Source: Spinacia oleracea
Lineage: Eukaryota > Streptophyta > Magnoliopsida > Caryophyllales > Amaranthaceae
Assembly (NCBI RefSeq): GCF_020520425.1
Contig: NC_079492.1
Span: forward strand, 2,046,001-2,110,000
Direction: 5' to 3'
Length of the DNA: 64,000 nucleotides
Shown one piece after another: positions 1 through 64,000 of the stretch. Both the position numbers and the translations under genes were made by a program. The first letter of the stretch is position 1. The number at the start of each line of letters is the position of its first letter. The notes below the pieces were generated by a model. It was not told where the DNA came from. It did no database searches and was given only the letters and a program-made list of their open reading frames with translations.

Positions 1-368
1 TCTGATTATGTTAGCGATCGTACTGCATATGTTGAATTGAAAGTGTTAAGACCCGACCGTAGGATTAGCATGTACTTTAATTACTCGGCCTAGTTTATTC
101 GTTGTCGAATTGAATTGTGTTATTGGATTGGTATAAGCATGGTGAACCGAACAGACCCCCTAGACCTTTAATTCATTGATAAATTACGCATTTTTATTAT
201 TGCTTTAGCTTTAGTAGTTAATACTCAAACTCAACTTTCGTTATTGAAATAGTTCGTATAATTGGGCAAAAACTAATAGAACTTGTCTCCCTGTGGGATC
301 GACCCGTATTTGCTAAGTATCTGCTAACAACAGACACCGTGCACTTGCGGTATCACTTTTTAACTCAT
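1..368. other. End fragment of an unidentified LTR-type repeat
   Basis: AT-rich sequence without a credible ORF. Around 284-310 it has the phrase ctccctgtgggatcgaccc, which in many plant Ty3/gypsy elements lies close to the 3' end of the LTR, just before the primer binding site. Similarity to the downstream gypsy 3' LTR (6556-6990) starts only at about 367, with a shared tcagcaacc at the junction. The first 368 bases therefore look like a different element's LTR end joined to the gypsy element. This is inference from phrase similarity; no LTR pair for it is visible. Confidence 0.35.
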
Positions 369-427
369 CAGCAACCTCAGTCGGAAGTCAGTCATCCCTT
401 TCCTGTTCCAAGTCCGCTACCGGAACA
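369..427 (+). repeat. 5' LTR remnant (gypsy), last 59 bp only
   Basis: Matches 6932-6990, the end of the 3' LTR, and ends in ggaaca. The rest of the roughly 435-bp LTR is absent on this side, so the 5' promoter region (U3 with TATA) is lost. Confidence 0.8.
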
Positions 428-428
428 A

Positions 429-446
429 TTGGCGCTAGAAGGAGGG
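429..446 (+). other. Primer binding site of the gypsy element
   Basis: ttggcgctagaaggaggg starts one base after the LTR end. The tggcgc start followed by agaaggaggg is the usual PBS form in Tat-like plant gypsy elements. The tRNA was not identified. Confidence 0.6.
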
Positions 447-513
447 GACCCCCACTTGTAAACAGAACCCACAGCCAAAAAAAAAAAAAAACCCGGACCA
501 TCAAAAATCACCA

Positions 514-1185
514 TTGAGAATGGAGAGTACGCAGTCGGATTCATACAAGAAAAGCAAAAAACAGGCCTCGAAAACAACCCCACAGAGTACACAGACGACA
601 AAAGCAACAACCCCATTGAAATCCACGCTGTTCTCAGCAGAGCCAATAATAACACCCGTCAATGACCAACCCACCCCCCAGCTAGGGAGCCAGTCGGTAG
701 TCAGCAAAACTACGACTGCAGCAACACCCTTGCATGTCCTTTGATACTCAGTCGAGGACGACGACTCAGGCGGAGAGCCCGAAAGCCCAGCCCAGGATGA
801 TACACAAATACCGTCTGAACTCGCCGATCAATTCTCGGAGGAACAGTTGGCTACGGCAAGAGCGGTGATGGCCGCGTTGTCGGCCCTGAAGCCAGCGAAA
901 AAAGCAAACACAGAACCCGCACCCAGGACAATCACAAACCAGGCTACGGAAACACCAGTCGGCGAAAAAAGGAAGAGACTGCCGATAAGAAACCTATTCG
1001 GAGAACAGATCCTAGTGCAACACGAACAACACCCCAATACAAACCAGACGATTGCTCTGCGCAGTCGGCCAGAACCCATGGTCATCGAAGAGACAAGAGA
1101 AGCGCCCCAGAGATACGCGCCGCGCCGTTACACCATCCAACCTGCAAACTCCCCCTGTGCGCGGACATTCTGGAAGAACCGATGA
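514..1185 (+). pseudogene. Gag N-terminal region, broken
   Basis: Frame 1 encodes a Ser/Thr/Lys/Gln-rich leader and then an acidic stretch, with a TGA stop at 742-744. The same frame continues through EEQLATARAVMAALSALKPA and reaches a stop at 1185. The conserved Gag domain is in another frame from about 1182, so at least one nonsense change and one frameshift separate this part from the rest of Gag. Low-complexity polar N-termini are common in Tat Gag proteins. Residues upstream of 1182 are assigned to Gag by position, not by motif. Confidence 0.55.
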
Positions 1186-2963
1186 AGAAATTGAAGTTCC
1201 CACTCTGCAAGTATGACGAATCCACGGATCCGGAGGTCCATTGCAACACATTTGAGCAACATATGATGCCGTATACAGATTCCGACGCCATGTGGTGCAA
1301 GGTATTTCCCTCAACGCTGCTGGGAGTGGCATCCGGTTGGTATAAGGGACTGCCAAAGGGGTCGGTATACAATTACCGACAGTTAGAAGCAGAGTTCATG
1401 CTACGGTTCATCAGTCGGCAGCAGAGAAAGAAAACGTCGGGAGAACTGATGGCAGTCACCCAAAGAAGCGGAGAGTCCTTAAGAGATTACCTCACCAGAT
1501 TCAACAACGAATCCACCAGCATACCAAACTTGCAACAAGAGATAGCTGTGGTGGCCCTGATGAGAGGAATGAACCACTGCGAGTTCAAAAAATACTTGGG
1601 AAGGAAATCCTTCACTGATCTGGGAAGCGCACTGGTGAAGGCCCATGAATACATCAAAAGTGATGAGCTGATGACAATCCCAAATCATTATCAGTCGGCA
1701 CAGACTAGAAATGTCGCACCAAGGCCGGTTCAGCCGGCGCAGCAAAGTCAGAACAGGGGATTCAGAAAGGATGAACAGAGGAGGGACCCAAGAGGGAGAG
1801 ATCACCAGAAACAGTCAACCAGCATATACCCCACATTCCATGAATACACCCCATTGAACGCCCCAAGAGCCGCAATTTACAACGTCAACAAGAACGAAAA
1901 CTGGAAGAGGCCTCCACCAATGAGCGACAAACCCAGACCACAGTCGAAGTATTGTGCATTCCATGATGACTGTGGGCACTATACGGAAGACTGCAGAGAT
2001 TTGAAAGATAACATCGAGGATATGATCAGGAGAGGCTACCTGACGCAATATAAAGCCCGACAGAACAACAACAACAACAACAACAACAACCAACAGAATA
2101 GCAGCCGGCAGGGTAATAACACAAACAATAGGTTACCATCCACCCAAACACCACTCCGAATAGAGCAGAAGGCACCAGAAACCAGTCGCAGCGGAGAGGC
2201 TAGAAACAATGGCCAGAAAGGGCCGACAGTATGGGTCATATCCGGAGGACCGTGCCATGGAGGAACAATCAGTGGAGCAGGCAGAAGTCTGAGCGAACAC
2301 CGCCACCTGATAAACTACCATAGCACCAGAAAATGGTCGTCACCCCAAGTCATGCCAAACATCTCGTTCACCCCAGCCGACTGCCGCGGAATTATATACC
2401 CTCACGACGACCCACTGGTTTTGGGCCTCGAAATAGCAAACTTCCCAGTAAAACGAATACTGGTGGATGGAGGGAGTTCAGCGAACATTATCTTTTGGGA
2501 AGCCTTCATTCAGCTGAAAATAGATGAGAAAGAGCTCACACGAGTCAACTATCCTGTGATAGGATTTTCGGGAGCCACGGTCTTTCCGGAAGGTGGCATC
2601 AGGCTACCGGTGCAGATTGGAGAGGGAAGGACCGCAAGGGACCTAATGGTAGACTTCCTGGTAATCAAAGTGCCGGCTGCATACAACGTCATAGTGGGCC
2701 GGCCATTCATCCACGATGCACAGGCAGTGGTATCAACATACCATCTAACCATGATATACATGTCCAACTTCGAGAAGGCTGAGAGAATCCGAGGCAGTCA
2801 AGAGTCAGCAAGATCATGCTACTTGACGGCATTAAAAACACCAGGCCGATTGACCCCATCCAGGAATATAACGAGAGAGGCAGCAATGAAAAGACCGGCA
2901 AAATGCCAAAACCCAAAATCAGAGGGTGAGCAATCTCTGTTGCCCAAGAAGGAGAAAAGGTAG
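1182..2963 (+). CDS. Gag core and aspartic protease (gypsy)
   Basis: The 593-residue ORF has a retrotransposon Gag domain at about residues 5-165 (with KYDESTDPEVH and ASGWYKGLP). A zinc-knuckle-like segment CAFHDDCGHYTEDC lies at about 258-271, typical of Tat-type Gag rather than a strict CCHC. A poly-Asn run encoded by an (aac)n microsatellite follows at 2066-2090. The aspartic protease is near residue 428, with LVDGGSSANI as the catalytic-loop equivalent and NVIVGRPFIHDAQAV near 500. The protein would form the particle shell and mature the polyprotein. The ATG at 1182 only opens the frame; the real Gag start is upstream and frameshifted. The frame ends at TAG 2961-2963, after which the same frame stays open into the RT ORF. 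Confidence 0.85.
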   Translation: MKKLKFPLCKYDESTDPEVHCNTFEQHMMPYTDSDAMWCKVFPSTLLGVASGWYKGLPKGSVYNYRQLEAEFMLRFISRQQRKKTSGELMAVTQRSGESLRDYLTRFNNESTSIPNLQQEIAVVALMRGMNHCEFKKYLGRKSFTDLGSALVKAHEYIKSDELMTIPNHYQSAQTRNVAPRPVQPAQQSQNRGFRKDEQRRDPRGRDHQKQSTSIYPTFHEYTPLNAPRAAIYNVNKNENWKRPPPMSDKPRPQSKYCAFHDDCGHYTEDCRDLKDNIEDMIRRGYLTQYKARQNNNNNNNNNQQNSSRQGNNTNNRLPSTQTPLRIEQKAPETSRSGEARNNGQKGPTVWVISGGPCHGGTISGAGRSLSEHRHLINYHSTRKWSSPQVMPNISFTPADCRGIIYPHDDPLVLGLEIANFPVKRILVDGGSSANIIFWEAFIQLKIDEKELTRVNYPVIGFSGATVFPEGGIRLPVQIGEGRTARDLMVDFLVIKVPAAYNVIVGRPFIHDAQAVVSTYHLTMIYMSNFEKAERIRGSQESARSCYLTALKTPGRLTPSRNITREAAMKRPAKCQNPKSEGEQSLLPKKEKR

Positions 2964-3035
2964 AAACAGGAGTCACCCACAATCGAAAGCATCGAAAAGG
3001 GGGCTACTTTACCTAGGGTAGAGGCCGGAGGAGAG

Positions 3036-4475
3036 TTGGAAGAAATCGATCTGGTAGAAGGAGGAACTGGCAGAACAGTGAAGATAGGAACCGACATTGA
3101 CCCACAGTTGCGGGTAAACATGATCGGTCTATTGAGAGAACACGCGGATGTGTTCGCATTTTCTGCAGACGAAATGCCAGGTATAAGCCCGGATGTAATC
3201 GAGCACCGACTGAATGTCGACAGAGCAGTCAGGCCGGCAAAACAAAAGAAAAGAAACTTCTCAACGGAAAAAAATCAAGCAATACAGGAAGAGGTAGAAA
3301 AGTTGCTGGCAGCAGGATTTATTGAACCATGCGACTACCCAGAGTGGTTGGCCAACATCGTAATGGTTAAGAAGTCAAACGGCTCGTGGAGAATGTGCTT
3401 AGATTTCACAAACCTGAATAGAGCATGCCCGAAGGACTGCTACCCACTGCCAAGAATCGATAGGCTAGCCGACTCCACATCTGGCCATGCGCTGCTCAGT
3501 TTCCTTGACGCATTTTCCGGATACCACCAAGTCAGCCTTGCAAAGGCCGACAGGAGAAAAGCAGCATTCATCAATGAGGGGGGAGTATTCTGTTACAAGG
3601 CCATGCCGTTTGGGTTAAAGAACGCTAGGGCAACATACCAAAAGCTGGTCGACAGAGTGTTTGCAAACCAAAAAGGCCGCAACATTGAAGTATACGTCGA
3701 CGACTCCATAGTGAAAAGCAAATTGGAGACCGACCATTTAGACGACCTCAGGGAAACGTTTGAAACTCTACGCCGGTACCAAATGAAGCTGAACCCCAAG
3801 AAATGTGTGTTCGGAGTAAAATCGGGGAAATTCTTGGGTTTCCTTGTCAGCGAGAGAGGCATAGACGCAAACCCAGATAAGGTAGAAGCAATACTCAGTC
3901 TGCCCCAACCAAAAAGCATCAAAGATGTACAAAGGCTGACAGGAAGAATGGCAGCTCTGACAAGATTTGTTAGCAAATCAGCCGACAGGTCGATCCCATT
4001 TTTCAACACTCTTAAGCAGAACGGAAAATTCCAGTGGGGAGAAACCGAGGAAAGGGCCTTTGAGAAGGTAAAAGACCATCTTCGAGCTTTGCCAACGATA
4101 GCCAGGCCGGAAGAGGGCGACAAGCTACAGTTGTATGTGTCCGCTTCAGCCCAAACCATTGATGCCGTACTAATCAGCGAAAAAGACAAAGTCCAGCAGC
4201 CGATATACTTTGTCAGCCACATTTTGAATCCGGCAGAAGCGAGATACTCGCTGATAGAGAAAGTAGCCTATGCAGTCCTGATAGCCGCCCGAAAGCTCAG
4301 ACCATACTTTGATGCACATACCATACAAATCCTGACGAACTTCCCACTAGAGAAGGGTTTGCAAAAAATGGATACAGCCGGCAGGCTATTGCGATGGGCA
4401 ATAGAGCTGTCGGAGTACGATCTTGAGTTCCACCCGCGCAATGCAAAAAAGCGCAAGCCTTGGCCGACTTCGTAG
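3036..4475 (+). CDS. Reverse transcriptase and RNase H (gypsy)
   Basis: This 479-residue ORF is in the same frame as the Gag-protease ORF and separated from it only by TAG 2961-2963. RT motifs are present: VKKSNGSWRMCLDFTNLNRA (about 110-129), LLSFLDAFSGYHQV, MPFGLKNARATYQ and the catalytic YVDD at about 218-221. RNase H of the RT_RNaseH type follows from about residue 365 (LYVSASAQTIDAVLIS, then RYSLIEKVAYAV). The C-terminus ends in an abnormal KKRKPWPTS. The expected continuation is in another frame, so a single-base indel in the A-run at about 4444-4449 broke the polyprotein between the two RNase H domains. Confidence 0.88.
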   Translation: MEEIDLVEGGTGRTVKIGTDIDPQLRVNMIGLLREHADVFAFSADEMPGISPDVIEHRLNVDRAVRPAKQKKRNFSTEKNQAIQEEVEKLLAAGFIEPCDYPEWLANIVMVKKSNGSWRMCLDFTNLNRACPKDCYPLPRIDRLADSTSGHALLSFLDAFSGYHQVSLAKADRRKAAFINEGGVFCYKAMPFGLKNARATYQKLVDRVFANQKGRNIEVYVDDSIVKSKLETDHLDDLRETFETLRRYQMKLNPKKCVFGVKSGKFLGFLVSERGIDANPDKVEAILSLPQPKSIKDVQRLTGRMAALTRFVSKSADRSIPFFNTLKQNGKFQWGETEERAFEKVKDHLRALPTIARPEEGDKLQLYVSASAQTIDAVLISEKDKVQQPIYFVSHILNPAEARYSLIEKVAYAVLIAARKLRPYFDAHTIQILTNFPLEKGLQKMDTAGRLLRWAIELSEYDLEFHPRNAKKRKPWPTS

Positions 4476-5203
4476 TCGAAGCATCTTATCAGGAGGATAA
4501 AACCAAAGCAGAATCCTGGGAAGTATCAGTGGACGGATCAGCCGCTCAGTCGGGAGCGGGAGCCGGCGTTGTCATGACTTCTCCGACAGGAGATAAGTTC
4601 GAATACGCAATCAGATTCACTTTTGCAGCTTCGAACAACGAAGCAGAATATGAGGCAGCCATCGCAGGGGTACAACTATGTTTGTTGGCAGATGCCAAGA
4701 GGATAGTAATGACAACAGATTCTCAGTTGGTGGCAAATCAATTTTCGGGAGAGTATGAAACAAAAGAGCCGTCAATGCGGCGATATCAAGAGAAACTGAG
4801 GACGCTGACAGCGAAATTAGAAGCTTTTGAGATCAAGTTGGTCCCTAGAGCGTTGAACACTGCCGCAGACAGCCTAGCAAAACTGGCCAGTTCGAAAGCA
4901 ATCGAACTCAGTCGATCAGTAATGATAGAAATCATGCACAGAAGGAGTACGGAAGAGAAAGGAAAAGAAATAATGGTCATCACGGCAAACAAAGAGTGGT
5001 ACGACGATATCTGGACGTATAAGACGACTGGAGTTCTCCCGGCCGATATCAAGGAGGCAAAGAAAATCAAAAAAGACGTCTGTTGGTACGTCATATATCA
5101 GGGACAACTCTATAAAAGAGCATTCAGCCTAAGCTCATTCGGCCTAAGCTCTCTCTCCATTCGTGCCCGCGGGCCATGTAACTGTTGTGAGCGAGTAAAC
5201 TGA
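4460..5203 (+). CDS. Second (Tat-type) RNase H domain with truncated pol end
   Basis: The domain is a type I RNase H: SVDGSAAQSGAGAG (about residues 23-36, first Asp), NNEAEYEAAIAG (Glu), TDSQLVANQFSGEY (Asp) and ALNTAADSLAKLAS (C-terminal Asp region). Such a second RNase H downstream of RT-RNase H marks the Tat lineage. The chain then runs through the spacer that normally leads to the integrase zinc-binding domain, up to YQGQLYKRAFSL at about 5130. There it enters unrelated sequence that reads as antisense ORF on the other strand. No HHCC or DDE integrase signature is present anywhere downstream. Confidence 0.82.
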   Translation: MADFVVEASYQEDKTKAESWEVSVDGSAAQSGAGAGVVMTSPTGDKFEYAIRFTFAASNNEAEYEAAIAGVQLCLLADAKRIVMTTDSQLVANQFSGEYETKEPSMRRYQEKLRTLTAKLEAFEIKLVPRALNTAADSLAKLASSKAIELSRSVMIEIMHRRSTEEKGKEIMVITANKEWYDDIWTYKTTGVLPADIKEAKKIKKDVCWYVIYQGQLYKRAFSLSSFGLSSLSIRARGPCNCCERVN

Positions 5204-5571
5204 GCCGCAGTCATGGGTATAAAAGGGCCGGTAACAGGATTCCCACCCATGAACTGCGCAAAAGGAGGCGGCGTGTTCGATTTTATCCCCCACCCAATAT
5301 TCTTAACTTTACTATCGGCAGTATTCCCGTCCATATTTAACTCTATGCCAGAATCGCTACTTGTGTCTGAGAGGTTTATAACATTATCAACCCCAACCCT
5401 ACCAGTCATGTTTTGGCCACCCCCACTCAAAACGCATGCAAACAAAAACAGAAACACCCGAAAAAAAGAGTAAGTAAGGCCAGAAACCGTACCTAATTCT
5501 GGAAATTCACAACGAAATTCACTCTCAACAGCTGCAAAGTCCCTCAAATAACCCAACTGAAAGAACAACAC
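5110..5571 (-). CDS. Antisense extra ORF of the gypsy element (3' truncated)
   Basis: The minus-strand frame has 153 residues; a natural start may be the ATG at about 5409 (NMTGRVGVDNVINLSDTSSD). No known domain is recognised; the chain is acidic, Ser/Asn-rich and then Pro/Phe-rich (TPPPFAQFMGG). Its upstream DNA on the same strand looks like a plant 5' leader: CT-rich tracts, agggtttgg motifs, and a possible intron with donor gtaagt at 5643 and acceptor ttctttcag at 5557. Tat-lineage elements such as Retand are known to carry extra, sometimes antisense, ORFs between pol and the 3' LTR, which fits here. The stop at 5110 lies where sense pol resumes, so the ORF's true 3' end was deleted together with the integrase. 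Confidence 0.5.
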   Translation of the reverse strand: MLFFQLGYLRDFAAVESEFRCEFPELGTVSGLTYSFFRVFLFLFACVLSGGGQNMTGRVGVDNVINLSDTSSDSGIELNMDGNTADSKVKNIGWGIKSNTPPPFAQFMGGNPVTGPFIPMTAAQFTRSQQLHGPRARMERELRPNELRLNALL

Positions 5572-5970
5572 GAGAAAGTCAGACAGCCAAACCCTAATAA
5601 AACACCGGACAACCTAAAAAACCAGACCAAGTTTGAAACTTACCAAGAGAGACAACCAAACCCCAACTGAAAACGTACGGCAGGAGGAGACGGACGCAAA
5701 TTAGAAAGAAAAGAAGAGAGAGAAAGAGAGAAAATTGGCAGCGCAAGAAAAATCGCAAAGATAAATGAGAGAGAACGGAAATGAGGAGAAAGGAAGAAAG
5801 CGGTTACTTAAAGAAACGAAAGGAAGTTGAAACGACAGGAAGCAGATCTGGGCGGTTGAAAATATCACAACTCCCCACATTTGCCGGATGGCCGACACGT
5901 GTCCAAAACACTTTTCAAATCTCCCGCCACGCGTATAAGAAAAATTGAACCGTCGCCACGTGTCAGTCAA
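5557..5970 (-). promoter_or_regulatory. Leader and possible intron of the antisense ORF
   Basis: Read on the minus strand, this segment contains cacgtg-like boxes (5897, 5956), long pyrimidine tracts (5700-5830) and a good 87-bp intron candidate (5643 down to 5557). It then enters the antisense ORF. This arrangement resembles a plant promoter plus 5' UTR. No transcript evidence is available, so the promoter role is inferred. Confidence 0.35.
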
Positions 5971-6242
5971 GGGGGCTAGTCAGCCTAAAAAGTCAAGGGG
6001 GCTAGTCAGCCTAAAAAGTCAAGGGGGCTAGTCAGCCTGAAAAGTCAAGGGGGCTAGTCAGCCTAAAAAACCCAAGGGGGCTAGTCAGCCTGAAAAGTCA
6101 AGGGGGCTAGTCAGCCTAAAAAGTCAAGGGGGCTAGTCAGCCTAAAGAAGTCAAGGGGGCTAGTCAGCCTAAAAAGTCAAGGGGGCTAGTCAGCCTAAAA
6201 AGTCAAGGGGGCTAGACAGCCTAAAAAACCCAAGGGGGCTGG
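5966..6242 (+). repeat. Tandem array, 11 copies of a 26-27 bp unit
   Basis: The unit is gtcaagggggctagtcagcc plus aaaaa. Copies differ by single bases (a/g, cc for gt). The core aagggggctagt also occurs at about 6351, 6450 and 6543; the last lies directly before the 3' LTR, where it serves as the polypurine tract. Confidence 0.95.
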
Positions 6243-6542
6243 TCATTCAAAGAAATCAAAGATAACAGTCAGCCAAGAGAATCAAGCACAGACATAGACA
6301 GCCGGCCTACAGAAAACTATCCACTTAAAGCGATCAATCCTTGTCCTAATGGGGGCTAGTCGTGACATCAGAACAAGTATTGAGCTCAAAACCGCATTGC
6401 AAACGGCCATCTTCAGAACAATCACACCCATGGGGTGTTGATCGTCCCCAAGGGGGCTAGTTGTATAGGGGGTTTACCCCCGCTTTTCGCTTTTTTCTTT
6501 ATCAGAGCAACTACAGACTGTAAAAGCCAACTGTAGTCACTC

Positions 6543-6555
6543 TAAGGGGGCTAGT
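6543..6555 (+). other. Polypurine tract of the gypsy element
   Basis: taagggggctagt directly precedes tgtacggg, the inferred LTR start. A similar block at 6448-6461 precedes tgtatagggg and is an alternative boundary, so the LTR start is probable rather than certain. Confidence 0.55.
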
Positions 6556-6990
6556 TGTACGGGAAGCCCTACCGGCATACCGGTAGGACAGCCCATAACA
6601 GCTGTAACATAGACATATACTCACAAGAAGCACCAAGGGTGCAGTCGGTATCCAGGGTTTACAATCCCAGCCGGCATTGTTCTGACATCATCTATCTATC
6701 AAAGCCGATAGAGAGGATCCGGAACCAACGGGTAATAACCCGGGTCCTCCGTACAAGTAACCCGTCTATATATACGGACCCCCATCAATGCCAAAGGTAC
6801 GCGATTCCACCCCAATCATTCTTATAAGCATTTATTACAGAGCTATCAGCATAATCTGACTTAGGCATCGGAGGGGTAATTCTCGGATCACCCCCGAGGC
6901 TAGTTAACGGTTTCACTGTGCAGGATCCAGTCAGCAACCTCAGTCGGAAGTCAGTCATCCCTTTCCTGTTCCAAGTCCGCTACCGGAACA
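6556..6990 (+). repeat. 3' LTR of the gypsy element
   Basis: Starts with TG and ends with CA, about 435 bp. It has a TATA-like tctatatatacgg at about 6765. Its end matches 369-427. Confidence 0.75.
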
Positions 6991-7125
6991 CTAGTTATCT
7001 TCGATAAAAATAAAAAACAAAAGATAAAAAGAGATATTGCCTTTTTATTATTTCTCCAAAAATACTAATAAAGCAGTGTGAAAATAATGATACAATTACA
7101 AGTATATCTTTAATATCGTGTGTTA

Positions 7126-7527
7126 TTAAGAACTCGAGCCTGAGATGGAAACAAGGGAACCAGTCCATGGCATCCCTTTATGTCCATAATTCCAATCGTC
7201 CGGTGGTTCACCCCTTATTCCGACCGGTTTTAACTCCCTAGTGCGTAGATCATAACGAACAAAAGACAATATAGATTGACCTAACCCAATTAGGATTTCC
7301 GATTCATCCTCCGAATAAGCATACGGCATTGGAGGGAAAAAATATACAACCTCCCTTCTCCGACCAATAAGAAAACGATTTGGTACCAGTTCATCGTTTT
7401 CTACCGCTTGTTTGAGTGAGAGACGATGAATCAATTTAACCCATGTTCGATTCTTCTTCAAAACCCATACGTCCATTGTAAATTGTAACGTATACTTTAC
7501 TAAATGCAAACAACCCCTTATATCAAA
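7126..7527 (-). pseudogene. F-box gene, 3' half (F-box-associated domain)
   Basis: On the minus strand the readable chain is DIRGCLHLVKYTLQFTMDVW followed by a WVKL motif. It then has DESEILIGLGQSILSFVRYD and ends in SGSSS at the stop (7126-7128). DVWV plus WVKL is typical of the FBA C-terminal half in plant F-box proteins, substrate receptors of SCF ubiquitin ligases. Its N-terminal half lies at 9195-10137; a LINE separates the two. Upstream of about 7520 the frame meets a stop close to the insertion site. The gene is disrupted as annotated. Confidence 0.8.
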
Positions 7528-7531
7528 CTAA

Positions 7532-9194
7532 AGAAAAGAATAGTATCCCCTTAATTGCCTGGAAAACAATATGCCAACCTAAGAAACTGGGAGGGCTTGG
7601 CCTTAGGAGAACTATGCCCCTTAATCAAGCTTTTATAGCCAAATTAGGATGGAAAATCCTTTCTGACCCAAACAATTTATTGGTAAAAATCATTCGAAAT
7701 AAATACCTGACTGATTCAACTTTCTTCGACTATAATTCAAAGTCGAAAGATTCTTTCATTTGGAGAAAGATATTGTCTCAAAGGGAACTCTTAAGAAAAG
7801 GAATTCGTTGGAAAATAGGGGATGGTCGAGATATTCTTTTCTGGTTAGACAATTGGACGTGTCATTGTAGCCTTATTGAATTACTTGGTACCAGCCCCAC
7901 TCAAGTAAACATTAATGAAAAAGTTTCGGATTATATTCTTCCTGGGGGAAAATGGGATTTAGAGAAGCTTAAAAACATTCTTTCGGACAACCATGTCAAG
8001 ATAATAGCTGGGATTCCCCTCCCAACTTCACCAATGACCGACACTCCGGTGTGGGGTCTAAACTCTTCAGGGACCTTTACTGTTAAATCGGCAACTTGGT
8101 TAGCTCATGGAATAAACCCCGACAAATCAACTTGGAAGGGAAAATGGATTTGGAAAGTGGATGTACCACCAAAAATTCAAATCTTTCTATGGCAAGTCAT
8201 TCATAACAGCTTAAGTGTACGGAACACCCTATTTAAACGACATATAATACCCTTCAATACTTGTGCTCTTTGTGACACCCGTATTGAGACAATTGACCAT
8301 CTATTTCTCTCTTGCCCTAAGACAAAGAAATTGTGGACTCTTTCTCTAACCAAACATTGGCTGGATGCCCCTGTCTCTGTTACTTCAATCGAAGAAGCTT
8401 TTAAAAACTATCAAACACACAAGACCGCACTTAGGAAGTTCATTTTCCTCATTTGGAGTCTCTGGAAAGAACGCAATGCCACCATTTTCCGTAATGAAAA
8501 GTTTGATGTCTTTCGAATTTATCATCGCGCTCGTCACACGTTTATGGAATGGGACTACAGAACCCGTATAGACTCTTTTCTTTCTTTGGGGGAGCCTATC
8601 AGGCAACCCCGTTCTCACCCTCCCTCTAACCACCACCTCATCTCAGTAGCATGGGAGGCCCCTCCTCCTAACTTCTTCAAACTCAACTTCGATGGTTCGG
8701 TTCGTCATAATTTAGCAGCAGCAGGAGTAATCATCCGTAACTCCAATGGTCAACCTCACAAAGCTTGTGCTTACAATCTAGGTTCTACTTCATCGTTCGT
8801 CGCAGAAGCCACAGCTCTCCACCTTGGCATCGTCCTTGCGCGTGATATGGGTATTTCTAACCTCCACATCGAAGGTGATAACCTCTTAGTAATAAATGCG
8901 GTTCTTGGTACGTGGTCCTCTCCCTGGCAAATTGATCACATTATTACTGATATTCGGATTCTCCTGAATTCTTTCTGCAATTGGAAAATCAGACATGTCT
9001 ACAAAGAATCAAATAGAGCTGCAGATTGGATTGCTAATGTTGGTCATCTGGTTTCTACTAGATTAGATATTGATATTTGTAATAACTCTAGTTTATTTCC
9101 CATCATTTCTTCTGATGCATTAGGAGTGCCCCTCGCGAGGAGGGTCTCCTAGTGCTTTTCCTTTTCTTCTTACCTTGTAAAAAAAAAAAAAAAA
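7532..9194 (+). mobile_element. 5'-truncated LINE inserted in the F-box gene
   Basis: The insertion holds only the C-terminal part of a LINE ORF2, then a short 3' UTR and a 16-nt poly-A (9179-9194). It lies antisense to the F-box gene. A 7-bp aaactaa occurs just before the 5' end (7525-7531), and the poly-A runs into actaa at the other end, so a short target duplication is likely. 5' truncation plus a poly-A tail is the normal outcome of target-primed reverse transcription. Confidence 0.85.
7533..9152 (+). CDS. LINE ORF2 C-terminal part (zf-RVT and RNase H)
   Basis: The frame is open from the insertion edge. It starts with ICQPKKLGGLGLRR, the conserved post-RT segment of plant L1-like elements; the ATG at 7614 is internal. 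A zinc-binding zf-RVT region follows (FLWQVIHNSLSVRNTL, then CALCDTRIETIDHLFLSCP; about residues 193-235 counted from 7614). Next comes a C-terminal type I RNase H with LNFDGSV (about 357), VAEATALHLGI, IEGDNLLVINAV and ESNRAADWIAN. The endonuclease and catalytic RT core are missing by 5' truncation, so the product cannot mobilise the element. The frame is intact to its stop, which suggests a rather recent insertion. Confidence 0.85.
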   Translation, partial: EKNSIPLIAWKTICQPKKLGGLGLRRTMPLNQAFIAKLGWKILSDPNNLLVKIIRNKYLTDSTFFDYNSKSKDSFIWRKILSQRELLRKGIRWKIGDGRDILFWLDNWTCHCSLIELLGTSPTQVNINEKVSDYILPGGKWDLEKLKNILSDNHVKIIAGIPLPTSPMTDTPVWGLNSSGTFTVKSATWLAHGINPDKSTWKGKWIWKVDVPPKIQIFLWQVIHNSLSVRNTLFKRHIIPFNTCALCDTRIETIDHLFLSCPKTKKLWTLSLTKHWLDAPVSVTSIEEAFKNYQTHKTALRKFIFLIWSLWKERNATIFRNEKFDVFRIYHRARHTFMEWDYRTRIDSFLSLGEPIRQPRSHPPSNHHLISVAWEAPPPNFFKLNFDGSVRHNLAAAGVIIRNSNGQPHKACAYNLGSTSSFVAEATALHLGIVLARDMGISNLHIEGDNLLVINAVLGTWSSPWQIDHIITDIRILLNSFCNWKIRHVYKESNRAADWIANVGHLVSTRLDIDICNNSSLFPIISSDALGVPLARRVS

Positions 9195-10137
9195 CTAACT
9201 TGTACATGCCGTACCCAACTTGGTCGTACAAAACATCGTCATCATCAGACGAGTCTAAAACATCGTCATCATCACACGAGTAGAAAACATCGTCATCATT
9301 TGGCATTGGTATTATGTCATCATTTGGCATTGGTATTACGTCATAATACTCTTCACTCTCGAAATCAAACCCGGATACACCGTCGTATGTAAAGTCGGAT
9401 TTTCGAATTAACCAATACGACGACGTATTATTAGAAACACCGCAACTATATCTACGTGGAGGAGGTTTTAAGCTTTTCCATGAAATTCTCTTCAAACTGT
9501 ACAACCAAGTAGTATCACTTTCATTATTATCATTATTGTTGTTATAGATGTCTTGAACTGAATAAAAAATCTTATAATCGTCGTTAATGCAATCATAACC
9601 CAACACAACCAACTTTTCATGGTAGCCGTTTGGTACAACCAAGTGAGGTATGTTGTTTATGGTTGTACCGGTTACCGGGTTGTGTAGCGAAAACCATACC
9701 ATACCCAATCCCATATCATCAAATTTTAGAAAACAGACCAAACCATTGCAACCACCACCAACAAAGTTAGAATCATGTCCAGCTAACTTCTTAAACTCTA
9801 AAGTAGATTTGCGATAATTTAATGAATATAGGTTACATTGTAATTCACCGTAACCAAAGAGGATGAGTGACGTGGAATTTGCATTATGAATTTGAAATTT
9901 ACCTATGTGGGATTTTATGAAATAAGGGTTTTTAATTTCATCACGCCAACGCTTACAAACGCGTTTTAAGCCGAGCAGGGGTTTGGCCGGGATCCTTTGG
10001 AGAATGTTAGATTCGAGCTCTAATGGAAGCCGGCGACCGGTTTTCTTCTTTTTTAGGATCGAAGGTAGAATTTTTGTGAAAAAGTTGAAGCATGTTGGTG
10101 TACAATTTTGATATCTGCGGCTTGATTTATCCGCCAT
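9195..10137 (-). pseudogene. F-box gene, 5' half (F-box and FBA domain)
   Basis: Start ATG at 10135-10137 (MADKSSRRYQ). The F-box is at about residues 35-80: GRRLPLELESNILQRIPAKP then CKRWRDEIKNPYFIKSH, the region that binds SKP1 in SCF ligases. An FBA-type region follows (LQCNLYSLNYRKSTLEF, GGCNGLVCFL, LHNPVTGTT, VLGYDCINDDYKIFY). Near the break there is an acidic expansion with repeated PMPNDD and DDDDVL, encoded by duplicated cgtcatcat-rich DNA. At 9195 the chain runs into the poly-T of the LINE, losing its last about 130 residues (found at 7126-7527). Any protein made would be truncated. Confidence 0.85.
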
Positions 10138-11111
10138 TATTAATATCAAGTTTTTTTGTGCACAATTTTGTTGAGTTTATTATTGACTGGGCAAATGTAT
10201 TTATGTACAAATAGAGTCCTTTACAACATGGGAATTACATACTCAAATAAATCTTCATAAACCGACTTCCTTTATATTAGGAAATTATGAGTATCAATAA
10301 CAGTTCTGTTATCTTAAACTTTTTATCAAAAAAAAAAAAAAAAATCTTAAACTTCAAAACAAATGGGCCAACGTTGTTTGGAAAGTGCTGAGAATGGAAA
10401 CTGATGTTCATCCAAATTATGTACTAGTTGGGCCTTGGAATTTTACTTGGGCTGAAGTGGCAATGTAATTTAGCTTTAGTAATTGAGTTGAGTGGTCTCA
10501 TCGAGCTTTTACGGGCTCTGTTGAGCTTGAGCTTGAGCCGAGCCTACAATCAAAAGTTTCGAGCTCGAGGCGAGCCTTCCAATGTTCGGTTTTTGAGCTC
10601 GGCTCATCAACATCCCTAACCTGAACCCGACTTGAAGATCGATAATCGAACTGACCGGACTCGACAAAGATACTACCCGATTTAACACACCAATGCCAAT
10701 CCAAAATCGAGTATTACCCGATGTAACCTATTATTTGACCCGACCCATGAAACTCGAGCAACAACCCCAACAATAATATATTACAGAGTACATTTAAAAT
10801 TAAAATTAAACTCGGCTTAACATTTTTACAGCCTTAACAAGCAAATCGACTTAAAATTCCTCAATTCTTGCTCTAATCAAGCTTGCTAGTAAAAAATGAA
10901 AGAAATTTTTAGTTTCAAATCCCAGCTTAAGTAATTAAAAGAAATTTTTAGTTTCAAATCCAAGCTTAAGTAATTAGTCTAAGGCCGAAACAACTAAGGC
11001 CCAACTAAGGCCAAATTCCGAGACCTCTACTTATACCATGTCACTAAGGCCCAACTAAGAATGAAACACATGCCACTAGTCGATCTTGGTGTGTCTTTTA
11101 GTATATGGTAA
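10138..11111. other. Intergenic, no gene seen
   Basis: Contains a poly-A run (10329-10344), a degenerate low-complexity stretch of gagctc/cgagc and gacccg motifs (10500-10760), and a 39-bp tandem duplication (10898-10976, unit aaatttttagtttcaaatcc and onward). The DNA directly upstream of the F-box start (10138-10300) would hold its promoter, but no clear TATA position is assigned. Confidence 0.5.
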
Positions 11112-11580
11112 CTAGTATAATACCCGTGCGATGCACGATTTACAATATAAAATTATATATAATTTTTATGAAATCTAAACTATATTTATAGACAATAACC
11201 AAAATAGAGCTTGTACATATTTTTCTAATTAAAACTTATGATGGATATTTGTTATTGTCCCATCACTTATCTTACTTTATTGAAAAAATAAAAATAAAAC
11301 AGGCTACGTAGATACAATTATTTTCATTTTCGCTCATCACATATGTCAAACATAAAGTTATTCTCGTATACCCTTTATTTTGATAGTCACACTAACCTAT
11401 TACTTGCCCCACCATTTACCACGTTATTCCATCGCTTAACACTTACACACATCATGTACTTTATTCAACTATAGATGCCTTTTACGCACTTTTACATCTT
11501 CTTAACCCAAAATGGCCGAGGAGAGGAAATGTTCTTATTTTTAGGATACTCCCGAGAATAGATCTAGTGGAGACGGGGTG

Positions 11581-11654
11581 GGGTCTGTATCTCAGAGGAT
11601 TAGAGCATGTGACTACGAACCACGTTGTCGAAGGTTTGAATCCCTCCTTGCCCA
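11581..11654 (+). pseudogene. trnR-ACG: Plastid-derived tRNA-Arg(ACG) pseudogene (NUPT)
   Basis: The 74 bases read like chloroplast trnR-ACG with scattered substitutions: ctcagaggattagagca (D arm), tgactacgaaccacg (anticodon arm, loop with acg) and gtttgaatccctcctt (T arm; plastid copy has gttcgaatcc). The sequence stays plastid-like downstream to about 11715 (gggaaagacttttcccctttagg), as in the rrn5-trnR-trnN spacer. Substitutions in stems and in the T-loop cg to tg indicate a non-functional nuclear copy. The match is from memory of the plastid gene, not from a search. Confidence 0.75.
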
Positions 11655-11782
11655 CAATCGACCCTAAAGGGAAAGACTTTTCCCCTTTAGGAGTAGAAAA
11701 GCATGATCGAGATTGTCCCTCCACACTCGTTACCACCTACACACCTCATCCTCATCCCCGCACCCACGATATGTACGTTACA

Positions 11783-12300
11783 CATCTACAAAACAAAGTT
11801 CATTTCCGCTCCAACACCCACCCGTTTATCCTATCCCGCCTCAAAGTTCAAACACACCTTACATGGTTTTTTTTTTGTTGGAGAGTTTTTAATTTTTAAA
11901 CTCTTTTAGATATTTGACAATTTGTCTTATTGGAGTAGTTGAATAAATAAATAAAATGTTATAATATGTATAATCAATTCAATGAAGGATATGCCAGGCG
12001 CATCTACAAAACAAAATTCATTTCTTCTCCAACATTCACCCTTTCATCCAAACCCGCCTCAAACCTAACCTATACCCAAGTTTATAATTTTTAAACTCTG
12101 TTTTAGATATTTGACAATTTGGTTGGCTTATTAGGGTAACTGGATAAATAAACAAAATGTTACAATATGTAGGTTAGTTGGTATCAATAATCAATTAGAT
12201 GAAGGATATGCGAGGCAGGAGGGTTCAATTAAAAATCTATGTTTGCCGTGTCACCCGAGGCGCATCTACAAAACAAAATTCATTTCCGCATCACCCAACT
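11783..12300 (+). repeat. Degenerate tandem repeat of about 215 bp
   Basis: acatctacaaaacaaagttc starts a block at about 11781. The same block recurs at about 12000 (catctacaaaacaaaattca) and partially at about 12263. Shared inner parts include agatatttgacaatttg and gaaggatatgc. About 2.3 copies, inside Helitron A. Confidence 0.7.
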
Positions 12301-12316
12301 ATTTAAACATTCCTCC

Positions 12317-12325
12317 ACCCCCCCC

Positions 12326-12356
<31 letters not shown>

Positions 12357-12360
12357 ACAC
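12317..12360 (+). repeat. Poly-C and (ca)n microsatellite
   Basis: A run of about 25 C followed by about nine ca repeats. Such C runs are error-prone in assembly. Confidence 0.9.
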
Positions 12361-13607
12361 TTGCGGCGATTGAGTAGGAGTCTCCAGAAAATCCTCCCAC
12401 TGATAAACTGAAATTTATGTATGTGATAAATTATCCATGTTACCTTCAGTTAACTTTCGAATATACTCCTGGCCTCCGATCCCTTTGATTGATCCATATC
12501 CAAAATTCACTTTGTTAAAAATTGAGTTTAAAATGTGCACATGAGTTAATGAAGCTGTCACATGAAGAGAGAGCAAGTGGGAAAACTTTCCGTTTAATGT
12601 ATGAAGTAATTTTAAAGGAACACTCCAAAGATGAATATGAGGCAAATAAAGGGACAGATTGAGTATTGAATAAAACACTTGAGAAAGAGTAGGAATGTAT
12701 TTTCAAAACCTTGTGCTGAAGTGATTTTTTTGGAGATTCGTTTCTATATAGTTGGAACATACTCTTTTTTCACACTTTAATTTAAGAAAAATGAATCAAT
12801 CTTCTTTAATATATACAAGAGTAAAAATGGAAAGCGGTTATATTATTTTATTTGGTGTATGAGAGGTTAGTAGATAATAAAGAAAAGTAAAATGAGGTGT
12901 CAAATCATACAAATTAGTTTTCTATTTATAATGTTGCAAGTATTGTGATTTTTCTGTTTTAGGGAACTGTTGCAAATAAAAAGAAACAGATAAATTTCTA
13001 TTTTATACATTTTTGTAAATAATAGTTGAAATTCTTATTTTATATACCATAATGATGTTTCAACTTTTAGTTTTCATATTTGCCAATGCACATTTTGTAT
13101 CATTTATATCTCTAATTATATATTAGCAAAAAGAGATAAATTTTACTACGCATTGTATATACCCCGTAGTACGCATGCATACCCATTTGGAATAAACATA
13201 CATTCTACTATATTTATTTTTGTCATAACTTTGTGTTAACAAAAAATAAGAATATAATTTTTAAGCAATCAAATAAACATACACCCTCATTTATATGGAG
13301 CATATGTATTTCATAAATTAATTTAGTCATAAGTTTTTGTTAAATATCTTGTTATTTACCGTATAAAAGATGTCAAATGAGTATATTATTTTGGTATTGT
13401 ACATATATTATGTCAAAAATATTATCCATAATATCTTTGTGATAACAATATAAGTCATATCTTTAAAATAAATAGTTTCTTTAATTTAGTAAATAGAAAT
13501 TATGTTATACCATGTATTCAATATTATAGATTGTGTATACTTAGCAAGTAATACAAATGATATACATTTAGACATTAAAAATAAAGAGTAAAAAAAATTG
13601 CCACGTG

Positions 13608-13656
13608 TTAGCACCACATTGAGGTACCCTCTCTTTTAGTATATTATATAAATAGA
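13608..13656 (-). repeat. Internal Helitron 5' terminus copy 1
   Basis: caccacattgaggtaccctc then tcttttagtatattatata matches the 5' terminus at 15505, but with an extra aat before agata. It is the nearest possible 5' end for the 3' terminus at 11112. Confidence 0.55.
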
Positions 13657-13969
13657 TAGAAGATTAGATAGATAGATTATAGATAAAAGGTAAAATATTA
13701 CTATCAATGGCAGTGATAATTATCACATTTAGTTTCTAAATATACTACGTATAAAATAGTACAATCAATGACGGTTATAATTATCGAATAAAGTTGTTAA
13801 AATAGTATAGAGTTATTGTAAAAAAAATTATACACTATCATGCTTGATTGATTTTCTAAATTATTTGTATTTTGATTATGTAAGTAAAAACTATTAGACT
13901 ACATGCACTAAAATTTTTATAATGGATTAATTTTTTGTAAAATGATAATCTATATTGGTTAGATTTATA

Positions 13970-14165
13970 ATTTATAAAATATTCTCCATGTATAGAATGA
14001 AATATTTTTCTTAGTTTTTGAGGAAAATAAAATCAAATATTTTGAGGTAAAAGTTAACAAAATATAGAAAAGATAATTTACAAAATATTCTCCATGTATA
14101 GAATGAATTTTTTTCTTACTTTTTGAGGAAAATAAATTCAAATATTTTGAGGTAAAAGTTAAGAA
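13970..14165 (+). repeat. Tandem duplication, period about 107 bp
   Basis: aaaatattctccatgtatag through tattttgaggtaaaagttaa occurs twice in a row with small differences. No coding content. Confidence 0.8.
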
Positions 14166-14229
14166 AAATAATTATACAATCAAGTTTTTTTAATAATTTT
14201 TTTATACTATAAGAGAGGAAAATCAGAGA

Positions 14230-14282
14230 GCAACATTTGTCATCTCTACATTAATTTCCTCTCTTTTAATATAATATATAGA
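14230..14282 (-). repeat. Internal Helitron 5' terminus copy 2
   Basis: tttcctctcttttaatataa then tatatagat ends at 14282 with tc on the minus strand. It is a second orphan 5' terminus lacking its own 3' hairpin. Confidence 0.6.
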
Positions 14283-15689
14283 TTTAAGAAATTTATTACT
14301 ATACATAAATAAGTATTTCATCGGGTTTATGTATAAAAAAAAGAAAATGGACAACAATAAGAAAACAAACAAAATCATAATTCAGAATTATTTACCTTCT
14401 TATCCACCAACATTAATTCATGAGTGCCGATTATAATTGAAATCTGGTTGTTCCCAAAACTTCACAATCCTCACCTTCAATCTCGATGATTATTTTAGGG
14501 GAGTGATATCTTTTATTATAGTGAATTCCATAATATTTAGTATTAGTACGGATAATAGATAAATTGAAACTGATGTTTTAACCCTATAATGTAATTCATT
14601 TATATAGGGCCATCTTAACGCATATTCCGTATATTATATTATGGAATTTATTGTTTGCTTGGTTGTGAATTATGATCAAATACATGTTATAATAATCCTC
14701 TAATATTTCATACATTATATGTTGCAGAGGTGAGTTGAAAATAGCAAAGATGGCATATAAGTTTCATCTCCAAAATATTCTTTGTTGACAGAAATTCTAG
14801 CAGTTGAAGATTTCATAGATTTTTTAATTTTATTTTGGAATGGAATGAGTGTCATTGTTGGCATATGGCAAAATAATACGAAGTATTATGCTTTTGGTTG
14901 CGTCAATATGTTAATTAGTTTATGGGCCGTAAATTTTGTGAAAAAATATACGGGCCAGTTATGCGTTATATACATGTTGAAAGAAGGATATATTTTCAGC
15001 CCATTATTGGACTTTGAAATATTGCTTGCTTTAATTACTTTATAGGTCGTAGATTTCCCTAAAAAATAAGATTTTGTTTTAATCTCAAATTAGTAACCCA
15101 CCTACAAAAGATGGGTAGCTGTTTTAATTCAAAAAACAAAAAATTAGTTAAGAAAAATATGGGCCAGTTATGCTTTATACATGATAAAAGAAGGATATTT
15201 TCTCAGCCCAACTTTTTTTTGGAAGTTGTACATAAATTATGTGATAATATGTGATATTAGGAGAGGATTTTAAACTTGTTTTCCTAAAAAGATGACATAT
15301 TGGCGCAACACGGCGATATTATGCGTTATACATGGTGATTATTTTTTGGAAGTTGGAACATATTTGACGTGATATTAGTGGACGTAATATTATTTGTTGG
15401 TTAATTTTTTAAAAACTTAATTATTTATATTAAAATAGAGGCCAATCGATGAGTGACAAATGTCATCACCACATTGATTTCCTCTCTTTTAGTATATTAT
15501 ATAGATACTAGTACAGGACCCGTGCGATGCACGGTTTATATATTTTATCATTAAGTGCAAAGTTAAATTAATTTAGAAAAGAAACATAGAAAAATACATA
15601 CATTTTTTTTATTTCTTTTCACGCATCACCCATAATTTCATGTTAGGTATAAAATCAGTTATCATCCTATGAGCTGAGAGAAGTCAATT

Positions 15690-16360
15690 CTCAACCTGAA
15701 CCGTTGGACCTGCTGGGTTGGTCAGATTCGTTTAGAACCCAAATTGTTATTAACCCGCGAGCTGGAACCCAAGACCCAATCCGATTATATCCAAGCCGAA
15801 CCGACCATAAAATATTAACCCCATTAGGATCTGAAACCCGATAACAAACATGTTCTGCAGCAACCCGATCCGTTTCAACCCGACCCTAATGGATCTAAAA
15901 CCCGTTAATGATCCAATCTGTTTCAATCCAAACCGTTTGAATTCGAGGAAATCGATTTTACAATCTAAATTGTTTTAACCCTTAACGCTCTTAATCAGAA
16001 ACGTTTACAACACGTAACACGCTTAATCAGAACCATTTATAACCCGTAACCCGTTTAATTCGAATCGTTTACAACTCATAACCCTTTAATTCCGCTATTG
16101 ATCCAAAATTCTTAACACTTTTAAAAGTTAGTTCTTACTTGTGTTCTCTAATTAAGGCCTCAATATTAGAATTTATAAACGTACTAAAAATTGTGATTTT
16201 ATAATTTGGAACCGAATTCACTTGACCCGAGTATAACATCTACCCATTTCACTCCGCTACTGATTTATCCACATTATATGAACCTAAACCGATAAAAACC
16301 TGACCCGAGGTAAACTTGATCGAACCCGAGGTAACCCAGCGATACTTGTTCAACCCGACC
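15690..16360 (+). repeat. Low-complexity aacccg-rich stretch
   Basis: Many degenerate aacccg, gacccg and cgtttaca/cgtttcaa units without a fixed period. No ORF. The function is unknown. Confidence 0.5.
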
Positions 16361-17145
16361 CATTTCAGATCTGATATTAAGTTTAAATACTCTCATTTTT
16401 TTATTGTGTTACCCGCACCCATTTTAAGTACTCGTCCATTCTCAAGTTTATTCTCTTGAAATCAGGTCTTATCAAATCCATAAGTTTCATTAGATTTAAT
16501 CAGGTTCAAGTCCAGTAAGTTCAGATAAGTTTTAAAAATTCATTTCAAATAAGGTGAAGAGAACGCACCCAACCTCCATTTTTCTTTGTTCCACTCACTT
16601 ATTATATATGTGGTCAAAATAATAAATAAGTAACTAAATAATTGATTGTACTTTGTGAAGTATTTATGAAAGAAATAAATTATGTTGGCTAAAACTCAAA
16701 ACCAAAACAAACCCACCACATCACTAAGAAGGATACAATTTTATCTCTATAAACGTCCATCACTCGCCGAATCACTACATATATATTACCGTCTAATAGG
16801 GTGGAGACAGACAAATGTTCATTAAATCCGTTTCACCGGTTTTACTATTTTAATTGTGATATAAAATATTTTATGAAGATATTGAAGATAATAATATTCA
16901 TGGAATTGAGAATACTCCGTACACTAAAGTTATAAGATTTTAGATATTAGTTAATTTATTTGATGATAGTTTTCAACTTTTCATATCTTATTGATGTGTT
17001 TTCATTTAATTAATAAATAGTGGGTCAGCTACATACTTCTTAAAACGTTAGTAATTAAAATAAAAATAGCCAATAAAAAATTACGACAAACACTTAATTG
17101 TTTTAGTTGTCAATTCGGTTATATAATATATATATATATATATAT

Positions 17146-17401
17146 ACTTCCTCCGTTCCGGAAATATCGCACCATGGTTGACTTTTGCTCATCTAACCAT
17201 TACTTTGACTCTTAATATCTCAAATCGTGTGCAAAAAAAATTTATAAAAAATTAATATTTAGAAAATATATATCGATATGAATCTAACATGACCATAAAT
17301 GACTAAAATTTCTTTACGTACGAATCACAAAAAATGGTCAAAGTCATAGTGTGAATAGGGTAGAAAACAAATGGTGAGATATTTCTGGAACTGAGGAAGT
17401 A
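17146..17401. mobile_element. Stowaway-like MITE
   Basis: The terminal inverted repeat acttcctccgttccggaaat is mirrored by atttctggaactgaggaagt, with flanking ta on both sides as for Tc1/mariner-type insertions. About 255 bp, AT-rich, non-coding. Confidence 0.8.
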
Positions 17402-17859
17402 TATAACTTTCACATATATTCGTATGTGAAAGTTAAAATTCATAATTTGTGCATCGCACGGGTCTTATTTTTCATGTATGCAAAGATATTCATAATTTCA
17501 TTGTATAAATGTATGATAATGTACCATGAGATTGCATAAAGGATTAAAGGAGTATGTATGTATATTAGTAATGTTGTCAATAATATTATTGTGTATAAAA
17601 GTCTTACACAAAATCGAATTCCAAATGAAAAGTTCATGATACGTTATTTAAGTAAAATATACTAAGATATGATTATGTCAGGTAGCTAGTACTCCGTATG
17701 ATTAAGATATTATGCATGAGATTGACTACGTAAAACATTAATGTATTATATGAATTTTTTCATATTGAGTCATTGTTATCATGAAATGCAGCCAGCCTAA
17801 TCTGACAATAATGTATCTATTGTAATTAATTTATGTGTAATATACACTTTTTTTTTATA

Positions 17860-18185
17860 CTACCTCCGTTTATGAAAGTTCTCTTCGCTTTCCGTTTAAG
17901 TCTGTTCCTGAAAGTTCTTTGCACTCTACTTTGTTCCATTTTTAGCATATTAACTTTGCATTTGTACCCTAATTTGACCCACTATAACATGCAACTTGCA
18001 ATATTTTGTTATAGGAATCCACCATAACTTACCCAATATATTACTATTAATTTTCATCCCATCACATTGTTGGAAAATTTATAGCTACTCATTTTTCATT
18101 TGTTACCCCACCATCACATGTTCACAAAAATTCATTAATTACTGTGCAAATAGTAAGCGTAAAGATCATTTAGGAATGGAGGTAG
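17860..18185. mobile_element. Stowaway-like MITE
   Basis: The left end ctacctccgtttatgaaagt pairs with the right end aagatcatttaggaatggag followed by gtag. About 326 bp. The ends resemble those at 59761 and 60933, so it may be the same family. Confidence 0.65.
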
Positions 18186-18354
18186 GCCTTTATCTTTTGG
18201 ACTTAATTTCAGTTCCATTTAGTTTGATTCAGTTCAGTTCAGCTCCATTCAGCTCAGTTCAGTTCATCTTCTTATTTAATGATCTTATTTTATTATTATT
18301 TTTATAATTATAATTTTAAATATTACTATTAATTATATTAGAATCTTCATCTTT

Positions 18355-18461
18355 ATTTTTATTTATTTATTTATTATTGTTATTATTATTATTTTATTCT
18401 ATTATTATTATCGTGTAAATGGTTACATAAAGTTGGACGGGAGTCTATAAACATGTTGTGC

Positions 18462-18492
<31 letters not shown>

Positions 18493-18509
18493 GTAATAAT
18501 AGCATTATT

Positions 18510-18572
<63 letters not shown>

Positions 18573-18575
18573 AGC
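18355..18575 (+). repeat. Microsatellites (att)n, (ttg)n
   Basis: Long (att)/(tta) runs are interrupted by (ttg) repeats at 18511-18540. Apparent ORFs here are repeat artefacts. Confidence 0.9.
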
Positions 18576-19690
18576 TTTCGAATTTTATTACACATTTTTT
18601 TAAAAAAATTGTTAAAATATCATATAAGTTCATTTGATCTTCATCTTTCTCATCTACTCCTCCTTTCTAGCTACAATGATGTTTCAATTTAGAATTTTGA
18701 CATTATTAACAATTGAACATAATCTTCTAAATTACTTCCAATACATATGAAAAAACATATTTATGTGGCGTCTTGTTTGATTCGTCTTAATGAATAATTT
18801 AATAATATCAAAAATTTATATTTGTTACAAATACATTATTAGAGATATAAATTATCTAAAATGTGCGTTGGCAAACGTGAAAAGTATAAATTGGAACATC
18901 AATATGGAACGAAGGGGCGGAGTATCTTTATGTATCATGATCCACACGTTATCTTATTATGATTCTTTTCATAATTGTGCAATAACTTTTTTAATTTTGT
19001 TCTTGGTGATATAAACATAAACAGTTGGAGTATTTATTTAGTTGACTTTTTGGGTCAATATTACGACATATAAATCCTTAATTGTAAGATATAACCATTA
19101 TAAAGTCTACGATGACTTATCGAGTTAGAAATTCTAAATTCATATTTTCCCCTTCACCCCCAGTATGATATAATATGATTTATTGTTAGTAGATCAAATA
19201 TGTTACATTATAATGTGCACCCAATTTATTCGACCAAATATTCATTCAAAAATTTCATACTCCACCCTCTTAACTCAATTGACTCATTTAAAAATTTATC
19301 TTATTCATCAACTTTTAAATTGAACTTAAAATAAATAGTAAAATACAAATTAATTTTTTTTTCTAAGTTATATGTATGCATATGCTCACCTATCTTATCT
19401 TGTTATGTATTTTTTACTTCGTATATTAAAAGCTTTCGATTTTTATTACACTTTTTTAAAAAAAATAGAAAAAATCATAAATCCATTCGATCTTCATCCT
19501 TCTCATCTATTACCTACCCATTTTATGTATCCCGGCCCACCACTTGTCTTATTATGACTCTATCCGTAATTGTGCAATAACTTTCTTTTATTATGTTCTT
19601 GGCGGGATAAACATAGACAAAGGGAGTATTTTTTTAGTTAAATTTTTGTGTCAATATTACGACCTATACATTCATTAAATTAGTTTTGTA
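18572..19690 (+). repeat. Diverged direct duplication
   Basis: The segment 18572-19090 recurs in shortened form at 19428-19690. Shared parts are aagctttcgaattttattac, ttcatctttctcatctac, ataattgtgcaataact and gtcaatattacgac. It is a non-coding local duplication inside Helitron B. Confidence 0.6.
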
Positions 19691-20096
19691 TGGACATAAT
19701 ATGAAACAGATCAGTTGCGTTAACATTTACTCCGTATGTCATAGTAATACCATTTAATGTTTACTACTTCACTAATACATAAATATAAAAGGTATTTTTT
19801 AGTTTGGCAACAATATCTTTTAAAATATACTTCGGAATAAGATATTGAATTGAAGTATATCCTCCATATAAATGATTTGTTTAATTAGGAAGGGGAAAAG
19901 AGCTGATTTTTTTTTAGTATGTTTATTATCAACAGAATCTTGAGGATTTATAATGAAAATCAATAATATTTTTCCTTAAATAAAGTGTTTTAATTATTTT
20001 TATTTAATTAAAAGAGAGGCCAATCAATGAGTGACATTTGCCATCACCACATTGATTTCCTCTCTTTTAGTATAATATATAGATAGATACTGCCGA

Positions 20097-20387
20097 TCCC
20101 TCCGTTTTTTAATGTTGGTCCTCGTTCTGCATTGAATTGTTCTTTTTTATTAGTCATTTTTAAAATATTTCCTTATTTTTCCAATATTTGTCCCATTATA
20201 CCCTTATAAATATCTAAATGACTCACTGGTTTACTCCCAAATAAAGTGTTATCCCCAATGAACCCCTTAATTATTTATCTATCCTAGCTACCTACTTGGT
20301 TAAATTCTATTGAAATTCATGTGACATGTGTACTTATTTTGGATTGTCTTAGGTTCCAAAATGGACTAACATTCAAGAACGTAGGGT
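20097..20387. mobile_element. MITE with 24-bp imperfect TIR
   Basis: The left end ccctccgttttttaatgttg matches the reverse complement of the right end, ccctacgttcttgaatgtta, and continues into gtcc on both. About 290 bp, no ORF. The ends resemble the Stowaway-type ctccctccg families of plants. Confidence 0.6.
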
Positions 20388-21463
20388 GTAATTAACTATA
20401 AGTCTTGTACAGTACGTAGTTAACTAGTTTGTAATTACTTGTAGTAGCTAGTTGTTTAGTTACAAACTACTTATACCATAAATGGATGTCCCTATTTGTT
20501 TGTTCAATACCTATTTGGTTTGAGGTTCTCACATGTCTCTCCTACGGAGCACCCATCCCCCTAAAATATAGAGTCTATTATCCTAATCCGATGTCCCTGA
20601 TGTGCCTATTTCTATTTTAAACCGTTAACTTTTTCCCATAATATCTTCGTAAAGAAATTGTAATGTTAATATTGTCCTTAAAAATTCAGATATTTGTACT
20701 TTGAAAACCGTACTATCTAATTTTTATTCAACCCATGTATTCGTTTTTGAGGGCCATTTAATAAGTTCACACTCCATCTCACACTTCTTTCTATTTTTCG
20801 AGCTCCAGCCCTCAAAATCCCAGCGTCTCTCTTCCGTTTTTCTCAATATTTTTTTTAGAAATCACTTGATGAGTTCCGTTGGTGGCCGAGATGGTGCATG
20901 TATACCCTTAACGATTCCCGTGTGGGGTAATAGTGGGTGAATATACGACTGACTTAGATATTTTTCTATGTTTAAAACGTATTTTTACATGGTTCGCCCA
21001 TTATAGAGATATATAATGAGCTTGATGTTGAACGGGTTGTGACATCACTGTTTTAATGCACCAATGACTTCGAACTTATGTAGTCTATCACTAGTGCCCT
21101 TGATCACATACACTTACTTGGCATGTGTCTTGCCTTGGTTTCCTCACTCCATTCTTATTGAAGGAAACATATAGATTGAGTTGGAAGAGAACACAAGTCT
21201 TTTGAGAATGTTTTCTTGTATTAAACTCTCGACTTGAATGTACAAATGATCTTTGGTGCCCGCCTATTTTCATGTTACTATCTTAAGTTTAGAAATAGCG
21301 GGTTTCGGACACATAATTAAAATCGTCCGAAGTTTGGCTATACCCGACATAAGGTCTAATTTGTAGAATGAAACCGATAAAGTCTCGAGCTAGTGGTTAA
21401 AATTAATGCATATGCACCAGTGTTACCTAATTTTCTCTAATCATCTCACGAACTGCGAACCGA
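20388..21463. other. Intergenic, no gene seen
   Basis: AT-rich DNA with only short unsupported frames. The last three bases, cga (21461-21463), are the target duplication of the CACTA element. Confidence 0.5.
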
Positions 21464-21844
21464 CACTAGAGGAAAAATTGCCATGTGCTTCCCTTCAAGT
21501 GCGGCTCTTTTGATAAATTGACAGCACTTGAGATCACAAAAAGAAAAAATATATATATTTTTCACAAATGCGGGCTCTTTTTAGAAAATTAGCAGCACTT
21601 GAGTTCAAGTGCGGGCTATTTTACGAAAGAGCCGCACAAAATATATCCAAAAAAAATTCATTTCCCCTTATCTCTCCTTCCTCTCCTCTGGTTCAACCTA
21701 ACTTCATTTTCCCGATTCTCTCTCTTCCCCTCTCTGGTTTCTCTCCTTCACCTCTATGGTTCTTCTCTGGGCGCGAAAACTTCCTTTACCACACCGCACT
21801 GTTGTTCCCCCACCGCCGCATCGCCGCATCGCCACAGAGGTTCC
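21464..21844 (+). repeat. CACTA left end: TIR, subterminal repeats, leader-like segment
   Basis: 21464-21640 has the TIR and three copies of agtgcgg(g)ctctttt...gcagcacttgag in both orientations. 21650-21844 is pyrimidine-rich, then GC-rich (ccgccgcatcgccgcatcgc), like a plant 5' UTR, and continues after the nested element at 32159. It could be the leader of a gene in the transposon; this is inferred from composition only. Confidence 0.6.
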
Positions 21845-23249
21845 TGTGAGGTTATGATACATATGACAATACATAAATCATGCGGAAAAACCATAAAGTC
21901 AGGAAAGCATATTATTTACACATAATCATTTAGCATAGTATAGATGCATACACTTTGTAGCGTGCCTTCCCTAGCTGCGCCCGAACCGAACAAGAACAAG
22001 TCTTTAGGACTCCAAGTGTCGTCCCTCCGTAGATAGTCCACAGTACGTCCGGATCCGCCTCAAGATTGACCAACTAGAATCGCCCTTAAGGTGCTTAGGA
22101 ATTTCGGTTATTATTGTGCAAGAGTGTGGCTGAATTTTCTTTCAAAAACTTACCCTTTGAATACTTCAATCGTTCGTATAAATTATGACCCTAGGCCCTT
22201 ATTTATAGAGGTTTGGAAAGGGAACTGGAATCCTAGTAGGATACGACTTAATTAAACTTAGAATCCTACAAGGACTCTATTTAATTAAATAATCCTAATA
22301 GGAATAGGAATTTAATCATACATCAAATCCTAATAGTTTTAGGAATTATGCATGGACACAAACACACACACGAGCATGACCCGCAAGCACGCAGGCCATG
22401 CCCGCGCACAGCCCACATGCCCACGAAGCCCATGCGAGCTACCGCAGCCCACGAGGCTGCCATGGCCTAAGCTGCGCGCTGGGCCTGCCTTGCGGTAGGC
22501 CTGCCGCAGCCTTGGGCTGTGTTGTGGCGCGCCATTGCTTGCTGGGCGATGGCCTGGCTTCGTGCTGGGCCTTCGTCCGGCAGGCCTCGTCCGATGCTTA
22601 TTCGTACGATACGCTTCCGATAAAATTCCCGGTTTTCGGAATTCATTTCCGATACGAACAATATTTAATATTTCCGATTCCGGAATTAATTTCCGTTTTG
22701 AACAAATATTTAATATTTCCGTTTCCGGAATTATTTTCCGATTCCGATAATATTTCCGATTCTGACAATATTTCCGTTTCCGGCAATATTTCCGATTCTG
22801 GCAATATTTCCATTTCCGATAATATTTTCCGATACGTACCATGCTTCCGTTTCCGGTAACATCTACGACTTGGATAATATTTATATTTTCGATACGATCC
22901 ATATTTCCGTTTCCGGCAATATCATCGTTTCCGGAGTATTCATTTCTTGCTTGTGACGATCTCAGCTCCCACTGAAACCAAGATTCGTCGATTCCGAATA
23001 TCCATAGATAGAGCATTTAATGCCATTAAATACTTGATCCGTTTACGTACTATTTGTGTGACCCTACGGGTTCAGTCAAGAGTAAGCTGTGGATTAATAT
23101 CATTAATTCCACTTGAACTGAAGCGGCCTCTAGCTAGGCATTCAGCTCACTTGATCTCACTGAATTATTAACTTGTTAATTAATACTGAACCGCATTTAT
23201 TAGACTTAACATTGAATGCATACTTGGACCAAGGGCATTATTTCCTTCA
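21845..23249 (-). repeat. LTR of the decayed copia (3' LTR in element orientation)
   Basis: Begins tgtgaggttatgatacatat and ends gggcattatttccttca on the plus strand. It contains a run of ttccgattccgg-type repeats (22620-22940) shared with copia-2 LTRs. Confidence 0.9.
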
Positions 23250-25511
23250 GTCTCCCACTTGTCCTTAGGGACAAGTGTGCATTTCCTAATTCCTTTGTCG
23301 CTCGATGCTTGCTCTTGAACATAAGGTAAGAGTTGTCATCCTTATTATGTCCAGAGGTGTTCCTCGGTTTCAGAGTTCAACTGATCAAATAAACAGATAA
23401 TCATAGCCTATGATTCATCCGAGCACGGCCATGCATTTCACAGTTTCTAGCTCTCCGAGTGGCCTTGTACAACTTTTAAGCATTTCATCCCGATTTATGG
23501 GAGGACAATCCCAATCTTGCGATCTTGAGATTAGACTTCGTTTGATAGGTGATTACCTGAGCGTTGCCTTTATAGCCTCCTTTTACGGTGCGACGGTTGG
23601 TCAACGTCAAAGCAACCAGTTCTCAAACAAGTAATCTCAAATCACTCAGGTATTGAGGATTTAGTGTCTAACAATTTTAATGAAATTTGCTTATGACAGA
23701 TTTTCATCTCTTACAGTAAAGTTTCATAGGTCTTGTCCGATACTAGTCTTCCCAAAGTAAGTATCTATGCAAATGATTATGACATTGTCATGTCCACATA
23801 GTTCAAGAAACAGAACTACTAGTCATCTTGCATTCTAGTCGTCTAACGTTTTCTATGCGTCCAATTTTATAGAAAACTCCGACTAGGGACCATTTTCAAC
23901 TTTTGACATTCAAGTTCACTTGATAGACATTTCTTAGTCACAGGACTGGTCCTGACAGTCTATCTTGAATATATTGTCAAATTGAAGGGACTCATCATTT
24001 AATACTAAACCAAGATTAAATGGAATATGAAAATACATTTCATGTATGATAAATGTTCAACCCCTAATGTTTTACAACCATGGGCCTCGAACCCATCTTT
24101 AAAATATTTCATGGAATTCAAAGCTATGCTTGATTTCCAGTGCTACAATGTGAGTGTTGCTTCTCACTTGTTGCATAGGTTTAGTTATCATGCTTTGCTA
24201 ATCTTAATATCCCTTTCATCGAATGTTTTTTTTTTTTTTTTTTGAGATAGGATGATAAGATCTTTTGAGTTTGTTTATTATGTGATCTAGTCTTTTTACT
24301 TAAATAGTGGTTCTACGCATTTTGCAATGAAGAACCATCAAGTCAGCAGACATGTGATCCAGCCAAGTTCAGTGAAGAACTTTTTTAATGTAAACAACTC
24401 AGTTTTATTGCTTCTTAGGCAATAAGTACTTCTACTTCAACTGTATAGGTTGCTAGTGATGCTTTGGTTTGGATTTACTTATCCAAGCAGTTCACGGATA
24501 TGTGGAAGACTTTCCAGCTGTATCTTAGAACATAGAAATTAATATTTAATTTCCCATGCAACAACTCATGGTCTCCAATCCATGTTGCCATTTCAAAACA
24601 CGGTGCTCTATAGCTCGTCCTTATCAATGGTTAACTCCAAAGGGTCTTGCTTGATCCTTTGCCAGTGTTTATGCGTGTAGCATCAATATTTATCATATCT
24701 TTATTTCCTTGAATCAAGAACTATTTCTATGTACCTTTTCAAGCACCATAAGTATTCTTGATCTCAATCTAGTTGATCTTCACTTAGATCAATAGAGATT
24801 GGTATATGTTTGTCATGCCTAAAGCCATACGATACATTTTTGGCGATCCTCATATTATATCATACATGATAAATTCTTTTGCAGAATAATTCCCAATTGA
24901 ATTCTATTCATGTAACTTTAGCTCATTCTAGTCTTAGTAGATACTGAATCTAGCTAAATTCTTTGACATATAATATAGGTTAAGAATCTCACTTAGATCC
25001 TTTGATGTTTAACTTAGTAAATTCTTATACATAGTTCAAACATTCATTACTTAGATTTATTCATATGGGTCGAATGTCTCCAATGGAGACTTTCGTGTTT
25101 GATTTAGTAAATGCCATTACTTAATCCAAAACAATATCATAAGATCTTTGTAAATAGATCTTAATATATACCCAGTATGTACTAAGTTTCGCCTTGGTCC
25201 ATCATTGATGAATAATTTCAAATCTAAGTCATTAGCATTTGAATGTTATTTCACAATAGAGAGATATGTGTGTGATACACACAGGACCAATCAAGTTTTT
25301 ATGTACTCCCACTAAACTTCTTATATATCTATAAGAATCATGTACATTTTATGAAACTAAAATACTTATTAGCTTAACTAAAATACATTTCTAATTCCCA
25401 ATTGCTTGCTTAAATCTGTACTTAGATTTCATAAGCTAGCTTTGCCTTTCAAGTATTTATTTGGATCCACAAGTCCTATGACATACCATGTACATAGTTT
25501 ATTCCAACATT

Positions 25512-25754
25512 TTATTGAGGAATTGTTTTGTCATCCAATTGCCATATGTACCAATATGCAATCATTGCTTGATTTATAGACTTGAGCATTACGATTATGC
25601 ATGAGGTTTCAACACAATCCACGCCGTGAATTTGCTTGTAACCTTTAGCAACTAATCTAGCTTTGTGTGTGAACACAATTTCATGTTTGATGGTTTTTAT
25701 CTTTAAAACCAATTTGCAACCAATAGGTGTGAAACTATTCTTGCAAATCAACAA
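25512..25754 (-). pseudogene. RT remnant of the decayed copia
   Basis: The minus-strand frame reads HKARLVAKGYKQIHGVD, then MLKSI and IWQLDDKT. This matches the copia-2 RT segment KARLVAKGYRQVHGVD ... MLKSI ... IWQMDVKT but with key parts lost (FSPVA replaced, AFLNG missing). It fixes the orientation and the position of pol in this element. Confidence 0.8.
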
Positions 25755-26150
25755 AATTTCAATTTTGTCATCAAAACATTGAGTATGTTTTATGGCCTCT
25801 GACCATTTAAAACATTTGAGTCTATATATGGCCTCTAACCATTTTAGGGAATCTGGGTTTCGTCATAGCTTTCTTACTGGTCACAAACTCATTAATCTTC
25901 ATGATAATAGTTTGACTGCAAGTTGTAGGTTTCTTTACTATCTAGTAGAAGAATTGCATAGCTTCAGTGACCTGAACTCCATGTTTCTTCACTATCTAAT
26001 AGAAGAATCTCATAGTTTCAGTGACTTGAACTCTATGCCTACTTGGGTATAGAACATCAAACAATAGAATATCAATAGCCACTTGAAAGTCCTTTGAATA
26101 TTCTGTTCTCCTTGAAGCACTTGTAAAGTCTTCTAAGAGATGTCTATTCT

Positions 26151-26366
26151 TTAAAAGCCACTTCTAGAGTCCTTAAAGAATACGTGTTCGGATTTTCTAA
26201 AGAACTTCGAAAAGCCTCCAGATTGTCCGTTTATGTTTGTTGTTCGCCTCGAAGACTTTCGAGGTCTATTTGTTTGTTGTTCGCCTCGAAGACTTTCGAG
26301 GTCTATTTTCTCCCACTTGTCATTTTGGAAACGAATCTCCAAAAGGACATTATTTCGAGCAAACAA
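26151..26366 (-). pseudogene. Integrase-RT linker remnant of the decayed copia
   Basis: The minus-strand frame contains NDKWEKIDLESLRGEQQTN, comparable with copia-2 MTSGRKVDLEEIRVEQQT. A direct repeat of gttcgcctcgaagactttcg occurs at 26241 and 26280, which has duplicated part of this segment. Confidence 0.6.
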
Positions 26367-29300
26367 ACATTATGTTCTCAAAAATTCGTGGTAGAAACAA
26401 TACCCTTGTGTCTCATCACAATGAAACATATATCTATACTTGGGCCTTAGTTTGTCGAATGACAAACACTAAGCTCCCACTGAGTTTTGCAACTCTCTAG
26501 ATATATTTTATGAAAAGTTATTCTGAAATTACTTTTCAATAGCTTTGACGAATTTGGTTTAGTTTGGTGGTAGCTGAGCATTTTGTTTTAGAAATTATAG
26601 GAAAAGTCTTTATGATTCATCATTGATCGAATCAAGTACTAATTGACTTCGATCATTCCAACGTAGATATGCCATATCTTATGGAGCTAGATTGTGAAAT
26701 TACAACACACAATCATTGATGATCATATTTGGTCTCAAGTAATCATCAACATGATCTAACCTAGATCTTTATGATTTCTTGCCAAGTGGATTTTATACTT
26801 CTGAATCTTTGAACTAGCCAAACAGATTCAACTTATATCACATTTGAGTAAATAAACCTATATTCACTCAAATCCATGTGAAATAATAAAGTCATAAAAT
26901 CTTTCTTTAGCTTTGAACTCTATTGTCTAGGCGTTCTAACAATAGTTCATATCTTTTGTTACTTTCAACAAGTAAGACTAGTTGTCTTAAATTGATTTAG
27001 AAATCAATGAACTTTCAAAAGTCCATCAAAATAGAGCTTTTGAATGTTAACTTATTGATATGGTCTAAGCAACAATGCCAAAGATTAGTGGAACTCAAAT
27101 CAAGGGGTTGATTTGAACTTAGTAAAGTTCTTTAAAGAGTTGTTTGTTTTAATCAAGCATATTGACTCAACCCGTAAATGACCATTTTATTCAAATAAAC
27201 AAACAAACAAGCATTGTTTTTGTTCTTCTGAATGTGAGTCTTTCTGTGTTTGAAGCATAAATTTAGGTATGCTGATTATGGAACAAAATAGCCATTAAGT
27301 TCCAGCCTTGAAAGGACTTAAAACAAACTAGATGACCCTACAACTAATGTAGCATTGCCATGCTTCATTTCCCACTTGTAGGTCATTAGTGTAGCCTAGC
27401 TTCCATTGTTTGAATTATTACCGAAGTAAGAACCTCAAGCGGTATATGATACCAAGGAAGTTTGATTGCTAGGTCACTTCTCTTTAAACATAAACTTATA
27501 GGTAGAAACGGAATCGTAAATTCCTTTCATTTGTTCCTTGTTTTGCTATTTCTTGTACCCTTTCTTATAATCTTAAGAATTGAATTCTATAGTGTTGACT
27601 TTTATACTTTGTTAGACATGTCCGATGTCATTCCAACAGAGTTCTTACCATTTTATTTATGTTGAATATTCTGTTTCAACTAGATGATCTTACCAGAAGC
27701 TTCTAAAGTTCTCTAAGCATCAATCTATTCGAATGTCTAGGGATTAGACTCATTCGAGAATTAAATGGACAAAGATATTAGGTTGTTAACCATTGGTAAA
27801 GCTGAGTGTTTAAACTCAATGCTTTATGATCTCAAAACTACATTGTATTTTGAATTCACAAGCACCAACCGGTTTGCCATCCGACTTTGATACTCGAAAA
27901 CAACCATAAAAGTCGCTAAAAGAAACGTACATTTTAAATCGCTCATTTTCTCTCATTTCCGTGAATCGTTCTTGAATTCACTACCAATCGAGGAAATTTA
28001 CTGTTACCTTTCTAAAAGGATTTATTGCAGTGCAAGATATTTAATTATAAACAATAATTAAAACATACATTGAAGCATGCAAAGTCTAAACATTTATCAT
28101 GAATAATAACTTGAAAATGAAAGCAATCATGCAATTTAAACAAGTCATTAGCATTTTATTCGAATTATGTGTTCCGGCAGGTGTGAATAAAATGATTCCA
28201 AGACCCTAAAACTATTGAAGAATTAAGCACAGTTTGTCGACTCAATTCTAAAACATTTTAGGTAAGCAAAAGCCTTTTGCTAATAGTCTAGAAACTACTC
28301 TTGGTTGATAGGTACGTCTAAGAACTTATTAGGTAAACCTATCGATTTTTCCACGACATAAAAGGACTCCTTACTTATATCGTTGAGTTTCACCAAAACT
28401 AACATGTACTCACAATTATTTGTGTACCTTGCCCCTTTAGGACCAATAAGTAACACCTCGCTGAGGGAAAACTATTACTAGATTGATGTAAAGGATATCC
28501 AAGCAAGTGTATATTTTGGCATGGCACCTTTTAACTCAATTTTTAAGTTTGGAACTTAAGGCTCTTACTATGTTGGTTAGATTTTAAGTGAACTAAAATC
28601 CTTAATCATGCAACATAATCAAGCTTTGATCTCATGCATATTTAAGACATATTTAAAAGCAATAAATAACTTAAAACATGCATAAGATAAATGTGATCTA
28701 GTATGGCCCGACTTCATCTTGAAGCTTCAACTTCAAAGTCCGTCTTGAAAATCTCCGTGGGAGGCACCATTTTCTTCAAATAGGATAAGCTATAATTACA
28801 ACTATTTGATGGTACGCAGACCATATTTTAATTGAAAAACAACTTTGGTACTTTAGACCAATTACATTCAAATTAATGGTTCGCAGACCATATTTTCTAT
28901 CCTATTTGGGCCATACTAGTCACTTCATAACCTGCAAAACAGTACATATACAATATATATACCATTCACCCATTCATTATCATGAATGGCCCACATAGCT
29001 GGTTAGTAGAACACATTATGCATCACATAAACATTTGTAGCAATTAATCAAGGGCACCAATAATCTACAAATTATTCAGTCCTTATTAATTCTAATCAAG
29101 TTGTTTTAACCTTAAGGATTTGTAGACCTAATCAAGAGTATATGACTAAAAGGGCTCCCACTTAAACCAATAAATTCATATGCTTTACTAATTTTAAACA
29201 TAAAAATGTATTTCTAGTCTAACCGGAAACATACAAATTTAATTAAAATTTAAAGCTCATATAAATTTATAATTGAATCCATAAATTTAATTTAATTTCA

Positions 29301-29489
29301 GTCGTATTTAAATTAATTCATGATTTTAATTTTAGTAAAATAATAAGAATAAATAAAATTTATTATAATTACAATATTCAAAATTAAAATCCAAGAAAAT
29401 AATTTAAATTATTAATTTTAAAATTAATTAAAATTACGTAAACTGAAAATTTCAAATTAAAATTTCAAAACGATCTAATCGCAACGCAA

Positions 29490-29990
29490 CAACCCCACGC
29501 AACGCACAACCATAGGCCACACGCACGCAGCCATCGCTGGCCATGTGCGCGCAGCCCATGCGCTGCGTCGCATTGCTGCTGCATTCCATCGCAAGGCATC
29601 CGAGGCATGCTTGGCCTCTGGCTCGCTGCGCGCCATCGCACGAGGCAGTGGCATGCGAGCTGGCGCTCGCTGCGCGCGAGCGATCGATGCTGGGCGTAGC
29701 ACTCGTGGCACGCGAGCTTGCTCTCGCTGCGCGCGAGGCTCCGCACGCTTGCGCGAGGCAGTGCGCGCTGTGGCGCAGCTCGCTTGCTGCCCACACGCGA
29801 CTGCTCGTGCCTTGCTCTCGCCCTCGCCCATTCGCCCATCGCACACAGCCCACGACACAAGGCAGGGCTGCTGCCTTGTGCTCGTGCACCATGGCCTTGC
29901 TCATTGCATTCGTACCGCATGGGCGACGAGCTCCCTTGCTCGTCGTCACATGCCCGCACGATACAACACCCCTTAAGGGTAACACGTAGC
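29490..29990 (-). other. GC-rich block in the leader of the decayed copia
   Basis: A roughly 500-bp block rich in gcgcgc, cgcgag and gctcgc motifs sits in very AT-rich DNA. Long ORFs in all frames are composition artefacts. The same block, longer, is in copia-2 at 46430-47120, so it is an element feature rather than a host insertion at this locus. Confidence 0.7.
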
Positions 29991-30752
29991 GTCCATTGCT
30001 TTGTGCGTGCAAGTTATATGAGCGAATCGCATAAAAATTTAAAATTTAGATTCAAAATTAATGACAAATTAATAAATAATATTAATTTCACAATTTTAGG
30101 GCGAAAAATCGAAAATTTATTATTTAATTGATTTCCGATTAACATGGATTCAAGTCTAGGTCATAAAAATTTTAAATTTAACATAAATTTACAATTTTTA
30201 TGGTGGTTTTTAATCATAGGTATCTAATTAAATTATAACTAATTATGAAAATCAAATTAATTCTAAATTATTCCAATTTTCAACAAATTAATCATAATTA
30301 CAAATTAGATTGCATAATTAACAAGGCTAGGCATTCAAACTTGTTAAACATATACAGTAGGTCAATCAAAAATTCAAGATTTATCAACAAGAATCGCAAA
30401 TATTTAATTTAACATCTTAAATTTACGAAATTTTGCATTCGAAAAACTAAAACCTCAGAAAAGTCATAGTTAGGCTTCGAATTTGAGAATTCTGGGTTCG
30501 GCCGAAAAATACAATTTTTGTCAAAATTTTAGAATGCCTTTTACATGCGGAATTGACACAAAAATCACTCGATTTGGATGAGTAACGAAGAAACTGCCGA
30601 AAAACTGCGTACGTATAATTAAATAAACGCAATTTGCAATTAATTAACAATTACGAAAATTAATCACCCCTTTTAATTCTTGCAAATTTGTAATATTTAA
30701 CCATGTTCATGCAATTTAGATTATGAAAATAATAAGAGGCTCGTGATACCAC

Positions 30753-32158
30753 TGTGAGGTTATGATACATATGACAATACATAAATCATGCGGAAAAACC
30801 ATAAAGCCAGGAAAGCATATTATTTACACATAATCATTTAGCATAGTATAGATGCATACACTTTGTAGCGTGCCTTCCCTAGCTGCGCCCGAACCGAACA
30901 AGAACAAGTCTTTAGGACTCCAAGTGTCGTCCCTCCGTAGATAGTCCACAATACGTCCGGATCCGCCTCAAGATTGACCAACTAGAATCGCCCTTAAGGT
31001 GCTTAGGAATTTCGGTTATTATTGTGCAAGAGTGTGGCTGAATTTTCTTTCAAAAACTTACCCTTTGAATACTTCAATCGTTCGTATAAATTATGACCCT
31101 AGGCCCTTATTTATAGAGGTTTGGAAAGGGAACTGAAATCCTAGTAGGATACGATTTAATTAAACTTAGAATCCTACAAGGACTCTATTTAATTAAATAA
31201 TCCTAATAGGAATAGGAATTTAATCATACATCAAATCCTAATAGTTTTAGGAATTATGCATGGACACAAACACACACACGAGCATGACCCGCAAGCATGC
31301 AGGCCATGCCCGCGCACAGCCCACATGCCCACGAAGCCCATGCGAGCTACCGCAACCCACGAGGCTGCCATGGCCTAAGCTGCGCGCTGGGCCTGCCTTG
31401 CGGTAGGCCTGCCGCAGCCTTGGGCTGTGTTGTGGCGCGCCATTGCTTGCTGGGCGATGGCCTGGCTTCGTGCTGGGCCTTCGTCCGGCAGGCCTCGTCC
31501 GATGCTTATTCGTACGATACGCTTCCGATAAAATTCCCGGTTTTCGGAATTCATTTCCGATACGAACAATATTTAATATTTCCGATTCCGGAATTAATTT
31601 CCGTTTTGAACAAATATTTAATATTTCCGTTTCCGGAATTATTTTCCGATTCCGATATTATGTCCGATTCTGACAATATTTCCGTTTCCGGCAATATTTC
31701 CGATTCTGGCAATATTTCCATTTCCGATAATATTTTCCGATACGTACCATGTTTCCGTTTCCGGTAACATCTACGACTTGGATAATATTTATATTTTCGA
31801 TACGATCCATATTTCCGTTTCCGGCAATATCATCGTTTCCGGAGTATTCATTTCTTGCTTGTGACGATCCCAGCTCCCACTGAAACCAAGATCCGTCGAT
31901 TCCGAATATCCATAGATAGAGCATTTAATGCCATTAAATACTTGATCCGTTTACGTACTATTTGTGTGACCCTACGGGTTCAGTCAAGAGTAAGCTGTGG
32001 ATTAATATCATTAATTCCACTTGAACTGAAGCGGCCTCTAGCTAGGCATTCAGCTCACTTGATCTCACTGAATTATTAACTTGTTAATTAATACTGAACC
32101 GCATTTATTAGACTTAACATAGAATGCATACTTTGGACCAAGGGCAATGTTTCCTTCA
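30753..32158 (-). repeat. LTR of the decayed copia (5' LTR in element orientation)
   Basis: Partner of 21845-23249. The two differ at about 15 sites by eye, for example acttggacc versus actttggacc near the end. Confidence 0.9.
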
Positions 32159-34785
32159 GTTCCCCCACCGCTCACCGCTGTTGTTCCCCCACTGTTGCGT
32201 CCCTACTGTTCCACACCGCCGTGTCGCTCCTCCTTGTATCTTAGGAGTTCAGGAACAATACTGCTTCCACTATGAAACCTAATGATTCTCTTCTTTGATT
32301 CGGTTCCAGTAATCCTGAGGTAATATTGTAATTAATGTCCATGTGATTTCAATTTTTCTTTCTTTGTTTGTGTATTATTATAGGGTTCTTATTGATTGAA
32401 GGGTGTAGTGTATCAAAATGAATCGTTTTGGGGTTTGTTTGTTGTTGTGATTATTAGATTTTGAAGTTTCCTTGAACCTAATTTTTCTGTATTCTATCAT
32501 ATTGGTTAGAGACACATAATTGTTTCTTATTTATTTTTTATAATTTGAATGATGGATTGTGGATATTCTAGAGAAGTGATGATAGTCCGTATAACTTTCA
32601 AATATAGTAGTAAAATAGGTAAGATAAAATAGAATAGGAAGCCTGTATAAGTTGTAGATGCAAGAGTATTTCAAATTCAATGACAGTAGTAGCATGTCTG
32701 TACACCAGGAAAGCACAAACCGAAAACTCGATAAACCTGGCATCTCTTATAACTTTTTAAAGCTAATTCTGTAAGCATTTAAAACTTTGTTCAGTATCTC
32801 TGTTCAGTCTTCACACAGCTCCACAAACTAAGGATGTCCTGATCCTAAGATTTACTTCTTCAATATTCAGTTTGAGTCTAGTCCTACTGGTTTGCCAAAC
32901 CAGTAAACCATTAGAATCTATCTAAGAATACTCTGGAATAATAGGTTTAGATTAAAATATGTTCAGCTGGAATGATGTAGGATTTTGGCCGTTAGAATTG
33001 CATTGTGAGCAGAACATCAATATCAACAGCTGAATTGCATTGTGAGCAGAACATCGATAACTAAAAGAGGCTTACAATAGTTTGATTAATCTGTGCTAGA
33101 TGTTATAACTATTCCTCTTCTATTTCTAGATTTAGTATTTTGTTTGTTTTTGTCTTATGTTTGATTCCTGTGTACATATCTAGTGGAAATATTCGTAGAT
33201 ATTAAAGCATCAAATGATTATCTACTTTTCAAGCACGAAGAAGTTCGCACAACCATAATGATAATGCAAATAGATTACGTCAACTCAAGGCTCATAGCAA
33301 TGAGCAAGTAAATTGAGGCTAGAGTAAGGTGGTGTGAAGAGGAAAGACAAGAATATCAAAGTTAGTATTGGACTGTTGCTGCTAATTACTGCTCTGCTTA
33401 CTGCTCCTGTTGTTTACTATTGCTGCATACTGCTCTGCACTCTAATCTGAACTTCTGTTGCTATTGTGCATCACTTATGTGTCACCAATATAGGTACTTA
33501 GTCTCATGTTGGTCTACAGAGCTGATGCAGTGTTGCAGCGGCTGGTGTGGGTGTTCAGGGCCGAAGTGTGCTTTGTTCTGGTCAGCAGTAGAAGGTTGTT
33601 GGATCCTGGTTATGTCTGGTTGCTTAAATTCAGTTGCAAGTTTGCAATGCTACCAAAACAAAGGGTCTTTAAAGCTAGATGTTGCAACCGCAAAGCTGCT
33701 AATTGTTCAAGTTTGGTAGGTCTTGACATCGGTTGACTTTTGTTGATTTTCTATTTGGGCTGTTGCGTTTGATCTGCACTGCTATGGTGTACATATCTTC
33801 TTTTCTACTGGGTGCATATAGTCAATTTATTTATCTACTTATAGGGTTTTATGTTTCTACCCTTTAAAATCCTTGCAATCTTATATCCTGCAATGCGATT
33901 TAGAAGCATATTGCTGCAAACTCTTCACTTTGAAAGATATTGCGTTGGAATTCGTAAAGATTAGCTTGCTCTACATGGAGCTTAAGAAGATTTATGAGGT
34001 TAGTTATTTGAGAATTTGCTCGTTTTTACCTTATGTTTATTTCTTCTGCACGTGAAGACATGGCATCACTTTTGTATAACTTAACAGTGTGCATGAACCA
34101 TTGTAACATACCAATTAATAAAATTCTATGTGTAAATTGTTCTTAAATAGTCTGCATATATAGAACTTAAACATTTGATCAACTCGGAAGTGTTAAAAGC
34201 GGCATTTTCACTTGATCAATAACTAGTGTTTTTGTATTATAATTATTTCATGATTGGAGGAATTCTAGAAACATGAACTTGTTAGATAGGAATTTCTTTC
34301 ATATGATCAAACAAGCCTCAAAAGTGCATAAGAGTGCCACCATTCCAGAAAGTTAAGCTTTAATCTAAGAGTGCTGGCACTCTTAGATTCTGATTAAGAG
34401 CATCGAAAGTTAAGCTTTTAAAATATATGCAGTTTCAGATATATGTTAGATCTCCATCCCCCCAAGATGGCTTAACCTTCTGGAATGAAGCCTTAATCTA
34501 GGAGTATGACTTGCCACATTTATGTTTCTGAACTTCTGATTATAGCTATAGTAAATTATGGTAATACCTTCTGGAATCATACTACATTATTGATGTACTT
34601 GTCTGTTGAACTTGTCACTTGTAGACTCCCTCTCACATTACAAGCCTTGGAACTATTTTGTTTCACTATTAGCACTATTGTTTTCTGATAAAATTGAAGA
34701 GGAAAAACTGGACTTTTTCGTCTTTTTCTAGGGGGGAAATGTCTTCAGTAATGCTCTAATTCTTGTATGTTTAACTAAAATGCAG
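32159..34785 (+). other. CACTA interior upstream of the ATPase exons
   Basis: Continues the leader-like GC-rich segment (32159-32230), with a possible splice donor after cagtaatcctgag at 32318. The rest is AT-rich with short frames. A stretch around 33180-33310 (VEIFVDIKASNDYLLFKHEE) follows a tatctag acceptor-like site but was not recognised. No transposase and no earlier ATPase exons were found. Confidence 0.45.
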
Positions 34786-35847
34786 GAACAATCATAGCAA
34801 TCTCTAAAGATCGTGTCAGACCATCTCCAAGCCCTGACAGCTGGAAACTGAATGAGATTTTTGTTACTGGTTGTGTCATCGGGGCATATCTCGCCTTAGT
34901 CACTATGTTATTTTACTGGGTCGTAAATGGCACAGATTTCTTCGAGGTAATAAAAAGGATTATAAAGTACTGCAGTTATTATATATTATATATGGACACT
35001 TGCTTTTCCTCATGCATATATTTATATATGTAAATCAACTGTAACAGGATAATTTGGGTGTGAGCTCTCTACCTAGAAACACAGAGAAAACTTCATCTGC
35101 AATATATATGCAAGTTAGCAACATTAGCCAGGCCCTCATCTTTATTACTCGCACTCAGAGCTGGTCATTTCTGGAGAGACCTAGAGTTCTTCTCATGTCT
35201 GCATTTGTGGTGGCGCAATTGGTAAGAAAAACTTCAAATATTCTCTTTTACCAGTTTCAATTTTTCTTTTCCTTGAACGTATTTCTTAATCTTAATCAGT
35301 TTCAAGTGTGTTCTAGTTCCTCCTTAAACTCATTATAGAGTACTAGGTGTTAGACATGTCTGTTTTCTGTATGTGTGACATGTTCCAGAGTGATATCTAT
35401 ATTTTTATTAAAATTTCCTTTAAAACTGCTATAAATAATGACATTACTCTCATGGCATCAACTAAAGCTATCGCTAATAGTTAAAATCTGGTGAAAAAAA
35501 AAATGTTGCTGCTTAGAGCTCTTACAACAAGAGACTCGAACATTCTCTCCTCATGGTTGTAGCCTGTAGGTTACTTCCTTGATAGAAGTTCTACTTTTAT
35601 ACTGCAGGCTGTTGCAAAATCACAATTTTCATAAACTGACTAGATAAATTGATTTTGCTCCTCACGTTTGCAGGTCGCCTCCTTTATTGCAGTCATTAAT
35701 TTTTCATCAATCAATGGGATTAGATGGGGATGGGCTGGAGTTATATGATTATATAGTCTGGTTTTCTATTTCCTTCTTGATATTATCAAGTTCGTAGTTC
35801 ATTACACCCTAAGCAAAGATGCTTGGAATCTTATAATTGAAATAAAG
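34786..35847 (+). pseudogene. Plasma-membrane H+-ATPase fragment, three exons (TM7-TM10 region)
   Basis: Exon a (34786-34946) reads [20 protein letters not shown] then GTDFFE. Exon b (35048-35221) reads [20 protein letters not shown] and [14 protein letters not shown]. Exon c (35674-35847) reads WGWAGVI, a stop, then LYSLVFYFLLDIIKF and SKDAWNLIIEIK. These match the P3A proton pump C-terminal membrane part (family: ISKDRVKPSP-PDSWKL, VSIVSQALIFVTRSRSWSF, GIGWGWAGVIWLYS). Introns keep gt...ag borders. In exon c the conserved Trp of VIWLYS is TGA (35746-35748). The P-loop, the phosphorylation Asp and the regulatory C-terminus are absent, so it cannot pump. It lies in sense orientation inside the CACTA element and was captured with introns, i.e. 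from genomic DNA. Confidence 0.88.
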
Positions 35848-35869
35848 GTCAGAATCAATATTATACTAT

Positions 35870-37545
35870 AACTTTGTATAACTTGACCAAAGTAGGTTAA
35901 AATGAGTCATTGAAACATAAAACCCATTATATTAAACATGTAGGTGTTTCAAATACTTATTTAGGTTCATTAGTTGAAAGTTGTGACCGAAATAAGCCAT
36001 TTTAGTCAAAATATGACCTATAATGATCAAAAGAGCCTTAAATGTGCATAATTTGACCAAATTAGGTGAGAGTGAATCTTATAAACAATAACTTAAGTCT
36101 TATAAACAAGTAAAGGGTTTAAAACAATTATTTAGATTTATTAGTTGAAAATTGAGAGCGAAATAAGCTATTTTAGTCAAAATATGACCTATAGTAAACA
36201 AACTATCCTTAAATGTGCATAAGTTGCCCAAAGCAGGTGAGATTTAGTCTTAGAAACATTAAAATAAGTCTAATAAACATGTAATGGGTTTTTATTACTT
36301 TTTAAGGTTCATTAGTATAGAGTTGGGACCGAAATAAGCCATTTCTAGTAAAACATGTGGCCTATAATGATCAAACGAGCCTTAAATGTGCATAACTTGA
36401 TTAAAGTAGGTGATAATAAGTATTTGAGCCTTAAAACTAAGTATATTTGACATGTAAAATATTTTAAATACTTATTTTAGTTCATTAGTTGAAAGTTGGG
36501 ACCGAAATAAGCCATTTTAGTCAAAATGTGACCGATAATGATCAAACGAGTCTTAAATGTGCATAACTTCACCAAAATGGGTGAGAATGAGTCTTTAAAA
36601 CATAAAAATAAGTGTAACAAACATGGAAAGACTTTAAAATATTTATTTAAGTTCATTAGTTGAAAGTTGGGGCTGAAATTAGCCATTTTAGTCAAAATGT
36701 GACCAATAATGAACTAACGCGGCTTAAATGTGCATAACTTCACCAAAATGGGTGAGAATGAGTTTTTAAAACATTAAACTACGTGTATTAAACATAGAAA
36801 GAATTTAAAATACTCATTTAAGTTCATTAGTTGAAAGTTGGGGCCGAAATTAGCCATTTTAGTAAAAAATATGACTGATAATGAACTAACGCGGCTTAAA
36901 TGTGCATAACTTCACCAAAATGGGTGAGAATGAGTTTTTGAAACATTAAACTAAGTGAATAAAACATGGAAAGACTTTAAAATACTCATTTAAGTTCATT
37001 AGTTGAAAGTTGGGACCGAAATTAGCCATTTTAGTCAAAATGTGACCTATAATGAACTAACGAGGCTTAAATGTGCATAACTTCACCAAATGGGTGAGAA
37101 TGAGTATTTGAAACATAAAAATAAGTGTATTAAACATGGGAACAGTTTAAAATACTCATATAAGTTCATTAGATGAAAGTTGAGACCGAAATTAGCCATT
37201 TTAGTCAAAATGTGACCGATAATGAACTAACGAGGCATAACTGTACATAACTTCACCAAAATGGGTGAGAATGAGTCTTCGAAACATAAAACTAAGTGTA
37301 TTAAACATGGAAAGACTTTAAAATACTCATTTAAGTTCATTAGTTGAAAGTTGGGACAGAAATTATCCATTCAAGTCAACATGTGACCGATAATGAACTA
37401 ACGTGGCTGAAATGTGCATAACTTCACCAAAATGGGTGAGAGTGAGTCTTTGAAACATAAAATTAAATTTATTAAACATGGAAGGCCTTTAAAATATTTA
37501 TTTAAGTTCATTAGATGAAAGTTGGGACCGAAAGTAACCAATTTT
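35870..37545 (+). repeat. 171-bp tandem array, about 9.8 copies
   Basis: The anchor gcataacttcaccaaaatgg and its variants recur with c of cata at 36047, 36218, 36391, 36562, 36733, 36905, 37076, 37246 and 37417, plus a diverged one near 35876. The period is 170-173 bp. Each unit also has ttcattagttgaaagttggg and gccattttagtcaaaat. The first copies are more diverged than the later ones. It directly follows the donor of ATPase exon c, so it would be intronic in a transcript of the captured gene. Confidence 0.95.
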
Positions 37546-37665
37546 ATTATTATACGGTTCATTATTTATTTGTTATGAACAAATTTAGTCTTAATTTATT
37601 GTACGATTCAATATTTATAATATAACTAAAGTGTATATTTTTTTTTGATGGTCTATCTTTTTAAG

Positions 37666-37761
37666 GTATTCAATAATCCGAGGGAGCGGCTTTTTACCTT
37701 TGAGGAGATAGATGAAGTTCGAGAAATGTTGGCAAACTTCATAACCAGTGATTGTCTTTGA
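37666..37761 (+). other. Possible terminal exon (unrecognised) after the array
   Basis: After a pyrimidine-rich tract ending in ttttaag, an open frame reads VFNNPRERLFTFEEIDEVRE then MLANFITSDCL and a stop (37759-37761). It starts in phase 0, matching the phase-0 donor at 35848. It is not the native next exon of a proton pump, which would continue with the cytosolic regulatory domain. The origin is unknown and the exon status is inferred. Confidence 0.35.
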
Positions 37762-37967
37762 TATTTTATTGTACTGAATCTTAAATTATGGATGCTAGCT
37801 AGTTTTTCATATGATTGTAATGTAATCGACTTTTATATTTACAATTATATACGATTTATTTTAATTATCTATATAATTGGATACTTTTTATATGACGTAT
37901 GGAGGTTAATCAGTGGCGTGGTCCAATTGTAATATGTAGCAGGGAAATCGATTATACAACAAATCTA

Positions 37968-38359
37968 GATCAAGTGCGGCTCATTTATAGGCCAAGTGCG
38001 GCTCATTTATATATCAAGTGCGGCTCATTTTTATGCTTGTGCTGCCCATTTCTATGTCAAGTGCGGGCTCATTTTCAAATTTGGCAGCACCAAATATGTC
38101 AAGTGCGGGCTCATTTTCAATATTGGCAGCACCAAATATGTCAAGTGCAGGCTCATTTTCAAAATTGGCAGCACCAAATATATCAAGTGCGGGCTCATAT
38201 TCTAAAATTGGCAGCACAAAATATGTCAAGTGCGGGCTCATTTTCGAAATTGGCAGCACTTGAGAAACATCAAGTGCGGGCAGGCCATGTGCTGCACATG
38301 TAAAAGCCCGCACTAAACCCCTTAAAATGAGCCCGCACTTGCGGTTTTTTCTTCTAGTG
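37968..38359 (-). repeat. CACTA right end: subterminal repeats and TIR
   Basis: Six or more copies of caagtgcgggctcattttca followed by an attggcagcaccaaatatgt block (about 43 bp). They end in the reverse TIR, cttctagtg. Confidence 0.9.
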
Positions 38360-39003
38360 CGAAAAGGCAAATTATAACATGAAAATGGTACAATTTTGGT
38401 CTAATCTCGCAAATTATGCAGCGAATTACAAACCCGTACCTAATCTCATACTAGCGAATCAGGTAACAGTGATCTGCACGATAAGTTAAACATTCAAATC
38501 ACTCCTCCAAACCTCCTCGATCAATTTGTAGAAAAAATTGGATTACAAAATCTTAGTACTAGATGGAATAATGGATTGCATTGATGGATTTTTTTTCAGT
38601 AGAAGGCGAGAAGTTGTTCTGATATGGGGCACTGTCCCCTTTTTAAACGGAAAGAATCTGATGAATTCTGAACCGAATTTGTATGCAAACATGTTCCAAG
38701 ACAAACAATATGGAATCTGTAAGACTGTAACACCACGATATATTATTATGTCCTATATTAGTACGTTATGTACTCATTTTATTTCTGACTTTCAAAGAAT
38801 TAATTCCATTTTTGGCAAACTGAGTTTTTGAAATTTATTATGTTTTTATTATGGGGTACATTACTTTACTCATTCGATCTTCTATAAGGCTAATAAATCG
38901 ATATGATAGGAAATTAAATTGTTCTAACAATTTCGGATAAGAGTTGATTAATGGTTGAAAATAAACTTTAGTCATTTAACATCACATCATAATGGTGATC
39001 TTA
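38360..39003. other. Spacer between CACTA elements, no gene seen
   Basis: Begins with cga, the second copy of the target duplication. Short frames such as the one at 38538-38831 have no recognisable features. Confidence 0.5.
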
Positions 39004-39226
39004 CACTATAAGAAATTGTACCATTAACGATGGGAAATCCCATCGAGAAAGACAAATAATTGTTGATTAACGACAGGATTTCCTGCCGCGAACCCGTCAT
39101 AAAATGGGCCGTCGTTAATGGAATCTCGTCGTTAACCCGTCGTAAAAGACATTTGCGACAGTTGTTCCTGTCTTTGTTTGGTTGTTATCCCCGACCCGTC
39201 GTTATTAGGTTGTCAATATACAAATT

Positions 39227-39675
39227 TGTTGGTGTATACTCTCCTGTTGCCACTCCTAATCTTATTCTCTCTTCCATTCTACACACGATCAAGGCAAGGC
39301 ACAGCATTACAAGCAACATCAACAATGAGCATGATCAAACAGCAATACAGCATTCTAGAAGCTTCTCCACATGATCAGTTTCTAGCTCTAACAACCTCCT
39401 TAAATCTAGGGAGTTAGTTAGTCATTCTGTTGTACTGCATACTTTTAATAAGCTGATTGTTAACAGCTGCAATAGCTGATGTGTACAAATAGAGCCATCA
39501 CATTGGATGCAACACATCACCATTAGATTGTATATATAGTTCATGCTTGCTGTACGAATGGATCATCAATCAAATAATAAAAATTCTGTTTGATCAAGTT
39601 CTTAGAACTCTCTCTCAAAGCTTAAACTGAAAATCAGTTTAGCAAAGAAATCATCCTAAGTGTTGATTTCTAATA
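39227..39675 (+). repeat. 5' LTR of copia-1
   Basis: 449 bp from tgttggtgtatactctcctg to gtgttgatttctaata; a TATA-like tgtatatatag lies at about 39528. The end is ta rather than the usual ca. It is supported by the exact match of both LTR ends and by the target duplication. Confidence 0.9.
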
Positions 39676-39687
39676 TGGTATCAGAGC
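39676..39687 (+). other. Primer binding site of copia-1
   Basis: tggtatcagagc, complementary to the 3' end of initiator tRNA-Met, directly follows the LTR. Confidence 0.9.
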
Positions 39688-39784
39688 AAGTGATCATTTG
39701 ATCCTGCTAAAATTCTTCTTCCGTTCAGATTGATTGATCTTTCACAATTTGATCAAATTTTTTCTTTGAAATTGCAAATTCAAA

Positions 39785-42700
39785 ATGCCTGCAGATCAAA
39801 CAGATTCATCTCAGAATCCAAACTCTGCTTACTATCTTAGTAACAGTGATTTAAATGCCACGAAATTGGTGAGCATTGAATTTGAAGGAAAGTTTTTCAG
39901 TGATTGGAGACGTTCAATGATGATAGCTTTATCAGCAAGAAACAAGCTGTGTTTTGTTGATGGCAGCTTGAATCCACCAGCAGCAAATTCTCAAAATTAT
40001 AGGATGTGGAATAGGTGTAATGATCTGGTAATTTCATGGATGTTAGCATCACTGGAACCAAAAATTGCAAGAAGTGTTTTGTATCTCAAAACAGCAAGGG
40101 CAATATGGCTTGAACTAGCAGATAGATATTGTAGAGAATCTGGACCTCAGTTGTTTTCTGTTCAACAACAACTCAGTGAATTAAGTCAAGGAGATGATGA
40201 GGAAGTTTCTAGTTTCTTCACAAAGATCAAGATGCTATGGGATCAGCTTGATGGATTAGAGCCTTTACTTGTCTGTGAATGTACTGGGTATAGCTGTAAT
40301 CTCACTCAGCAGTTGCTCAAAACACAGCAGAATCAAAGATTGATTCAATTTCTGATGAAACTGAATGAAAAATATGAGCATCCTAAAAGCACTATTCTCA
40401 TGATGAATCCTCTTCCTACAATTTCGAAGGCATATGGTTTGCTTTTACAGGAAGAACAGCAGAAAGAAGTGCACAATCACAAGACACAAACACAGACTGA
40501 ATCTGCAGCATTCAATGCTAGAAGATTTGACAACAACAAGCCATACATGAATCAGTATAACAACAATTCTAACTCTCAATATGCAGGCACTGGAAATCAA
40601 TTCAGGAACAACAACAATAACAACAGGAATAGTCTCTTTTGTGATCACTGCAAAATGAGAAATCACACTATTGAGAAATGTTGGAAACTGCATGGTTACC
40701 CCAAAGATTTCAAGGGAAAGGGCAAGAGAATAGCAGCAGCTGCTCAATTAGATGAGTACACTCCTAAAGAGGTTCAGACAGATACAGAAGGACCAGGAGT
40801 AGTACATGCCACATTTACTGAAGAACAATACACTCAGTTGATGAATTGTTTGCACAGTCAACAAGTTGCTAACCAAGCAGAGAATTCTGGCTCTCACTCT
40901 CTTGGCTTAGCAACTAGCTACCAACCTCAAGGTACATTCTGTCTCATGTCTAATTTTAACAATCAATGGATTCTAGACAGTGGAGCTAGTGATCACATGT
41001 GTTCCAATATATCTGAGTTTCACTCTTTTGAACCTGTTTCTGATGGTAATCACACTATAACTATACCTGATGGCACACAACTACAAGTTAAACACAAAGG
41101 TACCATACATCTAGCTGGGGGAATCACACTTAAAGATGTTCTTCATGTTCCAGGGTTTAAATTTAATCTGGTTTCTATCTCCAAATTGTGTTGTGATGCA
41201 AACTTCTCAGTCTCATTTACCAATGGCAACTGTTTTATTCAGGACCCTTCCAGGAACAAGCATATACAGCTTGGTAAGATGCAGAAAGGATTGTACACTT
41301 TGTGTGAAGAATTCTTGCTTTCAGACTTACATTTAGATTCAAATAAGTTTGCTCTTTCTACTATTAGTTCAAAAGCAGTTCAAGAAGCCAAACTGTGGCA
41401 TTTAAGACTTGGACATATGTCATTTGGGAAAATAAAGAATGTACAGGGTTTGGATGTAAAGGGTTGTTTAGCTGAGTCATTTTGCCAAATCTGTCCTTTG
41501 GCTAAGCAAACTAGACTTTCATTTCCAACTAGTTGTATTAAAACTACTCAGCCTTTTGAGCTATTGCATATAGATGTTTGGGGACCATATTCCATTTTGG
41601 ACTCATCTAAGTGTAATCAATTCTTAACCATTGTTGATGATTACACCAGAATGACTTGGACTTATTTCATGAAAAGTAAAACAGATTCAGTAAAGATCAT
41701 GGCTCAATTTCTTGTTTATGTTGAAACACAGTTTAATTTATCAGTTAAGGGGATTAGATCAGATAATGCCCCTGATCTTACAGAAGGAGCAATGAAGGAA
41801 TTGTTTCTCACTAAGGGTATTCTAAACCAGAAAAGTTGCAGCCATACACCTCAGCAAAATGGTGTAGTAGAAAGAAAACATAAACACCTTCTTGAAACTG
41901 CTAGAGCATTGGCTTTTCAATCCAAATTGCCTGACAAATACTGGGGTAGTTGTGTCCTCACTGCTACTTACCTCATTAATAGAATGCCATTGAAAAGCAT
42001 TAACTTCTGTACACCCTATGAAAAGCTCTTCCACACTAAACCTGATCTTTCCCACTTAAAGATCTTTGGTTGCTTGTGCTACATTACCACTGTCAAAACC
42101 AATAGATCCAAATTTGATCCAAGGGCAGATCCCTGTGTCTTTATTGGTTATCCTCCCAACCAGAAAGCTTACAAGGTATTGAATCTAGCCACTAACAAAA
42201 TAATTGTTTCCAGGGATATTTTCTTTCATGAGAAACATTTCCCTTTTCACTACTCTTCCACCCCCAAGTCCACCTATTCTACCAAATTCTTTCTTCCTGT
42301 TTCTACTTCTTTTTCTGATTCTGTTTCACTCTCTCCACTTTTCCAAACTCCTACTTCTAGTTTTCTTTCTGAAACTCCATCCAATATACCAACAAATACA
42401 CCATCTTCTCCATCTTTATCTCCAACAGATTCTATCCCACATGATCTGTCTACTCACTCTGTAGTCACACCAGATTCACCTCCTATCTCACATACAAACT
42501 CTTCTATTCCTACTATTAGAAGGTCAACAAGAGTCTCAAAAGCACCTTCTCACCTTCATGATTTTGTTTGTTCTAAACCTGTCAAACATTGGTGTAACAT
42601 AGTTTCTTATGCCAGTCTTTCTGATGCTCACAAAGTTCTTATTGCTGCTCATATGGCTCACATTGAGCCAACTACTTACAAGGAAGCTGCTGGTGACAAC

Positions 42701-44341
42701 AATTGGCTTCTGGCTATGGAAAATGAGATCACTGCTTTGGATCACAACCACACTTGGGATTTTGTTTTGCTCCCTAAAGGCAAGAAAGCTATTGGTTGCA
42801 AATGGGTTTTTCGAATTAAAAAGAATGCTGATGGTTCTATAGAAAGGTATAAAGCTAGGCTAGTTGCCAAAGGGTTCACACAAAAATATGGTATTGATTA
42901 CCATGAGACCTTCTCTCCTGTGGTCAAGATGTCCACTGTCAGATGTCTTATTTCCCTTGCTGCTTGTAGAAAATGGAAATTGTTCCAATTGGACATCAAT
43001 AATGCTTTTCTCCATGGAAACTTAGATGAGGAAGTTTACATGAGGGTTCCTGAAGGTGTTACTGCTCCTGTTGGACATGTATGCAAGCTCAATAAATCAT
43101 TATATGGCCTTAAACAGGCTTCTAGACAATGGTTTGCTCGACTTTTGGATGAATTAAAAACCCAGGGCTTCACACAATCATAGAATGACTATTCTTTGTT
43201 TATTAAACATGACAATAAAGACATCACTGTGGTTGCTGTTTATGTTGATGACATAATCATAACTGGCTCTAATGAAGCAACCATTCATGCTCTCAAAGCT
43301 CATCTGCATCACACCTTTAGCATCAAAGACCTTGGTCTTCTCAATTTTTTCCTTGGCATTGAGATCAGTCACACTCCTGAAGGTTATGTTCTCACTCAAA
43401 GGAAGTACACCAAAGAATTGCTCACTGATTGTGATCTTGACATCTCCAAACCTGCAGTCACCCCTTTTCCTCTCAATTTGAAGCTCACCTCTGAAGGAGA
43501 TCCTTGTCCTAACCCTGATTTGTATAGGTGCTATGTTGGCAAGCTCAATTTTCTCACTCACACTAGACCTGATCTGGCTTTTGCAGTTCAATCTCTCAGT
43601 CAGTTTATGCACTCTCCTAAAATCTCTCATCTTGCTGCTCTCACTCACACTCTTAGATATGTGAATCACACAGCTGGACAAGGTATTTTGCTCAAAGCTA
43701 ATGATCAACTCACTTTGCAAGCTTTCTCAGACTCTGATTGGGCTGCATGCCCTTCAACCAGAAGATCAGTTACTGGTTATGTGCTTCTTCTTGGTAACTC
43801 TCCCATCAGCTGGAAGTCCAAGAAACAATCCACTATCTCGAGAAGTTCATCTGAAGCTGAATACAGAGCTATGTCTCAAGCGGCAAGTGAGGTCACTTGG
43901 ATGGTTAGACTCCTTGAAGAATTAGGGATTACTGGTTTGCAACCTGTTAAGCTTCACTGTGATAACCAATCTGCATTACACATTGCTAAGAACCCTATTT
44001 TTCATGAACGAACTAAGCATATTGAAGTGGACTGCCACTTTACTAGAGATAAAGTTCTTGAGGGACTTCTCCAACTCAGTTATCTTCCAACCACCAATCA
44101 ACTAGCTGATATCTTTACCAAAGTTCTCCCTAGTCCACAGCACAGAATTCTGTCTTCCAAACTTGGTATGATCAATGTTTTACCCATACCAAGTTTGAGG
44201 GGGGGTGTTGGTGTATACTCTCCTGTTGCCACTGCTAATCTTATTCTCTCTTCCATTCTACACACGATCAAGGCAAGGCACAGCATTACAAGCAACATCA
44301 ACAATGAGCATGATCAAACAGCAATACAGCATTCTAGATGA
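39785..44341 (+). pseudogene. Copia-1 Gag-Pol polyprotein with one in-frame stop
   Basis: One frame from ATG 39785, broken only by TAG at 43181-43183. Order: Gag; zinc knuckle CDHCKMRNHTIEKC (about residue 286); protease LDSGASDHMCSN (about 397); integrase HHCC (LWHLRLGH ... CQICPLAKQ, from 538) and catalytic D, D, E in HIDVWGPY, IRSDNAPDL and NGVVERKHKHLLE; RT from about 1005 (CKWVFRIKK, QLDINNAFLHG). After the stop come YVDDIIITGSN and RNase H (FSDSDWAACPSTRRSVTGY, SSSEAEYRA). The stop falls between two RT motifs and cuts off the YVDD active site and RNase H. The frame has no stop before the PPT and runs into the 3' LTR. The visible end at 44339-44341 lies in the inserted copia-2 sequence. 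Confidence 0.9.
44206..44338 (+). repeat. 3' LTR of copia-1, left part
   Basis: Begins tgttggtgtatactctcctg after the G-run. It is cut at 44338 by copia-2; the remainder is at 54756-55081. The duplicated ctaga occupies 44334-44338 and 54751-54755. Confidence 0.9.
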
Positions 44342-45678
44342 AGGAAATAATGCCCTTGGTCCAAGTATGCATTCTATGTTAAGTCTAATAAATGCGGTTC
44401 AGTATTAATTAACAAGTTAATAATTCAGTGAGATCAAGTGAGCTGAATGCCTAGCTAGAGGCCGCTTCAGTTCAAGTGGAATTAATGATATTAATCCACA
44501 GCTTACTCTTGACTGAACCCGTAGGGTCACACAAATAGTACGTAAACGGATCAAGTATTTAATGGCATTAAATACTCCATCTATGAATATTCGGAACCGA
44601 CGGATCTTGGTTTCAGTGGGAGCTAAGATCGTCACAGGCAAGAAATGAATACTCCGGAAACGATGATATTGCCGGAAACGGAAATATGGATCGTATCGGA
44701 AATATGAATATTATCCAAGTCGTAGATGTTGCCGGAAACGGAAACATGGTACGTATCCGAAAATATTGTTGGAAATGGAAATATTACCAGAATCGGAAAT
44801 ATTGCCGGAAACGGAAATATTGTCAGAATCGGAAATATTACCGGAATCGGAAAATAATTCCGGAAACGGAAATATTAAATATTTGTTCGAAACGGAAATT
44901 AATTCCGGAATCGGAAATATTGAATATTGTTCGTATCGGAAATAGATTCCGGAAATGGAATTTTAATCGGAAGCGTATCGTACGAATTAGCATCGGACGA
45001 GGCCTGCCGGACGAAGGCCCAGCACGAAGCCAGGCCATCGCCCAGCAAGCACGCACGCCACAGCCCAGCGCGCACAAGGCCACGCATGCGTGGGCCGCGC
45101 TGCGTGGGCTGCTGCTCGCATGCGTGGGCAGCCCTTGTGGCTGCCGTGTGTGTGTGAGTTTGAGCTCATGCGAGATTCCTGAATCTGCAAGAGTCAGTGT
45201 ATGATTAAATGTCTATTCCTATTGGATAAATTGATTAAGTAGAATTCATGTAGAATTCTAATTCCAATTAATTCGCATCCTACTAGGATTACGATTCCTT
45301 TTCCATAACTCTATAAATAAAGGCCTAGGGGTCATAATTTATACACAAGTTTCAAAGTATTCAAAAGTGAGTTTTTTGAGAGAAAATTCAAACACCCATC
45401 TTGCCCCAAAAGTGCCGAATTTTCTGAGTACCTTAAGGGCGATTCTAGTTGGTCAATCTTAAGGCGGATCCGGACGTGCTGTGGACTTTCTACGGAGGGA
45501 CGACACTTGGAGTCCTAAAAGACTTGTTCTTGTTCGGTTCGGGCGCAGCTAGGGAAGGCACGCAACAAAGAGTATGCATCTAAACTATGCTAAATGATTA
45601 TGTGTAAATAATATGTTTCCTGGGTTAATGGTTGTTTCCGCATGATCTATGTAATGTCATATGTATCATAACCTAACA
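44339..45678 (+). repeat. 5' LTR of copia-2
   Basis: tgaaggaaataatgcccttg to catatgtatcataacctaaca (TG...CA). A TATA box, tataaat, lies at 45312-45318. Positions 44650-44960 hold a degenerate short repeat built on ccggaaacggaaatatt. Reading frames in it are repeat artefacts. Confidence 0.95.
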
Positions 45679-45679
45679 G

Positions 45680-45693
45680 TGGTATCACGAGCC
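45680..45693 (+). other. Primer binding site of copia-2
   Basis: tggtatcacgagcc, a variant of the initiator-tRNA-Met PBS (tggtatcagagc) with an extra base, one base after the LTR end. The same variant occurs in the decayed relative near 30738-30751, so it is a family feature. Confidence 0.7.
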
Positions 45694-48559
45694 CCTTATT
45701 ATTTTCATAATCTAAATTGCATGAACATGGTTAAATATTACAAATTTGCAAGAATTAAAAGGGGTGATTAATTTTCGTAATTGTTAATTAGTTGCAAATT
45801 GCGTTTATTTAATTATACGTACGCAGTTTTTCGGCAGTTTCTTCATTACTCATCCGAATTGAGTGATTTTTGTGTCAATTCCGCATGTAAAAGGCATTCT
45901 AAAATTTTGACAAAAATAGTATTTTTCTGCCGAACCCAGAATTCTCAAATTCGAAGCCTAACTATGACTTTTCGAAGGTTTTAGTTTTTCGAATGCAAAA
46001 TTTCGTAAATTTAAGATGTTAAATTAAATATTTGCGATTCTTGTTGATAAATCTTGAATTTTTGATTGACCTATTGCATATGTTTAACAAGTTTGAATGC
46101 CTAGTCTTGTTAATTATGCAATCTAATTTGTAATTATGATTAATTTGTTGAAAATTAGAATAATTTAGAATTAATTTGATTTTCATAATTAATTGTAATT
46201 TAATTAGAAACCTATGATTAAAAACCACCATAAAAATTGTAAATTTACGATAAATTTTAAATTTTTATGACCTAGACTTGAATCCATATCAATCGGAAAT
46301 CAATTGGATAATAAATTTTCGATTTTTCGCCCTAAAATTATGAAATTAATATTATTTATTAATTTGTCATTAATTTTAAATATAAATTTTAAATTTTATG
46401 CGATTCGTTCAAATAACTTGCACGCGCGAAGCAATGGACGCTTCGTGTTACCCTTAAGGGGTGTTGTATAATGCGGGCATGCGACGACGAGCAAGGGAGC
46501 TCGTCGCCCGTGCGGCACGAATGCAATGAGCAAGGCCGTAGTGCACGAGCACAAGGCAGCAGCCCTGCCTTGTGTTGTGTGCCACGAGCAATGAACGTAT
46601 GGGCATGGGCGAGGGGCGAGCCAAGGCAGTCGCGTGTGGGCAGCAAGCGAGCTGCGCCACAGCGCGCGCTGCCTCGCACAACAGCGCGCAGCCTCGTGCG
46701 CAGCGAGCGCAAGCTCGCGTGCCACGAGCGCTGCGCCCAGCATCACTCGCGCGCACCAGCGAGCGATCTCGCGCGCCAGCGCGCGATCTCGCGCGCCAGC
46801 GAGCGATGCAGCGCCCCAGCGAGCGATGGCTCGCGCGCACCAGCGAGCGATCTCGCGCGCCAGCGCGCGATCTCGCGCGCCAGCGAGCGATGCAGCGCCC
46901 CAGCAAGCGATGGCTCGCGCGCACCAGCGAGCGATCTCGCGCACCAGCGAGCGCGGTAACGCGCGCGCGCTGCGAGCGATAGCTCGCGTGCGGTGGGCGC
47001 TGTGCGGAGGCTTGCGTATGGGACAGCAGCAGCTATGCAACGAGCGCATGGGCTGCGCGCACATGGCCAGCAATGGCTGTGTGCGTACAGCCCATGGGCG
47101 TGCAACGCGTAGGTGTTTGCGTTACGATTAGATCGTTTTGAATGTTTAATTTGAAAATTTCAGTTCACGTAATTTTTAATTGATTTTAAAATTAATAATT
47201 TAAATTAATTTCTTGGATTTTAATTTTGAATATTATAATTATAATAAATGGCATTTATTCTAATTATTTTACTAAAATTAAAATCATAAATTAATTTAAA
47301 TGTGACTGAAATTAAAATTAAATTTTTGGATTCAATTATAAATTTATATGAGCTTTAAATTTTAATTAAATTTGTATGTTTCCGGATAGACTAGAAATAC
47401 AATTTTATGTTTAAAATTAGTAAAGCATATGAATTTATTGGTTTGAGTGGGAGTGCTTTTAGTCATAAACTCTTAATTAGGTCTACAAATCCTTAAGGTT
47501 AAAACAACTCGATTAGAATTAATAAGGACTGAATAATTGGTAGATTATTGGTGCCCTTGATTAATTGCTGCAAATGTTTACGTGATGCATAATGTGTTTA
47601 ACTAACCAGCTATGTGGGCCATTCATGATAATGAATGGGTGAATGGTATATATTGTATATGTACTGTTTTGCAGGTTATGAAGTGACTAGTATGGCCCAA
47701 ATAGGATAGAAAATATGGTCTGCGTACCATTAATTTGAATGTAATTGGTCTAAAGTACCAAAGTTGTTTTTCAATTCAAATATGGTCTGCGTACCATCAA
47801 ATAGTTGTAATTAGTTATAACTTATCCTATTTGAAGAAAATGGTGCCTCCCACGGAGATTTTCAAGACGGACTTTGAAGTCAAAGCTTCAAGATGAAGTC
47901 GGGCATACTAGATCACAAATATCTTATGCATGTTTTAAGTTATTTATTGCTTTAAATATGTCTTAAAATGCATGAGATCAAAAGCTTGATTATGTTGCAT
48001 GATTAAGGATTTTAGTTCACTTAAAATCTAACCAACATAGTAAGAGCCTTAAGTTCCAAACTTAAAAATTGAGTTAAAAGGTGCCATGCCAAAATATACA
48101 CTTGCTTGGATATCCTTTACATCAATCTAGTAATAGTTTTCGCTCAGCGAGGTGTTACTTATTGGTCCTAAAGGGGCAAGGTACACAAATAATTGTGAGT
48201 ACATGTTAGTTTTGGTGAAACTCAACGATATAAGTAAGGAGTCCTTTTATGTCGTGGCAAATTCGATAGGTTTACCTAATAAGTTCTTAGACGTACCTAT
48301 CAACCAAGAATAGTTTCTAGACTATTAGCAAAAGGCTTTTGCTTACCTAAGATGTTCTAGGATTAAGTCGACAAACTGTGCTTAGTTCTTCAATGATTTT
48401 AGGATCTTGGAATCATTTTATTCACACCTGCCGGAACACATAACTTGAATAAAATGCTTAATAAACATTGAATTATGCATGTATGCTAGAATTTAAGTTT
48501 ATTAAGAGAAACTGTGAATGGTTATTTATTTGTTTATTCTTTTCAATTGTAGTTTTAAT
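45694..48559 (+). other. Long leader of copia-2 with a GC-rich repeat block
   Basis: About 2.9 kb without Gag-Pol coding. 46430-47120 is strongly GC-rich and has a tandem repeat of about 90 bp (2.4 copies, 46745-46965) made of shorter cgcgcgccagcgagcgat units. The remainder is AT-rich. A pyrimidine-rich acceptor-like cttttcaattgtag lies at about 48539-48552, just before the Gag ATG. The leader may therefore be spliced out; a matching donor was not identified. Confidence 0.6.
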
Positions 48560-51500
48560 ATGGCAAACAACAATCAAAACATCATCATGGGTTCTGAGCT
48601 TATGGTCAAGCTGAACCTGACAAATTTTCTTGAATGGGAAGCTAAGCTAGTTGAAATAGTCAAACTCAATGGACTTGAGTATGTACTATCACATCCCATG
48701 CCAAGCTACTATGCCAGAGACATGACCCCTGAGAGATTTTACGCCTGGGATGCGGATCTCAAAAAGGTTATGAGTCTCATGCTGAACAATATCCCTGATG
48801 ATTGGGCTAGAAGGTTTGTAGCCTATGAACCTTTTACGCTCATCAAGAATCTGAGGGATATCTGTCGTGGAAGTACGGAGGACAGGGACCTGAACGTCCA
48901 TGAGTTGATTGAATCAATGTCTGGACTAAAGGTTAGTTCTCCCAACAGGTGTTATAGGATGGAGGTCCAAGAAACACATGTTCAGCTCCTTCGCACTAAA
49001 CAGAGGGTAGGCGTCCCACTGAGGTTCCATGTGGATCTTATGTGTTCATATTTTGATCGCCTAAGTCTACTAGGAACACCAATAAGCGAAAGGATGGCAG
49101 TCTCTGTCTTGCTCAATTCACTACACAGTGGGTTTGGTCGCTTCAAGCAACAATACCTAAGTGAACCAAGAGAAGAAACAGTTGCAGAATTTATTCACCT
49201 TGTCAGAAAGGCTGAAATAGTACTGGACTGTGAAGCCAAGGATTTACTCAAGGCTAGAAAGAGACCATTCAAGAAAGGTGGAAAGTCCAAGGGCAATGCT
49301 AAATCAAAGCAGGACAAGTCCACATCAAGCTGTCTTTATTGTGATGGAATAGGCCATTACAAAAGAGAATGTCCAAAGCTAAAGGAAGATCAGAAGAACG
49401 GAACAGTCGTTCCATCTTCAGGTATTTTCGTTATAGACTGTATACTTGCTAATTCAACTTCTTGGGTATTAGATACAGGTTGTGGCTCACACTTATGTTC
49501 CAATCCACAGGGACTAAGAAGAAGTAGAAAGTTAAGCAAGGGTGAAGTCGACCTACGAGTGGGAAATGGAGCACGGATTGCTGCATTAGCTGTAGGAACA
49601 TACTATTTGTCGTTGCCCTCCGGGCTAGTTTTGGAACTGGAAGAATGTTTCCATGTTCCAAGTCTTACTAAAAACATCATTTCAGTTTCTTGCTTAGATG
49701 CTAAGGGATTTTCCTTTATAATAAAAGACAATAGTTGTTCGTTTTATTTTAAAGAGATGTTTTATGGATCTGCTAGATTAGTCAATGGACTTTATTTATT
49801 AGATCACGACAAACAAGTATATAACATAAATACCAAAAAGGCCAAAAAGGATGATTCAGATCTCACCTATCTGTGGCATTGTCGATTAGGCCATATAAAC
49901 TTGAAACGCTTAGAAAGACTTCAAAGGGAAGGAATTCTAGAACCATTTGACTTAGAGGATTATGGTAAATGCGAATCATGTTTACTTGGCAAAATGACAA
50001 AGCAACCTTTCTCTAAAGTTGGAGAAAGAGCAAATGAACTATTGGGTTTAATCCATACAGATGTATGTGGACCAATGAGTACAAATGCTAGAGGTGGTTT
50101 CAGCTACTTTATCACTTTCACTGATGACTTCAGTAGGTATGGTTATGTCTACCTAATGAAGCATAAGTCTGAATCCTTTGACAAATTCAAGGAATTTCAG
50201 AGTGAAGTAGAGAATCAATTAGGCAAGAAGATTAAGGCACTGCGGTCTGATAGAGGCGGTGAATATCTGAGCTATGAATTTGATGACCATCTGAAAGAAT
50301 GTGGAATTCTATCAGAATTGACTCCTCCTGGAACACCACAATGGAACGGTGTGTCAGAACGGAGGAACAGAACCTTGCTAGACATGGTCAGGTCAATGAT
50401 GGGTCAGGCCGAACTTCCATTAGAATTTTGGGGACATGCACTAAATACAGCTGCACTCACTATAAATAGAGCTCCGTCTAAAGCTGTCGAAAAGACTCCA
50501 TACGAATTATGGTTTGGAAAGCCTCCAAATGTGTCTTTTCTTAAGATTTGGGGATGTGAAGTATACGTCAAACGATTAATTTCAGACAAACTTCATCCAA
50601 AATCTGACAAATGTATCCTTGTGGGCTATCCAAAGGAAACAAAGGGGTATTACTTCTACAATACATCTGAGAACAAAGTGTTTGTTGCTCGAGATGGTGT
50701 CTTTTTGGAGAAGGATCATATTTCCAAAATGACAAGTGGGAGAAAAGTAGACCTCGAAGAAATTCGAGTCGAACAACAAACTCTAGAGAATGCTCAAGAT
50801 GACATTCAGGATGAAACTCAGAGACCTTTAGAAGAATCTGGTGAGAATCATGGTCAATCTAGAAATGTTACCCCGCGTAGATCGCAAAGATATAGATCTC
50901 AACCGGAAAGGTACTTAGGTATTTTGACGAACGAGAGCTATGACGTTCTATTACTTGAAAGTGATGAACCTGCGACTTACAAGCAAGCTATGACGAGCCC
51001 TAGCTCCAAGCAATGGCAAGAAGCCATGCAATCTGAATTAGACTCCATGTCTGAAAACCAAGTATGGGATTTGGTCGATTTGCCAGATGGCTACCAAGCC
51101 ATTGGAAGCAAATGGGTTTTCAAACTGAAAAAGGACAAGGATGGGAAACTTGAAGTTTTCAAAGCTAGATTGGTTGCAAAAGGTTACAGGCAAGTCCACG
51201 GTGTGGATTACGATGAAACCTTTTCACCAGTTGCAATGCTAAAGTCTATTCGAATAATGTTAGCAATCGCTGCATATTACGATTACGAAATATGGCAGAT
51301 GGATGTCAAAACTGCTTTCTTAAACGGCGTTTTAACAGAAACTGTGTTTATGACACAACCTGAAGGTTTTGAGGATCCAAAGAATGCTAAAAAGGTATGC
51401 AAGCTAAAGAAGTCAATCTACGGATTGAAGCAGGCATCCAGGAGCTGGAATATACGTTTTGATGAAGCAGTCAGTGACTTTGGTTTCATCAAGAACGCGG

Positions 51501-52546
51501 ACGAATCTTGTGTATACAAGAAGGTCAGTGGGAGCAAAATTGCTTTCCTAGTATTATATGTCGACGACATATTGCTTATCGGAAATGACATTCCTATGTT
51601 GAACTCTGTCAAGATTTGGCTTGGGAAATGTTTTTCGATGAAGGATCTAGGAGAAGCACAGTACATATTGGGCATCAAGATTTACAGAGATAGATCTAAA
51701 AAGATGATTGGACTTAGTCAAAGCACTTATATCAATAAGGTGCTTGATAGGTTCAAGATGGCGGACTCCAAGCGAGGCTACCTACCCATGTCTCATGGAA
51801 TGACTCTAAGAAAGACTCAGTGCCCAAAAACACTTGATGAGCGTAGACGAATGAATGGGATTCCATATGCATCATTGATTGGTTCAATAATGTATGCTAT
51901 GATATGTACACGCCCGGATGTTGCGTACGCACTCAGTGCTACGAGCAGATACCAGTCAGACCCAGGAGAGGCGCATTGGACTGCTGCCAAGAATATTCTG
52001 AAGTACCTGAAAAGGCACAAAGATGACTTCCTGGTCTATGGTGGAGATGATGAATTAATTGTTAAAGGCTATACGGACGCAAGTTTCCAAACCGACAAAG
52101 ATGATTTCAGATCACAGTCTGGGTTTGTCTTCTGCCTCAACGGAGGAGCAGTAAGCTGGAAAAGTGCTAAGCAAAGCACCATTGCGGATTCTACAACTGA
52201 AGCGGAGTACATTGCTGCACATGAAGCAGCAAAGGAAGCTATATGGCTAAGGAAGTTCATAGGAGAACTTGGTGTAGTCCCCTCCATTAAAGGACCAATA
52301 GCCCTGTATTGTGATAATAACGGAGCTATTGCACAGGCAAAAGAGCCTAGACACCACCAGAGAGTCAAGCATGTACTTCGTAGATTTCACCTTCTACGAG
52401 AGTTCGTTGAAAGAAAAGAAGTCGAGATAAGCAAAATTGGAACTGATGACAACATATCAGATCCATTAACTAAACCTCTGCCGCAAGCGAAGCACAACTC
52501 GCACACTGCAGCTATGGGAATCAAGCATATTGGAGAATGGCTTTGA
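48560..52546 (+). CDS. Copia-2 Gag-Pol polyprotein
   Basis: The start was set at ATG 48560 (MANNNQNIIMGSEL) because the upstream in-frame ATG at 48518 adds only a hydrophobic stretch that spans an acceptor-like site. Order: Gag (about 1-250); zinc knuckle CLYCDGIGHYKREC (about 257); protease LDTGCGSHLCSN (about 304); integrase HHCC (LWHCRLGH ... CESCLLGK, from 437) with D, D, E in HTDVCGPM, LRSDRGGEY and NGVSERRNRTLLD (about 499, 562, 596); RT with SKWVFKLKK (850), MDVKTAFLNG (914) and YVDDILLIGND (1001); RNase H with GYTDASFQTD (1170), STTEAEYIAA and YCDNNGAIAQA; end IKHIGEWL. The frame is continuous and all catalytic motifs are present, so it could supply functions in trans to the decayed relative at 21845-32158. 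Confidence 0.95.
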   Translation: MANNNQNIIMGSELMVKLNLTNFLEWEAKLVEIVKLNGLEYVLSHPMPSYYARDMTPERFYAWDADLKKVMSLMLNNIPDDWARRFVAYEPFTLIKNLRDICRGSTEDRDLNVHELIESMSGLKVSSPNRCYRMEVQETHVQLLRTKQRVGVPLRFHVDLMCSYFDRLSLLGTPISERMAVSVLLNSLHSGFGRFKQQYLSEPREETVAEFIHLVRKAEIVLDCEAKDLLKARKRPFKKGGKSKGNAKSKQDKSTSSCLYCDGIGHYKRECPKLKEDQKNGTVVPSSGIFVIDCILANSTSWVLDTGCGSHLCSNPQGLRRSRKLSKGEVDLRVGNGARIAALAVGTYYLSLPSGLVLELEECFHVPSLTKNIISVSCLDAKGFSFIIKDNSCSFYFKEMFYGSARLVNGLYLLDHDKQVYNINTKKAKKDDSDLTYLWHCRLGHINLKRLERLQREGILEPFDLEDYGKCESCLLGKMTKQPFSKVGERANELLGLIHTDVCGPMSTNARGGFSYFITFTDDFSRYGYVYLMKHKSESFDKFKEFQSEVENQLGKKIKALRSDRGGEYLSYEFDDHLKECGILSELTPPGTPQWNGVSERRNRTLLDMVRSMMGQAELPLEFWGHALNTAALTINRAPSKAVEKTPYELWFGKPPNVSFLKIWGCEVYVKRLISDKLHPKSDKCILVGYPKETKGYYFYNTSENKVFVARDGVFLEKDHISKMTSGRKVDLEEIRVEQQTLENAQDDIQDETQRPLEESGENHGQSRNVTPRRSQRYRSQPERYLGILTNESYDVLLLESDEPATYKQAMTSPSSKQWQEAMQSELDSMSENQVWDLVDLPDGYQAIGSKWVFKLKKDKDGKLEVFKARLVAKGYRQVHGVDYDETFSPVAMLKSIRIMLAIAAYYDYEIWQMDVKTAFLNGVLTETVFMTQPEGFEDPKNAKKVCKLKKSIYGLKQASRSWNIRFDEAVSDFGFIKNADESCVYKKVSGSKIAFLVLYVDDILLIGNDIPMLNSVKIWLGKCFSMKDLGEAQYILGIKIYRDRSKKMIGLSQSTYINKVLDRFKMADSKRGYLPMSHGMTLRKTQCPKTLDERRRMNGIPYASLIGSIMYAMICTRPDVAYALSATSRYQSDPGEAHWTAAKNILKYLKRHKDDFLVYGGDDELIVKGYTDASFQTDKDDFRSQSGFVFCLNGGAVSWKSAKQSTIADSTTEAEYIAAHEAAKEAIWLRKFIGELGVVPSIKGPIALYCDNNGAIAQAKEPRHHQRVKHVLRRFHLLREFVERKEVEISKIGTDDNISDPLTKPLPQAKHNSHTAAMGIKHIGEWL

Positions 52547-53410
52547 TGTCTCTGTTTAATGTTTTAAAGTTTTAGAGTTTAAATCTTTGTAAAACATTAT
52601 TGGTTAATCATTCACAATAAATGAAAGGAATTCATTTTTCCATTTAATTTGTGGTTTATTAAATGATGAGTCCCTTCAACTTGACGATATATTCAAGATA
52701 GACTGTCAGGACCAGTCATGTGACTAAGAAATGTCTATCAAGTGAACTTGAATGTCAAAGGTTGAAAATGGTCCCTAGTCGGAGTTTTCTATAAAATTGG
52801 ACGCATAGAAAACGTTAGACGATTAGAATGCAAGATGACTAGTAGTTCTGTTTCTTGAACTATGTGGACATGGCAATGTCATAATCATTTGCATAGATAC
52901 TTACTTTGGGAAGACTAGTATCGGACAAGACCTATGAAACTTTACTGTAAGAGATGAAAGTCTGTCATAAGTAAATTTCATTAAATTATTAGACACTAAA
53001 TCCTCAATACCTGAGTGATTTGAGATTACTTGTTTGAGAACTGGTTGCTTTGACGTTGACCAACCGTCGCACCGTAAAAGGAGGCTATAAAGGCAACGCT
53101 CAGGTAATCACCTATCAAACGAAGTCTAATCTCAAGATCGCAAGATTGGGATTGTCCTCCCATAAATCGGGATGAGATGCTTAAAAGTTGTACAAGGCCA
53201 CTCGGAGAGCTAGAAACTGTGAAATGCATGGCCGTGCTCGGATGAATCATAGGCTATGATTATCTGTTTATTTGATCAGTTGAACTCTGAAACCGAGGAA
53301 CACCTCTGGACATAATAAGGATGACAACTCTTACCTTATGTTCAAGAGCAAGCATCGAGCGACAAAGGAATTAGGAAATGCACACTTGTCCCTAAGGACA
53401 AGTGGGAGAC
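52547..53410 (+). other. Copia-2 3' untranslated region and PPT
   Basis: Non-coding; nearly the same sequence is found inverted at 23250-24010 in the decayed relative. Ends with the purine tract aagtgggagac. The minus-strand frame at 53026-53250 also occurs at 23410-23634, but this only reflects the shared repeat. Confidence 0.8.
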
Positions 53411-54750
53411 TGAAGGAAATAATGCCCTTGGTCCAAGTATGCATTCTATGTTAAGTCTAATAAATGCGGTTCAGTATTAATTAACAAGTTAATAATTCAG
53501 TGAGATCAAGTGAGCTGAATGCCTAGCTAGAGGCCGCTTCAGTTCAAGTGGAATTAATGATATTAATCCACAGCTTACTCTTGACTGAACCCGTAGGGTC
53601 ACACAAATAGTACGTAAACGGATCAAGTATTTAATGGCATTAAATACTCCATCTATGAATATTCGGAACCGACGGATCTTGGTTTCAGTGGGAGCTAAGA
53701 TCGTCACAGGCAAGAAATGAATACTCCGGAAACGATGATATTGCCGGAAACGGAAATATGGATCGTATCGGAAATATGAATATTATCCAAGTCGTAGATG
53801 TTGCCGGAAACGGAAACATGGTACGTATCCGAAAATATTGTTGGAAATGGAAATATTACCAGAATCGGAAATATTGCCGGAAACGGAAATATTGTCAGAA
53901 TCGGAAATATTACCGGAATCGGAAAATAATTCCGGAAACGGAAATATTAAATATTTGTTCGAAACGGAAATTAATTCCGGAATCGGAAATATTGAATATT
54001 GTTCGTATCGGAAATAGATTCCGGAAATGGAATTTTAATCGGAAGCGTATCGTACGAATTAGCATCGGACGAGGCCTGCCGGACGAAGGCCCAGCACGAA
54101 GCCAGGCCATCGCCCAGCAAGCACGCACGCCACAGCCCAGCGCGCACAAGGCCACGCATGCGTGGGCCGCGCTGCGTGGGCTGCTGCTCGCATGCGTGGG
54201 CAGCCCTTGTGGCTGCCGTGTGTGTGTGAGTTTGAGCTCATGCGAGATTCCTGAATCTGCAAGAGTCAGTGTATGATTAAATGTCTATTCCTATTGGATA
54301 AATTGATTAAGTAGAATTCATGTAGAATTCTAATTCCAATTAATTCGCATCCTACTAGGATTACGATTCCTTTTCCATAACTCTATAAATAAAGGCCTAG
54401 GGGTCATAATTTATACACAAGTTTCAAAGTATTCAAAAGTGAGTTTTTTGAGAGAAAATTCAAACACCCATCTTGCCCCAAAAGTGCCGAATTTTCTGAG
54501 TACCTTAAGGGCGATTCTAGTTGGTCAATCTTAAGGCGGATCCGGACGTGCTGTGGACTTTCTACGGAGGGACGACACTTGGAGTCCTAAAAGACTTGTT
54601 CTTGTTCGGTTCGGGCGCAGCTAGGGAAGGCACGCAACAAAGAGTATGCATCTAAACTATGCTAAATGATTATGTGTAAATAATATGTTTCCTGGGTTAA
54701 TGGTTGTTTCCGCATGATCTATGTAATGTCATATGTATCATAACCTAACA
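53411..54750 (+). repeat. 3' LTR of copia-2
   Basis: 1340 bp; same length as the 5' LTR and no difference found by eye. TATA at 54384-54390. Confidence 0.95.
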
Positions 54751-54755
54751 CTAGA

Positions 54756-55081
54756 AGCTTCTCCACATGATCAGTTTCTAGCTCTAACAACCTCCTTAAA
54801 TCTAGGGAGTTAGTTAGTCATTCTGTTGTACTGCATACTTGTAATAAGCTGATTGTTAACAGCTGCAATAGCTGATGTGTACAAATAGAGCCATCTCATT
54901 GGATGCAACACATCACCATTAGATTGTATATATAGTTCATGCTTGCTGTACGAATGGATCATCAATCAAATAATAAAAATTCTGTTTGATCAAGTTCTTA
55001 GAACTCTCTCTTTCTCTCTCTCAAAGCTTAAACTGAAAATCAGTTTAGCAAAGAAATCATCCTAAGTGTTGATTTCTAATA
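54756..55081 (+). repeat. 3' LTR of copia-1, right part
   Basis: Continues 44338 from agcttctccacatgatcagt to gatttctaata. Relative to the 5' LTR it has an extra 10-bp ctctctttct-type insertion. Confidence 0.9.
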
Positions 55082-55182
55082 AAATTCTTGTAATGTAATT
55101 ACAAATAGTCGGTCTTATAAACTAAGCGTAGGTTAAGAAAACATTAATTGGTTTTTTTAGGGTTTGGTGAATGAAATACGAA

Positions 55183-55350
55183 AGCTCTGACACCATGTTA
55201 GAAATCATTTTTCCTTATTGTCTTGTATTAATGTGAAGAAGGGTTTAAATACAAATTAATATGAGGCCTAAATCCTACAAGGCCAAAAGAACTAATTACA
55301 ATATAAGGCTAGCTAAGCATTCCTCCTTAAGAAACTTTAGCCCTTTCATA
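55183..55350 (-). repeat. Fragment of another copia LTR with PBS
   Basis: gctctgacacca (55183-55194) is the reverse complement of a tRNA-Met PBS (tggtgtcagagc). It is followed by tgttagaaatc, the reverse of an LTR end. The following sequence to about 55350 looks like LTR, but no second LTR or internal coding is present. Confidence 0.5.
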
Positions 55351-55429
55351 GTAGCCTAGTTCTGGCACTTCAACATAATGTTAATAATATTTTGCTACGT
55401 AGATCGAAGGAGATAGGTAATTTACTATT

Positions 55430-55800
55430 ATTAATATTATGCGCGCGCGGTAAATTCAATGTTGTAATGAACGTAAAGATGGTCGTGGTCCGACATGAAA
55501 AATGTCTGGCCCGATACGGGCACGAAAAAAGCACGGCCCTATACGAGCACGAAGTCGTGGGTCGGGCATGTGCCGCATTTTTTTGAAACAAGCACAACAA
55601 GCGCGACACGACTCGACCCGACACGACAAAATTAAACACGCTAAATTAAATAAAATTACGCCTGTGCCCTATTTTGAACTTTTCAGCTCGGCTCGTCAAG
55701 ATGTAGAGTGGGCATGGTGTGCGCCCGACCCGTTTAGACACACGACCCCATTGGTTTGTCCCGAAGCCCGACCCGGCCTGACACACAACCATCTTTAAAT
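55430..55800. repeat. Degenerate cacg/gcccg-rich stretch
   Basis: Repeated gggcacg, gcacg, cgacccg and gcccgacccg motifs without a fixed period. Short frames here are artefacts. Further on, to 56213, the DNA is AT-rich with no gene seen. Confidence 0.5.
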
Positions 55801-56213
55801 GTACATACCCTGTGGCCGTGGAAGATACAACTATGCGACGTGTGCGTAGTTGCTTGGACTATTAATTGGGTAACAATACTTGTAAGAAATAGTCGTATTA
55901 TTATGCATGGACATGGATGTTGTCATCACTTGTCCGCATGCATGAGCATGATAGCCTACAGGAATTCAAATATTCACTGTCTTTATATAATCAGTCCATT
56001 ATTATTCCCTCTTTTTTCTCCCGATTCATGAAAGCAAAATTGAACTTCATTTCACAACATATATAACTAAGCCTAAATTTCTGTGAGCTAGGAATATTTA
56101 TATTTATATTTGTACATATACATTAATTAATTAATTAATTAAAATACAAAAAATAATAAAAACACATAATAAAATTAACTGACCATTTTGTGCGCAAGCA
56201 ATTTAACCTATAG

Positions 56214-56220
56214 TATAAAA
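56214..56220 (+). promoter_or_regulatory. TATA box of the GARP gene
   Basis: tataaaa, 79 bases before the start ATG at 56299, in AT-rich DNA. Position suits a plant core promoter with a transcript start near 56245-56250. Confidence 0.6.
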
Positions 56221-56298
56221 ACAAGCTAGATAGGCATGAAAACAACCTCTCTTTCTTCCTCATCTCATTATAGATAGCTTGTTTAATTTGTGCGTAAA

Positions 56299-59200
56299 AT
56301 GATGGAGTTGAAAGGAAGAGGTCTTAGGCCATACGTAAGATCAAACGCGCCACGGCTTCGTTGGACAGGTGACCTTCATCACTGCTTTGTTCGTGCTGTT
56401 GAAAGACTTGGTGGTGAAGAGAGTAAGCCCTAGTTAATTAATTACTAGCTCAACTTAATTAAAAAAAATTCTTTTAAATTCGCGCTATATAGTAATTAAT
56501 TTTCACTAATATAAACTTGGTTTTTGTGTTATATATGATCTATATCTCTCAATTATAAAATCAAGCTACTCAACCTATATAGACCTAAGAGTGTTAATTA
56601 CAAGTATAATTTTTTATCAAAACCAAAAGCATCTTTTATAAATATATGTTAGAAAATTCTATCAACTATACATACATCAAAGTGTTACGCTTTAATAAAA
56701 TGTACTTTTAAAACCGATAATTATTTAGAAACAAATTAAACAGACTATATATGTAAATAATAATCTCTGATACAGAAAACATGTATAATATTCTCCACAT
56801 TTGTTTAGGATATATTTTGTGGAAGCGGATAATCATGACCTAACTCTGATATATACCACCATATGTTGAATTTTAGGGGCTACTCCGAAGATGATTCTAC
56901 AAATAATGGGGGTGAAAGGCATAACTCTGTCTCATGTGAAGAGCCATCTTCAGGTACCTGATCTTCTTAACAACGTCGCGCTTACTCAATCCCAACTCCC
57001 AAGATAATTGATTCTAAGTACAAGGAAATATCGTCGTCTCTATTTAATCCTAACTTTTTTTCATGTCAACTTGTGTAAAACAGATGTATAGGAGCATGAA
57101 GCAAGAACAAGTTCTAAGAGGTAAATATATATCCTCCTCTTTTTTTTTTGTTAATTTTATAAGGTAGTTAATTTCTCACAAATTAATTTTCCTTACCTAA
57201 TTGATAAGTATCAAATGCGTACTTTGGTCTAGAAATGATTCTAACTTCAAGTGCAACTTTCATCAAACTAAGCACAAAATTTCCTTACCTAATTAAAATG
57301 TTTAGAGAAGTAACAAAAGTAGTACAATCCAACTATAATAGAGTTGAATAGAACATAACTTAGTTAAAACCAACTATAATTAGACAAGTTAAAATTATGT
57401 TATATTTATGACTTACGAGAAATTTTATATATATACTCATTTCATTAATTAAGAGTAAAATATATTGATCGACTACATTGATATATCACACCAAAAGTCC
57501 ACAATTTATAAAAAAATTTGTAACTTTTGCGAAAATTCTCATATTTTTTACAAATGAATTAAAAAGGTCAAAAGTTTAATTTTTCATATAATAAATTCAT
57601 AATGTAGGCTTATTCGTTATTTGTAAATTCCCACTCCCCACTTGTAATTTGTACAGACACTACAAGAATTTGTATCTTTAATGACAACCTAATTATGACG
57701 GGTCAAAAATCCCGTCGCAAAAGCCTTTTGTGATGGGGCTAACAACCAAACAAAGACGGGAACAACCGTCGCAAATGTCTTTTTACGACGGGTTAACGAC
57801 GGTATGTTTCATTAATGACGACCCCCTTTTATGACAAGTTCACGACAGGAAATCCTGTCATTAATCAACGATTATTGGCCTTTAACGACGGGATTTCTCG
57901 TCGTTAATGGTACAATTTTTTGTAGTGAGAGTATACTGTATTACTCATTTGCATAAAAAATTAATAAAATAAAATCATGTAGTAGGTTAATTTATTAAGT
58001 AAGAAATTGTCAAATTTTAGGGAATATAATTTACCATAATTTAATACTTCTATATTTTAAAACTTTATTGTTACAACTACGTAAAGGTCATACTCATACA
58101 TACGACAAAGTATCTTACACGATGAGGAATGTTTTTTTGTTCAAAATATTCCTTGTAGTTATAATTAGCATCCCATATTTCTGGCGTGACTTTTTCTTGA
58201 AATTAATTGGATCCAACATCATGTAGTATAACTTTACTTAAAACTTTAAGTTGCACAAAAATATATGCTTAAAAACAGCTAAATTCGTGTGACTTTGCTT
58301 ATAATTTCACGTGTACTGATCATGGAATTGAATGGAAAATTACAAACTAAAGAATTCACTAATAATATTCTCTTCGTTTTTTTAATTTCTTCCTGTTTGG
58401 AATTTACAATTATTTAGAATTTGAGATATTCTACTAGTTTATTCCCTATATATAAGAGAAAAACGTAGTTGGTCATGTCATGTAGGTCTTGTTTGATTCA
58501 TTTCAATGAGTGCATTAAGAATATCAAAGTTTTATAATGTTACTAGTATGAAACTAAAGATATTTAATGTTCAAACATGTGAAACGTACATAGTCAAAAC
58601 AGAAAGATCACTAAGAAACGGAGGGAGAATCAAATTACTACTAAAATATTCTCTCCGTATGGATATCTATTAACCATTCAAAATATACCAAATAAATTGT
58701 TTTCATCTTCTATATATTATCGTAGTATAATCAATTGATCGGTTTTAGCTGGGAAGGAACATTGTTGGACTTGTATGTGGTCGGTCAATATATAGACTCT
58801 CGTAAATTTTGATCAAATTTGAAAACATTTAATTAATTTATAAAAACTTATATATGACGGTCTTTGTCTAAGACCAGCTTCTTGTCAAATAATTGTACTT
58901 TTTAATCAAATAGTTACCAGGTTATGATCAAATACTTATGACAGTTAATTATGATCAATCAAATGGTTATATTTTCCAATCAATTAGTTGCACTTTGTAC
59001 GTCGTCGAATATTAATATCTTTTAATTATGACATCAACAGTCTTATGCATATGGCAGTCTCAAAGCAACAGTCTTATGCATATGGCAGTCTCAAAACAGA
59101 CCTATCATAATTGTTCTGTGAAGGAGTATAAATGTATATATAAATTGTTCTATGGCGAGCGATTAATTTGTCACTACAAGAAATTGTACCATTAACGACG

Positions 59201-60470
59201 GGACATCCCGTCGCGAAAGGCCAATAATCGTTGATTAACGACGGTATTTCCTGTCGCGAACCCGTCATAAAAGGCGGCCGTCGTTAATGGAAAATCCCGT
59301 CGTTAACCCGTCGTAAAAAAACATTTGCGACAGTTGTTACCGTCTTTGTTTGGTTATTATCCCCGTCACAAAAAGCTTTTGCGACGGGATTTTTGACCCG
59401 TCGTTATTAGGTTGTCATTAAAGATACAAATTCTTGTAGTGTGTACTACATAGGTGTTAGTTTGTTTGATAGAAGTAAGTTAGCTGAATGTATGCATTGT
59501 GTGTTTTTTGTTTGGCAGATATAATTAATGGCACGAAGATGAGTACAAATGTGCAGGAAACTAAGATAGTACATAACAATTCATATGTCCATGATAATTA
59601 TATTCCAATTACTTGTAATTCCATGGTAGCATCTCCTCAAGATGTAACTACCAATTTCAAGCAAGATGGCATGGTGCAACAATCACATCATCCCTATATC
59701 GTCTTCCACAATCTCCTCAGACGAAGTCGCCCTAATCTCGTAAGTTTTTGCAAACGAATTACTACCTCGTTTCTGAAAGTTCTTTACGCTTTGGAATATT
59801 TGTCCAAAGTATAAAAATTTTGAACATAAATTCTCACTGTTATATACGTAGTACATCAAAACGTTACATGTAAGATCTTGTTAGATTAGTTTCGGTATGT
59901 ATTTTCAGAATATCAACTTTTTATAATATTTCACATACGAAATTGGATATATTAGTAGTTAAATATTGCATTAGAGTCCATGAAAATAGTAACTGTAAAG
60001 AACTTTTAGAAACCGGGAGAGTCAATTATTAGCTAGTTAGCTTAGTTGATAAAGTTATTAATTCATTAAAATGATTTAAATGTAATTAGGGTAATAATAA
60101 AGTTATTTGATTTGATTCGATTTGTTATGTATTTGTTAATTCAAATTGATTTTGTAGATGTCATATGACTTTTTATTAATGAATTACTTTTACTATAAAA
60201 AATGATATTATTTACTTGACTTATTGACCTCACTTGTTAGAAACTAGCTAGGTAGTAATTGACAAACTCTCTATTTTATTTTTGTTGCAGGCGGAGGGGT
60301 ACGAGATGAATGAAGAGGTGTCGGGGTATAGTACATCAATAACAATAACATCATCATTATCTGATGATCAACACTTAAATGCTTCACTTAATTTAGAGTT
60401 AAGCTCATCATGTAGTAGAATTATGGCAGCTGGTATTCAAGAAGATGTCTCCCTAGACCTTTCTCTTTAA
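56299..60470 (+). CDS. GARP/G2-like (MYB-type SHLQMYR) transcription factor, 5 exons
   Basis: Exons 56299-56422, 56877-56953, 57084-57120, 59519-59739 and 60291-60470 all have gt...ag borders and matching phases, giving a 212-residue nuclear DNA-binding protein. Residues about 16-70 form one GARP domain: PRLRWTGDLHHCFVRAVERL, then GATPKMILQIMGVKGITL-type helix and SHVKSHLQMYRSMKQEQ. The exon 1-2 junction gives EERATPKM. This resembles the KANADI-related group containing Arabidopsis At1g14600, At2g38300 and At2g40260; the exact orthologue is not set. The C-terminal half is low-complexity with two LxLxL (EAR) motifs, LNLEL and the terminal LDLSL, which suggests repression through TOPLESS-type corepressors. 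A second ATG (56302) follows the first directly. Intron 3 (2.4 kb) and intron 4 hold MITEs. Confidence 0.92.
57658..57927 (-). mobile_element. CACTA-type MITE in intron 3 (copy 1)
   Basis: 270 bp; cactacaagaatttgtatct to gtacaattttttgtagtg. 3-bp target duplication aga (57655-57657, 57928-57930). Contains paired cccgtcg/cgacggg units. It is inverted relative to the copy at 59172. Confidence 0.9.
58375..58630. mobile_element. Possible Stowaway-like MITE in intron 3
   Basis: attctcttcgtttttttaat on the left and aagaaacggagggagaat on the right could form an imperfect TIR. Shares gtttgattcatttcaatg-type interior with other MITEs nearby. Boundaries uncertain. Confidence 0.35.
59172..59441 (+). mobile_element. 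CACTA-type MITE in intron 3 (copy 2)
   Basis: 270 bp; cactacaagaaattgtacca to gatacaaattcttgtagtg. 3-bp target duplication tgt (59169-59171, 59442-59444). Ends 77 bp before exon 4. Confidence 0.9.
59761..60022 (+). mobile_element. Stowaway-like MITE in intron 4
   Basis: actacctcgtttctgaaagt and ctttacgct at the left; gtaaagaacttttagaaacc and gggagagt at the right form the TIR. The interior agtacatcaaaacgttacat is shared, inverted, with the MITE at 60933. Confidence 0.75.
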
Positions 60471-60570
60471 TTTCTTAGCTAATTTCTAATTTTTTAAAGT
60501 CATGTTTTTTAACTAGGAAATATATATTAGAACATGATATGATGTAATGTAATATATATTAGTACCATAA

Positions 60571-60917
60571 TTATTAAAATCGTGATTCAAATCATAGAAT
60601 CTTACGATTCTGCGTTTTAAATATGGTCAACGATTCGATTTACGGTTCTACACTTTTTTCTTGACTAGCGAAAACCTCGTAAATTTAAATCATGATGAGA
60701 AAATTATAAATAGATAAATCTCGTTAATTATTGCTTATTAATGTATTAAACAACTACTATATATTTCAATTATATAGAAGCAAATTAAATAAAATTTGAG
60801 AATAAAATCTTGACTATATTTATACTTGTTTAGAATCTTACGATTCTACGATTCAATTTTATGATTCGATTCTAAGAGTCCCTTTCGATTCAAAGTAGAA
60901 TCACGATTTTGATAACC
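60571..60917. mobile_element. MITE-like inverted repeat (aatcgtgattc family)
   Basis: ttattaaaatcgtgattc at the left and gaatcacgattttgataa at the right are inverted. Internal gaatcttacgattctacgat repeats recur. About 347 bp downstream of the GARP stop, non-coding. Confidence 0.6.
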
Positions 60918-60932
60918 TTGGAGAGTATTACG

Positions 60933-61187
60933 TACTTCCTCTGTTTCAAAAGTTTACAATTACTATTTGCACGAACTCCAATGCAATATTTAACTACTAA
61001 TATATCCAATTTCGTATGTGAAAAAATTATAAAAATTTGATATTCTGAAAATACATACCGAGACCAATCTGACAAGATCTTACATGTAACGTTTTGATGT
61101 ATATAACAGTGAGAATTTACGGTCAAAGTTTTTACACTTTGGACACATTTTTCAAAGCGTAAAGAACTTTTAGAAACGGAGGTAGTA
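60933..61187 (-). mobile_element. Stowaway-like MITE downstream of the GARP gene
   Basis: tacttcctctgtttcaaaag and aaagaacttttagaaacgga plus ggtagta form the TIR with flanking ta. The interior is the reverse complement of the intron 4 MITE (acatgtaacgttttgatgta). Confidence 0.75.
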
Positions 61188-61658
61188 TATACTTCGTAGT
61201 ACGAACTACAATATGCAATATATTCCTTTACTCAAAATGGAAGTGCATAATTGTAGTACTCACGATGTTTCTGTTTGTATACAGACCTAACACAATTTAT
61301 TTCAATTCTCTCACCAACTAACTATAAACTCTTGTTGAAGGCACAAAACAATTATTCCGACCGTGAAGAATACTATGAAAAAGGAAATATAACTGTTAAA
61401 GTTGCACAAAAATGGTTACATGTTGTTTTCAAAGCATAATATATTTATACACTTACCATGTTTCGTAGGGCAAAGGTATGTAACACGGACATAAAATGAT
61501 ATAAGAAAATACTGTTGTGTTTTAATTAATTTATCAACTACAAATTTATTATATACCTTGACATGTATATATATTCCCTCATTTGGAGTAACATTCACAT
61601 CAAATTCATTAAGTACAAACATATTAATATTGTAAGGGAAAAATCAGAAATATCAAAT

Positions 61659-62015
61659 ATGGCTAGCAAGTTTGTTGTTATGTTAGTGGTCATGGGTGCC
61701 CTTATTTGCACCACCGTCGTCGATGCTAGGAAGCTCGGCGGTGGACTTGATGAGGAGAAAACCTTCCTACCGTCTGGTGGGAGTGGTGCGGCTGGTGGAG
61801 TTGGGGTAATCGGGGGAGGTGGTCTTGGTTTAGGTGTAGGTCTTGGTAATGCTGGACTCGGCGTTGGTAGTTTGTTTGGAGGTGGTCTTGGTGGTGGTGC
61901 TGGTGGTCTTGGTGGTGGTGCAGGTGGTCTTGGTGGTCTTGGTGGTGGTGCTGGTGGTCTTGGTGGAAGTCCTGGCGGTCTTGGTGGTGGGTTTGGAAGT
62001 GGAGGCATTCCCTAG
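61659..62015 (+). CDS. Secreted glycine-rich protein (cell-wall type)
   Basis: The start is ATG 61659 (MASKFVVMLVVMGALICTTV), because it opens directly with a signal peptide; an in-frame ATG at 61563 would add a long polar extension ahead of it. The product has 118 residues. The signal peptide is about 1-23 with a likely cut after VVDA, followed by the charged RKLGGGLDEEKTFLPSGGSG. The rest is Gly-rich, with GGVGVIGGGGLGLGVGLGNA and then repeats of GGLGGGAGG to the end, GSGGIP. Glycine-rich proteins of this kind are exported to the plant cell wall, where they have structural roles. TATA-like sequences lie at 61549 and 61565. There is no intron. The antisense Pro-rich frame is only the shadow of the ggtggt repeats. 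Confidence 0.88.
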   Translation: MASKFVVMLVVMGALICTTVVDARKLGGGLDEEKTFLPSGGSGAAGGVGVIGGGGLGLGVGLGNAGLGVGSLFGGGLGGGAGGLGGGAGGLGGLGGGAGGLGGSPGGLGGGFGSGGIP

Positions 62016-63061
62016 GCTAATTGATCTCATGCTATGTATACAACAGAGTTTATTGGCAAATGTTACATTTTATGTCTTTCTTTCTATTGTTGTTAGAGAG
62101 TTAGCTATGTGTTAACTATGTGTTAACTTCGTTTAGTGCCTACTAAGGCATATTAATCATGATTAGTTAATGTTGCGTCTTAATTGTAAGTTACTTTATT
62201 TGCATTACATAATAAACTCTGTTGCTACTAATATAAGCTCCATCTTCACTATTTTCTTCCATATGTTATGACCGATTTATGAATGTGTAGGTCGATATGT
62301 TATGAGTTTATGACCAGTAAATCAATGTCTAAATCATAACATTATTTGATATAGGCAAATTAATGGAAAATAATTCCTGATAATTGCTCGTGTACAGTCA
62401 TGAGAGCCTCTTATCTAGGGAGAAGGCTTGGACAACAACAACGATCATCCATTTTGAACACAAACCATCTTTACCGGTAGTGATTAGTTTGTTACTGGTA
62501 GTGAGTAGCACCAATAAAGATTTTGTGAGTACGAATAAAGCATAAAGTCCATTTGCACAGTGATTAATAGTGTATTTAGTATAACCAATAATATACAAAT
62601 GAAACTGCATAACTTGTGCCAATACAGATTGTTAGCCAATTCCCTATCTTGTAGCTAAGCTTGAAAGTCAAAGAACATTAGGTACAACTTGGTCAATAAC
62701 CTAAAATGTGATCTTGGTAATCACATATTCACATTCACGTGACAAGAAAGTGTTATGTTTAGAATCTGGACTGCTGCCTAAAAGGTAGCATATGGGCCTT
62801 GCTTTAGTTCGAGTACCCACTCCCACTAATAGGCCAGCCAATTGCCATGGAAATTTTAAGGGATGGATTGAAATTAAGAGCAAGTACTAATACTTTCAAA
62901 TAAAATAAATAGGTCGGATTTAATTTCACTTATCTACCTCTATCCAGATTTTGTTGTCATGTCATTCACGTTAATGTTATAACAACGTTGTACAAATATG
63001 GATTTTTCCGACCAACTTAAATCTTGATGAAGATAAGGTACACTGAAGTAGAAAGAATTGT
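62016..63061. other. Downstream and intergenic DNA, no gene seen
   Basis: 3' flank of the glycine-rich protein gene with aataaactc at about 62209 as a possible polyadenylation signal. Further on AT-rich with unsupported short frames. Confidence 0.5.
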
Positions 63062-63200
63062 ACCAATTATTTATTGGTTCAGTGGTGATTTGGGCTGAAC
63101 TTGGTAGGGAGAACTCGTGTTCGATCCCCCGCAACAACAATTGGGAGGGAACTGAAACTTATCTACTCAATACTCGCCCCGAATCTGGATTACCCCTTAG
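63062..63200 (+). mobile_element. Possible SINE remnant
   Basis: ggttcagtggtgatttgggc resembles a pol III A-box region, and gtgttcgatcccccgcaac holds a B-box (gttcgatcc). Such tRNA-like heads mark plant SINEs. No clear 3' tail or target duplication was found. Confidence 0.35.
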
Positions 63201-64000
63201 AGTATCAAACTCAAAAATAAACCCGATTTCAAATTAAGTTTATCATACCCTCTTTAATTAGAGTTTGCCTCCTACATTCATCAAGTTTTCTTAAGGTAGA
63301 TTTAATTATTCACTTGTATCGAATGAAAAATATAATCTATACTAATATATTGAAAAGTGTACGTTCATAATAAAGAATATGTGTCACATGGAACTACTTA
63401 GCAAGAAATACGTGTATAACTTAACCATCTTAATCAATCATTATATTATATATATTTTATTGCACGTAAATATAAAATTTGAAATGTTCAAGTTTATATT
63501 TTATACTAACTTTTCATATAATACACACCATAATATAATATTTAAAGTAGTAACTTGAAGCATCATCCATGCTAAACACCAGTGAGTATTCACTAAAAGG
63601 AAGAAAAAAAAAGAAAAGAGTTTATCGCTTTTAGGTGTTTCCGGATAGAGAATTAGAGACTTTGACATTTGTGCAATGTTTAGAATGATCCATTGCTTAT
63701 AACTTTGAAGGAATTTCTTGAAGATATGGTCACCCACTCCACCATTTCTTGTTTTTTTTTTATCAAAGATATAATCTGTGTATTAAAAATCATTTGGTTA
63801 TGCTACGATTATTAGCTACAAAAAAAACTTTACGAAAATTCATAGTGGAAAATTATAGGCATTGCATTATACTACGTACATCTTTTCAACCAAGCATTTG
63901 CATATAGCGACAATAGACTAGTAGTGTATACATCATATGATCATATGTAACACAAACAAGTTTTGACTGTCCTGTCGACATCGATAGCAAAAACAAGTTT
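63201..64000. other. AT-rich intergenic end of the window
   Basis: No gene, tRNA or repeat with clear boundaries was seen. A poly-T run at 63752-63761 and purine-rich 63598-63620 are the only notable tracts. Confidence 0.5.

Follow-up and report, generated by a model that had tools for sequence, protein, structure and literature searches.

When the ends of a CACTA transposon and pieces of a plasma-membrane proton pump gene are found together in one stretch of plant DNA, the question arises whether the transposon took up the gene or was inserted into it. Such a case is presented by the window, i.e. the whole stretch of 64,000 nucleotides of Spinacia oleracea DNA analysed here. Very probably the element at 21464–38359 is a non-autonomous CACTA transposon with a dead piece of a plasma-membrane H+-ATPase gene of the host, which was captured once as DNA and spread in trans, the element then acquiring a hybrid joint and finally being split by a Copia retrotransposon.

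Ends, nested retrotransposon and cargo

The segment of 16.9 kb is bounded by matching CACTA ends with CGA duplicated on either side (Table 1), exactly as given in the preliminary description, and the subterminal repeats mentioned there were found again as units of 22 and 42 bp at 37970–38259. Terminal inverted repeats beginning with CACTA, a target-site duplication of 3 bp and short direct and inverted subterminal repeats place it among the CACTA (En/Spm) elements. The core motif of the subterminal repeats was present in eight of the nine other loci examined, being missing from the donor gene only; in the part of copy C1_8 examined it occurred in one unit only. Searching the genome with the left end yielded 393 candidates and with the right end 876, of which 40 were scored in each case.

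The ends and the cargo stand, but 10.3 of the 16.9 kb belong to a later Copia retrotransposon that had been overlooked, so that the CACTA element proper comprises about 6.6 kb. The LTRs of the Copia element are 98.8% identical (15 mismatches and 2 gap openings over 1417 columns), which, if about 1.3e-8 substitutions accumulate at each site per year, would date its insertion to roughly 0.4 million years ago. Its reverse-transcriptase remnant scores slightly below the Pfam cut-off (30.2 versus 31.6 bits), and the sister copy C4_91 on contig 4 lacks the insertion. The longest ORF in the CACTA part has 135 amino acids, five of its ORFs searched against Pfam had no match to a transposase, and the element is non-autonomous.

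Table 1. Features of the CACTA element and its surroundings (positions in the window).
Feature	Position	Strand	Remark
Target-site duplication CGA, left	21461..21463	.	Flanks left end
Left end: terminal inverted repeat (CACTAGAGGAAAAA...) plus subterminal region	21464..21839	+	97% identity to C4_91
Nested Copia LTR retrotransposon, outside the capture	21845..32158	-	LTRs 21845-23249 and 30753-32158; GTTCC at 21840-21844 and 32159-32163
Left interior of CACTA element	32164..34302	+	In common with ATPase-free elements, e.g. C2:81658160-81664431, C3:38690460-38692978
29-bp remnant of 171-bp array unit	34303..34331	+	E 4.6e-5; end is the putative joint of two parent subfamilies
H+-ATPase gene fragment taken as captured, introns retained	34328..35862	+	Donor homology 34490-35862; 34328-34489 common to C1_8 and C3_73
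Damaged relic of fourth ATPase exon (TM5-TM6)	34490..34560	+	Donor comparison
ATPase exon (...TDFFE)	34786..34946	+	Translation, splice sites
ATPase exon (...GVSSLPRN...FVVAQL)	35048..35221	+	Translation, splice sites
ATPase exon (VASFIAV...NLIIEIK), in-frame TGA inside	35674..35847	+	Translation, splice sites
TGA replacing donor TGG	35746..35748	+	7/7 transposon copies, 0/10 gene loci
171-bp tandem array, 9.7 units	35878..37546	+	CACTA family sequence
Small ORF VFNNPRERLFTFEEIDEVREMLANFITSDCL, CACTA family, not cargo	37666..37758	+	Also in both ATPase-free elements read
Right subterminal repeats	37970..38345	+	Repeat units read in sequence
Right terminal inverted repeat CACTAGAAGAAAAA	38346..38359	-	Reverse complement ends at 38359
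Target-site duplication CGA, right	38360..38362	.	Flanks right end

Three exons of a P3A H+-ATPase, covering TM7–TM10 and still separated by introns, had been recognized in the cargo, and the splice sites, the donor gene and the joined translation all agree with this, the latter (with X at the stop) matching Arabidopsis AHA2 (PDB 5ksd, residues 675–832) with an E value of 5.2e-55. Because Pfam returned no ATPase match for the two single-exon ORFs tried, the assignment rests on the AHA2 match and on the donor gene. The part at 34328–34489, in which no match to the donor was detectable, is taken as captured solely since the ATPase-bearing copies share it. The in-frame TGA was verified; moreover, only relics of TM5–TM10 are present and the catalytic exon is absent. 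The fragment is a dead passenger that is drifting; that it yields no working pump had already been concluded in the preliminary description.

Two neighbouring features were considered as further cargo and rejected. The 171-bp array was ruled out as an ATPase intron by the lack of any array match in 20 kb around the donor gene, and the ORF at 37666–37758 was ruled out as a captured exon, being family sequence. Identity of the array with the quinoa CACTA satellite was likewise unsupported: the printed unit of 169 letters in the available text of PMC8978399 gave a score of 26, against a mean of 23.8 and a maximum of 33 for 100 shuffles. Elsewhere in the genome, a 1.57-kb insert lies past one array unit in the element C2_81, and C2_53 has a different interior beside the array.

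Donor gene and sister copies

The search for a parent gene and for further copies covered the window's own genome (894 Mb). On contig 1, at 131.99 Mb, it revealed an apparently intact host H+-ATPase gene that has about 1.2 kb in common with the fragment and is colinear with it across exons and introns, the two blocks being 86.8% and 83.2% identical. The cargo is coding DNA of a host gene located elsewhere in the genome, and the retained introns point, as had been proposed, to copying from genomic DNA. In all seven copies the homology stops at donor position 15002. At the site of the TGA the donor has TGG, and the stop occurs in all seven transposon copies and in none of the ten gene loci (17 matches of 19 candidates). 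No CACTA end was found in the 20 kb read around this gene. With a donor identity of 83–88%, the true source could be a lost paralogue instead.

Seven elements on four contigs, the one in the window included, carry the ATPase fragment. Matched 3-bp duplications flank all six in which they could be tested (CGA in the window, AAA in C4_91, TAA in C1_8, CAA in C6_103, AGT in C4_96 and TCA in C6_58), the left end of the seventh, C3_73, being interrupted by an LTR. The ATPase sequence thus lies inside the element boundaries, and the element has moved with its cargo, six copies being found at separate places with their own duplications. Neither finding named beforehand as speaking against a capture, namely the absence of a second intron-bearing locus or ATPase sequence beyond the element boundaries, turned up. 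The closest copy, C4_91 (about 97%), is similar to the window element along its entire length (96.7% and 97.3%), and the same substitution rate would place their separation roughly 1 million years ago.

Since the TGA and the junction from gene to array are common to all seven copies, a single capture followed by amplification would be the simplest history, although sequence exchange between copies could blur the number of captures. Donor and copies support the preliminary view of a capture by a CACTA element; the event was not one of the window element itself, which would have inherited a fragment common to seven elements. The branching order of the copies is unsettled at the fork connecting C6_58 with the rest: a 9-bp deletion unites the six others, but C6_58 and C6_103 have two 2-bp deletions in dinucleotide runs in common, which conflict with that grouping.

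For the cargo protein, selection was unsupported, with dN/dS about 1 among the copies. By the Nei-Gojobori method, the 15 pairs without C4_96 gave values of 0.84–3.27 (median 1.26), and six copies compared with the donor gave 0.49–0.69; the six pairs involving C4_96 were omitted, since its first ~38 codons there are not ATPase sequence.

Course of the capture and fate of the fragment

According to the favoured history, part of the gene ancestral to that on contig 1 would have been copied once as DNA, most likely by gap repair or template switching after excision, a route favoured because the donor gene persists at its locus with no CACTA end nearby. The fragment-bearing elements would then have been mobilised in trans by a transposase of the Transposase_21 type. 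The window element itself appears to be a transposase-less hybrid of two subfamilies. Its left half matches ATPase-free elements, without an ATPase piece at that place, as far as 34330, and in one of them, C2_81, another unit of the array follows at the position of the 29-bp remnant. An ATPase-free relative would have supplied the left half and an ATPase-bearing one the right half, joined with an overlap of 3–4 bp at 34328–34331, the Copia retrotransposon interrupting the product later.

The chances are evenly balanced that the capture took place in a transposase-bearing element resembling C6_58, the short elements being its deletion or hybrid derivatives. This most diverged copy (C6:58953728-58974476, minus strand) is complete, with 20,749 bp between TCA duplications; its ends enclose a broken transposase gene with pieces of Transpos_assoc, Transposase_21, DUF4218 and DUF4216 on the strand opposite to the cargo, and it lacks the 9-bp deletion. 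To the left of 34733, where its transposase sits, the window element shows no similarity to it. Of the 1375 Transposase_21 candidates that the genome contains, 150 were scored. At C5:87.78 Mb a transposase and a right end, matched by eye, are separated by 7 kb and show the same opposed order. Against an origin in such an element stand the open fork in the tree with its conflicting small deletions and a left end of the CACTAC type at -1318 within C6_58, by which the transposase may derive from a nested second CACTA whose other end is unrecognised.

It is conceivable, though rather doubtful, that the 171-bp array is a recurrent site of foreign-DNA uptake through break repair from unrelated templates, family members such as the window element, C2_81 and C2_53 thereby coming to bear unrelated inserts at its edge, and that the ATPase fragment, found even in the transposase-spanning element, is perhaps retained as small RNAs against it would harm the host. 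Any effect of the fragment would be exerted via RNA. That it gives rise to small or antisense RNAs acting on the parent H+-ATPase gene, or serves as 'camouflage' from silencing, is unlikely; such ideas have been published for captured fragments generally, as far as the available text of the sources extends (PMC13317346, PMC8978399), and the fragment is multi-copy and shares its sequence with an apparently intact gene, but identities of 83–88% leave few long perfect matches, and a dN/dS near 1, which is silent on RNA, argues against upkeep at the protein level.

It is highly improbable that the fragment is a selected transposon protein or part of an exon-shuffled chimera spliced to the ORF at 37666. 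The splice sites of the window copy appear usable, and the boundaries of both the ATPase exon and the small ORF fall between codons, which would in principle permit in-frame splicing; however, the stop codon is universal among the copies, several have frameshifts, their dN/dS is near or above 1 and ATPase-free elements have the small ORF as well. Insertion of a CACTA element into or beside an ATPase pseudogene, with the gene pieces belonging to the locus, would be indistinguishable from capture if one copy alone were considered, but is scarcely tenable with the fragment lying between both ends within matched duplications at six unrelated places and the contig 4 sister similar across the whole element.

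Relation to known elements and significance

Gene capture by CACTA elements is a known process, as the preliminary description stated, and the spinach element is a clear, well-traced new example of the Pack-CACTA kind and no new kind of thing. It resembles the Pack-CACTA or Pack-TYPE elements of Arabidopsis, rice and maize, as portrayed in the available parts of two papers, in being non-autonomous and in having CACTA ends, a 3-bp duplication and host coding DNA, whereas its cargo is larger, contains introns and lies beside a 171-bp array, and a related copy seems to hold a transposase (PMC8903248, PMC13317346). The route of DNA acquisition proposed there is the formation of hybrids between adjacent copies. 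The 'Jozin' CACTA of Chenopodium, from the same plant family, also has CACTAG ends, gene fragments and, near one of its ends, a 171-bp array; in the available text, its captured fragments stand alongside a full transposase gene (TAD, Transposase_21, DUF4218, DUF4216), are of Neprosin and AP2, with the word ATPase not occurring, and its array unit is dissimilar (PMC8978399). A plasma-membrane proton ATPase fragment is carried by maize Bs1, according to the available part of PMC13317346. Bs1, however, is an LTR retrotransposon that acquired its sequence through RNA, in contrast to the spinach DNA transposon with its introns kept. Among the titles and abstract openings listed from one literature collection, no description of H+-ATPase capture by a CACTA element, nor of this spinach element, was met. 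Soybean Tgm-Express1 and morning glory Tpn1 are reportedly CACTA elements with intron-containing host gene fragments; they differ in the genes concerned and in having been studied experimentally.

The general picture is unchanged by this finding. Here the same kind of gene was captured as in the classic case of Bs1, yet the class of element is different and the introns are retained. The record of this one gene capture by a plant DNA transposon is unusually complete, comprising the donor, the capture joint, a shared dating mutation (the TGA) and daughter copies of varied age, and with a retrotransposon-free sister, the hybrid joint and a long copy spanning a transposase, it makes the order of events testable.

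The window element and its H+-ATPase fragment

The CACTA ends and 3-bp duplication claimed in the preliminary description were both confirmed, and subtraction of the nested Copia retrotransposon leaves approximately 6.6 kb for the CACTA element proper. The identity of the cargo was likewise borne out, as the joined translation of the three ATPase exons, X standing for the stop codon, matched Arabidopsis AHA2 (E 5.2e-55); two exon ORFs submitted singly to Pfam gave no ATPase hit. Across 15 pairs of copies (C4_96 left out) dN/dS was 0.84-3.27 (median 1.26), single values being noisy because each pair differs by few changes (1-13.5 synonymous). Between six copies (again without C4_96) and the donor gene on contig 1 it was 0.49-0.69, as expected if constraint acted on the donor side only. 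Frameshifts are present in the copies C4_91, C6_103 and C6_58. Judged from these sequences, the cargo appears to have no coding role.

Features of the CACTA element and its neighbourhood in the window
Feature	Position	Strand	Remarks
LTR retrotransposon, Gypsy type	819-4469		gag, RVT_1 and RNase H domains; strong A-over-T skew
Non-LTR-type reverse-transcriptase remnant directly abutting F-box protein ORF on minus strand	7482-9146 and 9109-10176		remnant with zf-RVT, RVT_3
CACTA element	21464-38359		16,896 bases; CACTAGARGAAAAA ends; CGA either side
Left end of CACTA element			first part, before left interior
Nested Copia retrotransposon	21845-32158	minus	10.3 kb; GTTCC either side; LTRs 98.8% identical
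Left interior of CACTA element	32164-34302
ATPase piece	34328-35862
171-bp array	35878-37546		9.7 units
Short stretch with 31-aa ORF			between array and right subterminal repeats
Right subterminal repeats			after 31-aa ORF stretch, at right end of CACTA element
Another Copia	39770-44335		gag, integrase and reverse-transcriptase domains across two frames; probable LTR pieces starting with 39227 and 44206
Second Copia	44339-54750	plus	LTR starts 44339 and 53411; long open pol frame 48518-52540
Glycine-rich protein ORF	61530-62012		apparent signal peptide

Outside the CACTA element, the second Copia is related to the one nested within it (inverted identity up to 98%), and the probable LTR pieces of the adjacent Copia meet this second Copia at 44338/44339, which suggests nesting of the two.

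Donor gene and the spread of the fragment

A DNA search of the genome with window 34600-35860 returned 11 matches. The parent locus and further elements with the same cargo, which the preliminary description proposed to look for, were both found: a contig 1 locus at 131.99 Mb matched as two pieces (88% and 83%), and six copies besides the window showed 85-98% identity. Contig 2 gave two short matches (77-78% over 87 bases). Both ends were readable in six of the seven ATPase-bearing copies, each with a matched duplication (CGA in the window element, AAA in C4_91, TAA in C1_8, CAA in C6_103, AGT in C4_96 and TCA in C6_58); in the seventh, C3_73, the left end has lost its first bases to an abutting LTR. 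C4_91 lacks the retrotransposon but otherwise corresponds to the window element, with 96.7% identity over 366 aligned columns and 97.3% over 6256. The CACTA family is large, with 876 candidate right ends and 393 left ends (40 scored of each) and 1375 transposase candidates in the genome (150 scored).

An H+-ATPase gene occupies the contig 1 locus; its exons from the N-terminal part through TM10, the CSDKTGTLT exon among them, were read by eye in 20 kb (C1:131988765-132008764), giving the impression of an intact gene. Its C-terminal region looked unusual by eye, with a short, altered regulatory domain lacking the usual YTV ending. Homology between donor and copies ends at position 15002 of this stretch in all seven copies. 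C3_73 extends furthest upstream, to donor position 12520, which puts the length of the captured segment at about 2.5 kb or more; the version in the window is therefore a shortened one. In the 20 kb around the donor, neither CACTA end nor the 171-bp array found a match.

The donor's last captured exon, used as query against the genome, gave 17 matches from 19 candidates; the TGA is present in all seven transposon copies, and none of the ten gene loci has a stop. All seven also have the same junction between gene intron and array. The simplest history, as far as these sequences indicate, is one capture followed by spread to seven copies. The tree grouped the window element, C4_91, C1_8 and C3_73 (support 100/100) and paired C6_103 with C4_96 (92/95), its deepest fork remaining open. 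A 9-bp deletion found in six copies is absent from C6_58 alone, whereas two 2-bp deletions within dinucleotide runs are common to C6_58 and C6_103. Given this conflict, the branching order is less sure than the single capture, although deletions in dinucleotide runs would be likelier to recur than the 9-bp one.

Composite structure of the window element and the long copy

Elements without the ATPase piece also contain the window element's left interior. The complete ATPase-free member C2_81 (TCC/TCC) matches window 32578-33549 at 96.4% and 34086-34330 at 97.1%, and an element at C3:38.69 Mb, known from search matches, matches 32166-34330 at 94%, adjoining a left end. Since these share the left part up to 34330, and C1_8 and C3_73 match from 34328 rightward, two subfamilies meet at 34328-34331 in the window element and in C4_91. 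A 29-base piece of an array unit (E 4.6e-5) precedes this joint on its left side; in C2_81 the piece runs on into a whole unit, and about 1.57 kb of unrelated sequence (local 2982-4549), possibly a second captured piece, separates that single unit from the main array of C2_81. In five of the seven ATPase copies, no array piece was found on the left side of the cargo, so the layout of cargo within array is limited to the window element and C4_91.

To the left of the long copy C6_58, a helicase-like ORF with the P-loop GPGGTGKT was seen by eye; the 20.7-kb copy sits in this ORF, which we take to resemble a Helitron helicase. C6_58 is complete (20,749 bp, TCA/TCA), and between its ends, on the strand opposite the cargo, are ORFs with Transpos_assoc, Transposase_21, DUF4218 and DUF4216, the set described for Chenopodium CACTA elements in PMC8978399. 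These transposase ORFs are split by TGA and frame changes. A lone CACTAC-type end inside C6_58 may belong to a nested second element.

Possible capture routes and known parallels

It is established that CACTA elements can be transposed in trans, a captured fragment being copied along with its element. The capture step may have proceeded by gap repair or template switching, or by joining of neighbouring elements, the last being the route proposed for Arabidopsis Pack-CACTA in PMC13317346. Capture by copying is favoured because the donor is still in place with no CACTA end nearby. Gene pieces captured by CACTA elements are already on record, the same plant family included (PMC8978399), and a limited literature search found no earlier description of an H+-ATPase cargo in a CACTA element. 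The maize retrotransposon Bs1 has long been known to carry a piece of a plasma-membrane H+-ATPase gene (PMC13317346); here the same kind of cargo is carried by a CACTA element.
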